This document shows, in pieces, positions 1 through 64,000 of a stretch of DNA of 64,000 nt (positions are counted from its first letter, which is position 1; each line of letters starts with the position of its first letter). The DNA is taken from positions 3,146,938 to 3,210,937 of the forward strand of contig NZ_KE386573.1 in assembly GCF_000427685.1 (NCBI RefSeq), read 5' to 3'. Origin of the DNA: Haloplanus natans DSM 17983 (GTDB lineage: Archaea; Halobacteriota; Halobacteria; Halobacteriales; Haloferacaceae). The notes beneath the pieces were generated by a model, which did no database searches, was not told where the DNA came from, and worked only from the letters and a program-made list of their open reading frames with translations. The position numbers and the translations under genes were made by a program.

Positions 1-584
1 CGGCGAGATCCGACGGGGAGACGGCCACGGTGCTCGTCGTCGACGACGAACCCCGCGTCTGTCAAGCGTTCGAACTCTGGCTCTCGGAGTCATACGGCGT
101 CGAGACGGCCACGGACGGCGAGACGGCGCTTGCACTGCTGGACGGCGACGTGGACGTGATCCTGCTGGACCGCCACATGCCGGGGCTGTCGGGCGACGAG
201 GTGCTCGAACGGATCCGGGAGGGGGCGCACGATCCGCGGGTGGCGATGGTGACCGCCGTCGATCCGGACTTCGACATCGTCGAGATGCCGTTCGATCACT
301 ACGTCTCGAAGCCGGTCGACGGGAGCGAACTGGAGGCCGTGATCGAACAGTTGCTCGAACTCGACCAGTACGACGACCACGTCACCGATCTCTACGGCGT
401 CACCGAGAAGATCGTGACGCTGGAGGCGGAGAAAACACGGTCGGCGCTCGCGGACAGCGACGAGTACGCCGCCCTCGTCGACCGACGGGAGCGACTGGAG
501 GCCGAGATGGCCGACATCGTGGCGTCGATGGACGACGAGGGCATCGGTCGGCTGTTCGACGTGGCGACGGGCGACGATGGATAG
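1..584 (+). CDS. HalX-domain response regulator, 5' partial
   Basis: This is a receiver (CheY-like) domain followed by a coiled C-terminal HalX domain, an architecture typical of haloarchaeal response regulators. The receiver starts with VLVVDDEP (acidic pair DD), carries the phospho-acceptor in VILLDRHMPG, and has the conserved lysine in YVSKPVDG. The C-terminal ~70 residues (ITEKIV-like start, then REELEAEM-type helix) match the HalX helical hairpin. The frame stays open to the window edge (residues ARSDGETAT before the first VLVV), so the true start lies upstream; a GTG at position 30 would begin inside the first beta strand and is unlikely. No DNA-binding domain follows, so output is probably by protein contact. 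Confidence 0.9.
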   Translation, partial: ARSDGETATVLVVDDEPRVCQAFELWLSESYGVETATDGETALALLDGDVDVILLDRHMPGLSGDEVLERIREGAHDPRVAMVTAVDPDFDIVEMPFDHYVSKPVDGSELEAVIEQLLELDQYDDHVTDLYGVTEKIVTLEAEKTRSALADSDEYAALVDRRERLEAEMADIVASMDDEGIGRLFDVATGDDG

Positions 585-589
585 ACGGG

Positions 590-1732
590 CTACCGCCCCA
601 CCGTCGCCAGCAGGTCGTCGATCCGGTCGATGGCCGTCTCGATGGCGTCGGCGTCGGTGGCGTAGGAAAAGCGGAGATACTCGGCCGCCTCGTCGCCGAA
701 GTCGACGCCGGGCGTGACCGCGACGCCCGCCTCCAGAAAGAGGTCGGCCACGTCGAGGGCGTCGCCCGGCAGGTCGCTCACGTCCGCCAGGAGGTAGTAC
801 GCTCCCTGGGGCGTGTAGCCGAGGTCTATCCCCCAGTCCTCGACGGCGTCGACCAGCAGGTCGCGGCGCTCGCGGTAGGTCGCCCGAACCTCGTCGAGTC
901 GGTCGGCGGGCGTCTCCAGGGCCGCGACGCCCGCGTCCTGCACGAAGTTCGGGGCGCAGATGAGCACGTTCTGGGCGAGGCGGTTCACCGCCTCGACGTA
1001 GTCGGGCGGGACGATCACCCAGCCCAGGCGCCAGCCCGTCATCGCGAAGCGCTTCGAGAAGCCGTCGAGGACGAACGCGTCGTCGGTGTACTCCAGAACG
1101 GTGTGCTCCGTGGCGTCGTAAGAGAGGCCGTGGTACACCTCGTCGACGACGGGGGTGGCGCCGGCGTCGGCGGCCACGTCGACGAGCCCCGAGAGCGTCT
1201 CGCCGTCCATCACCGCGCCGGTGGGGTTGGCGGGCGAGTTCAGGAGGAGGGCACGGGTGTCGGGCCCGACGGCGGCCGCGAAGTCGTCGACTCGGGGCTG
1301 GAACCCCTCGCTCGCGTCGAGGGGCACGGTCGTCACCTCGCCGTCGGCGACGCGCACGAAGTTGGGGTAGCAGGCGTAGTGGGGGTCGGTCAGGACGACC
1401 TCGTCGCCGGAATCGACGAGGGCGGCCATCGCGAGAAAGAGGCCGGGCGAGGTGCCGGGGGTGACGACCACGCGGTTGGGGTCGACGGCGACGCCGTACG
1501 TGCGGTCGTAGTAGGTGGCGATGGCGCGGCGGAGCGCGGGCTTGCCCCGTGCGGCGGTGTAGTTCGTGTGGCCCGCCCGGAGCGAGTCGACGGCCGTCTC
1601 GATCACGCGGTCGGGGGGCGAGAAGTCCGGTTCACCGACTTCGAGGTGGATCACGTCGTCTCGTTCGTTCGCCCGTTCGAGCACGTCCATCGCCATGAAC
1701 GGGGTCACGTCGGCGGCACGCTGGGAGACCAT
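590..1732 (-). CDS. pyridoxal-phosphate aminotransferase, class I/II (aspartate aminotransferase-like)
   Basis: This is a 380-residue fold-type I aminotransferase. The PLP Schiff-base lysine is K227 in the motif GFSKRFAMTGWRLGW, the pyridine-nitrogen aspartate lies in PVVDEVYHGL (D197), the phosphate/aspartate-binding NPTG is at 169-172, and the substrate-carboxylate arginine is in YLRFSYA near the C-terminus. Length and motifs match archaeal AspB-type transaminases, but substrate (aspartate, alanine or aromatic amino acid) cannot be read from sequence. The gene converges on the HalX regulator, leaving only a few bases between the two stops. Confidence 0.93.
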   Translation of the reverse strand: MVSQRAADVTPFMAMDVLERANERDDVIHLEVGEPDFSPPDRVIETAVDSLRAGHTNYTAARGKPALRRAIATYYDRTYGVAVDPNRVVVTPGTSPGLFLAMAALVDSGDEVVLTDPHYACYPNFVRVADGEVTTVPLDASEGFQPRVDDFAAAVGPDTRALLLNSPANPTGAVMDGETLSGLVDVAADAGATPVVDEVYHGLSYDATEHTVLEYTDDAFVLDGFSKRFAMTGWRLGWVIVPPDYVEAVNRLAQNVLICAPNFVQDAGVAALETPADRLDEVRATYRERRDLLVDAVEDWGIDLGYTPQGAYYLLADVSDLPGDALDVADLFLEAGVAVTPGVDFGDEAAEYLRFSYATDADAIETAIDRIDDLLATVGR

Positions 1733-1796
1733 CGGTGGCGGGGTAGGAAAGCGAGCGATGAATACGCTCCGGTCCGGCGGCGAAGCGTCCGTCGGC

Positions 1797-3788
1797 TCAG
1801 TCGTACGATTCGGTCAGGAACGGATCGAAATCGACGTTGCCGAGCACGTCGCGCCGGTCGGGATCGGTCGTCGACGGGGGATTGCCGGTCGCCACCTCGG
1901 GGCCGGCCGGATCACCCCACCAGTTGTCGGTGGCGTCGAGTTCGCTCCCGTCGGCGTTGTTGACGCCGAAGGGCGCGAGCAGGTTGTTCCGGTTGAGGGC
2001 GACGCCGCTCGCGTCGCCGTCGATTTTGACCGCCTCGCCGCGGAACTGCACGTCGCTCGTCACGTCCGTGACCGTGTTCTCGACGACGGCGACGTTCGTG
2101 GTCGGATCGGACGTGATGTTGATCCCCTGAGCGAAGGTGAACGAGTAGCTGGTCGCGTCGTCGGTGTCGTCGGAGTCGACCGACGGAGACGCGAGCAGGT
2201 CGGTCACGTAGTTGCCCGCGACGGTGACGTTCTCCGCCGGCGGATTGAGGATGATCCCGATGGGGGCGATGTCGCTTTCGAGGTCGCGGACGACGTTGTT
2301 CGCGATGGTCGAGTCGGCGATCGAGGTGTCGTCGACGAAGATGCCGTTGACGGTCGGGAAGCCCGCGTTCGCCCCGATTTCGTTCGACAGGTTCTCGACC
2401 AAGTTGTTCTCGATCGTCAGATCCTCGTGGGCGCCGCCCTGCGCGATGATACCCGTCACGCCGAGGTTGCCAAACGGCCCCACATCGCGGATGCGGTTGT
2501 TACGGACGGTGACGCCGCTGGAGGGGCCGGTCACCTTGATCCCGAGCAATCCGCCGGGATACGTCACCTCGAACCGTTCGAACGTCACGTCGTCGGCCGT
2601 GATATCGACGGCAGCACCCGTCTTCGCGTCCGTCCGCGCGATCGTCGCCCGCGGCCCGACGGAGCGGAGCGTCAGCCCGGGCGTGTCGACGACGAGCGGG
2701 TCGCCCGACACCTCGAACCGATCGGCCGCCACCTCGACGGTGTCGCCCTCGTCAGCGGCGTTGATGGCCGCCTGCAGCGACTCGCCCGACTCGACGTAGG
2801 CGTCCGCGGTGCCGTTGTGCCGGCACTGCTCGGTGTAGAACCCGAGGTCGAAGGTCGCCTCGTCGCTCTGTACCTCGTTGCCGTGATCGATCGGGAGCCA
2901 CCAGACCACCGAGACGTAGTGGCCCTCGCCGGACTCGGCGGTGCCGCCGGCGAAACAGGGGCGGCCGGAGCCACCGCCGGTTTCGGCGTCGATGTCGCCC
3001 GCGAGCGGAATACCGTCGCCACTCCTCGCGAGTGTCAGGAACTCCCGGAGGGTGAACTGGGTCGCGGGCTGGGGGACAGCGCTGTTGGGGTCCGGTTCCG
3101 GAAGGAGGTTCGCCGCCGGGTCGGCCGCCGCGAGATCACGGGTGGTACCGACGCCGAAGGCGACTTGGATCGCGTCGAGGAGTTCGACGAGTGCCGGATT
3201 CGTCGCCCCCGCGTCGCCGTACTCGTCCGGGTCGTCGGCCTCGGGTTCGGTCTGGTCCGCCTCGGCGGCACGCTCCAGTCCGCCGGTCAACCAGAGTTTG
3301 CCGGGGTTGTCACAGAGCTGGAACCGGAACAGGCCGAAGCCGAAGTCGCCGGGTTTCACGTCCGCGAGGTCGATCAGCGGCGCGCCGGTCGCGTCGGCGT
3401 CGTCGTCGGTACAGAGGTCTGCCGCACTGCCGTAGATGCCGCCGTTGCCCTGCTCTTGGCGGGTGGCGTTGAGGAATCCCGGTCCGTCGTCGACGACGAG
3501 TTCGATGGCCTCGCCGTCGTCGACGGTGCCCGGCGGGAGGCGGAACGTCGGCATCCCACCGTTCGGCATCCCGGCGACGGCCGCCTCGCCGTCCATCCAG
3601 TCCGAGTAGTGCTCGTCCCAGGCCACCTTCATATCGAGGGTGCCGGCGGTCAGCTGATTGTTTTCGAACGTCTCCTGATCGGAGAAGTACGCGCTCGTCC
3701 CGAGTCCGGCGCCTGCCGAGGCGACGCCGACGCTCCCCAGCGCGGCGAGTGCCTTCCGTCGTGAGAGGGTGAGGTCGTCTCGTGTCAT
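1797..3788 (-). CDS. secreted SipW-type protein with right-handed beta-helix
   Basis: This is a 663-residue exported protein. The N-terminus carries a twin-arginine-like stretch (LSRRKALAALGSVG) and, after the hydrophobic core, SAYFSDQETFENNQLTAGTLDMK, the signature of SipW-dependent (TasA/camelysin-like) signal peptides. Residues ~330-660 form a parallel beta-helix of the pectate-lyase/NosD type: AAINAADEGDTVEVAADRF, a run of NN-rich coils, and a closing DNWWGDPAGP motif. The family suggests a surface or matrix carbohydrate-binding or carbohydrate-cleaving role, but I see no catalytic signature that fixes it. It stands alone, downstream of an AT-rich ~150-bp promoter region. Confidence 0.85.
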   Translation of the reverse strand: MTRDDLTLSRRKALAALGSVGVASAGAGLGTSAYFSDQETFENNQLTAGTLDMKVAWDEHYSDWMDGEAAVAGMPNGGMPTFRLPPGTVDDGEAIELVVDDGPGFLNATRQEQGNGGIYGSAADLCTDDDADATGAPLIDLADVKPGDFGFGLFRFQLCDNPGKLWLTGGLERAAEADQTEPEADDPDEYGDAGATNPALVELLDAIQVAFGVGTTRDLAAADPAANLLPEPDPNSAVPQPATQFTLREFLTLARSGDGIPLAGDIDAETGGGSGRPCFAGGTAESGEGHYVSVVWWLPIDHGNEVQSDEATFDLGFYTEQCRHNGTADAYVESGESLQAAINAADEGDTVEVAADRFEVSGDPLVVDTPGLTLRSVGPRATIARTDAKTGAAVDITADDVTFERFEVTYPGGLLGIKVTGPSSGVTVRNNRIRDVGPFGNLGVTGIIAQGGAHEDLTIENNLVENLSNEIGANAGFPTVNGIFVDDTSIADSTIANNVVRDLESDIAPIGIILNPPAENVTVAGNYVTDLLASPSVDSDDTDDATSYSFTFAQGINITSDPTTNVAVVENTVTDVTSDVQFRGEAVKIDGDASGVALNRNNLLAPFGVNNADGSELDATDNWWGDPAGPEVATGNPPSTTDPDRRDVLGNVDFDPFLTESYD

Positions 3789-3941
3789 CAGTTCTCACAT
3801 CTATCTACGGTGCCAGTCAGTTAGCTAATGGATGCTTTGGGGCGTCCAATCGGCGGTTAATCGGACTGAGAACGTCGATCATCGGACGTCTCCGTCACCA
3901 CTCCCGTCGGGGGATAAAGGGTGATTATGTCCGGTAGCGGT

Positions 3942-5033
3942 CTACGTGCCCTCCCCCTCTGTCGGCACTCCACACAGGTTCCCGTCGTCGAACAGTTTGG
4001 CGCGGAGAAATCGGGCCCGAAAGCGGTTGGCGCCGTCGCTCGTGTCGCCGGCGCGGATATCGTCGATTCGGCCGTCGGCGACGGCGTCGATGATCTCCTC
4101 GATCTGTGCCTTCTCGCTCGGCGTGAGGTCGAAGGCGTAGGTGTGGGACTGCTCGGCTTCCATCCGGGTCCACGTGCGGGCGGTGGCGACGACGAGCGAG
4201 CACGGCTCGCGACAGGGAAAGACGCCGTCACCGCCCGGAACGTCGAGGGGCGTCTCGTCGTCGTACTCCCACTCGCGGCGCTTGCAACACTGCGAGTCGT
4301 CACAGCAGGCCTCGGCGACCCAGTTCACGTGTTCGTGGCCCTCGCCGCGGTCCCAGGTCTGGACGACGCCGTAGATGCCGGTCTGGCGCGAGACGGCTTC
4401 GTGCCAGTGGGTCACGTCGAGGGTCCCCTCGCGTTCGCGGTGCCAGTTCGCTATCGTCGCGGGGTAAAAGTCCTCGACTGCCCGGACCGCCGCGGCGGGA
4501 TCGAGGTCGGCAAACGCCCAGCCGTGACGGAGGGTCGGAGCCGTCGACAGCGGCCGGTAGTCGCCGTCGTCGTCGAACTTTCGAAGCCGACGGGCCTCGT
4601 GGGGGTCGGCGTAGGTCGATAGCGCGTCGGGGTCGGCACCGACCTCGTCGGCGTGTCGCAGGTCGTACCGGCGCCGGCCGTCGTCGGTCAGCCGAGCGGT
4701 GACGGCGACCTGCCCCCACTCGCGAGTGAGGCCGTCGCCGAGTCGTTCGTACCGCTCGGGAACGGACAGATCGGCCGCGCGCTCGACCCACCGGAGAAAC
4801 GCCCACGCGTCGTTGGCCTGTGGCGCGTGGCCGTGCCAGAACAGCCAGTTCTCGGCGTACGCGCGGTGCTCTCGGGCGGCGTCGGCGAATTCGTCTGGCG
4901 AGAGGGCCGCGTAACTCGCGTCGGGGACGGCGAGGCGGAAGTCGTCGCCCTCGCGTGTGACCCGTAGCCCGTCGAAGTCGACGCCGTCGGCCGCCGCCTC
5001 GCGCAGGGCGTCGACCGGCGTCGGGGTCGGCAT
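3942..5033 (-). CDS. DR2241 family protein with 4Fe-4S cysteine cluster
   Basis: This 363-residue protein matches the DR2241 family, known as partner or fusion of long CbiX chelatases. The C-terminal third holds a cysteine-rich segment (CCDDSQCC at ~243-250, then CREPC at ~274-278) expected to bind an iron-sulfur cluster. I chose the ATG giving MPTPTPVDAL because it begins one base after the TGA of the upstream CbiX gene, a spacing typical of translational coupling; a longer frame would run inside CbiX. The role is probably accessory to cobalt or iron insertion, or to redox chemistry, in the cobalamin/siroheme pathway. The exact biochemical function is not established. Confidence 0.82.
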   Translation of the reverse strand: MPTPTPVDALREAAADGVDFDGLRVTREGDDFRLAVPDASYAALSPDEFADAAREHRAYAENWLFWHGHAPQANDAWAFLRWVERAADLSVPERYERLGDGLTREWGQVAVTARLTDDGRRRYDLRHADEVGADPDALSTYADPHEARRLRKFDDDGDYRPLSTAPTLRHGWAFADLDPAAAVRAVEDFYPATIANWHREREGTLDVTHWHEAVSRQTGIYGVVQTWDRGEGHEHVNWVAEACCDDSQCCKRREWEYDDETPLDVPGGDGVFPCREPCSLVVATARTWTRMEAEQSHTYAFDLTPSEKAQIEEIIDAVADGRIDDIRAGDTSDGANRFRARFLRAKLFDDGNLCGVPTEGEGT

Positions 5034-5034
5034 C

Positions 5035-5883
5035 TCAGTCACCACCCGCGGCAGCGTGAGTGCGGTCGGGCGCGACGCCGGCGCCGGCGTCCGCCGCACG
5101 TTCGAGGATCACGTCGGCGAGCAACGCCTCGGTGCCGATGGCGCCGGCGTACCAGATGTCGTGGCCGTCGAGTCGCGTCGGCACCGCGTAGCCGCCGTCA
5201 GCGGCGATGCCCATGTCGGCTGGGATATCCTCCTGGGTGTGGTAGCCGTCGGCGATAAACAGTGGCACGACGACGATATCGTCGCTCTCGAAGTGATCGG
5301 TCACGTCGTCGATCTCGGGCGGTTCGTCCATGAACAGCGCCCGGACCTCGTCGAACCGGCCGCGGGAGCGAACCCGGTCGGCGTGGTACTGGATGGCTTT
5401 CGCGGAGTTCTCGTTGCGCTTGGTGCCGTGACCGACGACGGCGAGGGCGGCGCCCGCGCCCACGTCCGGATCGCCCGTCACCGTCTCGGCCCGGCGAACG
5501 ATCACGTCCGTCATCGCGTCGTGTGTCCCCACCGGCCCACAGTAGTGGACGGTCTTGTTCACGTCCGCGGGCGCACAGGTGACGAAGTCGGCGCTCGTCC
5601 CGTTCGAGTCCCAGTCCGCAGCGTCGAAATCGAGACGGAGTTCGCGGGGGATCACCTCCTCGGTGAAGTAGCCCTCGCTGACGAAGAGGGGGACGACGTA
5701 CACCTCGTCGGCGGTCACCGTCCGGAGGGCGTTTCGGAGTGACGGCTCCTCCTTCCAGTAGGCCTCGCGGACCTCGCCGAACGCCCCGGCGGACCGGATC
5801 GTGTCGGCGTGGTCCTGCGCCGGCGCGCTGGACCGTGGATTCAGGTGTGAGCCGTGGGCGACGATCAACAGTGCCTCGCTCAT
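5035..5883 (-). CDS. cbiX: sirohydrochlorin chelatase, long CbiX type
   Basis: This 282-residue protein has two tandem chelatase halves. Each begins with a metal/tetrapyrrole-binding histidine motif: LLIVAHGSHLN at residue ~5 and LAVVGHGTKRNEN at ~150. Each half also has the VPLF(V/I)A-E/D-GY(F/H)T-E/Q-E strand-turn pattern typical of CbiX. The enzyme inserts Co2+ (or Fe2+ for siroheme) into sirohydrochlorin in the cytosol. I use the ATG giving MSEALLIVAHG because the extra 35 upstream residues lie across a TATA-like box. It heads a two-gene operon with the DR2241 gene. Confidence 0.92.
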   Translation of the reverse strand: MSEALLIVAHGSHLNPRSSAPAQDHADTIRSAGAFGEVREAYWKEEPSLRNALRTVTADEVYVVPLFVSEGYFTEEVIPRELRLDFDAADWDSNGTSADFVTCAPADVNKTVHYCGPVGTHDAMTDVIVRRAETVTGDPDVGAGAALAVVGHGTKRNENSAKAIQYHADRVRSRGRFDEVRALFMDEPPEIDDVTDHFESDDIVVVPLFIADGYHTQEDIPADMGIAADGGYAVPTRLDGHDIWYAGAIGTEALLADVILERAADAGAGVAPDRTHAAAGGD

Positions 5884-5904
5884 CGTCGGGGCGTACGCCC
5901 GTGA

Positions 5905-5920
5905 CACCCTTATACTGCTT
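5905..5920 (-). promoter_or_regulatory. TATA-like promoter element of cbiX
   Basis: Read on the minus strand, the sequence AGTATAAGGGTG lies 25-35 bp before the cbiX ATG. This is the usual spacing for a leaderless haloarchaeal transcript, and it supports the chosen start. Inferred from position and AT content only. Confidence 0.5.
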
Positions 5921-6302
5921 GTTGTACCGAGGTCCGGGCCGTCGCGCCAGCGTGCCCGGAAAGGGTTGGACCGTCGGTAAGAAGCCATCCGGGCGCGGAC
6001 GGAGAGTCGATCGTGGGAATTCGTAGCGATCCATAGAACAATATATACGGGCAGTAACTGTGATTATTTTTTATGTATCTCAACATTTAATTCGTAGCAG
6101 CCCGACAATTCGATGGAGGCGGCCGGGGTCGGCAGGCTCTGGGATCGGGTGACACCCGACTCGCGACATGCCAGTAACCGATCAGGTATCAACCCACCCT
6201 GTCCACGAAAGCTTTGTCGCCGTCTCCGTCTTCTCGACCGGACGAGCGCCGGCCACGACGCGCCGTGTTACGGAAAATACGAGGCGAAAGCCTCGCTCTT
6301 CG
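5921..6302. other. intergenic stretch without a convincing gene
   Basis: No ORF here has plausible composition. It includes an AT-rich island (about 6035-6090) with an ATATATA element, GTAACTGTGATT and a T-run, which could be a promoter or terminator for a lost gene. It leads into the palindrome at 6303. Confidence 0.5.
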
Positions 6303-6380
6303 TACTGTCGGCTGTGACTGTTTCAAGATATTCGCCATCCCAAGATGGCGAATATCTTGATTGACTTACAGCCGGCAGTA
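6303..6380 (+). repeat. palindromic repeat, family A (copy 1)
   Basis: The centre is a perfect 16-bp inverted repeat (CAAGATATTCGCCATC and its complement, loop CCAA). Outside it come the asymmetric boxes GTGACTGTTT on the left and TTGACTTAC on the right, then a second pairing segment, TACTGTCGGCTGT against ACAGCCGGCAGTA (12 of 13). The same box order recurs at 8842, 11228 and 48231, although the inner arm sequence here is completely different. Confidence 0.8.
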
Positions 6381-6489
6381 TCAGGGGCATGGCGAGAGCG
6401 AAGCTCTCGCTGCAACCGAAAAGCTTCGCGTTTTCGAGCACGTTTCGAGTGGGACGACCACGATTGGTCGGGGCAACCACACCCTCACG

Positions 6490-6548
<59 letters not shown>

Positions 6549-6556
6549 GCCCGACG

Positions 6557-8617
<2,061 letters not shown>

Positions 8618-8841
8618 CCCCTAATTAATCGGGCGTTTTTCGGTATTAACCAGGAATTATCGGGGCGATTGCATGATTCACCAAGTGAATCGACGGGGGT
8701 CGCGACGACGGGCGAGTCGCGAGCACAGACCGCTGTTGGCCCGCCGAGCTCACCGCCACCCGTCGACCCACTTCAGCGTCCGGTCCGCGTAGAACCAGGA
8801 CGGCACCCGGTCGGGCGGCGTCAGCGGGACGCGCTGGGAAC
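8618..8841. other. intergenic region upstream of the truncated surface-protein gene
   Basis: An AT-rich patch (8605-8670: CTAATTAATCGGGCGTTTTTCGGTATTAACC) is followed by GC-rich sequence with no credible ORF on either strand. It could contain degraded 5' coding sequence, but I see no signal peptide or NosD coil in it. Confidence 0.4.
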
Positions 8842-8925
8842 TATAGTAGCGTTCGTAAGTCATCGCACATCTGATCCCACGCAGTCTGGCGATCAGGTGT
8901 GCAAACAGTTCCAAACGCTACTATA
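8842..8925 (-). repeat. palindromic repeat, family A (copy 2)
   Basis: The terminal arms TATAGTAGCGTT and AACGCTACTATA are perfectly complementary. Read on the minus strand, GGAACTGTTTGC is followed by the arm ACACCTGATC, a loop, its partner GATCAGATGTGC, then GATGACTTACG. The order and the two unpaired boxes match copies at 6303, 11228 and 48231. Confidence 0.8.
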
Positions 8926-8938
8926 AAAAAAGCGGCGC

Positions 8939-9163
8939 CTACCGCACTCCGGTGTTGCACGTGTCCACGCCCAGTACCGCGTACAGTCCGCAGAAACTGG
9001 TCAACCCGGTCGCGAGCAAAACGAGTGCCGCCACGCCGAGAACGGGCGACAGCACGGGCGGGAGCGAGAGCGCGCCCAGCAGGATGGCCAGCGAGACGAG
9101 TCCGGCGATGGCCCCGAGTCCGATTCTGACGGTCCGATCGGTCGCGCCGACGTTCGGTTGCAT
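8939..9163 (-). CDS. YgaP-like (DUF2892) small membrane protein
   Basis: This 74-residue protein has two hydrophobic helices (LGAIAGLVSLAILLGALSL and LGVAALVLLATGLTSFCGLYAVLG) after the family-typical start QPNVGATDRTVRIGLG, and ends in CGLYAVLGVDTC. This fits DUF2892/YgaP inner-membrane proteins, often linked to rhodanese or thiol metabolism but of unknown precise function. The ATG at 9163 is preferred over the longer frame because the family motif begins immediately after it. Confidence 0.85.
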   Translation of the reverse strand: MQPNVGATDRTVRIGLGAIAGLVSLAILLGALSLPPVLSPVLGVAALVLLATGLTSFCGLYAVLGVDTCNTGVR

Positions 9164-9451
9164 ACCCGTAGTATGCACGCAGTTCACAATAACACTTCGC
9201 CGTTTCTCGGTGTTCGGTGTCGGCGTAGGCTGCCCCGGTGTCGAGAACCACCGCACTGCCCGCGGATTCTGATAACCCGGCGTCCGCTCGGCCGCGTGTC
9301 AGCCGACTGGAGTCGTGTGTGTCGATCGTATCGAAGCGCAACACTGGTGGGGACGGGCGGCCCGTCACGCGTGCGCCGGGAGACGAAGGGACGGGACGTG
9401 TCATCGCACCGGGCCGGAACGGTATTGTGTCGTGTCGCCGTAGCTTCGGCC

Positions 9452-9649
9452 GTGTCCGATCGGAGCATCGTCGACCTGATCGAGGACTGGCAGACGGGGT
9501 TTTTTCTCGTGGTCGGGAGCGCCGTCGTCGGAATTCTCGTCGGACTCGTGGGTCGATCGGTCGCCGGACCGCCCGGCTTCGTGATCGGCATTCCCGTCGG
9601 CGCGATGCTGGGCTTTCTCGCGTACTCGTATCTCCGGTACGGGCGGTAA
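9452..9649 (+). CDS. small two-helix membrane protein
   Basis: This is a 65-residue protein starting at GTG (MSDRSIVDLIEDW). It has two hydrophobic segments, FFLVVGSAVVGILVGLVGRSVA and FVIGIPVGAMLGFLAYSYL, joined by a short polar turn. Gly-rich helix packing suggests a small integral protein. I do not recognise a named family. The start is inferred from the acidic N-terminus and from lack of coding character upstream; an alternative start further 5' in the same frame cannot be excluded. Confidence 0.6.
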   Translation: MSDRSIVDLIEDWQTGFFLVVGSAVVGILVGLVGRSVAGPPGFVIGIPVGAMLGFLAYSYLRYGR

Positions 9650-9711
9650 GTGTCGGGAACGGCCGTCGACCCCCCCGCCCCACATATGTGTCAGCTCGTC
9701 GGATCGAACCT

Positions 9712-10389
9712 ATGGACCACGACATCAGTCACCGGCCGTCGTACGCCCAGCTAACCCTCTCGCTCGACGCCGGCGAGTCGGTCCGCGCCGAGGCCGGCGC
9801 GATGGTGAGTTACACCGGCGATATCGACGTCGAGACCGGGGCCGACGGGGGGCTGTTGCAGTCGCTCTCGCGGTCGGTGTTCGGCGGCGAGTCGTTTTTC
9901 ATGAACACCTTCACCGCAAACGGCGCGAGCGAACTGAGCCTGGCGCCGGCGCTCTCCGGTGACGTGCAACACCACGACCTGACCGACGAGACGCTGTTCG
10001 TCCAGTCCACGTCCTTTCTCGCTTCGGACCCGGACATCGAAGTCGACACGAAGTTCGGGGGCGGGAAGACCTTCTTCGGCGGCGAGGGTCTGTTCCTGCT
10101 GAAACTCACGGGAACGGGACCGGCCTTCATCTCCAGTTACGGCGCCATCGACCAACACCGCGTCGAATCCGGCGAGACACGCGTCGTCGACACCGGCCAC
10201 GTCGTCGCGTTCGAGGAGTCGCTGGACTTCAAGGTGCGGCGCGTCGGCGGCCTCAAGTCGACGCTGTTCAGCGGAGAGGGGCTGGTCTGTGCGTTCAGCG
10301 GCGAGGGGACCGTCTGGACTCAGAGCCGGAGTCCGGACGCCTTCCTGTCGTGGCTCGTCCCGAAGCTGCCGACGAACGGATCGAACTGA
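9712..10389 (+). CDS. AIM24 / TIGR00266 family protein
   Basis: This 225-residue all-beta protein matches the AIM24 family. Recognisable elements are YAQLTLSLDAGESVRAEAGAMVSYTG at the start, GESFFMNTFTANG, FVQSTSFLASDPDIEVDTKFGGGKTFFGGEGLFLLKLTGTG in the middle, and FSGEGLVCAFSGEGTVWTQSRSPDAFLSWL at the end. The bacterial/archaeal members are cytosolic and of unknown function; the yeast relative is mitochondrial. The gene is monocistronic, and its 3' end lies 20 bp from the convergent aldolase gene. Confidence 0.88.
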   Translation: MDHDISHRPSYAQLTLSLDAGESVRAEAGAMVSYTGDIDVETGADGGLLQSLSRSVFGGESFFMNTFTANGASELSLAPALSGDVQHHDLTDETLFVQSTSFLASDPDIEVDTKFGGGKTFFGGEGLFLLKLTGTGPAFISSYGAIDQHRVESGETRVVDTGHVVAFEESLDFKVRRVGGLKSTLFSGEGLVCAFSGEGTVWTQSRSPDAFLSWLVPKLPTNGSN

Positions 10390-10408
10390 CCGCCAACGGA
10401 GGGGAGCC

Positions 10409-11197
10409 TCAGAGGTACGCGGCGGCGTCGTCGGCCGTCGCGCCCTCGTGGGTGACGGCCGTGAGGGCGGCGACGATGGCCGCGGGGTCGTCGCGCTGCC
10501 AGACGTTCCGGCCGAACATCACGCCGTGGGCGCCGGCGTCGACGGCGTCGGCGGCCATCTCCAGCACCTCGCGATCCGTCTCCGTCGCGGGGCCGCCGGC
10601 GATGTACACCGGAACGGGGGCGGTGTCGGCGATGGGTTCGAAGGCGGCCGGCGTCCGCGGGTAGTGACACTTGAGCACGTCGGCGCCGAGTTCGAAGGCG
10701 ATGCGCGTGGCGTCGTGGATCCGTTCGGCGTCGAGGTCGTCGTCGAGACGCGCCCCCCACAGCGTCGGCTCGACGACGAAGGGAATGCCGGCCTCCCGAC
10801 AGGCTTCGGCGGCGCCGGCGGTGAACTCAACGTTGTCGGCGAGGACCGCCTCGCGTTCGCGGCCGTAAACGAGTGCGACCTTGGCGGCGTCGGCGCCGAC
10901 GCGGGCCGCCTCGCGGGCGCTGAACACCTGTCGGTGAATCTCCGCGTCCTCGTGGGCACCGGGGATCGTCGAGTCGTGGAACAGATCGAGCGTGACGATG
11001 CGGTCGACATGGGGGTAACGGTCGAGCAGATCCTCGAACCGTCGGACCAGCGGGACGCCGGCCAGGATGCCGTCCGGGCCCGCGTCGAGTACGCGCCGAA
11101 GCGTCGCTTCCGGGTCCTCGAACCCCTCGTGAACCCCCCAGTGGAGGCCGTGATCCAGCGCGACGACGACGCGAGTGTCCGGGTCGACCGAGTGCAT
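10409..11197 (-). CDS. class I (DeoC/LacD-like) aldolase
   Basis: This is a 262-residue TIM-barrel aldolase of the fructose-bisphosphate aldolase class I / DeoC superfamily. The Schiff-base lysine is in GADVLKCHYPRTP (K ~178). Barrel strands VVVALDHGLHWG, GILAGVPLVRRF, PVYIAGGP and GVMFGRNVWQ are clear, with the phosphate-binding GGP and GRN loops at the end. It is divergent from the PdxA-like/FGGY pair, and the three are best read as one catabolic locus in which the aldolase cleaves a phosphorylated sugar or sugar acid. An ADTH-synthase-like role in aromatic biosynthesis is less likely given the neighbours. Confidence 0.8.
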   Translation of the reverse strand: MHSVDPDTRVVVALDHGLHWGVHEGFEDPEATLRRVLDAGPDGILAGVPLVRRFEDLLDRYPHVDRIVTLDLFHDSTIPGAHEDAEIHRQVFSAREAARVGADAAKVALVYGREREAVLADNVEFTAGAAEACREAGIPFVVEPTLWGARLDDDLDAERIHDATRIAFELGADVLKCHYPRTPAAFEPIADTAPVPVYIAGGPATETDREVLEMAADAVDAGAHGVMFGRNVWQRDDPAAIVAALTAVTHEGATADDAAAYL

Positions 11198-11227
11198 GAC
11201 ACCGGATTGAACCGACGCCGACTTATA

Positions 11228-11303
11228 ATGATTATTGTAACTGTTTACCGGTGGTTCGCCAAGACGGGTCGGCGAACCACCGGTGATGACTTACAATAAT
11301 CAC
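11228..11303 (+). repeat. palindromic repeat, family A (copy 3)
   Basis: TGATTATTGTAA, box CTGTTT, arm ACCGGTGGTTCGCC, loop AAGACGGGTC, partner arm GGCGAACCACCGGT, box GATGAC, then TTACAATAATCAC. The outer and inner stems pair perfectly while the six-base boxes do not. It lies in the divergent promoter region between the aldolase and PdxA-like genes, so it could also act as an operator or as a transcript structure. Confidence 0.85.
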
Positions 11304-11388
11304 CAGTAGGCGTGTGGATGGGCCGACAGGATCGACGACGTGTCGGGGGCCAGAAAAGTTGAAATGACAGTGCTTGTTCATACCACAC

Positions 11389-12396
11389 ATGGAGAACGCC
11401 AAGCCACGGATCGGGCTGACGATGGGCGATCCGGCCGGGATCGGTCCGGAAGTGACGCTGAAAGCACTCGCCGACGACGGCGTCCGGGACGCGGCCCGGG
11501 TCGTCGTCTACGGCGACTACGATCACCTCACGTCGGTCCGGGATCGGCTCGGACTCGGCGTCGGCCTCCGGCGGATCACGGCCCTCGACGAGGCGGCATA
11601 CGGGGACGCCGTGGACGTGGTCGACTTCGACAACGTCGGGACGTTCGAGTACGGCGACCTGCGAGCGGCGAACGGCCGCGTGAGTCTGGCCTACGTCGAT
11701 CGGAGCCTCGATCACGCCATCGATGGACGCCTCGACGGGCTCTGTAACGCCCCGATCCACAAGGAGGCGATCAACCTCGCGGGCAGCGAGTACGCGGGCC
11801 ACACGGCCATGATGGCCGACCGAACCGACACCGAGCGCTACACGGCGTTGCTCACCGACGGGGAGATCAACGTCACGCACGTGAGCCTCCACATCCCACT
11901 GTCGGAGGCCGTCGAGCGCATCACGACCGAGAACGTGTTGGACACCCTCCGAACCACCCACGAGGCGCTTCCGGAGGTCGGCGTCGAGGACCCCTCGCTC
12001 GGCGTCGTCGGGGTCAACCCCCACGCCGGCGACGGCGGCGTGATCGGCTCGCTCGACGACGAGGCGGTCGCGCCGGCGGTCGAACGGGCACGCGACGAGG
12101 GGATCGACGCCCAGGGGCCGTTCCCGCCCGACAGCGCGTTCAACAGGGCGCTCGACGACCACTACGACTGTATGGTGGCGATGTATCACGACCAAGGCCA
12201 CATCCCCCTGTTCGTCAACAGCCACGTCGACGGCGGCGGCGTCGGCGCGACGGTACTCATCCTCGGGTTCCCGTTCGTGCGCGCCACGACGCTGCACGGG
12301 ACCGCCTACGACATCGCCGGCGAGGGAATCGCCGCCCCCGACAGCATGATCACCGGCATCACGCTCGCGGCGGACGCCGTGCGCCAGCGCGCATGA
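11389..12396 (+). CDS. PdxA-family 4-phospho-hydroxyacid dehydrogenase
   Basis: This 335-residue protein belongs to the PdxA family (NAD-dependent 4-hydroxythreonine-4-phosphate dehydrogenase and the PdxA2 four-carbon acid enzymes). The divalent-metal histidines are visible in EYAGHTAMMADRT, GVNPHAGDGG and MYHDQGHIPLF, and the start GLTMGDPAGIGPEV and CNAPIHKEAI are family signatures. Haloarchaea have no deoxyxylulose-dependent B6 route, so a PdxA2-like catabolic role with the adjacent FGGY kinase fits better: oxidation of a phosphorylated C4 acid with decarboxylation to a triose phosphate. The ATG at 11389 follows an AT-rich promoter region. Confidence 0.85.
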   Translation: MENAKPRIGLTMGDPAGIGPEVTLKALADDGVRDAARVVVYGDYDHLTSVRDRLGLGVGLRRITALDEAAYGDAVDVVDFDNVGTFEYGDLRAANGRVSLAYVDRSLDHAIDGRLDGLCNAPIHKEAINLAGSEYAGHTAMMADRTDTERYTALLTDGEINVTHVSLHIPLSEAVERITTENVLDTLRTTHEALPEVGVEDPSLGVVGVNPHAGDGGVIGSLDDEAVAPAVERARDEGIDAQGPFPPDSAFNRALDDHYDCMVAMYHDQGHIPLFVNSHVDGGGVGATVLILGFPFVRATTLHGTAYDIAGEGIAAPDSMITGITLAADAVRQRA

Positions 12397-12412
12397 CGGG
12401 AGCGTCCCGACG

Positions 12413-13942
12413 ATGACGGAGCGCTACCTGCTCGGCTACGACATCGGGACGACGAACTCAAAGGGGGTGCTCGTCGACCCCGACCTGAACGTGGTCGCCT
12501 CGGCGTCGATTCCACACGGCGTCTCAACGCCCGAACCGGGGTGGGCGGAACACGACGCCGAATCGGTGTGGTGGGGAGAGTTCACGCGGATTACGCGGCG
12601 ACTCCTCGACGAGACGGCGGTGACGGCCGATCGGATCGTCGGCGTCGGCATCAGCGCGCTCGCCCCGAGCGTGGTGCCGCTGGACGAGGCCGGCGACCCG
12701 ATCCGGTCCGGAATGCTGTACGGTATCGACACGCGGGCCAAGGCGGAGATAGAGCTCCTCAACGACCGGATCGGAGTCGATCGGATCTACGACGCCTGCG
12801 GCAACTCGCTCACCTACCAGTCCGCGGGGCCGAAGCTCCTCTGGTACAAGCGAAACGAGCCGTCGCGCTACGAGCGAACCGACAAAATCGTCGACGCCGT
12901 GGGGTACGCCGTCTCCCGACTGACCGGGGAGTACGTGATGGACAACGCCGTCGCCGCCTTCTATCACCCGCTCTACGACCTGTCGGCACGGGAGTGGAAC
13001 GACGCGATGGTCGAGGCAGTCGGCATCGACCGCGACCTGCTTCCCGAGACGAAGTGGTCGACGGAGATGGCGGGCGAGATCACGCCCGCGGCCGCCGAAG
13101 CGACGGGACTCGCCGCCGGGACGCCCGTGGTGACCGGCACCGTCGACGCCCTCGCCTCGCTGGTCGGCGTCGGCGGCGTCGACCCCGGGGATACGGTGTT
13201 CATGTACGGGACGACGGGCGTCGTCTACACCACGCTCGCCGAGGAGCGGACGGCGCCGGAGCTGTGGGCCAACCCGCACTGTCTGGAGGGGCGCTACGTC
13301 ATCGGCGGCGGGATGGCGACCTCGGGGGCGATCACCGAGTGGTTCGTCGAGGAGTTCGTCGGCGACGCGCCGGCGGGCCGGGAACGGTACGCGTGGCTCG
13401 AGGCGGGTGCACGCGACGTACCCCCCGGCGCCGAGGGGCTGATCGTCCTCCCGTATTTCAGCGGGGGCCGGACCCCGATCAACGACGACCTCGCCCGCGG
13501 CACGATCACGGGGCTGACGCTCGATCACACGAAGTTCCACGTCTACCGCGCCATCCTCGAGAGCGTCGGCTACGGGTTCAGACACAACCTCAGCGTCATG
13601 AAGCGGGCCGGCGTGCCGGTCGACCGCGTGTTGGCGAGCGGCGGCGGCGCCGAGAGCGACCTCTGGCGACAGGTCGTCAGCGACGTCACCGGCGTCGAAC
13701 AGGAGTACGTCACCACGCCCATCGGCGCGCCGCTCGGCGTCGCCTATCTCACCGGCCTCGGCACGGGCGTGTTCGACGGGTTCGGGGCGCTCAAGTCGTC
13801 GATGACGGTGTCGAGCACGACGACCCCGGACCCGGAGCGACACACCGTCTACGACGAGTACTACGGCGTCTACGAGGATCTCTACCCGTCGATGAAATCG
13901 GAGATGCACCGCGTCGCCTCGCTCGGGAACGAGTCGGGGTGA
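12413..13942 (+). CDS. FGGY-family carbohydrate kinase
   Basis: This 509-residue sugar kinase has the FGGY/actin-like fold. The N-terminal phosphate-1 loop is LLGYDIGTTNSKGVLVD, the catalytic-aspartate region is SGMLYGIDTRA, the phosphate-2 region is VTGTVDALASLVGVG, and the adenosine motif is VLASGGGAESDLWRQVVSDVTG. Length and motifs resemble gluconate/xylulose/erythritol kinases; the substrate is not determinable. It starts 16 bp after the PdxA-like gene and is surely cotranscribed, so it probably phosphorylates the sugar or sugar acid that PdxA then oxidises. Confidence 0.9.
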   Translation: MTERYLLGYDIGTTNSKGVLVDPDLNVVASASIPHGVSTPEPGWAEHDAESVWWGEFTRITRRLLDETAVTADRIVGVGISALAPSVVPLDEAGDPIRSGMLYGIDTRAKAEIELLNDRIGVDRIYDACGNSLTYQSAGPKLLWYKRNEPSRYERTDKIVDAVGYAVSRLTGEYVMDNAVAAFYHPLYDLSAREWNDAMVEAVGIDRDLLPETKWSTEMAGEITPAAAEATGLAAGTPVVTGTVDALASLVGVGGVDPGDTVFMYGTTGVVYTTLAEERTAPELWANPHCLEGRYVIGGGMATSGAITEWFVEEFVGDAPAGRERYAWLEAGARDVPPGAEGLIVLPYFSGGRTPINDDLARGTITGLTLDHTKFHVYRAILESVGYGFRHNLSVMKRAGVPVDRVLASGGGAESDLWRQVVSDVTGVEQEYVTTPIGAPLGVAYLTGLGTGVFDGFGALKSSMTVSSTTTPDPERHTVYDEYYGVYEDLYPSMKSEMHRVASLGNESG

Positions 13943-14002
13943 GCGAGGCTGGCAGTCGTCCGCGGAGCGGCGGGCAGGGGGCGGACCCACGGCGTCGGTC
14001 CG

Positions 14003-15262
14003 TCACCCGCCGTCGGCGGCCTCGACCTTGTACAGCCCGCCGGTCGGACCGCCGCTCCCGTCGAGAAACGCCTCGGACGCCCGGTCGGTGAAGTAGACCG
14101 CGCCGTCGACGACCGTCGGTTCGCTGGTGACGAAGCCGACGCCGTCGACCGCCCAGCGCTCCTCACCCGTTCGCTTCTCCAGCGCGTAGCAGGTCCGGTC
14201 GTAGGAGCCGACGAGAACGGTGTCGCCGGCGACGGTCGGACAGCCGATAATCCAGCCGTCGGTATCGAACACCCACCGCACGTCGCCGGTGCCGGCGTCG
14301 AGCGCGTAGCACCGCGAGTCGTGACTCCCGATGTAGACGGTGTCGGTCGCCACCTCGACCGCCGGCCCGGACATCACCATCCCCCCCGTCTCGACGGTCC
14401 ACTCCACCGTCCCGTCGTCGAGGGCGACCCGGTAGACGTGGTCGTCCCACGAGCCGAAGAACGCGCTCCCGTCGTAGGTCGCGATTGGCCCCTTGATCGC
14501 GTCGCCGGTCCCGAACGACCACGCGAACGTCAGCTCCGGGTACGTCCACGCGTAGAGGTTGCCGTCGTTCGAGCCGACGACGAGCCGTTCGGCGTCGCGG
14601 TCGAGCGCGGGCGTCGAGTGCGGGTGGTCCGTCGGCCGCCGATCCGTCCAGACCACCTCGCCGGTGACGGCGTCGACGCCGAACATCGCGCCGCTCGGCT
14701 CGTAGTATTCGACGGCGACGTAGACGACGCCGTCGTGGTAGCCCGGGCTCGATCCGATGGCATCGCCGAGTTTCCGACGCCAGAACCGCTCGCCCGTCGC
14801 GAGGTCGAACGCGTAGAGCGCGCCGTCGTAGGCGCCGACGTAGGCCGTCCCGTTGGCGACGGTGGGCGTCCCGTGGATACCCCGCTTCGTCTCCTCGACG
14901 GCGGCCGTCCAAACCACCTCGCCGGCGGGCGTTACCCGCCGCACGTCGCCGGTGTCGCCGGGGACCACGATGTCACCCTCGGGCGTCGTGACTGGACTCG
15001 CCTTCGCCGCCGTGTGGTCGCCAGTGTTCACGTCGCGCAGCGTCCACGCGACGCGTGGCTCCGCCGGGACCGTCGCGTCGGGGTAGACGCCCCGCCGGTG
15101 GAGGCCGCCGCGGAACGACGTGGTCGCCACCGCCGACGCCGGAAGCCCGTCGTCGTCGATGCGGCCAGCGCCAGTCGGGACGGCGTCGAGACAGCCGGCC
15201 ACGCCGCCGGTTGCCGCGAGGCCGATGGCACCGAGAACGGCGCGTCTGGACGGTGCGGGCAT
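14003..15262 (-). CDS. TAT-exported PQQ-like beta-propeller lipoprotein
   Basis: This 419-residue protein starts with a Tat/lipobox signal (PAPSRRAVLGAIGLAATGGVAGCLD), so it should be lipid-anchored outside the membrane. It is followed by about eight PQQ/BamB-type blades with the repeated pattern V-x-VGSYDGxxYALDxxTGxxxW. Haloarchaeal propellers of this kind probably scaffold proteins or bind polysaccharide; no catalytic calcium/PQQ site of quinoprotein dehydrogenases is evident. The ATG at 15262 puts the twin arginines at residues 5-6. It shares architecture with the island protein at 18956, which is anchored by a C-terminal helix instead of a lipid. Confidence 0.85.
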   Translation of the reverse strand: MPAPSRRAVLGAIGLAATGGVAGCLDAVPTGAGRIDDDGLPASAVATTSFRGGLHRRGVYPDATVPAEPRVAWTLRDVNTGDHTAAKASPVTTPEGDIVVPGDTGDVRRVTPAGEVVWTAAVEETKRGIHGTPTVANGTAYVGAYDGALYAFDLATGERFWRRKLGDAIGSSPGYHDGVVYVAVEYYEPSGAMFGVDAVTGEVVWTDRRPTDHPHSTPALDRDAERLVVGSNDGNLYAWTYPELTFAWSFGTGDAIKGPIATYDGSAFFGSWDDHVYRVALDDGTVEWTVETGGMVMSGPAVEVATDTVYIGSHDSRCYALDAGTGDVRWVFDTDGWIIGCPTVAGDTVLVGSYDRTCYALEKRTGEERWAVDGVGFVTSEPTVVDGAVYFTDRASEAFLDGSGGPTGGLYKVEAADGG

Positions 15263-15621
15263 CGTGGAGAGGGATCGTCCCGGACGGACATAGTGGTACG
15301 GGGACCGTTCCTCGCGCACGTCCGGCGCGAGGCACCGATCCGGAACGGCGACGAACTGAGCCGGCTGTGCCGGCCCCGTTCCTGCCGAGCGTCGTCTCCG
15401 ACGGCGCGTCGACGCCGGCGCTCACCCCGTCGGCACGCCCGGCCCCGTCGGTGTTTCGTCGTCCGGGTCCCCGCGATTGAGGATGGCGTCGCGGATACGG
15501 TCGAACGCCGATCGGTCGGTGCGGACAATGGGTACGTACATACCCACATTCGTGTTAGTTATTGACACACTTGGGTCTGGCGGCGGGCACGACCTCCCGG
15601 GCGACGGTTCACATATGTTCA
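15263..15621. other. intergenic region, mostly without genes
   Basis: GC-rich spacer with one possible small minus-strand ORF (15422-15541) and an AT-rich promoter-like patch (15540-15575, CATTCGTGTTAGTTATTGACACAC). Nothing else is supported. Confidence 0.4.
15422..15541 (-). CDS. possible small hypothetical protein (39 aa)
   Basis: The frame gives MYVPIVRTDRSAFDRIRDAIL, an amphipathic helix, then an acidic tail NRGDPDDETPTGPGVPTG. An AT-rich TATA-like patch lies just upstream of the ATG, and amino-acid composition is acidic like real haloarchaeal proteins. There is no recognised domain, so the call rests on composition and promoter position alone. Confidence 0.4.
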   Translation of the reverse strand: MYVPIVRTDRSAFDRIRDAILNRGDPDDETPTGPGVPTG

Positions 15622-15660
15622 AGGAGGAAGCCCACGGCTTCAGCCGTGGGAGGAATCCGA
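15621..15660 (+). mobile_element. solo IS200/IS605 (TnpB-type) right-end hairpin, degenerate
   Basis: CCCACGGCT, TC, AGCCGTGGG forms a perfect 9-bp hairpin between GGAGGAAG and AGGAATCC. This is the same layout as the right ends at 6557 and 45498, but the terminal GATGTCAA has decayed to GAATCCGAC. No transposon ORF is left nearby. Confidence 0.55.
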
Positions 15661-15731
15661 CGACGAGGTGGGTGAAGGCCGAATTTCAGTCTGAGCAAAA
15701 TATAGACCCTCGCCGCGGGGAGGTGGATTCG

Positions 15732-16499
15732 ATGACCCTCCAACTGACGACCGCGCTCGTCGACGGGAGTCGGCGGGTGCTGACGCGCACCGGCGCCGTC
15801 CTGCTCGTCCTGTTGCTCGGCCTCCAGACGCTGCTCGTCACGTCGCTCAACACGGTGCTCGCGGCGGAACTCCCATCGGCCGCGGCGGACGTGATCGGCC
15901 TCACGCTGCCGGTCTCCGGACCCGTCGCCGGCGCCATCCTCGTCGGGACGACCCTCTCGAACGCCGTCTACTTCGTGGTCCTCTCGCGAGCCCTCGCCCG
16001 GCCGCTCCCGGAACTCGCCTCGTTCCCCGCCGCCCTGTACACCCGTCGGATGGGGCGTGCGTCGCTCACGATGCTCGTCGCCGGCGTCGTCAGCTTCCTG
16101 GCGATCATGGTCGGCTTCGCCCTCCTGTTCCTGCCCGGGCTCTTCCTCTCGGCCTGCCTGCTCTTCGTCGTCTTCGCCGTCGGCGTCGAGGATCGCGGCG
16201 TACTCGGCGCGCTCAAGCGGAGCTGGCAGCTCTCGAAGGGGAACCGGCTGCGACTGGGCGTGATCGTCTTCCTCACCGGCGTCGGGGGCGCCCTCGTCGG
16301 CGTCGTCCCGGGCCTCTTCCAGTTGGCCGGGGCCGCCGCCGCCGGTGACCTCGCCACGATCGGCCTCAACAGCGTCCTGTTCACGTTCGTCTACAGCATC
16401 GTCGCGGACGCCTACCGACAGCTCACCGACGACACCACCGCCGTCGGTGGGGGCGGAACGGCGACGACCGCCGGGACGGACCGGACGCCCGAGCTCTGA
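15732..16499 (+). CDS. polytopic membrane protein (DUF7847-like)
   Basis: This 255-residue protein has about six hydrophobic helices. The first is TGAVLLVLLLGLQTLLVTSL, followed by VAGAILVGTTLSNAVYFVVLSRAL, and a conserved GVEDRGVLGALKRSWQLSKGNRLRLG loop between later helices. That loop pattern (DRGVLGAL..SW...KGNR) is shared by a family of haloarchaeal membrane proteins of unknown function. Start chosen at the ATG giving MTLQLTTALVDGSRRVL, because the upstream frame crosses the IS605 hairpin. Confidence 0.75.
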   Translation: MTLQLTTALVDGSRRVLTRTGAVLLVLLLGLQTLLVTSLNTVLAAELPSAAADVIGLTLPVSGPVAGAILVGTTLSNAVYFVVLSRALARPLPELASFPAALYTRRMGRASLTMLVAGVVSFLAIMVGFALLFLPGLFLSACLLFVVFAVGVEDRGVLGALKRSWQLSKGNRLRLGVIVFLTGVGGALVGVVPGLFQLAGAAAAGDLATIGLNSVLFTFVYSIVADAYRQLTDDTTAVGGGGTATTAGTDRTPEL

Positions 16500-17031
16500 T
16501 CGGGGACGGCATCGCTATTCGAGACGTGTCCGTCGCTCGCCGACGAGCCGCTGCTGTGACGCCTCGACGCGCTGCGCGTCGCGATCGACCACGCTCGTGA
16601 GCGTCCCGCCCGTGAGACGGCCGGCCCCGTCGAGAATAACCCGTCGGTGGCCAGGACACGTCGATAGCGGGTGGGTCGTGACAGCACACCGGGGGAGACG
16701 TGGGGGGAATGAACCCCCCGTTGGTAGCAGAGGCACGCCGTCGCACGCGGACGTGTGGGGCGCACGTCCGCGAGAGGGCATGGTCGGGGAGCACCCGACG
16801 GGGACCGACTCGGGGAGGTGAGTCCGCGCGGGTGCAACTCGGTATTGCGGGGGGACGAACAAAAAGAGGCGCGGGCTGTTGCTGAGCCTGAAACACCGTT
16901 CGAGCGGGAGTGAGAGGAAACGGGAAGGACGCCGCTGAGGGGTCTGTGCTAGTATCCCGGCGGTGCGCCTTCGGCGAGTTGCACTCCCGTCACGGTTTTG
17001 TCGGTTCTGCAATAGAGGGAAGTTACCGTAC
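16500..17031. other. 532-bp GC-rich region with strong stem-loops, possible structured RNA
   Basis: No ORF looks real. Several perfect hairpins cluster at 16690-16860: GGGGG-loop-CCCCC, a 9-bp stem GCGGACGTG/CACGTCCGC, GTCGGG-GAGCA-CCCGAC, and GGACCGACTC/GAGTCC. They are followed by a purine-rich AACAAAAAGAGG. It could be a non-coding RNA or long 5' leader of the gene at 17032. I could not match it to SRP RNA or RNase P RNA. Confidence 0.3.
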
Positions 17032-17616
17032 ATGAACTTCACGGATGCGTGGCGACACGATGAGACGACCGAGACGCTCTGGACGAATCCCGAAACCGAC
17101 ATCGCAATCCTCGCACCGCACGCGGGTGACATCGAGTTCAACACGGAATTTGCCGCTGGCCAGTTACACAAACTCCTGCGGAAAGCGGGCTACCACCCAA
17201 CGACCTGGATGTACCACGGGTTCGGCGAGAATGCGTTCGACGAGTACCACGTGTCGAGTAATTACCTGGACTTCACCCAGTTTACCGAACTGTCGCGTCT
17301 GCAGGATCGGCGCTTCCGATTCGGCGTCAGTTTCCACATCCACGAAGCGGGCTACGTCGGTGTCGGCGGACGGATCGGCGAAGGCATTCGCTCTGAGGTC
17401 GCAGACCGACTGACTGAACGCCTCCCCAACTCGAAGGAAGTCCGCTATCGACACGATGAGATGAAAAACAAGGGCCGGAAGGAGTCGAATATCGTGAACC
17501 GGATTACGGAGTCCGGTGACGATGGCCTCCAGATCGAGATGACACCGAAAACCTCCTACAACTACTGGAAGCGGGTCGCTCGCTCGGTTCGAGACGTCTA
17601 CGTCGAGTTGCTGTAG
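17032..17616 (+). CDS. poly-gamma-glutamate hydrolase family protein (PghP-like)
   Basis: This 194-residue protein fits the family of phage poly-gamma-glutamate hydrolases (zinc peptidase fold). Candidate zinc ligands are in AILAPHAGDIEFNTE and in SFHIHEAGYVGVGGR, the two motifs expected for the family, and the C-terminus has EMTPKTSY. It should cleave gamma-glutamyl polymers or act as a related amidohydrolase; poly-gamma-glutamate is a known haloarchaeal capsule polymer. The ATG at 17032 follows a long structured leader. It marks the left edge of the accessory island. Confidence 0.75.
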   Translation: MNFTDAWRHDETTETLWTNPETDIAILAPHAGDIEFNTEFAAGQLHKLLRKAGYHPTTWMYHGFGENAFDEYHVSSNYLDFTQFTELSRLQDRRFRFGVSFHIHEAGYVGVGGRIGEGIRSEVADRLTERLPNSKEVRYRHDEMKNKGRKESNIVNRITESGDDGLQIEMTPKTSYNYWKRVARSVRDVYVELL

Positions 17617-17726
17617 AATCGGAGGGAGCGCCCTCCAGTCCTGTTGATCGTCGGCCCGTCGTCGACGGGCCAGTATCGAAGGGGGAGCGGAGGCCGGCGC
17701 GTCAGCAACCACTGACCGATACGCAA

Positions 17727-18845
17727 CTACGCATGGTATTCGTTCCGCACGTCCTCTGAGAACACCGCGACGTTCTGACTGTTGGTTACGTTGACGATCG
17801 CTTTGTCGATGTACTGGATCACTCGGTCCGATTCATCGGTACTCACACCGGTTCGCAGGCTACCGCCTCGCTGACGCAAGGTCGCAGCGGCGGTTCTGAT
17901 ATCCGGAGCCACTTCGTCCGCCGTTTCGATCGTCCTGAGCGCGGCGTCGTGGCTGTCACTGAGTTCGATCGACAGCGCACTGGCAACGGCGACCGCAGCG
18001 CTCGGGATCTGCAGATCGACCGTATTCTCGCTGAGAAGTCGAGAGAGGTGATCGACCAGCGACGAATCCAGCACGGCTTGCTTGAACTCGGTACAGAACG
18101 GTTGGAGTGACTCCAAGGCCAAGGCCCGCAGATGAGTTGGGTGAGACCGGTCGATAGCGAAATCGACGACGACATCGACGACATCGGAAAGCCGCCGCCG
18201 TTCCGACTCCAATCCCGTTTTCGGCGAGATTGGCAACGTCTGGCCGAGACAGAACGCCAGCGACGACAAGACAGTCGGTGAGCGCGTCTCGTCGAGATTG
18301 CGCCGGAGCGTCGACAGTTGATGTTGAAGCGCCTGAGGGGCAGCATGCGCCAGATTTGCGAGGGTGAGACTCGCATATCGCGCACGACCGCCTTCATCGG
18401 CCAGATGACGGGCGCACCGTTCGGGAACGGTTTTGCTCTCGGCCGTTTCCTCGGCCCATTCGAGACTCAGGAGTGACAGTCCGATCAGACTGTTCTTGCT
18501 AACCGCACGTCGGCGATGTGGGATCAAGTCAGCCAGGGCATCTATCGTCGCCCGCGTTCCGAGCATCCGACGCACGTTTTCGGATCCGTGATACAGCGTC
18601 GCGGCGACGCCACCTGCCACGTGCTGAGTAACCAGCGGATCGACCGTTCGCAGGCCGTCGACGATTTGATCGGCCTCTCGCGGCGAAAGTCGGTCGACGG
18701 ACCCGGCGGTAGCTGCCTTTACGAACGCATAACTGGCGAGTTGTTGCTGCCGAACGCCTGTGGCTGTTAGATTGTCGACAATTTCTCGCCGTTGTTCAAC
18801 CCAGATTCTTCCGGGATTCTTTCGGATCCGTTCCAACTCCCCCAT
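17727..18845 (-). CDS. HEAT-like repeat protein with NINF-type C-terminal tail (paralog of 23391)
   Basis: This 372-residue, all-helical protein is related along its length to the protein at 23391. Both begin LERI/V-x-x-NP-x-R-x-W-x-x-Q-RREI, share SYAFVKAA-AG and RARYASLTLANLAH/KRATYAALSLANVAY, and consist of ARM/HEAT-like helix pairs with SALSIELS/ATALPKSA near the end. The last ~25 residues switch to a short beta-type tail, IVNVTNSQNVAVFSEDVRNEYHA, matching the tails of 23391 and 31761. No enzyme motif is seen, so a scaffold or adaptor is likely. AT-rich intergenic DNA lies on both sides. Confidence 0.7.
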   Translation of the reverse strand: MGELERIRKNPGRIWVEQRREIVDNLTATGVRQQQLASYAFVKAATAGSVDRLSPREADQIVDGLRTVDPLVTQHVAGGVAATLYHGSENVRRMLGTRATIDALADLIPHRRRAVSKNSLIGLSLLSLEWAEETAESKTVPERCARHLADEGGRARYASLTLANLAHAAPQALQHQLSTLRRNLDETRSPTVLSSLAFCLGQTLPISPKTGLESERRRLSDVVDVVVDFAIDRSHPTHLRALALESLQPFCTEFKQAVLDSSLVDHLSRLLSENTVDLQIPSAAVAVASALSIELSDSHDAALRTIETADEVAPDIRTAAATLRQRGGSLRTGVSTDESDRVIQYIDKAIVNVTNSQNVAVFSEDVRNEYHA

Positions 18846-18955
18846 GTCGTTGGATACGTTTGGCCAATAGATACTTAACAGTTTGCTGGCAATAGCTGAG
18901 GTTCAGTGATAAGCTGACCAAAATGTGTCACTAAATTTGGTAGAAAATATGATAT

Positions 18956-20584
18956 TTAGTCCCGTCTGTCGCCGAATTCTTCCGTCATTTGCTCTTCGTT
19001 GATCTCGATATCGTCGACCGGGCGATCGCGGATTTCTTCTTTCAATTTCGGGTTGGGGCGGTCGCCAGGATCACGGCCGCCGGACCCACTGTCACCGCTG
19101 AAGTATTTGATTCCGAATAGCGCTGCGAGACTCCCGATGATAGCTGAGACGACGCTGTTCGCCAACCCATCCGGAAGGTCGCCCCCGGAACCACCAGACT
19201 GAGTGGCGATTGGCGTGGCAGTCGGCGTGGCGGTCGGAGTCGCACGGGGTGTAGAATCGTCGCCCTCGTTGCGGGAGTCGGGGGTTCTCGTCCGCGTGGG
19301 TTCCGGCGTTCGGGTGCGAGTTTCAGGGGTTTGGGTGTCCGTGGACGGCACCCCAGGTGGTCCCGGTGGCTCCTGTGCGGGTTCCTCGCCACCTCCCGTC
19401 AATCGCAGCAATTTAGCCTGTTGCGCATCCTCCCAATTTTCCGTTGCGATGACGATATCGTTGTCTACGAGAGTCGGTGACGCCTCGAGGAGATCACCCT
19501 CGTCACGGTCGCCTTCGGTCGTGAACTGCCAGAGAATATCGCCTGTGGAAGCGTCCATCGCAGTGAGACACGTTCTATCGATAGCTCCAGCTAACACGAC
19601 TCCATCGGCGTACGTGACCGACTGGAGGACCTGCCCGGGTTGTTCGGTCGACCAGAGTAAGTCGCCATCTACCGGGTCGAGTGCGTATACGAAATTGTCA
19701 TTGCCGCCGACAAAGACCGTGTCGTCCGCGACTGTCGGTGCAGCGTACGCCTCCGAATCGATCGGATACGACCAGTCGATATCGCCGTCATCACGGTCGA
19801 ACGCGTATACTGTGTTATCCAACCCGCCGGCGAAGACGCGTGTGTCGGTGACGGCGGGTGCACCGTCGACACCATCCTCGGTTTCAGGACTCGTGGCCTC
19901 GGCCCACTCGAGGTCACCTGTGTTGGCATCCCATGCGACGAGTCCGTAGTCGGAATCGCCGACGTAGACGGTTCCATCGACGACAGTCGGTGTCTCCGGC
20001 CGACCCATGTCCCGACGCCAGATCTCGTCGCCATCCGCGGCATCCAAACAAATGAGCTCGTCGGAACCGATGTAGACTCTCCCTTCGACGACTGCTGGGG
20101 CCCTGGGGCCGATTGCATCTCCCGTATCGAATTCCCACTCCAGTTCACCGGAGTCCGCATCGAGACAGTACAGCCATCCATCGTTACTACCGGCGTAGAC
20201 GTAGCCGTCAACGACGGCAGGCGGACTCACAGCTATGTCACCAGTGTCGAACACCCACTCTTCATCCCCCGTACTGACATCGTACGAACGAATCGTCTCA
20301 TCCCTGTTACCGAGGTAAATTGAGCCATTGGTGATGACTGGCGGAGTGCCTGCATCGTCATCGAGCAACGTCGTCCACCTCGCAGCGACATCAGTCGTCG
20401 GAGCGCTCTCACCGCCAGCGTGGCCGGTGTTGTACTGATCGTACCCCAACATCGGGCAGTCGGTGTGTGAGGTAGCCGCAACTGGTGTTGAAGACGTACG
20501 CACGCCGACTGCTGAGGCGAGACCAGTCCCAGCCACGGTTGCTAACCACGAGCGACGGGAAAATCGACCGCCTCCAGCCACCAT
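18956..20584 (-). CDS. PQQ-like beta-propeller protein with C-terminal transmembrane anchor
   Basis: This 542-residue protein has a Tat-type signal (FSRRSWLATVAGTGLASAVG). An eight-bladed PQQ/BamB propeller (~45-420) follows, with repeats such as VYAGSNDGWLYCLDADSGELEWEFDTG. Then come a Pro/Thr-rich stalk (TPTATPTATPIATQ), one membrane helix (LANSVVSAIIGSLAALFGIKYF, ~485-506) and a charged cytosolic tail (KLKEEIRDRPVDDIEINEEQM). A propeller outside, one helix and a tail inside suggest a sensor or receptor linking the exterior to the island's cytosolic proteins; this is inference. The tail has DDIEIN but not the full tail seen in the neighbours. Confidence 0.82.
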   Translation of the reverse strand: MVAGGGRFSRRSWLATVAGTGLASAVGVRTSSTPVAATSHTDCPMLGYDQYNTGHAGGESAPTTDVAARWTTLLDDDAGTPPVITNGSIYLGNRDETIRSYDVSTGDEEWVFDTGDIAVSPPAVVDGYVYAGSNDGWLYCLDADSGELEWEFDTGDAIGPRAPAVVEGRVYIGSDELICLDAADGDEIWRRDMGRPETPTVVDGTVYVGDSDYGLVAWDANTGDLEWAEATSPETEDGVDGAPAVTDTRVFAGGLDNTVYAFDRDDGDIDWSYPIDSEAYAAPTVADDTVFVGGNDNFVYALDPVDGDLLWSTEQPGQVLQSVTYADGVVLAGAIDRTCLTAMDASTGDILWQFTTEGDRDEGDLLEASPTLVDNDIVIATENWEDAQQAKLLRLTGGGEEPAQEPPGPPGVPSTDTQTPETRTRTPEPTRTRTPDSRNEGDDSTPRATPTATPTATPIATQSGGSGGDLPDGLANSVVSAIIGSLAALFGIKYFSGDSGSGGRDPGDRPNPKLKEEIRDRPVDDIEINEEQMTEEFGDRRD

Positions 20585-20761
20585 TGACGTTCGATTTCAA
20601 GATATGTGCGTATAAGAATAGTTCGGTGGATACCATCGGGTCGTGGGGGAGACACGCTGTCCCGATCTACTTCAGAAGTCCACATTTGACCAGTCTACGG
20701 AGAGTACGTCACGAACGGGTCTGCCGCAAGCGTCAATCAACAAAATACGGACGGGAGTGGC

Positions 20762-21913
20762 TCAGAACTCATCGTCGTTCGGCCGTCGTGAGTTGATATC
20801 CTCAGCCGTCCGTTGATTGTCTCGGAGGGATTCGACTGGGAAGTCGGCAGCCTCCTCATCCCGACTGCTGTCGGAAATCGAACGTTCGCTTTGGTGTGTG
20901 GACAGCATCTCCTCCGCACGAATTCGCTCGACGGCTATTTCTGCGGCGTCGCGGATGCCGTCCTCGACCGCCTCGTCCGCGACGATCTCTTCGAGTGTCG
21001 GCAGAGCAGTCTCCTCACCGAGGTGTCCCAGTGCGTGTATGCATTCCCGTCGGTTGTCAGTGGAGTCGTCGGTAGCTTGCTCGGTGAACTCCCGAACCAG
21101 AATTGGGATCAGATCCGGGTGAGTTGCCTTCAGAGACTCGACAGCGTCCGGAGACTCAGAAAGTAACTGACGAAACCCGTCCTTAGCATGATGCCGGAAA
21201 ACGTCTTTTTCGTGCTCTAACATGGTAGACAGATGGTCCAGAAGCACTTCCCGATTGGTGTCTCGGGTTACTGCTTTCTCGATTATTCGACCAACAAAGA
21301 TCATCAGCATGCCGAGATTGTCGTCAGTCTCGATTTGAGTCAACAGTCGGTCGAGATACGGTTCGATCACCTCGAAATCTTCTTCGATTACGCTGCAAAT
21401 GCACGTCTCTGCCCGATCCCGAACCAGATCGTTTTCGTGCTCTAAAGCCCGTATTAGGGAGTCCAGAATTTGCTCGTATTCCGACGGGCGGTTATACGCC
21501 ATCAACGTATTAGCCGCTAATTCCTGTATCTCGGTATCGTCGTCGTATAACAGAGTCACGATAGTTGGAAGACCGTCGGCTAATTCGGGAGAATCGTTCA
21601 ACTGATTCAAAACGGTAAGGCCTACCCTCCGGCAGAGTGAATTCGGTTCTTCGATAAGATCGAGAAGCCCCGGGATCGCCGGTCGGACCCAAGTGGGTTC
21701 GCTCTCAGCGATCGCCCCCAACGCCAGAGCTGCAGTAAGTCGTTCTGTTTGGTCTCCGTCATCGAGGCGGTCTACGAAACCGGGAATTGCCCCGCGAAAC
21801 TCCTTCGGGTTCTCATTAATTCGGTCTAATATATTTCGAACTCCCTCAGGCGTTCCCGGGTTTCTGCCCTCTCCGTCGTGATCTGAGTGTTTATCAGGAT
21901 TACGGTCAACCAT
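20762..21913 (-). CDS. HEAT-repeat protein with shared RTAEDIN tail
   Basis: This 383-residue protein is built of HEAT-like helix pairs, e.g. ERLTAALALGAIAESEPTWVRPAIPGLLDLI, LADGLPTIVTLLYDDDTEIQELAANTL, and ECIHALGHLGEETALPTLEEIV. A polar linker (~340-365) leads to the terminal tail QRTAEDINSRRPNDDEF. The same tail closes the proteins at 22160, 23072, 24697 and 32379, which have unrelated bodies. Codons in the tail differ between copies, so conservation is at the protein level. I infer an adaptor whose tail is a docking signal; no enzymatic motif is visible. Confidence 0.78.
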   Translation of the reverse strand: MVDRNPDKHSDHDGEGRNPGTPEGVRNILDRINENPKEFRGAIPGFVDRLDDGDQTERLTAALALGAIAESEPTWVRPAIPGLLDLIEEPNSLCRRVGLTVLNQLNDSPELADGLPTIVTLLYDDDTEIQELAANTLMAYNRPSEYEQILDSLIRALEHENDLVRDRAETCICSVIEEDFEVIEPYLDRLLTQIETDDNLGMLMIFVGRIIEKAVTRDTNREVLLDHLSTMLEHEKDVFRHHAKDGFRQLLSESPDAVESLKATHPDLIPILVREFTEQATDDSTDNRRECIHALGHLGEETALPTLEEIVADEAVEDGIRDAAEIAVERIRAEEMLSTHQSERSISDSSRDEEAADFPVESLRDNQRTAEDINSRRPNDDEF

Positions 21914-22159
21914 AGTATTAGTTCGGCGAGATCATATCCTACCGCATCACTTCATTCAGTCCGCGTGAACACATTGGGTACACATTTCTGATCAACCAAT
22001 GTCATTGTTTGGGCAGTATTAGAATGACAATATACAATAGTATAAGTCGAGTCCCCGGGAGATTCATCGAGGACCTAACCCCCCGCCCTCAGTTGTAAGT
22101 GAGCGTCATGTAACGGGGGCGCTCCATCGCAACACCAGTCAACAATAGCGGGTAGTGAG

Positions 22160-23017
22160 TCAATTCTCGTCGTCGGGGCGTCGTGTGTTGATGTCGTCCG
22201 CACTCCGTCTCGGTCGCTGGATCGTCTCGAGTTCCGGTTGTGGAGTGGATCGGTCGTTGGAATCAGAATTAGAATTGGAATCGGAGGTCTCTTGATGGCT
22301 GTTTTCGTGAGTCTGCCAATACTCAAACGTGAACAGTGTAACGCACGCCAGAGCGAGAACAACAATTCCGACTTGTCGAATCGCTCCAAGCCGATGCGCG
22401 GCCATTCCAGAGACCAACCCGATAATTGGAGAGACGAAAAAGAGAGTACACAAGATGAGCGCGCAGTTTCGGGTAGAGAACTTCCACCCCTCACGGATTC
22501 CTAATTTACTAAATATCGCCACACTGGAGTACAAAAACAGCAGCAGGAATATCCCCTCGGTCGCACTGCGACTCTTAGCGGTGTCGGTGAATGGACTGAT
22601 CTGAATATATACATCGATTGGGTCTGCTATCGACAGATGGAAATGGATAATAGCAAATATCGACGCCAAAATTACTATCGATGAAATAATATCTATCCGA
22701 CTCATATCGAAATATCCAAAGATTTTGTCAGATATCATATAAAAATTAACAAATATAAATGCACCAGCAAGCAAGGCACTTGCTAGTTGGAAGATCGCGT
22801 GGAGAAGCGCAGGAATCGGATCACCATATAGGAGATAGGTAGTCGGAGATTGAACAATTGGGACTCGTTGTAGGGACGACCAATATGTTAGAGCACTAAT
22901 TAGAGCGAGATCCGATAGGAGGCTCAGTATAAAGCTATCATCGACGTGTGAACGTGTCCTCAGAACTGAACTAAGGGGGAGTGCAGTATATGCGAAAACT
23001 GCCAAGGCGGTATTCAT
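22160..23017 (-). CDS. seven-helix membrane protein with shared tail
   Basis: This 285-residue protein has about seven hydrophobic helices (first ~1-20, last ~215-234: QVGIVVLALACVTLFTFEYW). A Ser/Asn-rich linker (SDSNSNSDSNDRSTPQ) follows, then the terminal tail RPRRSADDINTRRPDDEN. No transporter or enzyme family is recognised. DNA here is visibly AT-rich with codon use unlike the flanking chromosome, a sign of transfer. Its tail links it to the island's HEAT and TPR proteins and would sit on the same side as their soluble tails if the C-terminus is cytosolic. Confidence 0.72.
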   Translation of the reverse strand: MNTALAVFAYTALPLSSVLRTRSHVDDSFILSLLSDLALISALTYWSSLQRVPIVQSPTTYLLYGDPIPALLHAIFQLASALLAGAFIFVNFYMISDKIFGYFDMSRIDIISSIVILASIFAIIHFHLSIADPIDVYIQISPFTDTAKSRSATEGIFLLLFLYSSVAIFSKLGIREGWKFSTRNCALILCTLFFVSPIIGLVSGMAAHRLGAIRQVGIVVLALACVTLFTFEYWQTHENSHQETSDSNSNSDSNDRSTPQPELETIQRPRRSADDINTRRPDDEN

Positions 23018-23071
23018 ATGCGAATCCGCCGCTGTCCGTTCCTGAGAAAATTAGCCCCTAGGAAACACGTC

Positions 23072-23308
23072 TCAAATTCTATCATTCTTCGGGCGTCGAG
23101 TATTGATATCGACCACGGATCTCGATTGCAGGGTCGTCTCAAGTTTCAGTTGAGAGTTATCCGATCGAACGGCGCCTGGCTTCCCACTTGAATGGTCTTC
23201 AGGATCTTCTTTGACAGCAATAAGAAAGTCACGAATCCGTGTGATGGACGGATGAGGAATCGAAACCACCGATATCGGCATCAGCGCAATCCTCACAGCC
23301 CAGACCAT
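23072..23308 (-). CDS. 78-residue protein with shared tail (possibly truncated)
   Basis: A short frame, MVWAVRIALMPISVVSIPHP, then a polar stretch, ends SRSVVDINTRRPKNDRI, clearly the island tail in a divergent form (VV for AE). The hydrophobic N-terminus could be one weak helix. It lies directly upstream of the seven-helix gene, same strand, ~54 bp away. It may be a genuine small tail carrier or the leftover C-terminus of a deleted membrane protein; the short hydrophobic start favours a remnant. Confidence 0.5.
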   Translation of the reverse strand: MVWAVRIALMPISVVSIPHPSITRIRDFLIAVKEDPEDHSSGKPGAVRSDNSQLKLETTLQSRSVVDINTRRPKNDRI

Positions 23309-23390
23309 ACACCCGAAATCCAGCTACTGACAAATATATGTTACGTAGGTGGGAAAACGAATAAAAAGATGTCTGACAAACTTATGTCTG

Positions 23391-24551
23391 ATGACAGGGG
23401 TTGATCTGGAACGGGTCGAGGATAACCCGGTTCGATACTGGCGGGCCCAACAACGTGAGATCGAGGGTGCACTGGGTGCGTCCGATACCACAACTCGCCA
23501 GTACGGTAGCTATGCGTTCGTCAAAGCTGCCAAGGCGGGGGCAGTCCAAGATCTTCCCTCCTCGTTTGTGCGACTCGCACGGAATCACGTGACTGCGGAG
23601 GATACAGATACGCGTGTTAATGTGATCGGTGGCATCGGTGGGACGCTGATTTTCGCCGACTCGGATACTCGGCGCCGACTGGTGGATCCGTCGTTAGTCA
23701 CGGAATTGGCGTCGGCAGCAACCACAGTCGAACAGGACTTGAGCGAGAACGCCTTGCTGACGCTTTCGGAGGTCGCATTGGAGTGGCCCGACCTCCTAGT
23801 CGACCATCCCGTCACGATCGACACCTGTGTCGAGAAGATGGCGGGATCGGGAAAGCGGGCGACGTATGCGGCGTTATCACTGGCCAACGTCGCGTACCAC
23901 GACCCCGACGCCGTCGCGCCGTACTTCCAGAAGTTCCGGATGTTTATCGATCCTGCCGTCGATGAACGGCAACTGGCGGCTCTCATATACTGTCTCGCAC
24001 AGACCGTTCCGCAACGGACCCTCGACGAAGGGGAGGTCGACGCAGTGATGACAGCAATCGACTACTGCAGTCAGTGTTTGCTCGAAGGCAAAGGGTCCCA
24101 AGCGCTGCGAACACTGGTGATCGAGTCAATGGCGGTGTTGGCTCAGCGATGGCCACGGGCGATCCTCGAAACGCCCGTCACGGAACTCGTCGAAACCGTC
24201 CTGTCCTGGGGCAACTCGAGTGGCCTGAGCGCCGGCGAGACGACACGAGAGGATCAGACACCACTATCGGAGGCCGAGGCCGCGATCAAACTGGCCACCG
24301 CCCTGCCGAAATCAGCCGTCGACCTCGATGGGCAGATGTTGCTGGCGATCGAGGGAGCGACCGAAGACCCAGAAGTCGAGAAGGCTGCCACCAAACTCAG
24401 AAAAAACGTCGGAACGCTCACCGTCGAGAGCATGTTCGAGCGGTTAGTCGTCGAAATCGAACATCTCGATGAGTTCATCTCAGTCGATATCAACAACAGC
24501 AGGAACATCAACTTCAACTCGCCGAACGCGAGCAACGTCTACTACGAGTAG
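23391..24551 (+). CDS. HEAT-like repeat protein with NINF-type tail (paralog of 17727)
   Basis: This 386-residue helical-repeat protein aligns end-to-end with the one at 17727. The alignment of DLERVEDNPVRYWRAQQREI supports the ATG at 23391 rather than a start 14 codons upstream. ARM/HEAT-like helices continue to ~350 (e.g. RATYAALSLANVAYHDPDAVAPYF). The protein ends with ISVDINNSRNINF, then NSPNASNVYYE, a beta-type tail also found at 17727 and 31761. No catalytic motif is evident. It is the only plus-strand gene within an otherwise minus-strand block, so it has its own promoter in the AT-rich DNA just upstream. Confidence 0.72.
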   Translation: MTGVDLERVEDNPVRYWRAQQREIEGALGASDTTTRQYGSYAFVKAAKAGAVQDLPSSFVRLARNHVTAEDTDTRVNVIGGIGGTLIFADSDTRRRLVDPSLVTELASAATTVEQDLSENALLTLSEVALEWPDLLVDHPVTIDTCVEKMAGSGKRATYAALSLANVAYHDPDAVAPYFQKFRMFIDPAVDERQLAALIYCLAQTVPQRTLDEGEVDAVMTAIDYCSQCLLEGKGSQALRTLVIESMAVLAQRWPRAILETPVTELVETVLSWGNSSGLSAGETTREDQTPLSEAEAAIKLATALPKSAVDLDGQMLLAIEGATEDPEVEKAATKLRKNVGTLTVESMFERLVVEIEHLDEFISVDINNSRNINFNSPNASNVYYE

Positions 24552-24696
24552 TTGGCTGTCAGTTAGAGATGTCGTATACTGTTTGAGACAGCAGATAGGT
24601 GGTTGCCGCTCTTAACACACCCCTCCGATCCAGAGGTGGGATTTCTCTGCCCCCGAGGAATCCGTTGATTCCACCTGCTGTCCGGTCTCGTCCCTA

Positions 24697-26031
24697 TCAG
24701 AGATCATCATCTGGGCGGCGGTCGGCAATATCTTCAGCGGTTCGCCGCGTATTCTGGATTGGTTCGAACGGAGAGTCGTCGATGCCCTCTTCAAACGTTG
24801 GAACTTCGTCAGACTCAGACTCGGGGTGAACGATGTCATCGAGATCGAACTGCCTGATATGATCCCGCGCTTCACTTTCGTCGAATCCGGAACTCAGTAA
24901 TGCCACGTAGTGTATGTGAGCCCCGCTGTGATTCGAATCACGGTCAATAACCTCCTTGAAGTGAGTTCGGGCTGTGTGGTATTCCCCGAATTTTTCGACC
25001 AATAGACAGGCATAAATATAGTGAGCATCGGTTCGCTCCCAATGGATTTCGAGAGCTTTCTCTAAGTGAGTTCGAACGATATCGTACTCCTCACTTTCCC
25101 TAAATAGCGGGCGAGCGAGGTCTTCGTGTGTCCCAGTGCGCCCCGACTCTACTCGAATGTTCCTATCATAGTATGTTCGGTCGATGGAGAATTCATCAAA
25201 TTCGCACCCCAACGTAAGTGCGTACATATAGTGAGCGTCGGCATTCTCAGGATCGTGATCGATGGCACGCTCTAGATGATCTCGGGCGGATTCGTACGCC
25301 TGTTCAACCTGAATCAGTGTCACTGCATAATGGAGATGTGCGTTAGCATGTCCGGGATCGAGTTGAATTGCCCTCTCGTAGTGAGTCAGGGCAGTTTCCA
25401 AGTCTGCAATCTCGTTGTCCGATAGGAGGCAGGCGTAGTGGTAGTGATATTTGGCATTCTCCGAGTCGTGTTTGATGGCGTTCTCGAACTGGACCCGTGC
25501 CGACTCGGTTTCACCCATCCTCTGGGCTAAGAAGAGCCCATAATTAAAACGGCCGCTGGCGTTCTCTGGATTTATCTCAATGGCTTTCTCGTAGTGGACT
25601 CGTACCTTCTCACCTTCCTGATATTCGTGGAGCAATAAATCCGCATACGAATAATGTGCCTCAGCATTCCAGGGGTTGATTTTAATCACTCGTTCGAAAC
25701 GTTTCCGAAGCCTGTCGGGGCCAGACTTCGCATAAGAAAAAACTGTAATAGAGGCCATAGAGAGGTACATAGCAAAAATGGCATCATCCGGATTGCCCGA
25801 TGAGAGGAACCGTTCTCCAATGGCGGCGGAGATTAAAAAGAGACCGCCGTAGATCACCAGTTGAATGAGTAGGAGCAACACTATGAACAGACCTGTACCT
25901 GTCAGGAGTCTATTTTTGTTAATGTCGTAGCCCAGGACTACGTCTATCGGAAGATGGTACCTCCATATCAAATATCCTGCTATCAGGGAAGTAACAAAAC
26001 CGGGGACAATTCCCAAAATATCCACTGCCAC
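24697..26031 (-). CDS. membrane-anchored TPR protein with shared tail
   Basis: This 444-residue protein has two or three N-terminal hydrophobic helices (VPGFVTSLIAGYLIWRYHLP; GTGLFIVLLLLIQLVIYGGLFLISAA). Eight or so tetratricopeptide repeats follow, with the typical NPENAxAHYxYAxLL/ARxHxExAIExDP pattern (residues ~110-400). It ends NTRRTAEDIADRRPDDDL, the shared island tail with AD replacing NT. The TPR solenoid would lie in the cytosol as a membrane-tethered binding platform. It pairs functionally with the soluble TPR protein at 32379, which carries the same tail. Confidence 0.78.
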   Translation of the reverse strand: MAVDILGIVPGFVTSLIAGYLIWRYHLPIDVVLGYDINKNRLLTGTGLFIVLLLLIQLVIYGGLFLISAAIGERFLSSGNPDDAIFAMYLSMASITVFSYAKSGPDRLRKRFERVIKINPWNAEAHYSYADLLLHEYQEGEKVRVHYEKAIEINPENASGRFNYGLFLAQRMGETESARVQFENAIKHDSENAKYHYHYACLLSDNEIADLETALTHYERAIQLDPGHANAHLHYAVTLIQVEQAYESARDHLERAIDHDPENADAHYMYALTLGCEFDEFSIDRTYYDRNIRVESGRTGTHEDLARPLFRESEEYDIVRTHLEKALEIHWERTDAHYIYACLLVEKFGEYHTARTHFKEVIDRDSNHSGAHIHYVALLSSGFDESEARDHIRQFDLDDIVHPESESDEVPTFEEGIDDSPFEPIQNTRRTAEDIADRRPDDDL

Positions 26032-26106
26032 TGTATCAGATATGTCACTTCTGTGTGCGCTTAAATGTACTGTGAGTATAGAACAGCTACTTATGTCAAA
26101 TTCTCG

Positions 26107-28083
26107 TCAATCGCAATTCCGAAGGTCGAGATAGAGATCGTCGGCACGTTGTCGCCTCATCCCGACCCCTTCGTCCTCTAGGCGTGCGAAGGCACGCGTC
26201 ACGGTGTACTCGTCGAACTCCGTCTCGGCGACGACGGTGTCGACGGAGACGTAGTCAACCACACCGACGTACTGCTCGCGAATCGTCTCGACGCAGTTGC
26301 TGGTTACCTCACTGCGCGTCTGGAACGAGAACAGGGTCGCGTTGGCGTCGAGGAGGCGTTCAGTTTCGTCGTAAACGACCGAGCGCTCGTGAAGATCGAC
26401 CAGAACCAAGCCAACCTGTCGACTGAACGAGACGGCGTTCCCCCGGGCGACGGCAGTTTCGACCGCATCCGTCCACCCGGTCGGTGACGCAACGGCCAAG
26501 AGATGGGGCGTATCTTCGCCTTCCGCCCTCCGGACGACATCGTTGACCACTTCGAGGAGATCCGCCTGGGTTGCCGGGCGGTCGTCGCCGCCGTACCGGG
26601 CGAACGTTTCGAGATGGGGATGCACCCAGAGTTCGAGGACGAGTCGACGACGAGTGGAGAGCGAGAGTCGTCCGGACTCGCCGAGGACGAACCGCGATCG
26701 CCGGCCGAGGGGGTACTGACCGAGAACCGCATCCACCTCGTCGGGATCCTCACGATGCTCCGAGAGGAGTTGCCGCATCGTCTGCCGATCGTCCGTCCGA
26801 GAGTGGTGGTCACGCCAATAGGTGGAGTCGGCAGTGAACGTATTGCCTCCAGGGAGAGCGATCTCCGGACTCTCGTGGACTGCCGTTTCGAACCGGCTGG
26901 AGTAATCGAATTCGGCGATTCGCGCTTCGGTCGCGTACACCGTCTCGGTCGTCTCGCCCTCGCGATCCGGTAACTCTCCGCGTTCGAGCGCCGATTGGTC
27001 GGCCTGGAGTTCCTCGCGTGTGGCTTCGAGTTCCGCGCGTTCGGCCCGGAGTTCAGACACCTGCGCCTCGATTTCGGCTTTTTGCTCACGAAGTTGTTCC
27101 AGTTGGTCGGCGAGCAACTGTTCGTACTGGTCGTCGACGTCGCCGTCCGAAATCGTGGTTTCCAACTCGTCGATGGTGCCCTCCAGCGACGAGAGTTTCT
27201 CGCGATGTGTATCGATCCGGTCGCGTAGCGACTCTTGATGCTCCTGCTGGCGTTCGAGTAGGGTATTGACGCGTTCGAGGAGTGTGTCGATTCGCTGTGA
27301 ATCGACTCCACTACCGGAGTCGAACGTGAGTCGATGGAGTTCGTCCGTCAGTTCACGGCGCTCGTCGCGGATACTCTGGTGAAGCGACTGTGAGAGTTCG
27401 TCCAGCGAATCTTCGACGACAGCGGCCAGTTCGTCGGTTATCGTAGCCCGCTGATTAGCGGCCTCGGCAGCTTCGAGGACGGCGTCTTCCATCTCGTCGG
27501 TGACGTTTGGCAGGCCGTTGTACCGCATGTACAGGCCGACTGCCTCCTGGAGGCGATCCAATCGCTCTTTGGTCAACTCTTCGACCGCCGCCATCTGTGC
27601 CTCATCGAGTTCGGAGTGGGTTCCAGTCAGCGCTTCGTTGAGAGCGTTGAGTTGTGGAGCCACCTCCTCGCGGATGAGATCGTACAGTTTCCCATCCTGA
27701 CTGGCGATTCGCCGCTGGAGCGTCTCGCTGTCGGCGTCGTATACACTGTACTGCCGATAGCCGTCCAGTTCCAACATTTTCTCCAACACGCTATCCGGAT
27801 ACTGGGCGGCGATGGTCCCACTGGCACCCTGATCCGCGTAGTCCGCCGCCCCGAGCACGAGGCGCGCCTTGTCTATCACGAGAGTGAGTTCGTCGCAGAG
27901 GTCCTTGTCTGGAAGTTCCCCGCTCCGATACGCATCTCGGACGTTCTCCCGACACTCGAGGAGGGTCGTATGTTCCTCACGTCGGGACGGCCCCTTCGAG
28001 GACCGCTCCCAGTTCTTGATACCGTCGTTGATGATCAGCTCCGCCGTTCGTCGACACCGGCCCAAGTTGCCGAACTCGCTCAT
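26107..28083 (-). CDS. large coiled-coil protein with C-terminal winged-helix-like domain
   Basis: This 658-residue protein is helical at the N-terminus. A long coiled coil follows (~220-375), rich in heptads such as QYEQLLADQLEQLREQKAEIEAQVSELRAERAELE, then an alpha/beta region (~400-575, TPHLLAVASPTGWTDAVETAV...VGLVLVDLHERSVVYD). It ends with a winged-helix-like segment (VSVDTVVAETEFDEYTVTRAFARLEDEGVGMRRQ). Its start overlaps the stop of the upstream gene as TAATG, so the two are coupled. Function is not recognised. A DNA- or protein-binding role on a filamentous scaffold is possible. Confidence 0.7.
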   Translation of the reverse strand: MSEFGNLGRCRRTAELIINDGIKNWERSSKGPSRREEHTTLLECRENVRDAYRSGELPDKDLCDELTLVIDKARLVLGAADYADQGASGTIAAQYPDSVLEKMLELDGYRQYSVYDADSETLQRRIASQDGKLYDLIREEVAPQLNALNEALTGTHSELDEAQMAAVEELTKERLDRLQEAVGLYMRYNGLPNVTDEMEDAVLEAAEAANQRATITDELAAVVEDSLDELSQSLHQSIRDERRELTDELHRLTFDSGSGVDSQRIDTLLERVNTLLERQQEHQESLRDRIDTHREKLSSLEGTIDELETTISDGDVDDQYEQLLADQLEQLREQKAEIEAQVSELRAERAELEATREELQADQSALERGELPDREGETTETVYATEARIAEFDYSSRFETAVHESPEIALPGGNTFTADSTYWRDHHSRTDDRQTMRQLLSEHREDPDEVDAVLGQYPLGRRSRFVLGESGRLSLSTRRRLVLELWVHPHLETFARYGGDDRPATQADLLEVVNDVVRRAEGEDTPHLLAVASPTGWTDAVETAVARGNAVSFSRQVGLVLVDLHERSVVYDETERLLDANATLFSFQTRSEVTSNCVETIREQYVGVVDYVSVDTVVAETEFDEYTVTRAFARLEDEGVGMRRQRADDLYLDLRNCD

Positions 28084-28709
28084 TACAGGAATCCCTCCAT
28101 TTCGTCTTTGAGATAGTCCCTGACGACTCGCGGTGCCTCACCATAACCGGAGGTGTAGACCGTGACCGTTATTGATCCATCCGGATTGTCGGTAGTCCGA
28201 TACCAACATTGGGCTGTGCCTTTGCGTGTGCTGAGCTTGTACACGTTCTTTCCGGGATTGGCGACTGCCGCATCCCGTTTGTTCATGAGACTCTCGAACA
28301 ACCACTCGATCCGATCGGCGTCCACGTCCGTCTCGATATCGAATTCGAGGTCCGTCTCGGAAGGTGTCGTATCCACGTCTTCTAACCGCTTCACCTCCAA
28401 ATCCTCGACGTCGTCGACTTTGGCCGACAGATCCTCGTACAGGCCGGGAAGGTCGTCAGTCTTCACCGACCGTACGAACCCGCGAAGTGGCGACACGTCG
28501 GTTCCATCGCGGTTGTTGAGTAGATATTCGACTCGCTTCCGTTCGGCTTCGTCCGTGTAATCGAGGACGATGAGGTACGTCTCACGGTCATCATCCTCGG
28601 TACTCGATCCGTGGTTGGAGTTGGTAGCAGTCCCAGACGAGGGGTCTTCACCCTCTGAATTCTCCGGTACGTGCCGATCATCTCGAAGCAACTGGTCACC
28701 CTCATCCAT
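28083..28709 (-). CDS. hypothetical alpha/beta protein, coupled to the coiled-coil gene
   Basis: This 208-residue protein has an acidic, disordered N-terminus (~1-45). Two similar alpha/beta units follow: TYLIVLDYTDEAERKRVEYLLNNRD and EFDIETDVDADRIEWLFESLMNKRD, each strand followed by an R-x-E-x-L helix. It looks like an internal duplication. The start is set at ATG 28709 because a TATA-like box at about 28750-28758 places transcription initiation downstream of the alternative ATG at 28736. It overlaps the next gene by one base and must be cotranscribed. Family unknown. Confidence 0.65.
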   Translation of the reverse strand: MDEGDQLLRDDRHVPENSEGEDPSSGTATNSNHGSSTEDDDRETYLIVLDYTDEAERKRVEYLLNNRDGTDVSPLRGFVRSVKTDDLPGLYEDLSAKVDDVEDLEVKRLEDVDTTPSETDLEFDIETDVDADRIEWLFESLMNKRDAAVANPGKNVYKLSTRKGTAQCWYRTTDNPDGSITVTVYTSGYGEAPRVVRDYLKDEMEGFL

Positions 28710-28747
28710 TCCGATCACCGAAGGACATGCACGCATCTTCCGTCCCG

Positions 28748-28760
28748 CGCCATATAAAAT
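28748..28760 (-). promoter_or_regulatory. TATA-like box of the minus-strand operon 28709-26107
   Basis: On the minus strand the DNA reads CAATTTTATATGGCG, a strong archaeal TATA element. Transcription would start near 28728, which favours the ATG at 28709 as the first codon. Confidence 0.5.
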
Positions 28761-28931
28761 TGCGTGGGGATTGATCTACAACACACTGTGTTGTTTCTAG
28801 GAGACGACTTGCGATCAGATTGTTGCCGAATAGAGATGCTGATTAAGTTGGTCCTTTATAGAGACTAGATATAGTGTAGGAATTTGCCCAAACATTTATG
28901 TTGCCACAATCCATCGGTGTAGTTGCGACGG

Positions 28932-29231
28932 ATGATACCAACTCAACTGACCCAACTGGTGGTCGCCGTGGGCGGGTTGAACCTGCTCGTGGGTGCCGCG
29001 TTCACCGCCGCGGTGTACACGGCACTCGAGCGTGTGCCGACCCTCGCAGGCGTCTTCGGCTTCCTCCTCGCCGCCGCAGTGGTGGCGACGGAAGCCCACC
29101 TCGGCGAACTGCTCCTCTCGGTCACCGTGGCCGAGATGAAACTCCTCGTGATCGCCGGCGTGCTCGGCGCGGCGCTGGGCATTGCCTCGTTCACGACGCT
29201 GTTCGAACCAACGATCGACGGAGGACGATAG
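28932..29231 (+). CDS. small polytopic membrane protein, first gene of the ATPase-side operon
   Basis: This 99-residue protein has three hydrophobic stretches: LVVAVGGLNLLVGAAFTAAVYTAL, LAGVFGFLLAAAVVATEAHLGELLLS and LLVIAGVLGAALGIASFTTLF. The ATG at 28932 is preferred over TTG at 28923 because a TATA-like ACATTTATG lies ~35 bp upstream. The next gene, a coiled-coil protein, begins 3 bp after the stop. The pair is therefore a small membrane protein with a helical soluble partner. No family is recognised. Confidence 0.72.
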   Translation: MIPTQLTQLVVAVGGLNLLVGAAFTAAVYTALERVPTLAGVFGFLLAAAVVATEAHLGELLLSVTVAEMKLLVIAGVLGAALGIASFTTLFEPTIDGGR

Positions 29232-29233
29232 AT

Positions 29234-29848
29234 ATGCACGTTCGAGAAATCATCAACAAGAAGCTCGGTTACGACGATGGAAGCAACCTGCTCGACCCGG
29301 ACTGCTACCCGCCGATGCAGCTCGAAGAGGACCGGTTCGACACGGAGATCGAACAGGAACGGGCGAAAGAACGGGCTGAGAAACTCAAGGCCGAGAAAGA
29401 GGACCTCAAAGAACAGGGAGTCGGGGCGCCGCCGAGCGAAAAGGAAGCGCTCGCTACCGAAATCGAGTCCATCGACATGATCCTCCAGCAGGAGGATGCG
29501 GCGTACCAGGAAGCCACTGACGAACTGGCCCTGCTTCGCGTGGTCGACGGAATCCGACGGCGGATGAACACCGGCACGAAAAACTACGAGGAGGCGCTTT
29601 CGGAGACCAGCCAAGCCGACATCAAAAAGGAAGTCCGAGAGGTCGCCCGGGATCTGGACCGAGACGCCGGCAAGATCAATTCGATCCTCAAGGAACTGAA
29701 AATCTCCACGCGGATCACGACCTCCTCCAAGAGCAGCAACGGGAAGAGCAAGTACGTCGAGGAGATGGAGCGGCGCGAGGACGAACGGGAGTACAAGACC
29801 TCCAGTACCGAGGGTGCCCGGAACAGCCGAGACCGCAGCCGTAGCTAA
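29234..29848 (+). CDS. charged helical/coiled-coil protein, candidate ATPase substrate
   Basis: This 204-residue, almost entirely helical, highly charged protein has an N-terminal REIINKKLGYDDGSNLLDP. A heptad-rich block follows (DTEIEQERAKERAEKLKAEKE, ~38-58), then two further helices (DEAYQEATDELALLRVVDGI; IKKEVREVARDLDRDAGKINSILKEL). The tail is basic/serine-rich (RNSRDRSRS). Size and helical makeup recall ESCRT-III-like proteins, which Vps4 ATPases remodel, but I see no conserved ESCRT-III sequence motif; that parallel is inference from its neighbour at 30030. Start ATG lies 3 bp after the membrane-protein gene. Confidence 0.68.
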   Translation: MHVREIINKKLGYDDGSNLLDPDCYPPMQLEEDRFDTEIEQERAKERAEKLKAEKEDLKEQGVGAPPSEKEALATEIESIDMILQQEDAAYQEATDELALLRVVDGIRRRMNTGTKNYEEALSETSQADIKKEVREVARDLDRDAGKINSILKELKISTRITTSSKSSNGKSKYVEEMERREDEREYKTSSTEGARNSRDRSRS

Positions 29849-30029
29849 GCGGGCCCGGTTTCGACACCGGATCATCTTTCAGGGGGCACGGCGGGCCGAC
29901 ACCGGTCGAGTCAAGTCGAGTCGAATCGAGAGGGCTCGGCCGGCGGCTCCGTCCGTGCTCCGTGAATGACCCTGCGTAGCCACGACGCTCGACAGAACAC
30001 ACGACAACCACACCACAACGACGACGACA

Positions 30030-31307
30030 ATGTACGATCCGAACTCACGTGACCCGGACGATCTCCACAGGGAGTACAAGTCACGGCTCGATGCAGCCGA
30101 AACGGCCCTCGATGACGGGAAACCGAAACGAGCGGCGGACCACTATCGAGCCGCCGCAGATGCCAGAGAAGAACTCGGGACTATCCAAGGCGTGGACTAC
30201 TCGTCACGCGTCCAAGAACTCCGCCAGATCGCCGAGCGTGCTGAGAGAGGTGATCGAGTCGAACGGGTCGACAACGGTGGAAGTAGCGGAGGCGATGACA
30301 GCAGTCCGAATGACGGTAGTAGCGAGGACAGCGGCGGTGCTGGCGATGGTCCCTCCGAATTTCGTGCGGTGATCGAGAGCTTCATCGTCGATACCGACAC
30401 CGAGTGGGAGGACATCGGCGGATTAGAAGACACGAAACAGGAACTCAGGCAGGCCTTGGCACTCGGCGCGATAGGTAATAAACCGCCAGCCGTGCGGAGT
30501 TCACAGACCGGACTGCTGTTCGGTCCGCCGGGGACGGGGAAGACGATGCTCGCAAAAGCGGTCGCCAACGAGACGAATGCGACCTTTTTCAACGTGAAGT
30601 TGGGGTCACTCCTCAGTAAGTGGTACGGGCAGTCGAGTCAGAAGATCATCTCGCTGTTCGATGTCGCGAAAGAACTCGCTCCGTCGGTGATCTTCCTCGA
30701 CGAGATCGACGCCCTGACTACAAGTCGGGGGGGAGGGGGCGACGACGCCTCCCGCCGTGTGTTGAACACGATCCTCTCCGAATTGAGCGCGCTCAAGGAG
30801 ACTGACTCGTTCACGTACGTGCTCGCGAACACGAACACCCCGTGGGATCTGGACTTCGCAATCAGACGGCGGTTCTCACAACGGACCCTCGTCCCGCTTC
30901 CGGACGTGGACGCCTGCACTCAGATTACGCGAGTGCATACGACTAAAGGCGGTGTCTCCTTCGAGGGCGAACCATCGGCTCATGTGCCGAGAAACCTACG
31001 CACCGACATCACCGGCACGATGACGATCCCGGAAGCCATCGGGCAGGCCTGCCATCAGCGCGGATACACTGGGAGCGACATCGACAGCCTGACCGAACGG
31101 ATGACCACCAAGATGGTGCACCGAGTGAATCCGGACCTGGAAGAGCGAGCTGACGAAGACCTCTCCGCCCTCGTCGATGAATCGATCGACATAGCTCCGA
31201 TCCAACCCGCAGAGTCACGCGCCGCGTTCGAAGCCGTCAGTCCGTCGCTGTCTGATGGGGATATCGCACGGTTCCGCGACTGGAACGACCAGTACGGCAC
31301 CGGGTGA
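30030..31307 (+). CDS. Vps4-clade AAA ATPase with N-terminal MIT-like domain
   Basis: This is a 425-residue protein. Residues ~10-70 are a three-helix bundle ([31 protein letters not shown]) resembling MIT/TPR domains. A Gly/Ser/Asp linker follows (~75-110), then one AAA module: [18 protein letters not shown], Walker A GPPGTGKT, pore region [12 protein letters not shown], Walker B VIFLDEID. The sensor/Arg-finger region [24 protein letters not shown] is diagnostic of the Vps4/katanin group. It should form hexamers that pull helical or filament-forming partners through the pore. Haloarchaea divide with FtsZ and normally lack CdvC, so this is an accessory gene. It lies ~180 bp downstream of the helical protein at 29234. 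Confidence 0.85.
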
Positions 31308-31362
31308 CAGGGTCTGGAACAACTGGTGAGTAGAGTCCGAGTGACGCCGCGGTTTGGATAGG

Positions 31363-31659
31363 ATGGCCATCGCACAACCGTTCACCCCCTACACCCCAGA
31401 GAAAATAGCCGAGCGGATCGGTGTGTACGAACTCGGTCGACCCGCACCGACACCAACCGGTTACAAGGTGGTATACATCGGATCGGGGCGGCTCGCCGCC
31501 AGACTCGGAGAGCATGCACGGAGCGATAAACACTGGTGTGTCTATCGCGTCGAGATAACGAATTCCACTCGCCGTGCCCGTCAACGCGAACGAGTTCACC
31601 AGCGCCGGTTTCTGAACCGGGAAGGAACACTCCCGTTCTACAACGATCGCATCGGATGA
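31363..31659 (+). CDS. GIY-YIG-like small protein
   Basis: This 98-residue protein has the GIY-YIG layout: RIGVYELGR (GIY strand), YKVVYIGSGRLAARLGEH (YIG strand plus helix), YRVEITNSTRRARQRERVHQRRFLNREG (basic helix with the expected glutamate) and LPFYNDRIG. The residues of the nuclease site, Y, Y, R and E, all appear present, so nicking activity is possible, though many haloarchaeal members have no assigned role. It lies between the AAA ATPase and the zinc-ribbon gene on the same strand. Confidence 0.7.
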   Translation: MAIAQPFTPYTPEKIAERIGVYELGRPAPTPTGYKVVYIGSGRLAARLGEHARSDKHWCVYRVEITNSTRRARQRERVHQRRFLNREGTLPFYNDRIG

Positions 31660-31760
31660 GTGACTCCGGCCGTGAGGTGGATCGAATGTAGCCCTCCGCG
31701 GAATAGCCCCGAATTCTTATGTGTTAACATCCGTAGGTCGAAAATACGAGAGATACCACG

Positions 31761-32240
31761 ATGACGAACTCCCGACGAGAGAATCAGACCTTGGAGGTGT
31801 TCAGTGAGGCCCGAGAGATTATATTTCATCCCGGCTGCGGCCCTCGAGAGGTGAGGAGCGCTCTCGAAGACGCAGTCGAGGCGCTCGAACGACACGACAT
31901 GGATCCCACGCCGATCCAACATCACCTCGATAAGCACGAGGAGTTGACTGGTGACAGCGGATTCCCCCCTGACTCACGGAAGGACTGTCTCGATACCCTC
32001 AGACGGGTACACGGGACTCTGCGTGACTCGTTCGATGTCACTGCGACTCTCGACTGTGTTCGATGCGATTCGGAAATCCCGGCTTCCGCGGATCGAGATC
32101 TCTGTTCGGAGTGTCGTCAGGCTGGTGGGGATACTGAGAAGACCGACAGCGGCGCGAAAACCGTCGAAAAGACGGAGATATCCATTCAGGGGACGAACAT
32201 AAACTTCGACAGCGACAATAGCACGAATGAATACCACTGA
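31761..32240 (+). CDS. zinc-ribbon protein with NINF-type C-terminal tail
   Basis: This 159-residue protein has an N-terminal helical domain (~10-95; REVRSALEDAVEALERHDMDPTPIQHHLDKHEEL). One four-cysteine zinc ribbon follows (CVRCDSEIPASADRDLCSEC, ~105-125), then a polar linker and the tail ISIQGTNINFDSDNSTNEYH. The tail matches those of the HEAT-like proteins at 17727 and 23391. The arrangement (binding domain, ribbon, tail) suggests an adaptor. No known family is recognised. Confidence 0.7.
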   Translation: MTNSRRENQTLEVFSEAREIIFHPGCGPREVRSALEDAVEALERHDMDPTPIQHHLDKHEELTGDSGFPPDSRKDCLDTLRRVHGTLRDSFDVTATLDCVRCDSEIPASADRDLCSECRQAGGDTEKTDSGAKTVEKTEISIQGTNINFDSDNSTNEYH

Positions 32241-32378
32241 TCTTGGCCGAATAGGTCAGTGCCAACAGTTCTGACCACCTTCCCCACAAACGACGCTCGG
32301 GAGTGATGCGGTCAGTTGGAAGTCCGCAGGCCCTGTTCGAACACGTCCTCCGCGTCGGTGACTCGTGGACCGCCTCGA

Positions 32379-33965
32379 CTACGAGTCGTCATTCGGGCGC
32401 CGTGTGTTGATATCCTCGGCAGTTCGACGCGTGCGCTCGATGGATTCGAACGAGACGGAGTCGTCCTTGGACGCGAACTGAGTGTCCCACGGGTGGGCGT
32501 CGACGAATGCCTCGTAACTGTCGTACGCTGTCGCCGTCTCGTGCCCGATCGCACGGGCTTTCGAAAAGTAGCGCTCCGCATCGTCGTGACGACCGCTCGC
32601 CGCGAGGAACGTCGCGTAATCGAACACGTGGTCGGGGTGGTCCGGACAGAGCTCTACCGCACGACTGTAGTGATGTTCAGCCTCGTCGATGTTATCTTCG
32701 GCAGCGAGCACACTGGCCAGACTGTGATGCGCTGCGCCGTACTCGGGAGCTACTGACACCGCCTGACGCAACACCGCCTCCGCTTTTGCCGCTCGGTCAC
32801 GCTGGTGTAGGAACCATCCATAACCGTTGTACGGGACTGCGCTACCTGAGGCATGGTCAACAGCTCGTCGATAGTGTTGTTCAGCCTGGCTGTCCTCACC
32901 CTCCTCCGCGAGTAGATGTGCAAGATTGACATGCGCTGGCAGATACTCCGGGTCCTCGTCGATGGCCGCTCGGAACTGCTGTTTAGCTTTCTCAGTTCTG
33001 TTCCGGTCTCGCAGAAAATTCGCATAGTTGAAATATCCGTCCACGTACTCGGGGTCAACGTCGATCGCTCGTTCGTACTGCGTCGCTGCCTCGGTGAAGC
33101 GCTCTCGATTGCTGAGGAAGATTCCGTAGTTCGAGTGTGGTTCGGGAAGGGAGTCCCCGTGCTCGATGGCCATTTTGTAATGGGACTCGACGTCACCGTC
33201 CCCGTTCTGGTCGTCTAAAAATAGTGCGTAGTTGTTATGCGCTGTCGCAAGTTCTGGGTCGATGTCGAGAGCCCGCTGATAGTGGGTTTCTGCGTCGTCT
33301 ACTTCCCCTTGGTCCCAAAGAATGGTGGCATAATTATTGTGGGCTTGGGCATAGTCGTCACCGACTTCGATAGCTTTTTTTAAGTTCTCCCGCGCTTCGT
33401 CGAGCCGACCCTGCTCTTTGAGCAGGAGTCCGTAATTGCGGTATTCGAACTCGTTGCCCTCGCCGTGTTCCACAGCGCGTTCGTAATAGCGCTCTGCGTT
33501 TGCAACGTCACCCCTCCGCACCAGCAAGTTCGCATAATTATTATACGCCTTCTCGACAGGACCACGCTCTATTGCCTCTTTGTAGTGATGTGCAGCCCTC
33601 GAATATTCTCCGCGATCGTCGAGGAAATTTGCATAGTTGTAGTGCGTCTCGGGGGCAATGTCCGGCGGCGATCGAGAATCACTATACTCCAAGGCTTTTT
33701 CGAAATGGTTCTCGACGTCCTCGTATTGGCCGAGTCTGCGTAATATGAGCGCATAGATGGCATGTGCGTGGCCCATCTGCGGGTCGGATTCCAGGGCATT
33801 TTCGAGTGCGCGCTTCGCTTCTGTATACTTCCCGTCCTCGAATTTATCCATCCCACGGAGTGCGTATTCGCTCGCCCGTGTCTCATCGCTCGCCGTCCGT
33901 GGCCGAGTACCGAGGGTGTCCTCCAGTCGCTCTTGGATATGTTGTAGTTTGTCTGCCAGATTCAT
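32379..33965 (-). CDS. soluble TPR protein with shared tail
   Basis: This 528-residue solenoid carries about twelve tetratricopeptide repeats (~25-470), e.g. AYNNYANLLVRRGDVANAERYYERAVEHG and AHNNYALFLDDQNGDGDVESHYKMAIEHG. The very regular AHxNYAxxL pattern is unusual. A short linker (SKDDSVSFESIE) leads to the terminal tail RTRRTAEDINTRRPNDDS, the clearest copy of the island tail. It faces the zinc-ribbon gene convergently and is the last gene of the island before the VapBC/IS/CRISPR-relic zone. Confidence 0.82.
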   Translation of the reverse strand: MNLADKLQHIQERLEDTLGTRPRTASDETRASEYALRGMDKFEDGKYTEAKRALENALESDPQMGHAHAIYALILRRLGQYEDVENHFEKALEYSDSRSPPDIAPETHYNYANFLDDRGEYSRAAHHYKEAIERGPVEKAYNNYANLLVRRGDVANAERYYERAVEHGEGNEFEYRNYGLLLKEQGRLDEARENLKKAIEVGDDYAQAHNNYATILWDQGEVDDAETHYQRALDIDPELATAHNNYALFLDDQNGDGDVESHYKMAIEHGDSLPEPHSNYGIFLSNRERFTEAATQYERAIDVDPEYVDGYFNYANFLRDRNRTEKAKQQFRAAIDEDPEYLPAHVNLAHLLAEEGEDSQAEQHYRRAVDHASGSAVPYNGYGWFLHQRDRAAKAEAVLRQAVSVAPEYGAAHHSLASVLAAEDNIDEAEHHYSRAVELCPDHPDHVFDYATFLAASGRHDDAERYFSKARAIGHETATAYDSYEAFVDAHPWDTQFASKDDSVSFESIERTRRTAEDINTRRPNDDS

Positions 33966-34106
33966 GATTGGAGCTAGTAGATTCTGTCGTGTCTGTTACC
34001 AGTCACCATCCGGACGGCGTGTTTTGGCCTCCTCGGCAGGTCGAACTATTGGAGGATATCGTTTTGCCGAGATTTATATTATTGGGCCCCGGCAGCGACC
34101 CAGCAG

Positions 34107-34143
34107 GTCTCAATCCCATCGTGGGGTTGCTCGGTCCTGCAAC
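34107..34143 (-). repeat. solitary CRISPR-repeat-like 37-mer (degenerate)
   Basis: Read on the minus strand it starts GTTGCAGGACCGAG and ends GATGGGATTGAGAC, exactly 37 nt. It matches the copy at 36047-36083 at about 26 of 37 positions and resembles haloarchaeal 37-nt repeats ending in GGATTGAAAC. It stands alone, ~80 bp from the VapC stop. Confidence 0.45.
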
Positions 34144-34222
34144 GGTTGGTGGGCGGGGTTCGGGGAGACGGACTTCGGCGGCGCCGTGCGGATGGAACGC
34201 ACCGTCGAGAAGAACAAGTATG

Positions 34223-34624
34223 TCAGCGCCAGACGGTGGTTTCGGCGGCGAACTCCTCGTCGTTCGTGACGATCGCCTCAGTTCCCCGCACTCGGTGGTT
34301 CGCGATGAGCAGGGCATCGTGCAGGCTGTGGTGGCCGATGAGGCTCCCGTACACCGCGAGATCTTGCTCGTCGGTCGGGGCGACCTGTACCGGCCCGTCG
34401 TTCACGAGCCCGCGCAGCACCGCGTTCGGCGTCGTGTCCACCTCGACGCCGGCGATCGTCTCCTTGTTGACCGCCGTCCAGATGGCTTCGCTCACCGCCA
34501 CGCTCGGCGCTTCGATCACGTCGACGCCCTGCTCGGCCCGCTCGAAGACCTCGTCCGCGGCTGGCGGGAGCTGGTCGACGAGGTACCGGGCCATCGCCAC
34601 CCCGTCGACGGTGTAACGGGTCAC
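34223..34624 (-). CDS. PIN-domain toxin (VapC-type)
   Basis: This 133-residue PIN-domain ribonuclease has metal-binding acidic residues in YTVDGVAMARYLVD (first Asp), PSVAVSEAIW (Glu), SLHDALLIAN (Asp) and IVTNDEEF (last Asp). The GTG start at 34624 overlaps the TGA of the antitoxin as GTGA, so I prefer it to a GTG three codons upstream. Toxins of this type cleave RNA in the cytosol and are held inactive by the adjacent AbrB-type antitoxin. Confidence 0.85.
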   Translation of the reverse strand: MTRYTVDGVAMARYLVDQLPPAADEVFERAEQGVDVIEAPSVAVSEAIWTAVNKETIAGVEVDTTPNAVLRGLVNDGPVQVAPTDEQDLAVYGSLIGHHSLHDALLIANHRVRGTEAIVTNDEEFAAETTVWR

Positions 34625-34899
34625 GGCTGCCACTCCGTCCGGCGCCTCTCGCGGATCTCGGCTTCCATCTCCTCGGCCATCTCCTCGCGCTTCTCGTCGG
34701 GGACGTCGTCGTCGACGAGCATCCCGCGCCCCGCCGACTGCGTCGCCTTTCTGACCCGAATGCCGTCCTCGGCCTTCTGCCAGAGCAGTTCGTCGCCCTC
34801 CTCAAGACCGAACTCCTCGCGGAGTTCCTTCGGAATGGTGACCTGACCCTTCCGGGTGATGCGGGTCGTCTCGCCTTCGGTGTCGTTCTCAGTACTCAT
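34621..34899 (-). CDS. AbrB/SpoVT-family antitoxin (VapB-type)
   Basis: This 92-residue swapped-hairpin DNA-binding protein contains TTRITRKGQVTIPKELREEFGLEEGDELLWQKAEDGIRVRKA. The rest is the helical tail (VPDEKREEMAEEMEAEIRERRRTEW) that should neutralise VapC. It overlaps vapC by four bases and is autoregulated, judging from the palindromic operator 5 bp upstream of its ATG. Confidence 0.9.
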   Translation of the reverse strand: MSTENDTEGETTRITRKGQVTIPKELREEFGLEEGDELLWQKAEDGIRVRKATQSAGRGMLVDDDVPDEKREEMAEEMEAEIRERRRTEWQP

Positions 34900-34903
34900 A
34901 TTC

Positions 34904-34924
34904 GGTACTACGCACCGTAGTACC
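34904..34924. promoter_or_regulatory. palindromic operator of the vapBC operon
   Basis: A perfect inverted repeat, GGTACTACG, CAC, CGTAGTACC, sits immediately before the vapB ATG and overlaps the expected transcription start. This is the standard place for autorepression by an AbrB-type antitoxin. Confidence 0.7.
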
Positions 34925-34939
34925 TAAGAATTTGGCCGG

Positions 34940-35069
34940 TCAGAACCACGCGACGCCGTCACGCGCCCGCGTTTGCGCTTCGGAGAGAAGGTCCCGGGGT
35001 AGTGCTCGAGGAACGTCTCCAAGTCGTTCCACCCGCCCCAGTCGCACACCGGCACCGCGACCTCGGCCG
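34940..35069 (-). pseudogene. C-terminal gene fragment interrupted by repeat and IS
   Basis: The minus-strand frame reads EVAVPVCDWGGWNDLETFL, then EHYPGDLLSEAQTRARD, then GVAWF and a TGA stop. It has good acidic coding character, but no start: upstream it runs into the CRISPR-like repeat and the IS. The fragment (~42 residues) is the 3' end of a longer, lost gene whose family I cannot name with confidence. Confidence 0.5.
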
Positions 35070-35077
35070 GTTTCAAT
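35070..35077. repeat. left copy of 8-bp target-site duplication (GTTTCAAT)
   Basis: GTTTCAAT directly before the left IS end, repeated exactly at 36018-36025 after the right end. Eight-bp duplications are characteristic of the ISH1 group of the IS5 family. Confidence 0.85.
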
Positions 35078-36017
35078 GGCTGTGTTGAATCACTAGACGG
35101 CGTCGGGATGGGTCGCTAAATCAAAGGAGTTGAAGCGGAGAGATTCGGTTGCCTATGACACAAATCTCCCGCTTCACTGGTGAGATTGTGCCGATTGCCC
35201 AAGTTGTTACCGGTGATGGAGACGAATCCGCCGCCCCGGAAGGTGGCGGCGGATTCGCCGACTATGCCCTCGTTTCTCTCCACTGTCTGCGGATTTACCT
35301 TGACACGTCTTACCGAATGACGATTGACCTGCTCAAAGAGATGCCACAAATAACCGGGGAGATCGGCCTCAGCGCGGCCGATCTCCCCTCACCATCCACG
35401 TTGTGTAAAGCGTTCGACCGGATCAGTATGAGCGTCTGCCGAGTGCTGCTGCGCCAATCGGCGCAGCTGCATGACCCCTCGAAACACGGCGCGATCGACG
35501 CGACATTCTACGAACGCTCAGCTGCGAGCCGCCACTACTGCCAGCGAATAAGCTACCGCGTCCAGAAGCTGAAGGTCACGAAACTCGTCGATACAGAGTC
35601 TCAAGCCATCCTTGACGTTCACTGCTCGACGACTCGGGACGGAAGCGACGCAGATCTCGCCGAGCAGATCGCCCGCCGAAACGCGGGCGATCTGCGGTCT
35701 CTTGCCGCCGATAAAGGCTATGACAAGCAGTCGCTCCGCGAATCCCTTCGTGACCTCGGGATTCGCCCGCTCATCAAACATCGCATCTTCGCACCGTATG
35801 ATCACGCGCACAACGCCAGAATCGACGAACAGCGCTACAATCAGCGCTCGATGACCGAGACCGTGAACTCGGCTGTGAAGCGCTCGCTCGGCTTCGCCGT
35901 GCGAGCGCGTTCCTGGTTCCGTGAGTTCCGAGAAATCGCGCTGATGTGTGTCGTCTATAACATCAAGCGAGCTGTGAAACAGTGAATTCCACCGCCATAT
36001 AGCGATTCAACACAGCC
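35078..36017 (+). mobile_element. complete IS5-family (ISH1-group-like) insertion sequence
   Basis: The 940-bp element is bounded by terminal inverted repeats GGCTGTGTTGAATCACT and its complement with one mismatch (16 of 17), flanked by the 8-bp duplication GTTTCAAT. It holds one intact transposase gene. It landed inside the conserved GTTTCAATC end of a CRISPR-like repeat, so removing the IS and one duplication restores an uninterrupted repeat. Nearly perfect ends suggest a recent insertion. Confidence 0.92.
35155..35985 (+). CDS. IS5-family transposase
   Basis: This 276-residue DDE transposase has catalytic residues in HGAIDATFYERS (first Asp), LAADKGYDKQSLRESL (second Asp) and RSMTETVNSAVKRSLG (Glu), followed by the DDE_Tnp_1-type ending AVRARSWFREFREIALMCVVYNIKR. 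I use the ATG at 35155 (MTQISRFTGEIVPIAQV), two codons inside a longer TTG frame. The frame is intact, so the element may still be mobile. Confidence 0.93.
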   Translation: MTQISRFTGEIVPIAQVVTGDGDESAAPEGGGGFADYALVSLHCLRIYLDTSYRMTIDLLKEMPQITGEIGLSAADLPSPSTLCKAFDRISMSVCRVLLRQSAQLHDPSKHGAIDATFYERSAASRHYCQRISYRVQKLKVTKLVDTESQAILDVHCSTTRDGSDADLAEQIARRNAGDLRSLAADKGYDKQSLRESLRDLGIRPLIKHRIFAPYDHAHNARIDEQRYNQRSMTETVNSAVKRSLGFAVRARSWFREFREIALMCVVYNIKRAVKQ

Positions 36018-36025
36018 GTTTCAAT
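36018..36025. repeat. right copy of 8-bp target-site duplication (GTTTCAAT)
   Basis: Identical to 35070-35077. It also forms the first eight bases of the CRISPR-like repeat at 36018-36054. Confidence 0.85.
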
Positions 36026-36054
36026 CCCGTCGTGGGTTTTCTCGGTGTCGCAGG
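36018..36054 (-). repeat. CRISPR-repeat-like 37-mer, inverted
   Basis: On the minus strand it reads from CCTGCGACACCGAGAAAACC to ACGACGGGATTGAAAC. It shares GAGAAAACCC and GGATTGAAAC with the plus-strand copy at 36047 and overlaps it by 8 bases, so the two form one large hairpin with ends TTTCAATCC / GGATTGAAA and inner arms GGGTTTTCTC / GAGAAAACCC. Confidence 0.5.
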
Positions 36055-36154
36055 AGGGAGAAAACCCGAAGCAGGATTGAAACTCGGCCGATGCGTAAGC
36101 GGTGGTTGATCGTCGCGGTGTCGCGCAGGGGGGAACCTACAATGGGACCGAGAC
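36047..36154 (+). CRISPR. relict CRISPR unit: repeat (37) - spacer (36) - degenerate repeat (35)
   Basis: Repeat 1, 36047-36083, begins GTCGCAGGAGGGAG and ends GCAGGATTGAAAC. A 36-nt unique segment (36084-36119) follows. Repeat 2, 36120-36154, begins GTCGCGCAGG and ends GGGACCGAGAC, more diverged, as last repeats often are. The repeat length, the ATTGAAAC end and the spacer length all fit haloarchaeal CRISPR arrays. No cas gene lies in the window, so this is a remnant; two repeats are too few for certainty. Confidence 0.45.
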
Positions 36155-36317
36155 TCCAGAAAGCGAGCCTCCGAAACGGATACAGTCACATAACAACGAA
36201 CTAATGAGATGGATTTATCATAAACTCGAACAAGAAATGGAGACATGAGATATAGGACCAGGAAAAACGCGAACGGCATTCTAACAGCCTCTATCGTCCG
36301 TTAAGGAAGTTGTAAAA

Positions 36318-36390
36318 TAGTCCCACCAGGATTCGAACCTGGGTCGAAGCCCCCAGAAGGCTTCAGGATTGGCCACTACCCTATGGGACT
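36318..36390 (-). tRNA. tRNA-Gln (anticodon CTG)
   Basis: The 73-nt cloverleaf on the minus strand has acceptor AGTCCCA/TGGGACT with discriminator A, a D-arm, anticodon stem AAGCC/GGCTT with loop TTCTGGG (anticodon CTG, decoding CAG), and T-arm CCAGG-TTCGAAT-CCTGG. CCA is not encoded. No intron and no integrase gene beside it. Confidence 0.97.
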
Positions 36391-36487
36391 TGACATGTTT
36401 GGCCCCGTATATTTCGTCGGAACCTGTACTCACCAGTAACGGCGAATCGCATATGAGTGTTGCGAAGTCGGGGCGCCGTCGCGGCCG

Positions 36488-37087
36488 CTACTCCAGTCCG
36501 AGCGACGTCTCACCCGCCGCCGCGGGCGGCGTCACCGCGTCCGGCACGGTGTAATGCTCCCGTCGGTGGCAGTTCGCACACAGTACGTCACACTTCTCGA
36601 TTTCGGCGCGCACCGTCTCCAACGAGTTGCCGTAGGTGATCAGTTCGCTCACCGTCCGCTCTTTTGTCTCTGGGTCACGGTGGTGAAACTCGAGACACGC
36701 CGGGTCGCCCGCTCCACACCGGAGACACTCGCAGTGATCGCGTTTGTACTCGTACACCGCGGCCCGAAGCCGGTCGCGCCGGTCGAGCGTCCGCTGGGTG
36801 TTGTGCTCGCGGTGACGGTAGTGCCACCGTTGATCCTGCGAGAGGGCGGCCCACTCGGCGTCGGTGAAGTCGACGTCGTCGGGCTTCGAGCCCACCCGTG
36901 ACCCGGTGCTGGCATTCGTGTCGAGGCCCGCTTCCCGCTTCGCCGCGTTCCACCCGTCGAAGTGCCGGAGGATCGTCGACGCCGCGGGCGTGAGCCCCAG
37001 GGCTTCGTACTGCTGTTTGGTCGGTGATTCCTCGAGCGTTGCCGCCGCCTCCTGCAATGCCTGCAGGCAGTCGGTTGTCGTCGCCAT
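36488..37087 (-). CDS. HNH-type zinc-finger nuclease-like protein with HNH-associated repeat
   Basis: This 199-residue protein has an N-terminal helical repeat (SPTKQQYEALGLTPAASTILRHFDGWNAAKREAGL), the motif found next to HNH and homing endonucleases. A zinc/HNH-like core follows: CECLRCGAGDPACLEFHHRDPETKE, then CDVLCANCHRREH. The HH pair and the terminal NCH fit an HNH beta-beta-alpha-metal site. The ATG at 37087 starts the conserved MATTTDCLQALQEAA helix; the longer frame is Arg/Pro-rich and unlikely. It may be a selfish or defence nuclease beside the tRNA. Confidence 0.8.
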   Translation of the reverse strand: MATTTDCLQALQEAAATLEESPTKQQYEALGLTPAASTILRHFDGWNAAKREAGLDTNASTGSRVGSKPDDVDFTDAEWAALSQDQRWHYRHREHNTQRTLDRRDRLRAAVYEYKRDHCECLRCGAGDPACLEFHHRDPETKERTVSELITYGNSLETVRAEIEKCDVLCANCHRREHYTVPDAVTPPAAAGETSLGLE

Positions 37088-38209
37088 CGCCCGTCTCGCG
37101 GCGACAGAACCAGACCGGCGATGGCAGGGGGACGGTGTCGGTGGCGCCGAGTCCGACCGACCGGCACGGGGAGCCCTGAACGAGCGGCGGGCGCGGGGGT
37201 GTCGGGGGCGGAACGACACGGGTGGGCGGAGCGGTCTGTGTCCGCGACGGGCGAGTCCGAGACGACGGGAGTCGTCGATCTCATACGCAGGTCGAGACCG
37301 GGTGGCGGGGAGAGCGGGGCCGAGAGCAGGGGTCGCGAGCGGAGCCGCCGTTCATACTCAGGGTGTGAGCCGCAAGCGCGGGCGAGACGGCAGGGTGCGG
37401 GCACGCGGCGACGACCGTGATTGGCAGCGGGACTGGGCACCGGCGCGTGGCACGGGATCGACCGGGGCGCGCACGTCGCGACGGCAGTTCGGCCGGATCG
37501 CGGCGAGAGAGCGCCGCAAACGCACGATCTATGCCACGGCGTTCGTCCCACCGGCGATGCGACGCGGTGGCGATGGGGCATTCAGGCTGGGGTGTGGAAC
37601 TGGCACTCCACCGACCGCGTCGGTACGGTGGAGTCGAAAGGCCCCCCGGAGACAGTTCATAATCGGTTTCCGTCCCCCGATCGGTCCGATTATGAACCGG
37701 CACTGTCGAACCCGTGGTTCGGGTGGAACGGCCATCCCTGCCACCGCGTGTGGAGACGCATCGACGGCCAGGGACGTGTCGTGTCGGCTGCGGCCACGTC
37801 GCGTCAGAGAACGGCAGGGGGCGACGGCCAGCGATAGGGATCCGCGACAACGACGCAGAAACCGTCGTGTTGGAACGGGGCCATCGTCGGTCGCTGACTG
37901 CTGTTGGTCGGCGTCAGTCCCGTCGCTGGCTGGCGGGTAGCGGACGACCGGACCGAGGTGCGGTCCGATGACACCCCGAAGCGTGGGGGCTCTCGGCTTG
38001 CATTTTCCGTAACTTGCGGCGAGGAAGCCGGTTATGAATGTCTCCACACGGACGTAGATGACCGCTCTTGCCCGCTCGACTATCGAGAGGGCGCACACGC
38101 GATCGTGAGCACGAGCGGTGTCCGGAGCGTACCGTCGGAGTCCTGTCGCCGATGCTGTCGGGCCCACGGGGAGCGACACCGATTATTCCCCCACGACCGA
38201 AGGACAGGT
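37088..38209. other. 1.1-kb region without a convincing gene
   Basis: All frames are Arg/Pro/Ser-rich and unlike acidic haloarchaeal proteins. The only clear structure is an inverted repeat at 37656-37696 (TTCATAATCGG and its complement around a 19-nt loop). A stretch near 38010-38060 reads FITGFLAASYGKCKPR on the minus strand but has no plausible start. Probably decayed DNA at the island edge. Confidence 0.5.
37656..37696. repeat. 11-bp inverted repeat with 19-nt loop
   Basis: TTCATAATCGG (37656-37666) pairs perfectly with CCGATTATGAA (37686-37696). The AT-rich arms stand out in very GC-rich DNA. Could be a protein-binding site or hairpin terminator; no adjacent gene end supports either. 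Confidence 0.55.
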
Positions 38210-38686
38210 ATGGACCTCGTCACCGTCGCCGCCGTCGCCGACAACGGCGTGATCGGTGCGGACGGCGGGTTGCCGTGGCCCGCCATCCCCGCGGATCGAC
38301 GGCAGTACCGCGCCCGCGTCGCCGGCCACCCTACGGTTCTGGGTCGCCGGACCTTCGAGTCGATGCGTGACGATCCGCCGGGCAGCGCACAGGTCGTTCT
38401 GAGCCGAACCGAGCGCGAAGCATCGATCGAGACGGCACAGTACGTCACGGGCGTCGACGATGCGCTGGTGGCCGTCGACGCCTTCGAGGCGGATCGGGCG
38501 TACGTCCTCGGCGGTGGCGCGATCTACGACCTGTTCCAACCCGTCGTGACCGAGATGGTGCTCAGCCGGATTCCGGGAGAGTACGCGGGCGATACGCACT
38601 TTCCCGACTGGGACCGAGAGGCGTGGGCGTGCCGCGAACGCATCGACGACGACGGCTTCACGCTCGAACGCTGGGTTCGGGACTGA
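38210..38686 (+). CDS. folA: dihydrofolate reductase
   Basis: This 158-residue DHFR reduces dihydrofolate with NADPH. Family motifs: VTVAAVADNGVIGADGGLPWPAIPADRRQYR (substrate loop), HPTVLGRRTFESM (NADPH-binding GRRT), VVLSRTE, and AYVLGGGAIYDLF (GGxxIY). The start ATG follows AGGACAGGT, a plausible ribosome site. Located apart from thymidylate synthase in this window. Confidence 0.93.
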   Translation: MDLVTVAAVADNGVIGADGGLPWPAIPADRRQYRARVAGHPTVLGRRTFESMRDDPPGSAQVVLSRTEREASIETAQYVTGVDDALVAVDAFEADRAYVLGGGAIYDLFQPVVTEMVLSRIPGEYAGDTHFPDWDREAWACRERIDDDGFTLERWVRD

Positions 38687-38710
38687 CCGGGACCGCGGTT
38701 ACGGCGGGAC

Positions 38711-39190
38711 TCACGCGCGTCCGATCCCCAGCAGCCGGATCACGTACGCGAAGCTGAGTAGGTGGTCGGCGCGATCCAACTCGCCGTCACCGGAGTCGAG
38801 CACCCGGACGGCGTCGCCGACGCGGGCGTCGAGGGTCGCCGCGGCGTCCTCGCCGATCCAGCCGCGGGCGCGATACCGGCCGATGGCGTTCCGAGTCGCG
38901 TCCTCACCTGCCGTCCGCACGAGGTAGGCGATCCAGTCGCGACCGACGCGACGCGACGCAGATCCGTCCGGGAAGGCGGGGAGGTAGGGCCGCTCGCCGA
39001 GGGCCGCGGGGTCGACGCCGCCGACCGCGACCAGCCGCTCACACTGCTCGTGGGAGGGTTCGTCGACCGCCGCCGGGCGGTAGCCCGACCCCTCCACGGG
39101 CGGGAGGCTAACGCCAGCCCCCGGATCGGCGTCGTCGACGCCGGCGAGCGACCGGAGTTCCCGCGCGTCGTAGTCGGCCGGGTCGAACAC
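38711..39190 (-). CDS. FlaD/FlaE-like (archaellum) domain protein
   Basis: This 159-residue protein has a disordered acidic N-terminal half. The C-terminal ~85 residues, WIAYLVRTAGEDATRNAIGRYRARGWIGEDAAATLDARVGDAV and RADHLLSFAYVIRLLGI, follow the pattern of the archaellar FlaD/E domain (W..YLV, RY...GWI). GTG start. It is not near an archaellum operon, so it may be an orphan paralog working with other surface motors, or a regulator; homology is short and moderate. Confidence 0.6.
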   Translation of the reverse strand: MFDPADYDARELRSLAGVDDADPGAGVSLPPVEGSGYRPAAVDEPSHEQCERLVAVGGVDPAALGERPYLPAFPDGSASRRVGRDWIAYLVRTAGEDATRNAIGRYRARGWIGEDAAATLDARVGDAVRVLDSGDGELDRADHLLSFAYVIRLLGIGRA

Positions 39191-39409
39191 GGGGGGAGAT
39201 GGGCGGCGGCGGTCAAGGCTCTTTGGGCGCCACGACGGCTAGTGCCAGAATATGTTGCCGGTATCTTGGATCGACGCCGGGCGACAGAATCACCATTCCC
39301 CGGTTTCAGAGCTCGAAACGGCGTTTGACAGCAGCTTCGATTCGTCCGGGGTATGGACCAGTGTTGCCAGTTCCCGGCGGGTTATACCCGGCTATCGACT
39401 ACCGATCCC

Positions 39410-40408
39410 ATGATGCAGCTTTCACGCCGAAGCTATCTCGCGGGCGCGGGCGCTACCGCGACGGTCGGTCTCGCCGGCTGTATGGGGGGTGGCGGCGCCG
39501 ATACGCTCGCGGTGGCGCACATGCCGATTTTTCCCGACCTCCAGTACTACGTGATGGAGTCGGAGGGCTACTTCGACGCCGTCGACGCGACGGTGGAGGG
39601 CAGCGAGTTCACGGACGGGCCGGCGATCATTCAGGCGTACGGCGGCGGCGAACTCGACGTGGCGATGTTCGGTATCGTTCCGTCGATGATCGTCATCGAC
39701 CGCGGGATTCCGGCGAAGGTGACCGCCGCGAACATCGAGGAACCGATGGCGATCATGGCTCACGAGGACCTGCAGGCGATGTGGGCGGACCACGGGGCCG
39801 ACGCCTTCTCCGTCTGGCGGGAAGAGCGGGGTCGAAAGTTCCGATTCGGCACCTTCCCGCAGGGATCGGTCCCCGACGTGCTCCTCCGCTACTGGCTCGA
39901 ACAGGAGGGCGTCGATACATCGACGGTCGACATCATCGAGATCAACGGCGCGAACGCGGTGTGGCAGGCCATCGCCAACGGCGAAGTCGACGGCGCGTCG
40001 ATCATGGAGCCGGTGCCGACGCGGGCGGCTCAAGCGGGTGTCCCAGTGCAGACGTTCCGGACGGCGGGCGAAATCATGCCCGGCCAGCCCGCGGCGGTGA
40101 CGCTGATGAGCGACGAGGTTCGTGACACGCCCGTCGCGACGCAGTTCCTCGACGCACACGTTCGGGCGACGGAGTTCATCCGGGAGAACCCGGCAGCGAC
40201 GGCCGACATCGTCGAGTCGTCGATCGGCATGGACGCAGAGCAGGCGCTGTCGGCGCTCCAGGGACCGCTCTCGAACTTCGTGACGGACCCGCGTGAAATC
40301 GAGAACGGGACGGAGATATTCGCCCGCTTTGCCAACGAGAACGGACAGATCGACGAACGGCTATCGCTGGATCAGATCTTCGATTACAGCGTCTACGACG
40401 ACTTGTAA
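39410..40408 (+). CDS. ABC transporter substrate-binding lipoprotein (nitrate/sulfonate/taurine type)
   Basis: This 332-residue periplasmic-type binding protein has a Tat/lipobox signal (MQLSRRSYLAGAGATATVGLAGC) and the NMT1/SsuA-like fold: HMPIFPDLQYYVMESEGYFDAVDATVE, GGELDVAMFGIVPSMIVIDRGIPAKV, GTFPQGSVPDVLLRYWLEQEGVD, and IANGEVDGASIMEPVPTRAAQ. It captures a small anionic or aromatic solute outside the membrane. The permease and ATPase genes follow directly, so the three form one operon. Substrate unknown. Confidence 0.9.
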   Translation: MMQLSRRSYLAGAGATATVGLAGCMGGGGADTLAVAHMPIFPDLQYYVMESEGYFDAVDATVEGSEFTDGPAIIQAYGGGELDVAMFGIVPSMIVIDRGIPAKVTAANIEEPMAIMAHEDLQAMWADHGADAFSVWREERGRKFRFGTFPQGSVPDVLLRYWLEQEGVDTSTVDIIEINGANAVWQAIANGEVDGASIMEPVPTRAAQAGVPVQTFRTAGEIMPGQPAAVTLMSDEVRDTPVATQFLDAHVRATEFIRENPAATADIVESSIGMDAEQALSALQGPLSNFVTDPREIENGTEIFARFANENGQIDERLSLDQIFDYSVYDDL

Positions 40409-40409
40409 C

Positions 40410-41213
40410 ATGGCTATCGACGTCGAAGACGTTGATCACACGGCCGGCGCGTTGGGCGGGGGGGTCGTCGATATCGACACGCGGCGTATCCGCCGGGGGC
40501 TGGGCGGCGTCGTCGCCTTCCTCGCGCTCTGGACCGCGGCCTCGCTCACCCAGCCGTCGTACGTCCTCCCGACCCCGCTCGCCGTCGCGGAGACGTTCTA
40601 CGCGGAGACGGCAAGCGGCGCGCTCTTCGTCGCGCTGGGCAACAGCGTCCTCCACTGGGTGCCCGGCGCCGTCTTCGGGACCGGACTGGGCATCGCCGCG
40701 GGCATCGGGCTAGCCTGGAGCCCCGCACTCGACGACGTTTTCTCGCCCGTGGTGCGTGTCCTCCGGCCGGTGCCGCCGCTGGCGCTGATCGGGTTCGCCA
40801 TCGCGTGGTTCGGCATCAACCACGCCGGGGCGGCCTTCATCATCGCCGTGGGCGCGTTCTGGATCAACTTCTACGCCACCTACGGCGGCGTCGAAGGCGT
40901 CTCGGAGGACCTGCTCGACGTGGCCCGGAGCCTCGGCGTCGAGGGCGACCTGGACCTCATCCGCACCGTCGTCGTCCCGGCGTCGCTCCCGGAGATTACG
41001 ACCGGGATCCGGACCGGCATCGGCCGGTGCTGGATGCTGGTCGTCGCCTCCGAAATCTTCGGCGTCGCCGGCATCGGCCGCCGCATCCTGCGGGCCTCGA
41101 ACAACCTCCAGGTCGACGTGGTCATCACCTACATCCTCGTGTTGAGCCTGATGTATCTCGTCGTCGACGTGGCGTTCCGCGCGCTGCAACGGAGGGCACT
41201 GGCGTGGCGGTAG
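40410..41213 (+). CDS. ABC transporter permease (nitrate/sulfonate/taurine type)
   Basis: This 267-residue permease has six membrane helices and the EAA loop typical of binding-protein-dependent transporters (YGGVEGVSEDLLDVARSLGVEGDLDLIRTVVVPASLPEITTGIRTGIGRCWMLVVASE). It has the SsuC/TauC architecture. ATG one base after the preceding stop; its end overlaps the ATPase start by 10 bases. Confidence 0.9.
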   Translation: MAIDVEDVDHTAGALGGGVVDIDTRRIRRGLGGVVAFLALWTAASLTQPSYVLPTPLAVAETFYAETASGALFVALGNSVLHWVPGAVFGTGLGIAAGIGLAWSPALDDVFSPVVRVLRPVPPLALIGFAIAWFGINHAGAAFIIAVGAFWINFYATYGGVEGVSEDLLDVARSLGVEGDLDLIRTVVVPASLPEITTGIRTGIGRCWMLVVASEIFGVAGIGRRILRASNNLQVDVVITYILVLSLMYLVVDVAFRALQRRALAWR

Positions 41214-41953
41214 GGACGCCACGGGTGCGGGTCGACGGCGTCGGCAAGCGATACACGGGCGCCAACGGCCCGGTGCAGGCGCTCGACGGCATCTCGTTCG
41301 ACGTGGCCGACGGCGAGTTCGTCTGCATCGTCGGCCCCTCGGGCTGTGGCAAGACGACGCTCTTTCGCATCATCGCGGGCCTCGAACCCGCGACGACGGG
41401 CCGGATCGTCCTGGACGGCGACCGGGTCGACGGCCCCAGCACGGATCTGGGGCTCGTCTTCCAGGAGTATCACCTGTTCCCGTGGCGGACCGTCGCCGGC
41501 AACGTCGGCTTCGGACTGGAGCAGGGGGGCGTCGCGGCGGCCGACCGCGAACGACGGGTTCGCGACCTGCTCGATCTGGTCGGCCTCGACGGCTTCGCGG
41601 ACACCTATCCGCGGGACCTCTCCGGCGGGATGAAACAGCGGGTGGCGCTGGCCCGGGCGCTGGCGGTCGACCCCGGTCTCCTCCTGATGGACGAGCCGTT
41701 CGGCGCCGTCGACGCCCAGACCAAGAAGATGCTGCAGGACGAACTCCTCGACATCTGGCGGGAGACGGGCAAGACGATCCTGTTCGTCACCCACGACGTC
41801 GAGGAAGCGGTGAAACTCGCCGACCGCGTGGTCGTCATGGCGAAAGATCCCGGCCGGCTTCGCGAGGTAGTCGACGTGGATATCGAGCGCCCCCGTGAGC
41901 GATCCGACGACGCGTTCGGCAGCACCTACCGACGGCTCCTCGACCTCATCTGA
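41204..41953 (+). CDS. ABC transporter ATP-binding protein (SsuB/TauB type)
   Basis: This 249-residue ATPase has Walker A GPSGCGKTT, Q-loop VFQEYHLFPWRTV, signature LSGGMKQRVALARAL, Walker B LLLMDEPFGAVD and H-loop VTHDVEEA. GTG start at 41204, preceded by GGAGGG at a good distance and overlapping the permease gene. It converges on, and overlaps by 8 bases, the histidine kinase gene. Confidence 0.93.
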   Translation: MAVGTPRVRVDGVGKRYTGANGPVQALDGISFDVADGEFVCIVGPSGCGKTTLFRIIAGLEPATTGRIVLDGDRVDGPSTDLGLVFQEYHLFPWRTVAGNVGFGLEQGGVAAADRERRVRDLLDLVGLDGFADTYPRDLSGGMKQRVALARALAVDPGLLLMDEPFGAVDAQTKKMLQDELLDIWRETGKTILFVTHDVEEAVKLADRVVVMAKDPGRLREVVDVDIERPRERSDDAFGSTYRRLLDLI

Positions 41954-43676
41954 CCGGGAGTCGAAGCGTCGCCACGGTGCCGCGTGGTTCCCGGTCGGCG
42001 TAGGTCACCTCGCCGCCGAGGGTCGTGACCGCCCAGTGGACGACCCAGAGGCCGAGCCCGGAGCCGTGCTGGAGGTCGGTCTCCTCGCCCGCCGCGATGG
42101 CGTCGAGTTCGGCGTCGGGAATACCGGGGCCGTCGTCGGCGACGCGGACGACGAGGGCGTCGTCGGCCAGGTCGACGGTGACGGCGGCCCACGCCCCGCC
42201 GTCGGCCCGCTCGATCCCCTCGCCGTCGTGGTGGCGGAGCGCGTTCTCGACGAGGTTCTCGACGGCGGCTTCGAGCGACCGCTCCGCGACCGACGCGGTG
42301 GCGTCGGTCCGACCGTCGAGACGCAGGTTGGCGTCGGGGAAGGCCTCGCGAGCGTCGGCGACGACCCGTTCGACGAGCGAGCCGACGGCCAGATCGGTCC
42401 GTGGCTCGCCGTCGAGAAGCGTCTCGACCGTGCGGGCCTTCTGGCCGAGCGATTCGAGCGCGGCCGACCGGCGCTCGATGGCGTCGGCCATCCGGACCAG
42501 TTCGGCATCCTCCAGCCGGTCGACGAGGAAGTCGGCGTAGCCGTGGACGACGCCCGCGTCGTTCCGGAGGTTGTGTCGGAGGACGCGGTTGAGGACTTCG
42601 AGTTGCTGCCGACGGCGTTCCCGGGCGGTGATATCCGGGCAGACGACCGTCCAGCCGACGTGGGCGCCGCTGGGGTCGCGAAGCGGGGAGACCGACACCG
42701 CGTACGTCCGTCGCTCGCCGTCGACGCGGCTCTCGAACGGGTCGGTGTCGCCGTCGAAGTCGACGTCGACGCCGAGGATGGCGGACACGGGGCGATCGAG
42801 GGGATCGGCGGCCGCGTTCCGGGAGCCGTCCGGCGCCGTGCGCCCGGCAAACGCCGCCCGCGCCGCGTCGTTGAGGCGGACGACCCGCCCCTCGCGGTCG
42901 ACGATGACGAGGGGGTCCGCCAGGTCGTCGATGGCGGTTCGCTCCGCCGCGCGAACCGTCGTCGGGTTGCGCTCGAACAGTTCGGCGCGCCCGAAGGCGT
43001 AGGCGTCGAGGGCGACGTGCGGGACGAACATGATCGGCGCGAGGTTGAGCTGTGGGACGGGGCCGACGCCGCCGGCCCAGACGAGGAGGGCAAGCCCCGG
43101 CGGGAGCGCGCTCACGGCGACGGCGGCCGTCTCGCGGCGGTACAACGGCCCGTAGTTGAGGAAGGTGTCGACGAGGAGGACGACGCCCGCGACGACGGCG
43201 AGTGTCGCCACCCCGATGGTCAGGTAGGCAAGCGGCTGGAGACGGTAGGTGACGGTCGCGACGCCGAAGACGGGGTCGATCCGGAACCCCGTCCACAGGG
43301 CACCGTGAAACGGATTCGTGACGACGAGAATGGAGACGGCGACGCCGACGCCGAGGGCGGCGCGGAACGCCGGGCCGGCGACCACGTCGCTTCGGCCGGT
43401 GTAAGACAGCGCGAACGCGAGAAAGGTGAGGCCGGTCCAGACGATGCCGATCCAGACGGCGGCTTCGAAGGCGAGGCGGACGGCGGGGTCGAAAACGAGG
43501 AGTCCGGCGCCGTAGGCGAAACACCAGAGCGCCTGCGCGGCGAGGACGCCGAGAAACCAGGTGGCGCCGGGCCGGTCCCGGTAGCGGACGACGTAGCGTG
43601 CGAGCGCGAGGGTGCCGACGACGGCAGCGAGCGAGCCGACAGCGGGCCAGCCGGAAACCGTCGCAGCGTCGACCAT
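41946..43676 (-). CDS. 7TM-type sensor histidine kinase with PAS domain
   Basis: This 576-residue kinase has seven hydrophobic helices (~5-215, HisKA-7TM/histidine kinase N-terminal 7TM region), a PAS domain (~245-370; ADPLVIVDREGRVVRLNDAARAAF) and a phosphotransfer helix LNRVLRHNLRNDAGVVHGYADFL. The ATPase core has N-box VENLVENALRHHD, G1 VADDGPGIP and G2 GSGLGLWVVHWA. The ATG at 43676 is chosen because the previous 18 residues are Arg-rich and lie outside the helical domain. The partner regulator is not adjacent. Confidence 0.9.
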   Translation of the reverse strand: MVDAATVSGWPAVGSLAAVVGTLALARYVVRYRDRPGATWFLGVLAAQALWCFAYGAGLLVFDPAVRLAFEAAVWIGIVWTGLTFLAFALSYTGRSDVVAGPAFRAALGVGVAVSILVVTNPFHGALWTGFRIDPVFGVATVTYRLQPLAYLTIGVATLAVVAGVVLLVDTFLNYGPLYRRETAAVAVSALPPGLALLVWAGGVGPVPQLNLAPIMFVPHVALDAYAFGRAELFERNPTTVRAAERTAIDDLADPLVIVDREGRVVRLNDAARAAFAGRTAPDGSRNAAADPLDRPVSAILGVDVDFDGDTDPFESRVDGERRTYAVSVSPLRDPSGAHVGWTVVCPDITARERRRQQLEVLNRVLRHNLRNDAGVVHGYADFLVDRLEDAELVRMADAIERRSAALESLGQKARTVETLLDGEPRTDLAVGSLVERVVADAREAFPDANLRLDGRTDATASVAERSLEAAVENLVENALRHHDGEGIERADGGAWAAVTVDLADDALVVRVADDGPGIPDAELDAIAAGEETDLQHGSGLGLWVVHWAVTTLGGEVTYADREPRGTVATLRLPVR

Positions 43677-43761
43677 ACGGGGGGAAGTGGGGCGGGCGTG
43701 AAGGCTCTGGCGGCACGCGGGAACCGACACCTACATTCGGCGTTCGCCGCGTTAATGAGGT

Positions 43762-44331
43762 ATGTACATCGGCCGATTCATCGTCGTCGGACCGGGCGTC
43801 GGCGCCTACCGCGTCTCGTCCCGGTCGTTCCCGAACCGACGGATCGTCGAGCGCGAGGGCACCCTCACCGTGGCGCCGACGCCGGACGCCCCGGAGACGG
43901 ACAACCCGTACATCGCCTACAACTGCGTCCGGGAGAGCGAAGGGCGGGCAGTGCTGGGGAACGGCTCCCACGTCGATCCGGTGACCGAGAAGCTGGATCT
44001 GGGGTATCCCGCCCGCGACGCGCTGGCGACGGCGCTGCTCTCGCTCGACTACGAGAGAGACGACTACGACACGCCCCGCATCGCGGGCGTGATCGGGGCC
44101 GACGCAGCGACGGTCGGTATCGTCCGCCGGGACGCTTTGCTGGTCGAAGCGGTCGACGGGCCGAGTCTCGTCGCCACGTACGAGGAAGACGATCCGCGGG
44201 CGTTCGACTTCGACGCCACCGACGCGGCCGAGGCGGCCCGCGAGGCGTACGACCTCGACTTCGAACACGCGGTCTGTGCGGCGGGGGTCGCCGTCGACGA
44301 CGGCGTGACGACGAGCATCGTCAACGACTAG
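43762..44331 (+). CDS. purO: archaeal IMP cyclohydrolase
   Basis: This 189-residue PurO catalyses the last step of purine synthesis, FAICAR to IMP, in archaea lacking the PurH cyclohydrolase. Signatures: [53 protein letters not shown] and DTPRIAGVI. Full length. Ends four bases into the convergent membrane-protein gene. Confidence 0.93.
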
Positions 44332-44771
44332 GACCGCTCCCGCTTCCGGCGCGCGGTGGGGACCGGGCGGACCACGCCGAACAGAAGGCGGTTGGCGGCG
44401 GAGCCGACACCGAGGCCGTAGAGGACGAGCGGAACCGCGCCGACGAAGGACTCGGTAGTCACCACGGCCCAGACGACCCCGGCCATGGCGAGGACACCGG
44501 CACCATACAGCAGGTAGAGGCCGGCACGGCTGCGATCCGAGGCGGCGGTCAGGAGTCCCCATCCGAGCGCCACGGGCGGGACGGGCCACCAGCCGGTCGG
44601 GGGGAGGGCGACGGTCGTAAGCATCGACGCGGTGACGAACGTCGCACAGGCGATGCCCAACTCCGTACGGACGATCCGCCCGTCGATGTCGTCGTCCGGA
44701 TCGGAGGCGGCGGGAGGGTCGGAGACGGGAACGGTCACGGCGTCCCCTACGGCGATAGGCGTGGTAAGCAT
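44328..44771 (-). CDS. small four-helix membrane protein
   Basis: This 147-residue protein has about four hydrophobic helices ([79 protein letters not shown]). It ends in a basic tail [13 protein letters not shown]. No known family. ATG at 44771, divergent from the phosphoesterase gene 51 bp away. Confidence 0.7.
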
Positions 44772-44822
44772 TGGGTCGAGGTCACGACAAGGCCTAACCT
44801 CCCGGGACCCACACGGACGGGT

Positions 44823-45500
44823 ATGCGCCTCGGCGTCATCTCCGACGTACACGCCAACCGGGTCGCCCTCGAAGCCGTCCTCGACGACATGCCAGCCGTG
44901 GACCGACTGGTGTGTGCCGGCGACGTTGTCGGATACAACCCGTGGCCGGCCGACTGCGTCGCGGCGATTCGCGAGCGGTCGATTCCGACCGTGATGGGCA
45001 ACCACGACCGGGCCGTCGCCGACGAGACGCCGTTCCGATTCAACTCGATGGCGGCGGCGGGCGTCGACCACGCGCGCGAACGGTTGGACGACGACGCCCT
45101 GTCGTGGTTGGGCGACCTGCCCCCCGAACGAACCGTCGCGGACGGGCGGGTAAAACTCGTCCACGGCCACCCGGACGACCCGGACCGCTACACCTACCCC
45201 GAGGAGTTCTCGGCGCGGATGCTAGACGGCGAGGACCTCCTCGTGACGGGTCACACCCACGTCCAGGGCCATCGCGTCTTCGACGGCGGGGTGGTGATGA
45301 ATCCGGGGAGCGTCGGACAACCGCGGGACGACGACCCGAAGGCGGGCTACGCGGTCGTCGAGTTGGGCGACAGCACGGGTGGCGACGCGGTCACCGTCGA
45401 GGAGCGACGGGTGGCGTACGACATCGACGCGGTCATCGCGGCGGTGGAGGAGGCGGGGTTGCCGACGCGGATCGGCACGCGGCTACTAGAGGGACGTTGA
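44823..45500 (+). CDS. YfcE/MJ0936-type metallophosphoesterase
   Basis: This 225-residue calcineurin-like phosphodiesterase has all metal motifs present: GVISDVHAN, AGDVVGYNP, MGNHDRAV, LVHGHP and VTGHTHVQ, then VVMNPGSVGQPRD. The family hydrolyses phosphodiesters with Mn2+ or Fe; substrate unknown. The TGA stop is the first base triplet of a solo IS605 right end (TTGACATCC), so the native C-terminus may have been trimmed. Confidence 0.92.
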   Translation: MRLGVISDVHANRVALEAVLDDMPAVDRLVCAGDVVGYNPWPADCVAAIRERSIPTVMGNHDRAVADETPFRFNSMAAAGVDHARERLDDDALSWLGDLPPERTVADGRVKLVHGHPDDPDRYTYPEEFSARMLDGEDLLVTGHTHVQGHRVFDGGVVMNPGSVGQPRDDDPKAGYAVVELGDSTGGDAVTVEERRVAYDIDAVIAAVEEAGLPTRIGTRLLEGR

Positions 45501-45535
45501 CATCCTCCCCGCCCTGAAGGGCGGGGCTTTCTCCT
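45498..45535 (-). mobile_element. solo IS200/IS605 (TnpB-type) right end
   Basis: Read on the minus strand: stem CCCCGCCC/GGGCGGGG with tetraloop, then GAGGATGTCAA. Same TCAA terminus as the end at 6557. No TnpB frame is present, and a gene stop codon again lies inside the terminal TTGA. Confidence 0.6.
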
Positions 45536-45558
45536 TGCACTTCGGTAATCGAACCGGG

Positions 45559-45931
45559 TACTGTTTAGATTAGCGTACTTGGATTGGGGACACCTCGAAA
45601 GCCCCGACTCGCTGGAGTCGGGGGCCTCGCTGCGGTCCTCGGCCTCCGGCCTGCGGTCCTTGCGTTGGCCGCCTTCCTCCAGCAGCGAGGGAGCAAAGCT
45701 CCCTCGGGCAATCGGGCGGCTCCGCCGCCCGATGACGAGTCGCCCCTTTCAGTCCCGCCCGGCGGCGGCCGGTTGGCCAGCCGATGCGGGTGGGACTGAA
45801 AGGGGCCGGCGTCTCGGCGAACCCGGACGACGCAAGCACCGCAACGCAGTGAGGAGCGCAGCGAGTCCTGGGAGCCGAGACGCCGGGGGCTTTCGAGGTG
45901 GTCCCGGTTTCACAGGCTTATCTAAACACTA
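45559..45931. mobile_element. 373-bp MITE-like element with 15-bp terminal inverted repeats
   Basis: Ends TACTGTTTAGATTAG and CTTATCTAAACACTA pair at 13 of 15 positions. Inside, a second pair (CACCTCGAAAGCCCC / GGGGCTTTCGAGGTG) and a third (CCCCTTTCAGTCCCGCCC against GGGTGGGACTGAAAGGGG) nest symmetrically. It codes for no acidic protein. The layout is that of a non-autonomous, highly folded mobile element. Confidence 0.7.
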
Positions 45932-45980
45932 CTTCGAACCGCGCCCGAAGGGATTTTGCGGCGGCTTTCGAAGGAGAGCC

Positions 45981-46673
45981 ATGGTCCTCCCGCTGGAGAT
46001 GGGGTGGCGGTATCTGCTGTTCGAGAACTGGCCGGTCGATCCGGTCGTGATGGACGCCCACCTCCCCGAGGGGCTGGCTCCCGATACGCACGACGGATCG
46101 GCGTGGCTCTCGGTCGTTCCGTTCACCAACGTCGCCGTCCGGCCGAAGGGCCTTCCCGACGCAGTCGGGGTTCGGTTGCCCGAACTGAACCTCCGGACGT
46201 ACGTGAGACGCGACGGCGTCCCCAGCGTCTACTTCTTTAGCCTCGATGCGCAGGGAGTAGCGAGCGTGATCGGTGCGCGCCTCTTCCATCACCTCCCGTA
46301 CTACTACGCGCGCATCTCGCTGACGGGGGCGGACGGTCACGTCCGATTCGAGAGTCGGCGGCGACATCCGGGCGAGCGGCCCGCACACTACGAGGCGACG
46401 TACCGACCGACCGGCGACCCGTTCACGGCGCCCGAGGACCCCCTCGCGGCGTTTCTCGTCGAGCGGTATCGGTTCTACACGCAGGCACAGGACGGGTCGA
46501 TCCGCTATACGGACGTGGCCCACGAACCGTGGACGCTGTATCCCGCCGTCGCGGAGGTAGGGACGAACACGCTCCTCGCGGCCCACGGCTTCGCGCGACC
46601 CGACGGGGAGCCGGTGTACTACTACAGCCCGGGGCTGGATGTCGTCGCGTCGCTGAGCAAGCGGGCGGAGTGA
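45981..46673 (+). CDS. DUF2071 (YqjF-like) protein
   Basis: This 230-residue protein of the DUF2071/YqjF family opens PLEMGWRYLLFENWPVDPVVMDAHLPEGL. Later motifs are AWLSVVPFTNVAVRPKGLP, LRTYVRRDGVPSVYFFSLDA and FHHLPYYYARISL. Family function is unknown (acetoacetate-decarboxylase-like fold). The ATG is preceded by AAGGAGAG, an unusually good ribosome-binding site, and lies 50 bp after the MITE. Confidence 0.88.
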   Translation: MVLPLEMGWRYLLFENWPVDPVVMDAHLPEGLAPDTHDGSAWLSVVPFTNVAVRPKGLPDAVGVRLPELNLRTYVRRDGVPSVYFFSLDAQGVASVIGARLFHHLPYYYARISLTGADGHVRFESRRRHPGERPAHYEATYRPTGDPFTAPEDPLAAFLVERYRFYTQAQDGSIRYTDVAHEPWTLYPAVAEVGTNTLLAAHGFARPDGEPVYYYSPGLDVVASLSKRAE

Positions 46674-46706
46674 AAAACGGGACCGGGGGACGGGTCGGCG
46701 CGACCG

Positions 46707-47888
46707 TCAGAGCGTCTGTTCTTGGACGATTTCGAGCGTCCGCTCGCGGTCGTCCCAGCTGACGAAGATGGCGACGGAGGTGGCGGAGGTGATGAGGTCG
46801 TGGATGTTGATGCCGGCCTCGGAGACGGGCTGGACGATGTCGAGGATGATGCCGGGGCGGTTGGGGAGTTCGCCGCCGGTCACCCGGATGACGGCGTAGT
46901 TGCTCTCGACGGTCACGGAGGAAAGCGTCTCGTCGTCGACCACCTGTTCGTGGAGGATATACTCGGCGTCCTCGGCCAGATCCTCGTTGACGTAGAAGGT
47001 GACCGAGTCCATGCCGCTGGCGACGGCGTCGATGTTGATGTCCTCGCTCCGGAGCGCCTGCGCGAGGTCGGCGAGGATGCCCGGCCGGTTCCGCAGGGCG
47101 CGGCCGGCGACGGTGATGCAGGCGAGGGGTTCGTCCTGCATATCGATGAGGTTCTGGAACTGCCCCTCGATTTTCGTCCCGCCGGTCAGCAGGTCGCCAT
47201 GCTGGTAGTGGACGACCCGAACCGACAGATCCTCGTCTTTGTACGAGAGGGCGCTGGGTGCGACCACCTCGGCGCCACGAAAGGAGAGGTTCCGGAGTTC
47301 GTCGACGGTGATGTGGCCGACGTTGCGGGCGCCCTCGACGACCCGGGGGTCGCCGGTCATCACCCCTTCGACGTCGGTGACGATGACGACTTCGTCGGCG
47401 TCCATGAACTTCCCGAGCATGACGGCGGTGGTGTCGCTGCCGCCGCGACCGAGCGTCGTCACCGTGCCATCGAGGGTCTGGGCGAGAAAGCCCGTGATGA
47501 CGGGGACGACGTGATCGAGGTCCGCGGCGAGCGCTTGCGCGCGTTTCAGCGTCTCCTCGGCGTCCACCTCGCCGTACTCGTCGGTGATGATCGGCCACGC
47601 CTCGCTGCCGGGTTCGAGGAAGGTGGCCTCGACACCGCGGGAGCGAAGCGCCGCCTTCAGCATCCGGACGCTGGTCCGCTCGCCCATGCTGACGATTTCG
47701 GCGCGGTCGGCGTCGTCCGCCTCGAAGGTGATTTCCTCTAAGAGTTCGTCGGTGGTCGACCCCATCGCGCTGGCGACGATGGCGACTTCGTGGCCCGCTT
47801 CGACCGCCTTGGCGACGGTGTCGGCCGCGCGCTCGATCCGGTCGCCACTCCCGAGCGACGTGCCGCCGAACTTCGCGACTACGCGCAT
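46707..47888 (-). CDS. lysC: aspartate kinase
   Basis: This 393-residue aspartokinase phosphorylates aspartate, the first step to lysine, threonine and methionine. Kinase domain: VVAKFGGTSLGSGDRI, VASAMGSTTDELLE, SMGERTSVRML, ITGFLAQTLDGTVTTLGRGGSDTTAVML and TDVEGVMTGDPR. Two ACT domains follow (~270-393; ITVAGRALRNRPGILADLAQAL, VTGGELPNRPGIILDIVQPV), so it is probably feedback-regulated. Full length, monocistronic. Confidence 0.95.
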   Translation of the reverse strand: MRVVAKFGGTSLGSGDRIERAADTVAKAVEAGHEVAIVASAMGSTTDELLEEITFEADDADRAEIVSMGERTSVRMLKAALRSRGVEATFLEPGSEAWPIITDEYGEVDAEETLKRAQALAADLDHVVPVITGFLAQTLDGTVTTLGRGGSDTTAVMLGKFMDADEVVIVTDVEGVMTGDPRVVEGARNVGHITVDELRNLSFRGAEVVAPSALSYKDEDLSVRVVHYQHGDLLTGGTKIEGQFQNLIDMQDEPLACITVAGRALRNRPGILADLAQALRSEDINIDAVASGMDSVTFYVNEDLAEDAEYILHEQVVDDETLSSVTVESNYAVIRVTGGELPNRPGIILDIVQPVSEAGINIHDLITSATSVAIFVSWDDRERTLEIVQEQTL

Positions 47889-48230
47889 CGCGGCGCCTCC
47901 ACGATGTGGGACGGGTGTTCAGGCATGGCCGGTGGTAGCGAGATGGACCGTAATAACTGTGTTCACTTATCACGCAGACCGGAGCGGACGGCGACCGCAG
48001 GAGGCCTTTTGTGCGTTGTCGTCAATATATTAACACTTGATGGATTTCAAATGAGTGACCGAATCGGGTCGAACACGAGGACCGACTGAAACAGCCCCAG
48101 ATCCGCGGCGACGACGGCGAACCGCCTCACGAACGACGTGGTCGACGAACGGGCGAAAAGCCCCGAGTACAACCGTCGCCGTCGTCATCGAAACCGGGAG
48201 CCGGAACTCGGGGACGGCGGCCGACGACTG
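47889..48230. other. intergenic region upstream of aspartate kinase
   Basis: Holds an AT-rich promoter-like patch (47950-47970; TAATAACTGTGTTCAC) for lysC and a second AT patch (48015-48045), but no ORF of credible composition. Runs into the palindrome at 48231. Confidence 0.4.
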
Positions 48231-48312
48231 ATAGTGTTTATCGTAACTGTGTACCGGTGGTTCGTCAAAACGGGTCGGCGAACCACCGGTGGTGACTTAC
48301 AATACTCACTAT
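48231..48312 (+). repeat. palindromic repeat, family A (copy 4)
   Basis: ATAGTGTTTATCGTAA, box CTGTGT, arm ACCGGTGGTTCGTC, loop, partner GGCGAACCACCGGT, box GGTGAC, TTACAATACTCACTAT. Inner arm is nearly identical to copy 3 (11228), and outer ends pair as ATAGTG / CACTAT. Confidence 0.85.
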
Positions 48313-48374
48313 GACCGGGTCGTCCCGGCCACCCCGGAGCGAGTGTTTAAACGGTTGCCGTACCAACGAGCCGT

Positions 48375-48809
48375 ATGGAGATACGAGACGCGTTCGAGGC
48401 CGACGCCGACGCGCTCTCGGCCATCGCGGACGTGCCGGCGGACGTGATTCGGAACCTCATCCACGACCGGACGGTCCGGGTCGCCCAGCGGGGGGCGACG
48501 ACGCCGGGACCGAACGCGGACGCGGCCGACACGACCGACGACCGGGACGTGGCCGGGTTCGTCAGCTTCGACGTGCGCGACGGCACCGTTCACGTGACGC
48601 AGTTGGCGGGGACCGCGGCGGCCTGTGAACGGCTCCTCGCCGAACCCGTCCGGTTCGCAACGGGCGAAGGCATGACCGTCGAACTCCTGGCTATCGAGGA
48701 CGACGAGACGATCAGGGAGGCGGCCGAGGCCGCCGGCTTCGAGCGTGCGGGCACCGGGCCGGCGTTCGACGGGCAGTCGACGGTGAAATACCGCCTCGAT
48801 CCCGCCTAG
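48375..48809 (+). CDS. GNAT-like N-acetyltransferase
   Basis: This 144-residue protein with a GNAT-like fold opens MEIRDAFEADADALSAIADVPADVI. The rest includes VAGFVSFDVRDGTVHVTQLAG (beta4/5) and IREAAEAAGFERAGTGPAF (C-terminal helix and strand). The acetyl-CoA R/Q-x-x-G-x-G/A loop is degenerate (EPVRFATGEGM), so activity is uncertain. Its stop overlaps that of the DNA polymerase D gene. Confidence 0.7.
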   Translation: MEIRDAFEADADALSAIADVPADVIRNLIHDRTVRVAQRGATTPGPNADAADTTDDRDVAGFVSFDVRDGTVHVTQLAGTAAACERLLAEPVRFATGEGMTVELLAIEDDETIREAAEAAGFERAGTGPAFDGQSTVKYRLDPA

Positions 48810-50452
48810 GCGAACTTCCGGACGGTCAGATCGAGGGTGTCGAGGTCGACGATGGGCGCAAAGCCCGCGTCGGGATCGATGTTGACGCTCTTCTGGAATT
48901 CGGTCTGGGCCTGCCAGCAACCGCTGTTGACCGCGAGGACGTTGTGGTACTTGCCGTAACCGAGTTTGTGCACGTGACCCGTATGGAAGACGTCGGGCAC
49001 GTCGTCGAGGACGAGGTAGTCCCGGTCCTCCGGAGCGAGGCGCATGTGCCCGCCGTATTTCGGGGCGACGTGGCGTTTCTTCAGGAGCTGATACATCGCC
49101 CGGTGTGGGTGGTCGTAGCTCGCCTTCTCCTCGGGGAGTTCGGCGATCACCTCGTCGAGGGAGACGCCGTGGTACATCAAGACGGAGACGCCCTCGATGG
49201 TGACCGTGGATGGGTTGCCGACGATACGCGGGTCGTGGGCGGACATGATCTCCCGGAGTTCCTCGTCGAAGCCCGGCTGCGGTTCGGCGAGCCGTACCGC
49301 GTCGTGGTTACCGGGGATCATCACGATCTTCAGGTCGCCGGGCACCTCCTTCAGATGCTCCGAGAAGCGGTCGTACTGGTCGTAGATGTCGACGATGTCG
49401 AGTTCCTCGTCCTGGTTGGGGTAGACGCCGACGCCCTCGACCATGTCGCCGGCGATCAGGAGATACTCGACGGCGGCGGCCTCGTCGGTGTGGAGCCAGT
49501 CGGCGAAGCGACCCCAGGCGTCGGCCATGAACTCCTGACTGCCGACGTGCACGTCGGAGACGAGCGCCGCCTGAACCGGTCGGTCGGCGGTCGAAGGCGA
49601 GTACGTCCGCGGCACGTCCGGGAAGTGGAGGGCGTCGACGAAGACGATGCCCGCGTCGTCGGAGAGGGTGCCCTCGACGGCGATACACTCGTCCAACAGG
49701 AGTTCGTCGACGAGGCCGGCGATGTCGCGATCCTTCGTGATCAGACAGGGGAACGTGCCGGTCGTGTCCTCGAGTTCGACGATCCAGTGACCGTTGGCCG
49801 AGGAGCGCACGTCGTTGACGAGGCCGATCATCGCGGCGTCGCTCCCGCCGGGCATGTCGGCGACGGCCGACGCGGGCCGGTGGTTCACCCGGCCACGGAG
49901 TTTGCCCGAGAGCGTCTCGTACCGGTCCCGGAAGACGGAGACGAAGTCGCCGTACTCGCCGGTTCCGGTACTGCGGCCAGTGATGTCGCCCGCGACGGAG
50001 ACGTCGCGGGCGGGGGGGTCGGCGTCCGCCGGGTCGTCGCCGTCCGAAATCGGGGTCGTCGTGGCCGGGGCCGACTCCCCGTTCTCGTCCGTGCGAGACC
50101 CCTTCGTTTCAACTGGAACGTCGGCGTCCGAAGTGCCGGGCTGCGTCGGAGTGGCTGGAGTCGAAACGGAGGGGTGTTGGGTCGTGGCGTCGGGGGAGTC
50201 CTCCGTGGTGGCGTCATCGGTTGACGCGTCGGCGGGCGTGGCTGCGGCCGGGGCGTCCGTCCCCGCATCGAACGTCGCGCGGACGTGGGCCGCGGTGAGA
50301 CGGAGGGCGTCGTCCGGCGCCGTCTCGACGGCAGCGTCGAGGGCAGCCGCCGGGTTCGAGGCGCCCGCGAGGAGGGTCACGGCCTCACGTTCGGCGTTGT
50401 AACCGCGGCGGGCGAGTTCGCGAACGATGCGCGCGGGCGTCTCCAGAGGCAC
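48806..50452 (-). CDS. polD1: DNA polymerase D small subunit (DP1), exonuclease
   Basis: This 548-residue proofreading subunit of euryarchaeal PolD has an N-terminal helical domain and a long acidic Thr/Ala linker (~75-170). The OB fold contains GLVNDVRSSANGHWIVELEDTTGTFPCLI, and the Mre11-like phosphoesterase has ALVSDVHVGSQ, IAGDMVEG, PGNHDAVR, MYHGVS and VFHTGHVHKLG. GTG start at 50452; longer frames read through non-coding sequence. Its position next to orc1 and signal peptidase is a conserved haloarchaeal arrangement. Confidence 0.94.
   Translation of the reverse strand: MPLETPARIVRELARRGYNAEREAVTLLAGASNPAAALDAAVETAPDDALRLTAAHVRATFDAGTDAPAAATPADASTDDATTEDSPDATTQHPSVSTPATPTQPGTSDADVPVETKGSRTDENGESAPATTTPISDGDDPADADPPARDVSVAGDITGRSTGTGEYGDFVSVFRDRYETLSGKLRGRVNHRPASAVADMPGGSDAAMIGLVNDVRSSANGHWIVELEDTTGTFPCLITKDRDIAGLVDELLLDECIAVEGTLSDDAGIVFVDALHFPDVPRTYSPSTADRPVQAALVSDVHVGSQEFMADAWGRFADWLHTDEAAAVEYLLIAGDMVEGVGVYPNQDEELDIVDIYDQYDRFSEHLKEVPGDLKIVMIPGNHDAVRLAEPQPGFDEELREIMSAHDPRIVGNPSTVTIEGVSVLMYHGVSLDEVIAELPEEKASYDHPHRAMYQLLKKRHVAPKYGGHMRLAPEDRDYLVLDDVPDVFHTGHVHKLGYGKYHNVLAVNSGCWQAQTEFQKSVNIDPDAGFAPIVDLDTLDLTVRKFA
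50099..50118. repeat. ORB-like sequence inside the DP1 coding region
   Basis: CCCCTTCGTTTCAACTGGAA resembles the origin elements at 53155 and 53352 at about 17 of 20 positions, within the DP1 linker (residues VETKGS on the coding strand). May be a secondary Orc1 site or chance in a low-constraint linker. Confidence 0.45.
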
Positions 50453-50531
50453 AGGAGAGGGTCGGTCGGTTCGGGCAAAAGCGTGCCGGAAGTCCAGAAG
50501 CTTCAACTCGGGGGGCCGCAAACGGGAACCG

Positions 50532-51281
50532 ATGAGCGCCGACGACGGCCCGCGGCCGCCGGACACCGACGACGGCCGGGGGTCGACGGGACCGGTGAGA
50601 CGGATACTGACGGCGACGAACGGCCCGCTCCTGGTGGTGCGCGAGACGGCGTTGAGCGTCGGCGCCGTCGCCGTCATCGGGGTACTTCTCTTTGCCATCA
50701 GCGGTGTCTGGCCGCCGATGGTCGCCGTGGAGAGCGGGAGCATGGAGCCACATATGCAGAAAGGCGACCTGGTCTTCATCACCGACGCCGGTCGGTTCGC
50801 CCCCGACGCCGCCCATGGGGACACCGGCGTCGTCCCCCGGGACGTGGCCCGCGACGTGGGCTACTGGAAGTTCGGCGCACACGGTTCGGTCATCGTCTAC
50901 GACAACCCCCGCGACGCCGGCCCACCGGTGATCCACCGCGCACAGTTCTGGGTCGCGGACGGGGAGAACTGGTACGACCGGGCCGACCCCGACCACGTGA
51001 GCGCGAGCGACTGCGAGGAGATGCCCAACTGCCCGGCGCCACACGCGGGATTCGTGACCAAAGGCGACGCCAACGGGGAGTACGATCAGGTCAACGGCAT
51101 CAGCGACCCCGTCAAACCCGGCTGGATCGTCGGCGTCGCGCGCGTCAGAATCCCGTATCTGGGCTGGGTCCGACTCGGCGTCTCGGGGGTCGTCCTCGAT
51201 ACGACCTCCGAGATGGAGACGGACGGAGCCGTCGAACGGGTGGCTGTCGACGGGGCGACCGTCGCGACGGCGGCGGCGTAG
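50532..51281 (+). CDS. archaeal signal peptidase I (Sec11 type)
   Basis: This 249-residue membrane protease has one N-terminal helix (TALSVGAVAVIGVLLFAISGVW), catalytic serine in VAVESGSMEPHMQKGD, histidine in PPVIHRAQ (archaeal/eukaryotic His instead of Lys), and the Asp region GFVTKGDANGEYDQV. It cleaves Sec signal peptides outside the membrane. Divergent from DP1 by 79 bp. Confidence 0.93.
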   Translation: MSADDGPRPPDTDDGRGSTGPVRRILTATNGPLLVVRETALSVGAVAVIGVLLFAISGVWPPMVAVESGSMEPHMQKGDLVFITDAGRFAPDAAHGDTGVVPRDVARDVGYWKFGAHGSVIVYDNPRDAGPPVIHRAQFWVADGENWYDRADPDHVSASDCEEMPNCPAPHAGFVTKGDANGEYDQVNGISDPVKPGWIVGVARVRIPYLGWVRLGVSGVVLDTTSEMETDGAVERVAVDGATVATAAA

Positions 51282-51347
51282 GTTCGGCGGCGAGGCGAGG
51301 CGTCTCCGAGGTGGGGTTTTATTGATCGAAGCGTGCCTACACGAACG

Positions 51348-52874
51348 TCAGTTATCGAAGCGTGCCTGCACGAACGGCTGGGCGTTCTCGATGTCGCCGA
51401 GGCGGGAGTCGGAGAGCAGGACGGCCTCGGTCTCCTCGACGGGCACCGAGAGGCTGATCTCCTTCGTGCGACCGTACCGGCCCTTCGAGACGACGACGGC
51501 GTTGACGATGCCGAGCATGTCGAGTTCGGAGATGAGGTCGGTGACCCGACGCTGTGTGAGCACGTCGGCGTCGATCTCCTCGCACAGGCGCTTGTAGATG
51601 TTGTACACCTCGCCGGTGTTGATGTTGTGGACGCCGTTCTTTTCGAGGAGGATGATCGCAAAGAGGACGATTTTCGACTGGGTCGGGAGGGTGCGAACCA
51701 CCTCGACCACTCGATCGAGTTCGATCTTGTCCTGGGCCTTCCGGACGTGTTCCTCCTCGACGGTGTCGGCCTGCCCGCGTTCGGCGAGTTCGCCGGCGGT
51801 GCGGAGGAGGTCGAGGGCACGCCGGGCGTCGCCGTGTTCCTGCGCCGCGAAGGCGGCACAGAGAGGGATGACGTCCTCGGTGAGCGCGCCGCTTTTGAAC
51901 GCCACGTCGGCGCGGTGCTGGAGGATGTCCCGTAGTTGGTTGGCATCGTAGGGCGGGAAGACGATTTCCTCCTCGCCGAGGCTCGATTTGACGCGGGGAT
52001 CGAGGAAGTCGGTGAACTTCAGGTCGTTCGAGATGCCCATGATCGAGATACGGGAGTTGTCGAGTTCGGAGTTCATCCGCGAGAGGTTGTAGAGGGTGTC
52101 GTCGCCGGATTTCTCCACGAGTTTGTCGATTTCGTCGAGCATGATGACGACGACGCGTTCGTGGTAGTCGACCGCCTCGAAGAAGGAACTGTAGACGCGA
52201 TCGGTCGGCCACCCCGTCATCGGGACGGGTTCCATCTCCTCGCGGTCCGTCTCGAGCGTCTCGATCCGGTCGTCGAGGGCATCGAGGGAGTCGAACTGGG
52301 CGTCGGCCAGGGCCGAGCCGCCGTCGGTGACCGCCGACCGTAGATCGGTCAGTTCGTCGACGCGGTTCTCGATGACGGCCCGATTCTTCTCGATGAACTT
52401 GTTCGCGAGCTGGGCCAGCACGCGATACTGCGTGTCGGTTACTTCGCAGTTGATGTACTCGACCTCACAGGGGACGTCGTACTTCTGGGAAGTGGATTCG
52501 AGTTCCTTGCTGACGAACTTCGCGCTCGCCGTCTTGCCTGTCCCCGTCTTCCCGTAGATGAGGATGTTCGACGGCGTATCGCCCCGGAGCGCCGAGACGA
52601 GGATAGTCGCCATCTGGTTGATCTGCTCGTTCCGATGAGGGAGTTCGTGCGGGGTGTAGGACGGCCGCAGAACCTCCTTGTTCTCGAAGATCGGCTCCCC
52701 CGAGAGGAGGTCGTCGAACAACCCCTGGCTGTCCGCGTCCTCGTCGTCGTCGAGAACGTCGTCGATGTCGACATCGCGCGAGATGTCGGTCGTCCGATCA
52801 CGTGCGGGGGCATCGTGGAGATCCGTCTCCTCGTCGTCGGCGTAGTCGTCTGGCGGTGTGTCGTCCGAATCCAT
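51348..52874 (-). CDS. orc1: Orc1/Cdc6 replication initiator
   Basis: This 508-residue initiator has an acidic N-terminal extension (~1-55), an AAA+ module with Walker A YGKTGTGKTAS, Walker B VIMLDEIDKL and sensor MGISNDLKFTDFLDPRVKSS, plus a C-terminal winged helix (VYNIYKRLCEEIDADVLTQRRVTDLISELDMLGI). It binds the ORB elements in the adjacent intergenic region and recruits MCM. A match to the ORB consensus lies 10 bp upstream of the ATG, so it likely represses itself. A ~60-residue insert between Walker A and B (ENRVDELTDLRSAVTDGG onwards) is typical of haloarchaeal orc1. Confidence 0.95.
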   Translation of the reverse strand: MDSDDTPPDDYADDEETDLHDAPARDRTTDISRDVDIDDVLDDDEDADSQGLFDDLLSGEPIFENKEVLRPSYTPHELPHRNEQINQMATILVSALRGDTPSNILIYGKTGTGKTASAKFVSKELESTSQKYDVPCEVEYINCEVTDTQYRVLAQLANKFIEKNRAVIENRVDELTDLRSAVTDGGSALADAQFDSLDALDDRIETLETDREEMEPVPMTGWPTDRVYSSFFEAVDYHERVVVIMLDEIDKLVEKSGDDTLYNLSRMNSELDNSRISIMGISNDLKFTDFLDPRVKSSLGEEEIVFPPYDANQLRDILQHRADVAFKSGALTEDVIPLCAAFAAQEHGDARRALDLLRTAGELAERGQADTVEEEHVRKAQDKIELDRVVEVVRTLPTQSKIVLFAIILLEKNGVHNINTGEVYNIYKRLCEEIDADVLTQRRVTDLISELDMLGIVNAVVVSKGRYGRTKEISLSVPVEETEAVLLSDSRLGDIENAQPFVQARFDN

Positions 52875-52883
52875 TCGTTGAGA

Positions 52884-52903
52884 CCCCTTGGTTTCAGGTG
52901 GAA
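52884..52903. repeat. ORB element at the orc1 start
   Basis: CCCCTTGGTTTCAGGTGGAA, one of three closely matching 20-mers in this intergenic region; only 10 bp before the orc1 ATG. Confidence 0.7.
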
Positions 52904-53154
52904 GACGCGCGACGTGCCGAGGAAATTCGGTCGCCCCCGCGCCCAGGACCGATCCGGCGCGTCGAAATGATCCAGCGGAAACAGAGGTGGGGGTGGTAGA
53001 AAAACTTTCCCCTCGGTCGGCGGCGACCCCCGATTCGACTCGAAACCGTAGACTCGGTGGATCGGCCCACGAGTCGGACGGCCGTCCCGACGTGTGACCG
53101 CTCTCACACGACGTGGACGGTGGGGGTAACGTGCCCGGCACACCGACCCCCCCA

Positions 53155-53174
53155 CCCCTTCGTTTCGGGTGGAA
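53155..53174 (+). repeat. ORB element, left of the AT-rich segment
   Basis: CCCCTTCGTTTCGGGTGGAA; exact inverse of the element at 53352, preceded by a G/C string typical of ORB ends. Confidence 0.8.
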
Positions 53175-53351
53175 CGGTGTGACGGTGGGGGTGGGGGGAA
53201 AGCGAGAGGATTTGGAAAAGAAAAGCTACAAGTTACTGCACAAACAACCATATCCGTACTGCTCTACTAACTATTATTTCAAGGAGGAGTGGAGAGAGAA
53301 CTAAGCACGCGACGACCGGCGGGGCCTACCGCCTCCCGTGCCGCCCGGGTG

Positions 53352-53371
53352 TTCCACCCGAAACGAAGGGG
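53352..53371 (-). repeat. ORB element, right of the AT-rich segment
   Basis: TTCCACCCGAAACGAAGGGG on the plus strand, perfect reverse complement of 53155-53174, followed by a GTGGGGGGG string. Confidence 0.8.
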
Positions 53372-53444
53372 TGGGGGGGAGATCGGGTAGCGGACACCGA
53401 CCGACAGTACTGCCGCCATCCACACGAGGCACGTGATCACCTAC

Positions 53445-53558
53445 CGTCGCGATACTGTCCACCGCGGCACTGCCCGTCGCGGTATCGTCCCCTGCGGCAC
53501 TGCCCATCGTGACACTGTCTATCGTGCCGTCCATCGCACTGTTCATCCCGGCACGACC
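53445..53558. repeat. 15-bp tandem repeat block in the origin
   Basis: About eight imperfect units of consensus CATCGCGGCACTGTC (two are 12 bp), e.g. CGTCGCGATACTGTC, CACCGCGGCACTGCC, CGTCGCGGTATCGTC, CATCGTGACACTGTC. Iteron-like; could bind protein. A minus-strand frame gives a matching five-residue repeat but has no gene-like context. Confidence 0.65.
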
Positions 53559-53644
53559 ACCCACACAGCGGGCAACGTCCCGGCGGCCGTCCGGTTCGTC
53601 CTCCGAGTTCCGCCCCCGTCCTCGCCCGACGCTCCGCGAACGTC

Positions 53645-53720
53645 CGGGGGCTACTGATTGTAGCCGTTTACCGATGATCCGGCGACACGGTCCCCCGACT
53701 CGCCGGTACTGACCGTCGGC
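53645..53720 (+). repeat. palindromic repeat, family A (degenerate copy)
   Basis: ATTGTAGCCGTTTACCGATGATCCGGCGA matches the left half of copy 3 (ATTGTAACTGTTTACCGGTGG) closely; the right half, TCGCCGGTACTGAC, keeps only the inner arm and TGAC box. It lies in the origin region. Confidence 0.45.
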
Positions 53721-53834
53721 GGTCGGTATGACAGGCCCCTTATGGTTGTCTGACGCACACTTAAGTGAACGGCGGGACCTTCATCCCGCATACGCCCCTC
53801 TCACGTCGATAGACGGGAGGTGCGGGAGGATAGG

Positions 53835-54476
53835 ATGGGACTGCTCACAGGACTCAGAGACAGCATCGCACGAGTTACAGAACGACTGTTCTCGGCCAGC
53901 GATCCCAAGCGGATCGGGATCTATGGCCCGCCGAACGCCGGGAAGACCACGCTCGCGAACCGTATCGCTCGCGACTGGACCGGCGACGCCATCGGCCCCG
54001 AGAGCCACGTCCCCCACGAGACCCGGCGGGCGCGGCGCAAGGAGAACGTCGAAATCGAGCGGAACGGCCGAACCGTCACCATCGACATCGTCGACACGCC
54101 GGGCGTGACGACGAAAGTCGACTACAAGGAGTTCCTCGAACACGACATCGACGAGGAAGACGCGGTCCGTCGTTCCCGCGAGGCGACGGAGGGGGTCGCC
54201 GAGGCGATGCACTGGCTTCGCGAGGATGTCGACGGCGTCATCTACGTCCTCGACAGCACCGAAGATCCGTTCACGCAGGTCAACACGATGCTCATCGGGA
54301 TTATCGAGAGCCAGGACCTCCCGGTTCTCATCCTCGCGAACAAGACCGACCTCGACGACTCGAACGTCAAACGCATCGAGGACGCCTTCCCCCAGCACCG
54401 GACGATTCCGCTGTCGGCGCTCGAAGGCGACAACATGGACGAAGTGTACGACCGGATCGCGGAGTACTTCGGGTGA
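53835..54476 (+). CDS. origin-associated Era-like GTPase
   Basis: This 213-residue GTPase has G1 YGPPNAGKTTLANR, G2 region SHVPHETRRARR, G3 IVDTPGVTTK, G4 LANKTDLDDS and G5 IPLSALEGDN. It is conserved beside the haloarchaeal orc1 origin, where this gene has been named as an origin-associated (Oap) GTP-binding protein; the molecular role is unknown. It forms an operon with the next two genes, 5 bp apart. Confidence 0.9.
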   Translation: MGLLTGLRDSIARVTERLFSASDPKRIGIYGPPNAGKTTLANRIARDWTGDAIGPESHVPHETRRARRKENVEIERNGRTVTIDIVDTPGVTTKVDYKEFLEHDIDEEDAVRRSREATEGVAEAMHWLREDVDGVIYVLDSTEDPFTQVNTMLIGIIESQDLPVLILANKTDLDDSNVKRIEDAFPQHRTIPLSALEGDNMDEVYDRIAEYFG

Positions 54477-54481
54477 TAGAG

Positions 54482-54868
54482 ATGCCTGAAGCCACTCCAA
54501 CGGACCCCGACGGCGTCCAGATCGACCTCATCAGCGGCGCCCGGATGGAGGGGATGGCGAGCATGGAGAAGATCCGGCTCATCCTCGACGGCGTCCGCGA
54601 CGGCAACATCGTCATCCTCGAGGAGGGGCTCTCACCCGACGAGGAGTCGAAACTTATCGAGGTGACGATGACCGAAATCAGCCCAGACGAGTTCAACGGC
54701 ATCGAAATCGAGACGTACCCCCGATCGGAGACGGCCGACCGGAGCTTCCTCGACCGGCTGATGGGTCGGGAGTCGACGAAGAAACTCACCGTCATCGGCC
54801 CGGCCAACCAGATCCAGACGCTCCACAAGGACGAAAACCTCATCAGCGCGCTCGTCTCGCGCAAGTAG
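54482..54868 (+). CDS. DUF2073 origin-associated protein
   Basis: This 128-residue protein of family DUF2073 includes VQIDLISGARMEGMASMEKIRLILDGVRDGNIVILEEGLSPDEESKLIEVTMTEI and MGRESTKKLTVIGPANQIQTL. The family is archaeal and almost always follows the GTPase. I take ATG 54482, though a GTG at 54473 overlapping the previous stop is possible. Function unknown. Confidence 0.9.
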   Translation: MPEATPTDPDGVQIDLISGARMEGMASMEKIRLILDGVRDGNIVILEEGLSPDEESKLIEVTMTEISPDEFNGIEIETYPRSETADRSFLDRLMGRESTKKLTVIGPANQIQTLHKDENLISALVSRK

Positions 54869-54870
54869 CC

Positions 54871-55563
54871 ATGCCCCACCAGTGCACGAACTGTGAGCGG
54901 GTCTTTCCGGACGGCTCCAAGGAGATGCTCTCCGGCTGCCCCGACTGCGGCGGCAACAAGTTCCAGTTCAAGCCGGATTCGTCGACCCCGTCGCCGACGC
55001 TCGGGGACGACGGGTCGGACGCCCCATCTCCACGCACGAACGATGGGCCGGACGCCCCGTCTTCGCCTCCAGCCGACGGCGCTCGGACACCGAACGGCTC
55101 GTCCGTGTCCGACGACCGGACGACTACCGACGATCCGTCCACCCCCAACGCCCAGGGAAGCGTGTCCCCGTCAACGACGGGGACGAGAGGCGACACCGAC
55201 GCCGACTACATCGAAGCCGAGTCGGATCCGAGCGCCCTCGAGGAGGATACGGCACAGGCCGACGCCCGCCGCGACGTGGTGACCCGCGACGAACTCGACG
55301 ACGCGGCGTCGCCACCGCCGTCCGCCGACGACGCCGCCCGCGCGATTCCACCGGACTCCGACGACCCGGCCGACGCCCCCGGGTTGGACGATCTCCGGGC
55401 CGAACTGAACGACCAGTTCGAGAGCATCAAAATCGTCGAACCCGGCCAGTACGAACTCAACCTGATGGAACTGTACGACCGACAGGAGTGTATCATCTCG
55501 CTCCAGGAGGACGGCCACTACGTCATCGAAGTCGTCGACACGTGGCGCGACGGCGAGCCGTAA
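54871..55563 (+). CDS. zinc-ribbon origin-associated protein (OapC-like)
   Basis: This 230-residue protein opens with a zinc ribbon (HQCTNCERVFPDGSKEMLSGCPDCGG). A long acidic Ser/Thr/Pro linker follows (~35-165), and the C-terminus (LRAELNDQFESIKIVEPGQYELNLMELYDRQECIISLQEDGHYVIEVVD) is a small alpha/beta domain. Third gene of the origin operon, 2 bp after DUF2073. The C-terminal domain is typical of this family. Confidence 0.88.
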   Translation: MPHQCTNCERVFPDGSKEMLSGCPDCGGNKFQFKPDSSTPSPTLGDDGSDAPSPRTNDGPDAPSSPPADGARTPNGSSVSDDRTTTDDPSTPNAQGSVSPSTTGTRGDTDADYIEAESDPSALEEDTAQADARRDVVTRDELDDAASPPPSADDAARAIPPDSDDPADAPGLDDLRAELNDQFESIKIVEPGQYELNLMELYDRQECIISLQEDGHYVIEVVDTWRDGEP

Positions 55564-55656
55564 CTCTTTTTACTAGCCCCCCTGTCCGTTCGTATCCCGA
55601 CGCCTTCCTCGCTGCCAGCCGGCCGTCTCCTCCGAGTCCGGCCGATCCCCTACGAA

Positions 55657-55676
55657 CCCCTTCGTTTCGAGTGCAA
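55657..55676 (+). repeat. ORB-like element in the spacer after the origin operon
   Basis: CCCCTTCGTTTCGAGTGCAA; matches the origin consensus CCCCTTCGTTTCGGGTGGAA at 18 of 20 positions. A possible outlying Orc1 site or a promoter element of 55840. Confidence 0.55.
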
Positions 55677-55839
55677 TACGTTCGTTATCCGGCTTTGATA
55701 TCTCTCAAGATCAATTTCTCGACGGAGTCGAAACGATGGATATATGAGGGCGAACGGCCGACCGAGGCTCGATCAGTCGCCCGAAGACGGCTGCCCTCGC
55801 CTCGAAATCCCTATAAGACGGCGCTCCGAGTGTTCGGCT

Positions 55840-55929
55840 ATGAGTCAGGCGACCAAAGTCGTGCTCGGGACAGTGAGTGTTTCGGCGGTTCTCGCGGCCG
55901 CCCTCGCGCTCGGAATCCTCCTCGGCTGA
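55840..55929 (+). CDS. 29-residue single-helix membrane peptide
   Basis: MSQATKVVLGTVSVSAVLAAALALGILLG: one hydrophobic helix with a short polar head. Its TGA overlaps the ATG of the next gene (TGATG), which strongly suggests it is translated and coupled to that gene. Too short for a family assignment. Confidence 0.6.
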   Translation: MSQATKVVLGTVSVSAVLAAALALGILLG

Positions 55930-56708
55930 TGTTCGAGCGTCGGTCGCTCTCCGAGGAGTTGGCGGCCGTTCGTAGCGCCCACGCCCCCGCCGCTATCGTC
56001 CTCGACGTCGACAGCGATTTCGAGACGCTCCCGCCCGGGGCCGCCGAGGACCTCGGCCTTCTAGTCGACGCCTTCGATCCGGCGACCTATCCGGACGAGT
56101 GGGTGCCGGACGACGCGCCCCGGCCCCTCCATCGGTACGCCGGCCCGGAGTTCACCATCGGACTCCCCGGCGACGGAACCGTCGCGTGGACGCGCCAGAC
56201 CGACCCACCGATCGTCTTCTGTAAGGCCCGTGCGGCGGGGACGCCCGACGCCTTCCTCGACTTTCTGATCGCCGAAGCGCTCGTTCAGATCGGTCTCGAC
56301 GCCCCCGAGTCGTTTCTCCCCTTCTTCGGCGACCGCTACCCCGACCTCCGGGCGGCGGTGGCGCTCGATCCGGCCTCGGCCTACCAGATTGCCGCCGCGC
56401 TGTACGACGGGTGGCTTGGCCTCCAGACCCGGCCGATCTTCGAGGGTTGGGCCGACGACCGCCCCGGCCTCCACGACGCGTGGGTCGACGCCGGCGACCG
56501 CCTCCGTGACCGCGTCGACGGGCTTCCCGGCGCCATCGCTCGCGGTGAGACCGACTTCGCCGACGCGACCGAACTCGCCTGTGCGGCGATCAAACACGGA
56601 CTCGACCTCCCGGCGCCCTTCGTGGCGCTCGATACGACGGCGTACATCGACTACGGTGCCGACTACGCGGTTCGCTGGACGGCCAAGACGTTCGAGACGG
56701 ACGACTAG
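55929..56708 (+). CDS. hypothetical haloarchaeal protein
   Basis: This 259-residue acidic protein has a helical N-terminus (LSEELAAVRSAHAPAAIVLDVD), a mixed alpha/beta centre (EFTIGLPGDGTVAWTRQTDPPIVFCKAR) and a helical end with CAAIKHGLDLPAPFVALDTTAYIDYGADYAVRW. I do not recognise a named family. Coupled to the 29-residue membrane peptide upstream and ends four bases into the convergent gene. Confidence 0.7.
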   Translation: MFERRSLSEELAAVRSAHAPAAIVLDVDSDFETLPPGAAEDLGLLVDAFDPATYPDEWVPDDAPRPLHRYAGPEFTIGLPGDGTVAWTRQTDPPIVFCKARAAGTPDAFLDFLIAEALVQIGLDAPESFLPFFGDRYPDLRAAVALDPASAYQIAAALYDGWLGLQTRPIFEGWADDRPGLHDAWVDAGDRLRDRVDGLPGAIARGETDFADATELACAAIKHGLDLPAPFVALDTTAYIDYGADYAVRWTAKTFETDD

Positions 56709-57292
56709 GCGTCGTCGAACGCGACCGCTACGTCACCCTCGACACCGAGGTCCAACACGCCGGCAAACAGGTCCCGGAAGCGATCGAGCGTCGCCTCGTC
56801 GTGGACTTCCTTCGAGAGGTGAAAGAGCCCGACGGCCTCGTACTCGGTCAGCAGGTCGAGGAGCTGTTTCGTCGCCTCGTACACCCGCTTCTCGTCGGCG
56901 TAGTACGCCATCTCGGTGAGGGAGTCGACGCTCACCCGCCGTTTCCCCTCGTGGGAGTCGAGAAACGCCTCCGTCTTGCTCACGATGCCGTCCAGGTCGT
57001 CGGGCGAGGCGACGTAGTGGACGCGGTCCGAGGGACGGCGGGAGTAGCCCCGCTCGACCGAGAGCGTATCGAGGATGTCGGCCCGCGACTCGTCGACGTC
57101 GTAGTGTTCGAGTTTCTGCTCGACTTCGCGGGCGGTGGTCCGAGTCGAGATGACGAGGAAGTTGTCGGTGTCGGTTTTCAGAAAATCAGTGTCGATGCGG
57201 TCGGTCTCGCCGATACTCGGATGGAGGAGGAGAATCCCGGTTCCGCCGGGGATCGTCTCCGGCGCGCCGTCGATGGCGAGCGTATAATCCAT
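56705..57292 (-). CDS. degenerate RecA/KaiC-like protein
   Basis: This 195-residue protein has a RecA-like fold pattern (GTGILLLHPSIGETDRI, FLVISTRTTAREVEQKLEHYDV, RRVSVDSLTEMAYYADEKRVYEATKQLLDLL, AVGLFHLSKEVHDEATLDRF) but no Walker A GKT. It resembles haloarchaeal RAD55/KaiC-like proteins that lost ATP binding and probably act as regulators. Function unknown. Confidence 0.65.
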   Translation of the reverse strand: MDYTLAIDGAPETIPGGTGILLLHPSIGETDRIDTDFLKTDTDNFLVISTRTTAREVEQKLEHYDVDESRADILDTLSVERGYSRRPSDRVHYVASPDDLDGIVSKTEAFLDSHEGKRRVSVDSLTEMAYYADEKRVYEATKQLLDLLTEYEAVGLFHLSKEVHDEATLDRFRDLFAGVLDLGVEGDVAVAFDDA

Positions 57293-57359
57293 ATCCGTCC
57301 CTCCGACCGGACGGACTTAAGACTGCGGGTGGATGCCGTCGGCGGCGAGTGTAGGCCCG

Positions 57360-57818
57360 TCAGAACAGCGAGTCGGCCGTCGCGGCCCCGACGACGCTGA
57401 ACACGGCGCCGACGCTCACTGCCTTGACCGTCACCGCGACGGTTTCGAGCGGGACGGAGACGCCGCCGACGCCGACGACCCGGTCACCGCCTGACTCGGC
57501 GATGAAGGTTCCGGGCGCGCCGAACGCGATGGCGAGGGTGAGTACCGAACAGTACGAGACGAGGACGAGCGAGACGAACCGGAGTGGCACGCCCCCGACC
57601 TCCGTCTCCGCCTCGGGGTTGCGGTCGTCGGCCTTGTAGAGCGCGCCGTACCCGATGCCGAAGACGATGCCGACGGTCAGCAGCGTCTGGAGCCACGACA
57701 TGTTCGCGGCCAGCGTCCAGACCTCCTCCGTAACGACGAACGGTCCGGCGAGCAGGAACCCACCCACGACCTGCTGGGCGGTGTCGGCCAATTTGAACCG
57801 TCGCCGCGGTCCGACCAT
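57360..57818 (-). CDS. DUF2391 family membrane protein
   Basis: This 152-residue protein has four helices and the DUF2391/TIGR02587 pattern: ADTAQQVVGGFLLAGPFVVTEEVWTLA, MSWLQTLLTVGIVFGIGYGALY, LRFVSLVLVSYCSVLTLAIAFGAP and VKAVSVGAVFSVVGAATADSLF. ATG at 57818, at the end of an AT-poor spacer shared with the divergent gene at 57913. Function unknown. Confidence 0.85.
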   Translation of the reverse strand: MVGPRRRFKLADTAQQVVGGFLLAGPFVVTEEVWTLAANMSWLQTLLTVGIVFGIGYGALYKADDRNPEAETEVGGVPLRFVSLVLVSYCSVLTLAIAFGAPGTFIAESGGDRVVGVGGVSVPLETVAVTVKAVSVGAVFSVVGAATADSLF

Positions 57819-57912
57819 GATCGATTCGGGGCGTCCGGGCTCATAGGCGTGGCGTTCGGCCGACGGCCGGGAAACGATTTTGCCCTCACCCGCCACACGT
57901 CCCACCGTGACG

Positions 57913-58908
57913 ATGGATCGACGGCACGTACTCGGGGCGCTTCTCGGCCTGCTGGCGCTCGGCGCCGCGGCCATGCTCGCGGACGTCCTCGGAACGACCT
58001 TCTTCGCCGTCACCGTCACGTACCTCCTCTCCCCGCTTCGCGAGGAACTGGTCCGCCACCGGCTCTCCCCTTGGGGTGCCAGCCTCTTCTCGACGGCGAC
58101 GGCCGTCCTCGCCGTCGTCGTCCTCGCTGCGCCCCTGGTGTTCGTCGTCGCCATCCGTCTCGACACCATCATCGCCTTCCTCTCCAGCCTCCCGCCGACC
58201 GTCACGATCGAACTCTACGGGATGTCGACGACTCTGACGCTCGCCGAGACGCGGACGGCAGTCGTCGCCTTCGGCCGTCAACTCGCGCGGTCGTTCGCGC
58301 TCGCGGCTCCCGTCCTCGCGCTCAAACTGACGGTGTTCGTGATGGTCCTCTTTGCCCTCCTCTCACACACTGCCGAAACCCACCGCGCGCTCATCGCCCT
58401 CGTCCCCCACTCGTACCGGGATGTGGTCCGGGCGCTGAGTCGCCGGACCCGCGCCACCCTCTTCGGGATCTACGTGCTTCAGGCGGCGACGGCGGCGGGG
58501 ACCTTCGCCGTTGCCCTCGTGCTCTTTTTTCTTCTCGGCTACCCTTACTTCCTCACGTTGGCGGTCGTCTCCGCCATCCTCCAGTTCCTCCCGGTCGTCG
58601 GCCCGTCGGTCCTGATCGGTCTGCTCGCCGTTGCCCATCTCGTCGTCGGCGATCCGGTTCGTGCCGCCCTCGTGTTCCTCCTCGGGAGCCTTCTGGTGGC
58701 GTGGCTCCCCGACGTGTTGATCCGGCCGCGACTCGCCCGCGAGACGGCCGACCTCCCCGGGAGCCTCTACTTCGTCGGCTTCGTCGGCGGCCTGCTGACG
58801 CTGGGCCCGGTCGGCGTCATCGCCGGCCCACTCGCCGTCGCGCTCGTCATCGAGGCGGCCGACCTCCTCACCGACGAACTCAACCAGGTCCCGATCTCCG
58901 AGGACTGA
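57913..58908 (+). CDS. AI-2E family transporter-like membrane protein
   Basis: This 331-residue permease has eight hydrophobic helices and the family features TVTYLLSPLREELVRHRLS, a central soluble-like loop (PPTVTIELYGMSTTLTLAETRTAVVAFGRQL), and LQFLPVVGPSVLIGLLAVAHLVVGD. Members move autoinducer-2, sodium/protons or other solutes; substrate unknown. ATG at 57913 preferred over GTG two codons earlier. Confidence 0.88.
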   Translation: MDRRHVLGALLGLLALGAAAMLADVLGTTFFAVTVTYLLSPLREELVRHRLSPWGASLFSTATAVLAVVVLAAPLVFVVAIRLDTIIAFLSSLPPTVTIELYGMSTTLTLAETRTAVVAFGRQLARSFALAAPVLALKLTVFVMVLFALLSHTAETHRALIALVPHSYRDVVRALSRRTRATLFGIYVLQAATAAGTFAVALVLFFLLGYPYFLTLAVVSAILQFLPVVGPSVLIGLLAVAHLVVGDPVRAALVFLLGSLLVAWLPDVLIRPRLARETADLPGSLYFVGFVGGLLTLGPVGVIAGPLAVALVIEAADLLTDELNQVPISED

Positions 58909-58958
58909 TCGGACCGTCACCGACACGGTGAGAGCCCGTCCCCGTTGCGATCAGTCGC

Positions 58959-59741
58959 TCATTCGCCCTCGCCGTCCACGAGCGGCCCATCCCGTTCTCG
59001 CCACTCCGTGAGACTCCCTTCGTAGAAGTCGACGTGTTCGTAGCCGAGATGCCGCAACGCGACGTACGTGTGGCTGATCCGGCGGGCGGTGTTACAGTAG
59101 AGGACGATCCGGCGGTCGGGTGTCACTCCTCGCTCGGCCAGGAGCGATTCGAGTTCGGCGTCGGGTTTCAAGCCCCGCGTCTCGGCGTCGACGAGGTCCC
59201 GCCAGTCCAGTTGGACCGCGCCGGGGAGGTGCCCCTCCTCGTACTCCCACGCCTCGCGCGTGTCGACGACGAGAGCGTCGGCGTCGAGGGCCGCCCGCAC
59301 CGTCTCGAAATCGACCAGTGGCGACGACCCCGGCGTCCGCACCTCGTACGTAGCGGGGTCGACCGACGGCGCCTCGGTCGTCGTCTCCTGACTCCGACTC
59401 CACGCGCTGAAATCGCCGTTCAGGAGGTGTACGTCCTCGTGGCCGTACAGGAGCGCGGTGACGAGAAAGCGCGCGGCGAACACCCCGTGTTCGTCGTCGT
59501 ACGCGACGATCCGGTCGTCGGTACCGATCCCCGCCGCTTCCATCAGTTCCGTCCACCGCTCCGCGCCGGGTAACATCCCCTCGTCGCCCGCGTCGCTCCG
59601 AAAGCGGTCGAACGGCACGTTGACGGCGCCGGGGACGTGTCCGATGCCGTCGAACTCCCACGCGTCGCGCACGTCGACGACGCGAACCTCGTCCAGATGG
59701 TCCGCGAGCCAGTCGACCGACACGACGATGTCCTCGGTCAT
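58959..59741 (-). CDS. thiosulfate sulfurtransferase (rhodanese), two-domain
   Basis: This 260-residue tandem rhodanese transfers sulfur from thiosulfate to acceptors. The N-terminal domain is inactive (DDRIVAYDDEHGVFAARFL lacks the cysteine); the C-terminal domain has the catalytic loop LYCNTARRISHTY with C in place. The DAWEFDGIGHVPGAVNVPFD and TREAWEYEEGHLPGAVQLDW motifs are canonical. Divergent to a second sulfurtransferase at 59973. Confidence 0.93.
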   Translation of the reverse strand: MTEDIVVSVDWLADHLDEVRVVDVRDAWEFDGIGHVPGAVNVPFDRFRSDAGDEGMLPGAERWTELMEAAGIGTDDRIVAYDDEHGVFAARFLVTALLYGHEDVHLLNGDFSAWSRSQETTTEAPSVDPATYEVRTPGSSPLVDFETVRAALDADALVVDTREAWEYEEGHLPGAVQLDWRDLVDAETRGLKPDAELESLLAERGVTPDRRIVLYCNTARRISHTYVALRHLGYEHVDFYEGSLTEWRERDGPLVDGEGE

Positions 59742-59972
59742 GCACGCCCGTACAGGGCCGTCGGATTTAGTGACGGCGCTTTCGCCGCCGTCGCACGTAC
59801 CGGATACATTTGCCGTATTTCTCCCGCCGATCGGCGGACACGCTTCGGCAATCGTCGCCCACGCTCGTTCGATCGCCCGAAAGGGGGCAACATTTTCCGT
59901 TTCGACCGAGGAATGGCCGTGTCTGCCCGTTGTGTGAGGGTTATAGGGGCGGGTGGCGTATGGATGAACGCC

Positions 59973-60833
59973 ATGTCAGACTCAGCGTACGCGAAGGACG
60001 TTCTCGTCTCGGCGGACTGGGTGGAGAACCACCTCGACGAGTTCCGGAGCGACGACCCGGACTATCGACTCGTGGAAGTCGATGTCGACACCGAGGCCTA
60101 CGACGAGGGCCACGCCCCCGGCGCCATCGGATTCAACTGGGAGACACAGCTTCAGGACCAGACCACGCGCGACATCCTCTCGAAGGCGGACTTCGAGGCG
60201 CTGCTGGGCGGTCACGGCATCTCCGAGGACTCCACCGTCGTCCTCTACGGCGACAACTCCAACTGGTTCGCGGCCTACACCTACTGGCAGTTCAAATACT
60301 ACGGCCACGACGACGTGCGCCTGATGGACGGCGGGCGCGACTACTGGCTGGAGAACGACTACCCGCTCACCGACGAGGCGCCGGAGTTCCCCGCCGTCGA
60401 CTACGAGGCGGCCGGCCCCCGCGAGAGCATCCGCGCGTACCGCGACGACGTGGAGAACGCCATCGACCGTGGCCTGCCGCTGGTCGACGTACGGAGCCCC
60501 GAGGAGTTCTCCGGCGAGATTCTCGCGCCCCCGGGACTGCAGGAGACCGCCCAGCGCGGCGGCCACATTCCCGGCGCGAAGAACATCTCGTGGGCCGCGG
60601 TGACCAACGACGACGGCACGTTCAAGACCCGTGAGGAGATCGAAGCGCTCTACGCCGAGGAAGGAATCGACGGCGAGGGGACGACCGTCGCCTACTGCCG
60701 GATCGGCGAGCGTTCCTCCGTCGCGTGGTTCGCGCTCCACGAACTCCTCGGCTACGAGGACACGATCAACTACGACGGCTCCTGGACCGAGTGGGGCAAC
60801 CTCGTCGGCGTCCCCATCGAGAAGGGCAACTGA
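59973..60833 (+). CDS. thiosulfate sulfurtransferase (rhodanese), two-domain
   Basis: This 286-residue tandem rhodanese has an inactive first domain (VVLYGDNSNWFAAYTYWQFKYYGH) and active second domain with catalytic loop YCRIGERSSVAWFAL. CH2A and CH2B regions (EGHAPGAIGFNWETQLQD; GGHIPGAKNISWAAV) are normal. A start three codons upstream (59964) is also possible. Sulfur relay; likely paralog of the gene at 58959. Confidence 0.93.
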   Translation: MSDSAYAKDVLVSADWVENHLDEFRSDDPDYRLVEVDVDTEAYDEGHAPGAIGFNWETQLQDQTTRDILSKADFEALLGGHGISEDSTVVLYGDNSNWFAAYTYWQFKYYGHDDVRLMDGGRDYWLENDYPLTDEAPEFPAVDYEAAGPRESIRAYRDDVENAIDRGLPLVDVRSPEEFSGEILAPPGLQETAQRGGHIPGAKNISWAAVTNDDGTFKTREEIEALYAEEGIDGEGTTVAYCRIGERSSVAWFALHELLGYEDTINYDGSWTEWGNLVGVPIEKGN

Positions 60834-60978
60834 CGGCCACGTCCCTCGCAACTATCGGCCTTCCCCGCTGTCGCGACGCCCGCTCGCTTCCGGCCGATTC
60901 GACGTGTGAGCCACGGCCCCCTCCGTCGCCACGGCCGCTGGCGATGCATACAAACGAGGGGCCGTCGTATCGCCGGGC

Positions 60979-61563
60979 ATGGACGGCACGACGCTCGTCG
61001 ACACGCTGACCGACGACCTGGAGACCCAACTATCACGACTCGGCTCCTCGAAGTGGCTCTACGCGCTGACCGACGGCGACATGACCGGCGAGGCGGTCCG
61101 CGCCGCCGCGGCCGCCGACGCCGCCGCGGCCGCCGAGACGTTCGCGTCGTGGAACGCCGATCCCTTCGACGCTCTCGCTACCTCGGCGGCCGACCGGCGC
61201 GACGCCGTCGACGCCGACGCCACACCCGCCGACCGCCACGCCCACGACGCCCTCGCGGCCCTCGACGACCCCGTTACCCGCCTCGGCGGCGCCCTCGGTT
61301 ACTGCCTCGTCCTCGACCGGACGGTCGGGCAGATGGTCGGCTTCTTCGTCGGCGACGCCGACCCCTCGACGGCCAACCAGTTCCGTGACCTCCGGGACGG
61401 CGTCGGTCGGGACCGCGTCCTCGACGCCCTCGACGACGCATGTACGACCGACGACGACTGGGAGCGCGCCGCCGACGCCGCGACGACCGTCGTCGAGGCG
61501 GCGTACGACGACTACGTGGAGACGCTCGAATCGATGGGTGTCAAGCCGAAAAACGTCTGCTAA
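60979..61563 (+). CDS. hypothetical all-helical protein
   Basis: This 194-residue acidic helical protein (TLVDTLTDDLETQLSRLGSSKWLYALTDGDM ... TTVVEAAYDDYVETLESMGVKPKNVC) looks like a rubrerythrin/heme-oxygenase-like four-helix bundle. The clustered ExxH metal motifs of active ferritin-like proteins are not evident. It ends in an unusual C-terminal cysteine. No confident family. Confidence 0.65.
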   Translation: MDGTTLVDTLTDDLETQLSRLGSSKWLYALTDGDMTGEAVRAAAAADAAAAAETFASWNADPFDALATSAADRRDAVDADATPADRHAHDALAALDDPVTRLGGALGYCLVLDRTVGQMVGFFVGDADPSTANQFRDLRDGVGRDRVLDALDDACTTDDDWERAADAATTVVEAAYDDYVETLESMGVKPKNVC

Positions 61564-61572
61564 CCGGCTCAC

Positions 61573-61592
61573 TTCCACCCGAAGCGAAGGGG
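61573..61592 (-). repeat. ORB-like element between two hypothetical genes
   Basis: TTCCACCCGAAGCGAAGGGG, one mismatch to the inverted ORB at 53352, 8 kb from the origin. It sits in the 54-bp convergent spacer. Confidence 0.6.
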
Positions 61593-61617
61593 TTCGGGTG
61601 GCGTTCACACACCGACG

Positions 61618-61887
61618 CTACACGCCCTCCAGCGTCTCGCGGTAGGCGGTGATGGCGTCCATCGCCGCCTCGATCCGCTCGCTCACGTCGTCGTCCGCCC
61701 CCGCCTTGATCTCCCGAAGTGCGTTCTCGTGGCGGGCGAGACGGCCGTGGTCCGTTCCGCGGTCCGCCAGCGTCGCGAACTGGTCGGCCTGCCCTTCGAG
61801 TCGTTCGCGCTCCTTGCTGTTGGCCGCCGCGGCCGCGGCTGCGGCGTACAGTTCCTCGCTCGCTCGTTCGAGCTGCTCGTGTGCCAT
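61618..61887 (-). CDS. small helical hypothetical protein
   Basis: This 89-residue protein consists of two long amphipathic helices (AHEQLERASEELYAAAAAAAANSKERERLEGQADQFATLAD and RLARHENALREIKAGADDDVSERIEAAMDAITAYRETL), likely a helical hairpin or coiled-coil. ATG at 61887 follows an AT-poor spacer; a longer frame adds nine residues. A conserved haloarchaeal type, function unknown. Confidence 0.7.
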   Translation of the reverse strand: MAHEQLERASEELYAAAAAAAANSKERERLEGQADQFATLADRGTDHGRLARHENALREIKAGADDDVSERIEAAMDAITAYRETLEGV

Positions 61888-61991
61888 AGCCCGCGTTACG
61901 ACGCCGGGGGTCAAGGTCCTGTCCCTGTTCGCGTTTCCGTCCTCCCGAACGGCCCTGCGGTTATATCTCGGTTCCCGTCGAACGGACGACG

Positions 61992-63848
61992 ATGGCGTCG
62001 CCCGTCTCGCCCGGTATGGTGCTGGTGTTCGCCCTCATCGTCGTTGCCCTCCTCCTGTTCGTCACGGAACGGATTCCGAGCGACACCACCGCCCTCGCCG
62101 TCCTGGTCTCGCTCGTCGTCTTCGAGTCGTGGACCCGTATCTCGGCGACCGAAGCCATCGCCGGCTTCGCCAGCCCCGCGACACTCACCATCGTCGCGAT
62201 GTACATGCTGAGCGAGGGTATCCAGCGGACGGGACTCGTCGACCGACTCGGCGAGATGCTGGAGGCGGCGACCGGCGGGACCGAACGCGGCCTCCTCGGC
62301 GCGACGGTCGGCACGACCGGTCTCGCCGCCGGCGTCGTGAACAACACGCCCATCGTCGCGGTGTTTATTCCCATGATTACGGATCTCGCGGGCAAGCACG
62401 GCCTCTCGCCGTCGAAGTTCCTCCTCCCGCTCTCCTATGCCGCCATGCTCGGGGGCACCCTGACTCTCGTCGGGACGGCGACGAACATCCTCGCGAGCGA
62501 CCTCTCCCGACAGCTCCTGGGTCAGCCGCTCTCGATGTTCGAGTTCACGAAACTCGGCGTCGTCGTCTTCCTCGTCGGCGCCGCGTACCTGCTCACGGTC
62601 GGGCGATGGCTCACGCCGACGCGCATCGACCCCGACGAGGACCTCACACGGTCGTTCGAGCTGGAGAACCACCTCGTCCGCCTCGTCGTCCGCGAATCCT
62701 CCCCACTGGTCGGGCTGACCGTCGAGGAGGCCGTCGCCGAGATGGGCGACGATGCCGAGGATCTCGACGTGCTCCAGATCGAACGCGACGGCGAGTCGTA
62801 TCTCGCTACCTCGACCGACCGGCAACTGGTGGCCGGCGACCTCCTCACCGTCCGCACGACCCTCCAGGTCGCCAACCGCGCCGCCGCCTACGGCCTCCGT
62901 CACCGCCACCGCGACGAGGTGACCGAGGACGACCTGTCGGAGACGCCCCACCGCGGGACGCTCGCCGAGGTGGTGATCCCGGGCGACTCCCGGTTTCTCG
63001 GCAAGCGACTCGGCGACTCGGCGCTCGACGACCGCTTCGACACGACGGTGCTCGCCGTCCGCCGGGGCGACGGCGTGATCACGCGCGACCTCGACGACGT
63101 CGAACTCCGCCGGGGCGATACGCTCTTGCTCCAGACGACCGCCGGTGCCATCGCCTACCTCGCCGACCGGGACGAAGTGATGGTCACCCGCGAGGCCGAG
63201 GACCCCGGTGATCTCGACGAGGCGGTGCGCGCCGAGACGGCGCCCGCGCCGCTCGATCCACGGACGCCCGTCGCCGCCGGCATCCTCCTCGCGGTCATCG
63301 TCGTCGCGGCCCTCGGTCTGTTTCCCATCGTCATCGCCGCCCTCGGCGGCGTCGTGGCGATGATCGTCACCGGCTGTCTGAACCCGACCGACGCCTACGA
63401 CGCCGTCAGCTGGAACGTCGTTTTCCTGCTCGCCGGCGTTCTCCCTCTCGGCCTGGCGATGCAACGCACCGGCGGTGACGCCTTCCTCGCGGGGCTGCTC
63501 GCCAACAGCACGGCCGTCCTCCCCTTGCTCGGCGTCCTCGCGCTGGTGTATCTCGTCAGCGCCCTGCTGGCGAACGTCATCACGCCCGTCGCCACCACCG
63601 TCCTGATGATCCCCGTCGCCGTCGACACCGCGACCCGGATCGGCGCAAATCGCCTCACCTTCCTGCTGGCCGTGATGTTCGCCGCCTCCACTGCGTTCAT
63701 GACCCCCATCGGCTACCAGACGAACCTCATGGTCTACGGCCCCGGCGGCTACCGGTTTACCGACTACGTCCGCGTCGGCGCCCCGCTCCAACTTCTCGTC
63801 ACCGTCGTGACGACGCTCGGACTCGCCGCTTTTTGGGGGCTTCGGTAG
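61992..63848 (+). CDS. SLC13-family permease with two TrkA-C domains
   Basis: This 618-residue protein of the DASS/SLC13 type has N-terminal helices (LVFALIVVALLLFVTERIPSDTTALAVL, VAGVVNNTPIVAVFIPMI), a cytosolic insert with two TrkA-C (RCK_C) domains (~225-400; LVRLVVRESSPLVGLTVEEAVAEM and AEVVIPGDSRFLGKRLGDSALDDRFDTTVLAV), and C-terminal helices ending SALLANVITPVATTVLMIPVAV ... STAFMTPIGYQTNLMVYGPGGY. It probably imports dicarboxylates, sulfate or phosphate with sodium and is gated by a ligand on the TrkA-C domains. Confidence 0.93.
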   Translation: MASPVSPGMVLVFALIVVALLLFVTERIPSDTTALAVLVSLVVFESWTRISATEAIAGFASPATLTIVAMYMLSEGIQRTGLVDRLGEMLEAATGGTERGLLGATVGTTGLAAGVVNNTPIVAVFIPMITDLAGKHGLSPSKFLLPLSYAAMLGGTLTLVGTATNILASDLSRQLLGQPLSMFEFTKLGVVVFLVGAAYLLTVGRWLTPTRIDPDEDLTRSFELENHLVRLVVRESSPLVGLTVEEAVAEMGDDAEDLDVLQIERDGESYLATSTDRQLVAGDLLTVRTTLQVANRAAAYGLRHRHRDEVTEDDLSETPHRGTLAEVVIPGDSRFLGKRLGDSALDDRFDTTVLAVRRGDGVITRDLDDVELRRGDTLLLQTTAGAIAYLADRDEVMVTREAEDPGDLDEAVRAETAPAPLDPRTPVAAGILLAVIVVAALGLFPIVIAALGGVVAMIVTGCLNPTDAYDAVSWNVVFLLAGVLPLGLAMQRTGGDAFLAGLLANSTAVLPLLGVLALVYLVSALLANVITPVATTVLMIPVAVDTATRIGANRLTFLLAVMFAASTAFMTPIGYQTNLMVYGPGGYRFTDYVRVGAPLQLLVTVVTTLGLAAFWGLR

Positions 63849-63943
63849 GTGACCGGCGTCGCCACCGTCGGACGGATCGCCGTCCCTGCGTCCCGGTGAC
63901 GCCCCGGCCCGTCACGACGAGCCACCGGTACCGATGTCCAGTC

Positions 63944-64000
63944 TCACTCGTACGTCGTGCTGTAGCCGCCGTCGTGGAGCATGTCGCCACCGTTGAGGTG
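63944..64000 (-). CDS. probable short-chain dehydrogenase, C-terminal end (5' partial)
   Basis: The frame closing at 63944 reads HLNGGDMLHDGGYSTTYE then stop, and stays open to the window edge. DGGY and the preceding beta strand are characteristic of the C-terminus of SDR-family NAD(P)-dependent oxidoreductases. Only 18 residues are visible, so the assignment is tentative. Confidence 0.5.
   Translation of the reverse strand, partial: HLNGGDMLHDGGYSTTYE

Follow-up and report, generated by a model that had tools for sequence, protein, structure and literature searches.

The PdxA family includes PdxA of E. coli, which serves vitamin B6 synthesis, PdxA2, a D-threonate-4-phosphate dehydrogenase that works with the DUF1537 kinase DtnK, and TphB, a terephthalate dihydrodiol dehydrogenase/decarboxylase in which the substrate side is altered relative to PdxA. 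The substrate of TphB-type proteins carries no phosphate. Kinases of the FGGY family act mostly on ketoses, and FGGY gluconokinases also exist.

The window analyzed here, a stretch of 64,000 nucleotides from Haloplanus natans DSM 17983, contains a gene for a PdxA-family NAD-dependent dehydrogenase of an FGGY-linked subclade (positions 11389..12396, + strand, with an alternative TTG start at 11374; 335/340 amino acids; Pfam PF04166, 274 bits). It is followed on the same strand, after a gap of 16 bp, by a gene for an FGGY-family carbohydrate kinase (12413..13942; 509 amino acids; Pfam FGGY_N and FGGY_C, 167 and 120 bits). Divergent from this pair, with 191 bp between the starts of the aldolase and pdxA genes, lies a gene for a class I aldolase of the DhnA/DeoC type (10409..11197, − strand; 262 amino acids; Pfam DeoC/LacD PF01791, 116 bits). 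All Pfam scores are well over the cut-offs and the reading frames are open from end to end, so that the locus described from the sequence alone is indeed one of three intact genes. No transporter or regulator adjoins them in the window. The divergent genes are separated by a palindromic element (11224..11308; 32-nt arms, 88% complementary), which was considered as a shared operator of aldolase and pdxA. This was rejected, because the element is one copy of a dispersed repeat found in at least 40 places in the genome, and thus not a dedicated operator of the locus.

The window protein resembles E. coli PdxA in the metal ligands, Asp247, Asp267, His136, Thr137, and Arg292 (E. coli numbering throughout, unless stated), and it passes the NCBIfam pdxA model by 2 bits (292.5 for a cut-off of 290.35). 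It is nevertheless extremely improbable that it is a true PdxA of vitamin B6 synthesis. PdxJ is absent from all six genomes tested, including that of the window (control 4/14), whereas pdxS is present in all six; the pocket residues that face the substrate are changed; and PdxA genes are patchy, occurring in 66 of 392 genomes of the order. A B6 role was thus rejected on genome content: the genome has pdxS and lacks pdxJ, and the DXP-type route is absent. This supports a catabolic role of the PdxA-like protein, as the sequence-only reading had proposed.

The distribution of kinases follows the phylogeny of the PdxA-like proteins. Among the 392 genomes there are 73 PdxA places, 23 of them outside the opened set. 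In a tree of 70 rows, made with a quick method and with long bacterial rows flagged, the haloarchaeal proteins split into two sets. The larger one (49 rows; support 94, unstarred) has the pocket of E. coli PdxA and PdxA2, and 47 of its rows, among which one locus is counted twice (L027 = L075), lie beside DUF1537 kinases. DUF1537 is thus the usual partner of PdxA2-like proteins, in agreement with the earlier statement that PdxA2 enzymes of bacteria go with a DUF1537 kinase. The window protein falls instead in a separate clade of 10 rows (SH-aLRT 99), none of them beside DUF1537, within which the five FGGY1-linked rows group together (SH-aLRT 100). No DUF1537 match exists in the window, either among query matches covering 9–15 kb of it or in the ORF list and Pfam results. 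The pairing with FGGY is not a feature of the bacterial plasmid loci that were opened (L123, L185–L189, L232–L234), a small sample of nine. Two of these combine PdxA with DUF1537, five with sets of the DapA-like/alcohol dehydrogenase kind, and two with dioxygenases; FGGY is absent from the stretches shown.

The active site separates the same two sets. All rows of the 10-row clade keep the metal-binding His166/211/266 (His168/212/267 in the window protein), Asp247, and Asp267, and all keep His136, Thr137, and Arg292. Lys274, present in all 63 other rows including the TphB-type, is Phe or Tyr in 10/10; Asp296 is also lost in 10/10, and Asn283 is lost in the FGGY1-linked five. In the window protein Phe275, Val289, and Leu302 replace Lys274, Asn283, and Asp296, so that of the pocket formed by Lys274, Asn283, Arg292, and Asp296 only Arg292 is left, whereas none of the 47 haloarchaeal rows linked to DUF1537 has lost any of these residues. 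TphB-type rows show nearly the reverse: they have lost His136, Thr137, Asn283, and Arg292 and kept Lys274. The window protein has neither the phosphate-side loss nor the retained Lys274 of the TphB-type, nor does it have dioxygenase neighbours. As judged from these alignments, it has kept most of the phosphate side and lost one residue of the shared core. Because His136, Thr137, and Arg292 are kept, a phosphate in its substrate is still likely. Because Lys274 is kept in every decarboxylating relative aligned and is Phe here, a decarboxylation step becomes doubtful. The role of this lysine is argued from its conservation in the family rather than from a structure; a search of the literature on Lys274 of 4-hydroxythreonine-4-phosphate dehydrogenase, covering few subscription journals, found nothing.

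The nearest entries by sequence in the PDB, 2hi1 and 6e85, are PdxA2 proteins. A structure predicted from six sequences has a mean pLDDT of 67, with residues 267–294 and 301–314 under 50. It gives Z scores of 25.3 to 4jqp, 24.3 to 6e85, 23.9 to 2hi1, 22–23 to PdxA of the E. coli type, and 18–20 to TphB, at rmsd values of 6–9 Å. This comparison places the predicted fold with PdxA/PdxA2, on a model that is poor in the active site and in which the pocket is not visible. The window enzyme and its kinase share with PdxA2 and DtnK the fold family, NAD dependence, a kinase gene as partner, and a catabolic role; they differ in kinase family. They differ also in clade and in the replaced Lys274, Asn283, and Asp296, and these two differences cast doubt on a close parallel to PdxA2 and its phosphorylated C4 acid substrates.

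The association of pdxA with the FGGY gene is conserved. Three other PdxA genes among the 392 genomes are at least 60% identical to that of the window (G381, G386, and G399), and each has an orthologue of the kinase in the same 20-kb stretch, adjacent in G381 and about 6 kb away in G386 and G399. The pair is adjacent in Halobellus rarus as well, which with G381 makes up the Halobellus-type genomes having this arrangement. Since all of these have the orthologue nearby, the pairing exceeds chance. Orthologues of the kinase (58%–68% identity) occur in five other genomes of the 392, plus H. rarus; two of these genomes (G370 and G238) have the kinase without PdxA, which, together with the lack of an adjoining transporter or regulator, speaks against reading the locus as a catabolic set. 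The window kinase has both FGGY domains, as have xylulokinase and the tetritol and pentulose kinases, and its best NCBIfam model is xylulokinase TIGR01312. It stays under that cut-off (313.2 bits versus 380.25), as it does for gluconokinase (210 bits), and Ala84-Pro85 replace Met77-His78 of E. coli XylB, residues that we take to be xylulose contacts. FGGY relatives with 39%–45% identity lie with ketose-forming enzymes (fucose isomerase or polyol dehydrogenases) or with transketolase-like enzymes, a setting that favors the catabolic-set reading. Four loci of the 10-row clade have DgoD, those of Halobellus among them (571 bits with the galactonate dehydratase model, for a cut-off of 311). Near other members of the clade lie genes for DgoD-like proteins and for 2-hydroxyacid dehydrogenases. 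These neighbours favor acid substrates. With few subscription journals covered, no literature was found joining haloarchaea, PdxA, and FGGY, or linking an FGGY kinase to apulose.

The aldolase has Lys176, opposite Lys177 of the archaeal fructose-bisphosphate aldolase in an alignment with 1w8s and MJ0400 (2qjg). This Schiff-base lysine and the GRNVWQR phosphate motif are shared with archaeal class I fructose-bisphosphate aldolases and with DhnA-type enzymes (ADH synthase, LsrF). Unlike these, it passes no NCBIfam cut-off (104 bits for the archaeal class I model NF040816, cut-off 430) and belongs to a haloarchaeal subfamily of its own. Of 41 loci, eight have a member of this subfamily no more than 6 kb from a PdxA gene, for an expectation of 0.10, though the eight come from four genera and a Poisson P overstates their independence. 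Loci of the DUF1537 clade are among those with the aldolase near PdxA. Eleven of 13 loci with an orthologue of the window aldolase have, next to it, a second triose-phosphate isomerase-like gene, and in Halapricum the orthologue lies between glpK and dhaK. Together with the recurrent association with PdxA, these settings point to dihydroxyacetone phosphate. The genome of the window has no second triose-phosphate isomerase-like gene, and the aldolase is absent from the four other stretches with the FGGY-PdxA pair, both of which count against a catabolic set of three genes.

We tentatively favor, with a probability of about 0.4, a catabolic kinase, PdxA-like, and aldolase gene set for a polyol or sugar acid of four to six carbons. 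The FGGY kinase would phosphorylate a terminal CH2OH, and the PdxA-like enzyme, with NAD and its metal site, would oxidize the carbinol adjoining the phosphomethyl group, yielding a 1-phospho-2-ketone. Conversion of this ketose-1-phosphate to dihydroxyacetone phosphate and an aldehyde would fall to the class I aldolase or to general metabolism. We infer the order of steps, the substrate, the chemistry, and the participation of the aldolase. Because the lysine of all decarboxylating relatives is Phe in the window enzyme, it seems somewhat likelier that a phosphorylated polyol is simply oxidized than that a phosphorylated acid undergoes oxidative decarboxylation. Of the path first proposed, the catabolic role, the exchange of DUF1537 for FGGY, and the association of the aldolase with PdxA are supported, whereas the PdxA2 analogy, the decarboxylation, and a fixed place for the aldolase are weakened.

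A less probable but serious alternative is that a sugar acid is phosphorylated by the FGGY kinase, then oxidized and decarboxylated as by PdxA2 to dihydroxyacetone phosphate or to a ketose-1-phosphate that the aldolase cleaves, the pocket changes only widening the range of acids (e.g., 2-branched or longer ones). The PdxA2 structures nearest in sequence, the existence of FGGY gluconokinases, the DgoD neighbours, and the aldolase near PdxA in the DUF1537 clade all fit this; the changes at Lys274, Asn283, and Asp296 do not. The order of the steps could also be inverted, with the PdxA-like enzyme turning a free sugar acid into a ketose, the kinase phosphorylating it, and the aldolase releasing dihydroxyacetone phosphate and an aldehyde. 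The ketose preference of FGGY kinases, the xylulokinase top model, and the isomerases and polyol dehydrogenases adjoining FGGY relatives would suit such a scheme, which we consider improbable since His136, Thr137, and Arg292, lost in the TphB-type, are kept. Rather unlikely, though above the inverted order, is that the aldolase is an unrelated neighbour of a two-gene pathway, for instance a second fructose-bisphosphate or fructose-1-phosphate aldolase: its absence near the pair elsewhere and the dispersed repeat between the divergent genes agree with this, but leaving out the window, the subfamily is still within 6 kb of PdxA in 7/40 loci.

The surroundings of the kinase suggest a variant of the favored polyol reading. 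In four other haloarchaea the FGGY orthologue lies beside a gene for a DXR-II-like (COG4091) reductoisomerase; parts of an acetoin-dehydrogenase-like E1/E2/E3 complex are present in three of the four, and two also have this PdxA. IspF is absent from these genomes. It is conceivable, if no likelier than an unrelated aldolase, that the FGGY-linked PdxA clade consists of polyol-phosphate dehydrogenases without decarboxylation that arose around a methyltetrol economy. The COG4091 loci would then convert 2-C-methyl-D-erythritol via MEP and DXP to acetyl-CoA and glyceraldehyde-3-phosphate, reversing the first steps of the MEP pathway as a catabolic route, and the window pair would serve a related polyol or its acid. 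Position 229 is reported to be invariably Thr in DXR-II and to be Pro, Ser, or Ala in the DLO2 family (PMC3847144). Ser occupies this position in the COG4091 proteins of haloarchaea, so that they may belong either to DXR-II or to DLO2. No literature on DXR-like enzymes in 2-C-methyl-D-erythritol catabolism was found, again with few subscription journals covered.

The automatic name pdxA, which the window gene receives by 2 bits, hides a whole haloarchaeal catabolic clade under a vitamin name. The replacement of a core lysine that accompanies the change of kinase family makes this clade a direct test case for a decarboxylating dehydrogenase changing its substrate or its chemistry. If the link with DXR-II is true, it would also explain what DXR-II-like genes do where the MEP pathway is not in use.

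All three genes predicted by the sequence-only reading as an aldolase/PdxA-like/FGGY-kinase locus are intact. The class I DhnA/DeoC-type aldolase gene (10409-11197, minus strand) is divergent from the other two, the PdxA-like dehydrogenase gene (11389-12396, plus strand, with a possible alternative TTG start at 11374) and, 16 bp from it, the FGGY kinase gene (12413-13942, plus strand). With the NCBIfam models, the PdxA-like protein scores 292.5 for pdxA, 2 bits over the cut-off of 290.35, and 237.6 for D-threonate-4-phosphate dehydrogenase, far under the cut-off of 583. Xylulokinase is the top NCBIfam model for the kinase, with a score under its cut-off, and no NCBIfam aldolase subfamily model is over cut-off for the aldolase. 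A palindromic repeat of ~80 bp, found at 11224-11308 and 48231-48309, is dispersed over at least 40 places in the genome (40 of 152 candidates were scored, all positive); a 12-base pattern from its core has 12 matches, with none for the reversed control.

The PdxA-like gene is the only one of its family in the genome. In PMC9997740, PdxS and PdxJ are used as markers of two vitamin B6 routes, and PdxA2 is named as a catabolic PdxA paralogue. The gene for PdxS is present in 6/6 genomes (control 10/14) and PdxJ in 0/6 (control 4/14), the two sets of six having four genomes in common and both including the window genome. This rules out a B6 role for the gene, in line with the sequence-only reading, which took haloarchaea not to use the DXP route to B6.

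PdxA matches (E <= 1e-40) are found at 73 places in 66 of the 392 genomes of the order, and three besides the window's are >60% identical to it (G381, 76%; G386, 66%; G399, 62%). Kinase orthologues (58-68% identity) are found in five other genomes among the 392, these three plus G370 and G238. The pair is adjacent in G381 (locus L091); in G399 (L094) and G386 (L095), ~6 kb separates the two genes, and this interval contains an ABC transporter and a COG4091 gene. In G370 and G238, the kinase and COG4091 genes occur without PdxA. In the L095 genome bin, the kinase orthologue (9062-10542) is split across two frames, by assembly error or real change. The two genes are adjacent in Halobellus rarus as well (identities to the window's, 76% and 66%), accompanied by an ABC sugar transporter, an IclR-type regulator, a second FGGY gene, and a galactonate dehydratase (571 bits, cut-off 311). 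No transporter or regulator adjoins the pair in the window genome.

Of the 73 PdxA places, 50 had their neighbourhoods opened (stretches of 4.0-20 kb for 47, 4-kb loci only for three). DUF1537, the usual kinase partner of PdxA2, adjoins PdxA in 40 of them; those without it are the window, G381, G386, G010, G246, G212, one of two copies in each of G399, G152, and G182, and G085 (4-kb locus only). The window thus has FGGY instead of DUF1537, as first read. A phylogeny, as proposed with that reading, was built by a quick method from 70 PdxA rows, with long bacterial rows and extra rows from named plasmids. The five PdxA rows linked to the window-type kinase group together (SH-aLRT 100), within a ten-row set (99) that also holds L144-L146, adjoining another FGGY kinase, and L077 and L078, adjoining DgoD, PfkB, and a rhamnulokinase-like FGGY. 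The other haloarchaeal set (support 94) has 49 rows, 47 of them DUF1537-linked, and G399 carries one gene of each kind. The ten-row set is independent of the placement of the bacterial rows. The L144-L146 proteins are 49-50% identical to the window's, and their neighbouring kinase has a GGGGGLYPLD motif; L144 has 2-hydroxyacid dehydrogenase genes, L146 has ABC transporters, and L145 has both, with one or two transporter sets per locus. A LarA/DUF362-like gene often adjoins DUF1537-PdxA pairs in haloarchaea and Rubrobacter (L002, L003, L004, L123, and others).

The loop aligned with Met77-His78 of E. coli XylB, which we take to be contact residues, reads LAPSV in the window and Halobellus kinases, LHAAM or LFAAM in the three COG4091-linked kinases aligned over their full length (L092, L093, L094), and IFAAM in the printed frame of the L095 gene. 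Hence, the substrate may differ between kinases with PdxA alone and those with COG4091. Among the bacterial loci opened, the closest kinase relatives come from three Deinococcus loci (43-45%), each of which includes an ABC transporter, together with a fucose isomerase gene in two of them and alcohol dehydrogenases in the third, and from Vibrio (39%), where two TPP-enzyme genes and one for a RuBisCO-like protein are nearby.

The COG4091 gene adjoins the kinase in G399, G386, G370, and G238 and is absent from the window genome and G381 by genome search. Its haloarchaeal product matches PDB 3upl/3upy (E 3e-89), presumably Brucella DXR-II. The four haloarchaeal proteins have the DXR-II residues at 4/5 named positions (121, 250, 320, 351) and Ser at 229, a residue reported for DLO2 and not for DXR-II in PMC3847144, which covers DXR-II along with DLO1 and DLO2, oxidoreductase families related to it and of unknown function. 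Of the four haloarchaeal loci, three contain acetoin-dehydrogenase-like E1/E2/E3 genes (L092, E3 only; L094, E2 and E3; L095, the full set), as do three of the four bacterial loci opened (Priestia, Terrarubrum, Rhizobium); the Deinococcus locus lacks them, and its protein has other residues. In six loci (L092, L094, L095, and the bacterial L126-L128), a COG4091/DXR-II-like gene occurs with E1/E2/E3 genes and with either an FGGY kinase or a glucitol PTS. Together with the absence of IspF from the six haloarchaeal genomes tested (control 9/14), this suggests a candidate route of 2-C-methyl-D-erythritol breakdown, in which a kinase or PTS would be followed by a reversed reductoisomerase step and cleavage of an acyloin; in the paper library searched, no paper joined these elements.

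The PdxA active site was compared between the ten-row set and 63 other rows, with the E. coli PdxA sequence as reference for numbering. We take positions 136, 137, 274, 283, and 292 to be its substrate positions, and its ligand to be anchored by the substrate phosphate. All ten proteins keep the metal ligands His166, His211, and His266, Asp247 and Asp267, and also His136, Thr137, and Arg292. Lys274 is replaced by Phe in the five linked to the window-type kinase and by Tyr in the other five, and is Lys in all 63 other rows (47 DUF1537-linked haloarchaeal and 16 others, including E. coli PdxA). Asp296 is replaced by Leu or Met in the set, and Asn283 by Val or Ala in the first five, remaining Asn in the others. 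Two of these 16, encoded beside ring-hydroxylating dioxygenase genes (L232, L234) and taken from this context as TphB-type, show the opposite pattern, having lost His136, Thr137, Asn283, Arg292, and Asp296 and kept Lys274. The positions at which PdxA and TphB differ should therefore lie toward the phosphate of the substrate, and Lys274, which both retain, should act on the beta-hydroxy-acid core that their substrates have in common. Because the window enzyme keeps most phosphate-side residues and lacks the core Lys, its substrate would be phosphorylated, with the carboxylate absent or held otherwise. The AlphaFold model is poor in the pocket region.

In the alignment with the Thermoproteus-type FBA 1w8s, Lys176 of the window aldolase pairs with Lys177, which PMC11519228 identifies as the residue forming the Schiff base in archaeal class I FBA. 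Orthologues (54-65%) are found in fifteen other genomes among the 392. In 11 of 13 loci opened, a second TPI-like gene, absent from the window genome, lies in the same stretch, in most cases immediately adjacent; a YjbQ-type gene, an FGGY gene, and a GatC-type PTS permease often accompany it. On a Halapricum plasmid (L124, 6454-9858) the orthologue, annotated "hypothetical protein", lies between glpK and dhaK. In L069 it lies behind a DUF1537 kinase whose best model is 3-oxo-isoapionate kinase (499 bits, under the cut-off of 700). Triose phosphates are common to all these contexts. The L069 stretch (7157-11100) is a candidate haloarchaeal apionate locus: alongside the aldolase orthologue and the second TPI-like gene, it encodes an OiaK-like kinase, an ApnO-like oxidoreductase, and a permease of GntP-like type.

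Within the wider aldolase subfamily (E <= 1e-46), 8 of 41 loci, including the window, lie <=6 kb from a PdxA gene, against 0.10 expected under uniform placement in the 24 genomes having both; the eight come from four genera, so that the nominal P (2e-13) overstates the significance. No aldolase of this subfamily is found in the stretches opened at the four other loci with the window-type pair. The proposal that the aldolase acts in the same path gains from the first result and loses from the second.

To these observations on genes, pair, clade, residues, and genome content we add the inferred pathway that seems most likely. FGGY would phosphorylate a C4-C6 polyol or acid at one end, the PdxA-like enzyme would oxidise the carbinol beside the phosphorylated end to a 1-phospho-ketone, and the aldolase, whose subfamily occurs among DHAP genes, would split the ketose-1-phosphate into DHAP and an aldehyde. 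A ketose-1-phosphate aldolase step, yielding DHAP and glycolaldehyde with a FucA-type enzyme, is described for another haloarchaeal pathway in PMC9700705. In the sequence-only reading, the kinase acts on a sugar acid, the PdxA-like enzyme oxidises and decarboxylates, and the aldolase cleaves a related sugar phosphate. The loss of Lys274 makes decarboxylation doubtful. Because related loci contain genes for DgoD and hydroxyacid dehydrogenases, acids are still candidate substrates, and we retain this route as the less likely one. Its catabolic role for the locus stands. In conclusion, the evidence confirms the locus as observed and partly supports its sequence-only interpretation; a catabolic PdxA with a kinase is a known kind of system, here in a variant whose specific and testable oddity is the loss of Lys274.

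Follow-up and report, generated by a model that had tools for sequence, protein, structure and literature searches.

A 2024 survey of archaeal ESCRT systems described loci that combine Vps4 and ESCRT-III with arCOG09748, a family laid out as helical, coiled-coil, globular and winged-helix parts, and arCOG08177, in which a Cas2-like domain is followed by a TBP fold; the Main clade of these systems takes in Halobacteriales, and Halo_FHA loci were also described (PMC10936438). The earlier note on the DNA analyzed here, a 64,000-nucleotide stretch of the Haloplanus natans DSM 17983 genome (the window), treated a haloarchaeon as an unexpected place for a Vps4-type ATPase; this premise does not hold, because Vps4/ESCRT-III systems are already listed in Halobacteriales (PMC10936438) and two genes of the window, encoding proteins of 217 and 658 residues, fit their signature. 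An ESCRT-type machine in haloarchaea is thus of an already known kind; the new part is a group of several unrelated scaffold proteins that end in one common tail. The ATPase and its nearest neighbors are as follows.

26107–28083, minus strand: 658-aa protein, arCOG09748-like by context; by eye, helical, coiled-coil and globular parts and a winged-helix-like C-terminus
28083–28736, minus strand: 217-aa two-domain protein, arCOG08177-like by context; homologues mostly near a Vps4 gene
28923–29231, plus strand: small membrane protein, ~102 aa; 40% identity (E 5e-17) to a 92-aa protein in the same place in locus L117
29234–29848, plus strand: ESCRT-III-like hairpin protein, 204 aa, the presumed Vps4 substrate (AF2 hairpin; hhalign to proteins upstream of Vps4)
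30030–31307, plus strand: Vps4-type AAA ATPase, 425 aa (ATG ORF, Pfam AAA, tree, predicted N-terminal helices)
30054–30245, plus strand: MIT-like N-terminal domain of the ATPase, residues 9–72 (AF2 helices; hhalign to haloarchaeal Vps4-like N-termini)
31354–31659, plus strand: ~100-aa protein 3' of the ATPase, conserved in the Halorientalis salina locus (L009), with a GIY-YIG-like motif by eye (GVYELG...VVYIG) and sub-threshold library matches only (DUF7508, PADLOC PDC-S14)

The likeness to the Main clade (PMC10936438) lies in the Vps4-type ATPase, the hairpin protein encoded upstream of it, and the 217-aa and 658-aa proteins, which fit the arCOG08177 and arCOG09748 layouts. We infer that the locus is a Main clade system, taking the clade name from gene content and the tree and matching the arCOG families by their described layout; comparison of the 217-aa family with solved structures gave no Cas2 match, so that a Cas2-like identity did not find confirmation there. 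Unlike Main clade systems, the island has no kinase or phosphatase gene that we noticed and carries extra tail-bearing TPR, HEAT and membrane proteins; unlike methanogen-side loci, which have two hairpin proteins, it has one. A second haloarchaeal set, HALO2 (L115, L116, L117 and L119), shares the arrangement in which the 217/658 pair is divergent from the genes for the small membrane protein, hairpin protein and ATPase, and its ATPases have a homologous N-domain; however, the HALO2 ATPase sits on a separate long branch, and L117 also has a PP2C phosphatase gene. HALO2 loci are possibly the survey's Halo_FHA type.

Homologues of the 217-aa, 658-aa, small membrane and hairpin proteins are encoded at Vps4 loci elsewhere in the Halobacteriota. 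Among 393 genomes of this phylum, the 217-aa profile finds matches in 36 and the ATPase profile (E <= 1e-60) in 29; both are found in 22, against a chance expectation of ~2.7, and 17 of the 22 have the two matches on the same contig, within 25 kb of each other. Gene maps show that these loci repeatedly combine Vps4 with one or two ~200-aa hairpin proteins and a 217-like protein, and that most of them also have a 658-like protein. Matches to the 658-aa profile occur in other Vps4 loci and are strongest in haloarchaea; the 658-aa protein itself is 32% identical (E 2e-75) to its counterpart in genome G103 (L018:12657-14726), whose gene adjoins a 217-like gene ~20 kb from the G103 ATPase.

The AAA ATPase proposed at 30030–31307 is real: a 425-codon ATG ORF has exactly these coordinates, and its catalytic motifs are intact, namely Walker A (GPPGTGKT, residues 165–172), Walker B (FLDEID, 222–227) and the arginine-finger region (RRRF). 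Both protein strings cited previously are present, one at residues 196–206 and the other from residue 269. The protein consists of an MIT-like three-helix domain (9–72), an acidic/Gly-Ser linker (~80–110), an AAA core (~120–300), a small domain and a C-terminal helix. It has a single AAA domain (Pfam AAA, residues 162–289, E 2e-37) and a helical N-domain, whereas Cdc48/p97 has two AAA domains per chain; its pore loop, SKWYGQS, is Vps4-like. Eukaryotic Vps4, human VPS4B included, has the same elements (a helical N-domain, a linker, a single AAA domain, KWxG in pore loop 1, ASRR in pore loop 2, and a C-terminal helix), but the N-domain of the window ATPase is too divergent for direct recognition, and the eukaryotic sorting context is absent here. 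Vps4_C (PF09336), which matches an archaeal relative (L110, E 3.7e-5) and is not among the matches listed for the window ATPase, was dropped as a Vps4 marker because haloarchaeal Cdc48 also matches it.

Does the N-terminus deserve the name MIT? The earlier note made its MIT-like assignment depend on residues 1–75 folding as a three-helix bundle, and AF2 predicts three helices there (9–28, 32–53 and 58–72; block pLDDT 70–87, from only two input sequences). The window N-terminus has no direct match to Pfam MIT, and its hhalign comparison to the VPS4 MIT domain stays at noise level; it aligns with the N-termini of HALO2 ATPases (probability 93.6, E 2.1e-7), and three of those four N-termini have a weak Pfam MIT match (E 0.0013 at best). 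In the model, helix lengths suit MIT better than a 34-residue TPR, an argument from size. The three predicted helices do not contradict the assignment, the link to MIT through HALO2 is indirect, and MIT-like is a fair term. The AAA part of the same AF2 model, with its two-sequence input, is poor (mean pLDDT 46), and a Foldseek/VIA comparison covered the AAA core alone and is uninformative on the N-domain.

The tree of the AAA domain points to Vps4, as had been claimed. In a careful maximum-likelihood IQ-TREE run (57 rows), the five sequences of the window group and 19 archaeal homologues, encoded at loci of the ESCRT type, form a clade with 100/100 support, whose sister is human and yeast VPS4 together with fidgetin (98/96); Cdc48 D1 and D2 and VAT fall outside this grouping, CdvC branches apart, and the HALO2 sequences, on a long branch, are not part of the archaeal clade. 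Proteasomal or Cdc48-type placement, which would have spoken against the proposal, was not seen in a tree whose references exclude katanin, PAN and FtsH and comprise VPS4B, yeast Vps4, two CdvC, two fidgetin-like proteins, VAT and yeast Cdc48 from PDB alignments. The reference rows carry the PDB letters, except that of VPS4B, which differs from the PDB chain by one residue. We consider the ATPase to be probably an archaeal Vps4. Genome G212 (L118) has two Vps4-like ATPases within 7 kb (5913–7059 and 11528–12649), of which the first seems to be broken into two ORFs and the second falls together with a second ATPase of L124 and a protein from a Clostridiales MAG. The MAG protein (L010:10001-10801), with a single AAA domain, has a long branch and joins archaeal Vps4-like ATPases with 96/95 support, a placement that could reflect transfer, mis-binning or long-branch attraction.

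If the ATPase is a Vps4, what would it act upon? The coiled-coil protein proposed as its partner exists as an ORF at 29234–29848 (plus strand), and AF2 predicts a long hairpin (27–62/67–110, pLDDT ~90) followed by small C-terminal helices. By hhalign, it is related to the HALO2 hairpin proteins upstream of Vps4 (E 6.6e-8) and to one methanogen-side hairpin family (E 2.3e-5), with which it shares a GVGA...EI motif; a sequence search of the PDB with the latter family found no ESCRT-III. The model scores Z 7.1–7.4 (VIA-align) against CHMP1B, CHMP2A-CHMP3, PspA and Vipp1, values that unrelated coiled coils equal, so that the predicted layout fits ESCRT-III but the fold comparison alone is no proof. 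A long-hairpin layout of the ESCRT-III/PspA kind, together with homologues encoded upstream of archaeal Vps4 genes, makes the partnership plausible. The Vps4-type ATPase would assemble as a ring, dock through its MIT-like bundle onto the hairpin protein encoded just upstream, and use ATP to extract this protein from membrane-bound polymers.

The island also encodes proteins that share C-terminal tails of two types:

32379–33965, minus strand: TPR protein, type-1 tail RTRRTAEDINTRRPNDDS
24697–26031, minus strand: TPR protein with N-terminal hydrophobic segments, type-1 tail NTRRTAEDIADRRPDDDL
20762–21913, minus strand: HEAT-repeat protein, type-1 tail NQRTAEDINSRRPNDDEF
22160–23017, minus strand: multi-pass membrane protein (by eye), type-1 tail PRRSADDINTRRPDDEN
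23072–23308, minus strand: 78-aa ORF, variant type-1 tail SVVDINTRRPKNDRI
18956–20584, minus strand: PQQ beta-propeller with a C-terminal membrane segment and a degenerate acidic tail, EEFGDRRD
31761–32240, plus strand: 159-aa protein with CxxC pairs, type-2 tail NINFDSDNSTNEYH, conserved in L009
17727–18845, minus strand: type-2 tail carrier
23349–24551, plus strand: type-2 tail carrier

The type-1 tail, R[TS]A[ED]DIxxRRPx[DE], is common to four of these proteins (two TPR, one HEAT and one membrane), which end in RTAEDINSRRPNDDEF (HEAT), SADDINTRRPDDEN (membrane), RTAEDIADRRPDDDL and RTAEDINTRRPNDDS (both TPR); an Ig/PKD membrane protein of L009 ends in a variant, EEINERRPDE. When the four genes are compared pairwise over the tail, 19 codon pairs are identical, 35 differ synonymously and 18 differ non-synonymously; with synonymous differences outnumbering non-synonymous ones, conservation therefore appears to act on the peptide rather than on the DNA. 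The strict pattern has eight matches in this genome, four of which are the island tails; across 60 genomes of the family, it has a few background matches each, none terminal among the minority whose flanks were read, and this strict form leaves room for tail variants elsewhere. For the TPR, HEAT and membrane proteins, the best reading is a putative role as scaffolds or cargo adaptors that a shared docking peptide would link to the system; their tails would dock them to the ESCRT-type machinery. A bolder proposal, tentative and rather unlikely, is that the tail (RTAEDINxRRPxDD) is an encoded sorting tag which, bound by the MIT-like domain of Vps4 or by another core component, might recruit unrelated scaffold and membrane proteins.

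Type-2 tails (NSRNINFNSPNASNVYYE, NINFDSDNSTNEYH) are C-termini that are rich in Asn and beta-strand-like. Of their carriers, two are paralogues (29% identity), one with a weak Adaptin_N match (E 0.0012), and both carrier types have relatives in L009. In the L009 counterpart of the 159-aa protein (L009:11739-12398), the Asn-rich motif is repeated (NLNSDNSTNVHV...NINSNNSTNVDI), which points to a short beta-solenoid or a self-assembling segment.

The locus was described as an accessory island, and this is borne out: GC content is 49–62% over ~20 kb (~17–37 kb of the window), compared with 64–72% over most of the remainder, and no other sampled genome of the family has the ATPase gene. Halorientalis salina (L009) has the only close relative of the ATPase (72–73% identity) that the GTDB contig collection yielded, and the neighbors are conserved there as well; a 44% homologue occurs in three genomes of another family, the layout of N-domain and linker is conserved, and at E <= 1e-50 the ATPase is absent from the other sampled genomes of the order. 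The island was probably acquired horizontally. A tRNA-Gln gene lies close by; it was considered as an att site, but its sequence has no second copy within the window. An overlapping gene pair (34223–34899, minus strand) encodes a MazE-type antitoxin (E 6e-14) and a 136-aa partner that resembles a PIN-type toxin by eye and has no Pfam match at E 0.01. The window also has a gene for a 278-aa DDE transposase (35149–35985, plus strand); an ORF of the same length with an identical C-terminus (L016:3435-4271, minus strand) lies ~8 kb from the Vps4 homologue of G172, a pairing that hints at a route by which such islands move.

Could such an island serve in conflict with viruses, the ATPase and the repeat proteins answering infection? 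The setting is suggestive (low-GC accessory DNA adjoining tRNA-Gln, a transposase and a MazE-type antitoxin gene), as are the patchy distribution of the ATPase and weak PADLOC matches. Yet the PADLOC matches of the ATPase (IetA, at residues 155–313, and TRIP13) span the generic AAA core alone, no effector domain was found, IetS is not among the matches of the neighbors scanned, and homologous systems consist of the same ESCRT-type parts and have been reported as ESCRT (PMC10936438). The defense machine suggested in the earlier note thus finds no specific support, and we regard a defensive role as unlikely. A search for viral relatives, made with the ATPase, the hairpin protein and one of the TPR proteins that carry a tail, found none.

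A second possibility is a back-up division machine. Related Vps4/ESCRT-III proteins drive division in Sulfolobales (PMC7617429), and CdvC/Vps4 of these archaea is likewise a single-AAA ATPase acting on ESCRT-III-like proteins, as we presume for the window ATPase. However, CdvC forms a separate branch in the tree and serves division, whereas the host of the window carries FtsZ-family genes: its genome has seven tubulin/FtsZ-family matches outside the island, two of them strong. An accessory island that is missing from nearly all relatives sampled also makes a poor candidate for this task, and a division role is quite improbable. Least probable of all, and already disfavored, is a role outside ESCRT, as an unfoldase of the Cdc48 or proteasome type that serves protein quality control: CDC48 is the top NCBIfam match (E 2e-48), ahead of CdvC and PAN, and VCP, whose two AAA domains add up, tops the PDB sequence search, but the ATPase has one AAA domain and an MIT-like N-terminus, it is encoded among the partners seen at Vps4 loci, and the tree, which does not include PAN and FtsH, gives starred support to its separation from both domains of archaeal Cdc48.

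The best overall explanation, and a probable one, is thus an archaeal Vps4 at the heart of an accessory membrane-remodeling or sorting system: the ATPase and the hairpin, small membrane, 217-aa and 658-aa proteins would make up an ESCRT-type system, probably acquired horizontally. Because the host cell has FtsZ genes, membrane remodeling or protein sorting into vesicles is its most likely role, rather than division. This would put a Vps4/ESCRT-type machine on accessory DNA of a haloarchaeon, and some haloarchaea are genetically tractable; the tail-sharing set adds candidate adaptors to an archaeal ESCRT-type system. With a defined peptide beside a defined Vps4, cargo choice by non-Asgard archaeal ESCRT systems becomes directly testable; if the sorting-tag proposal were true, the type-1 tail would represent a tag-based cargo system that operates without ubiquitin on an archaeal ESCRT machine.
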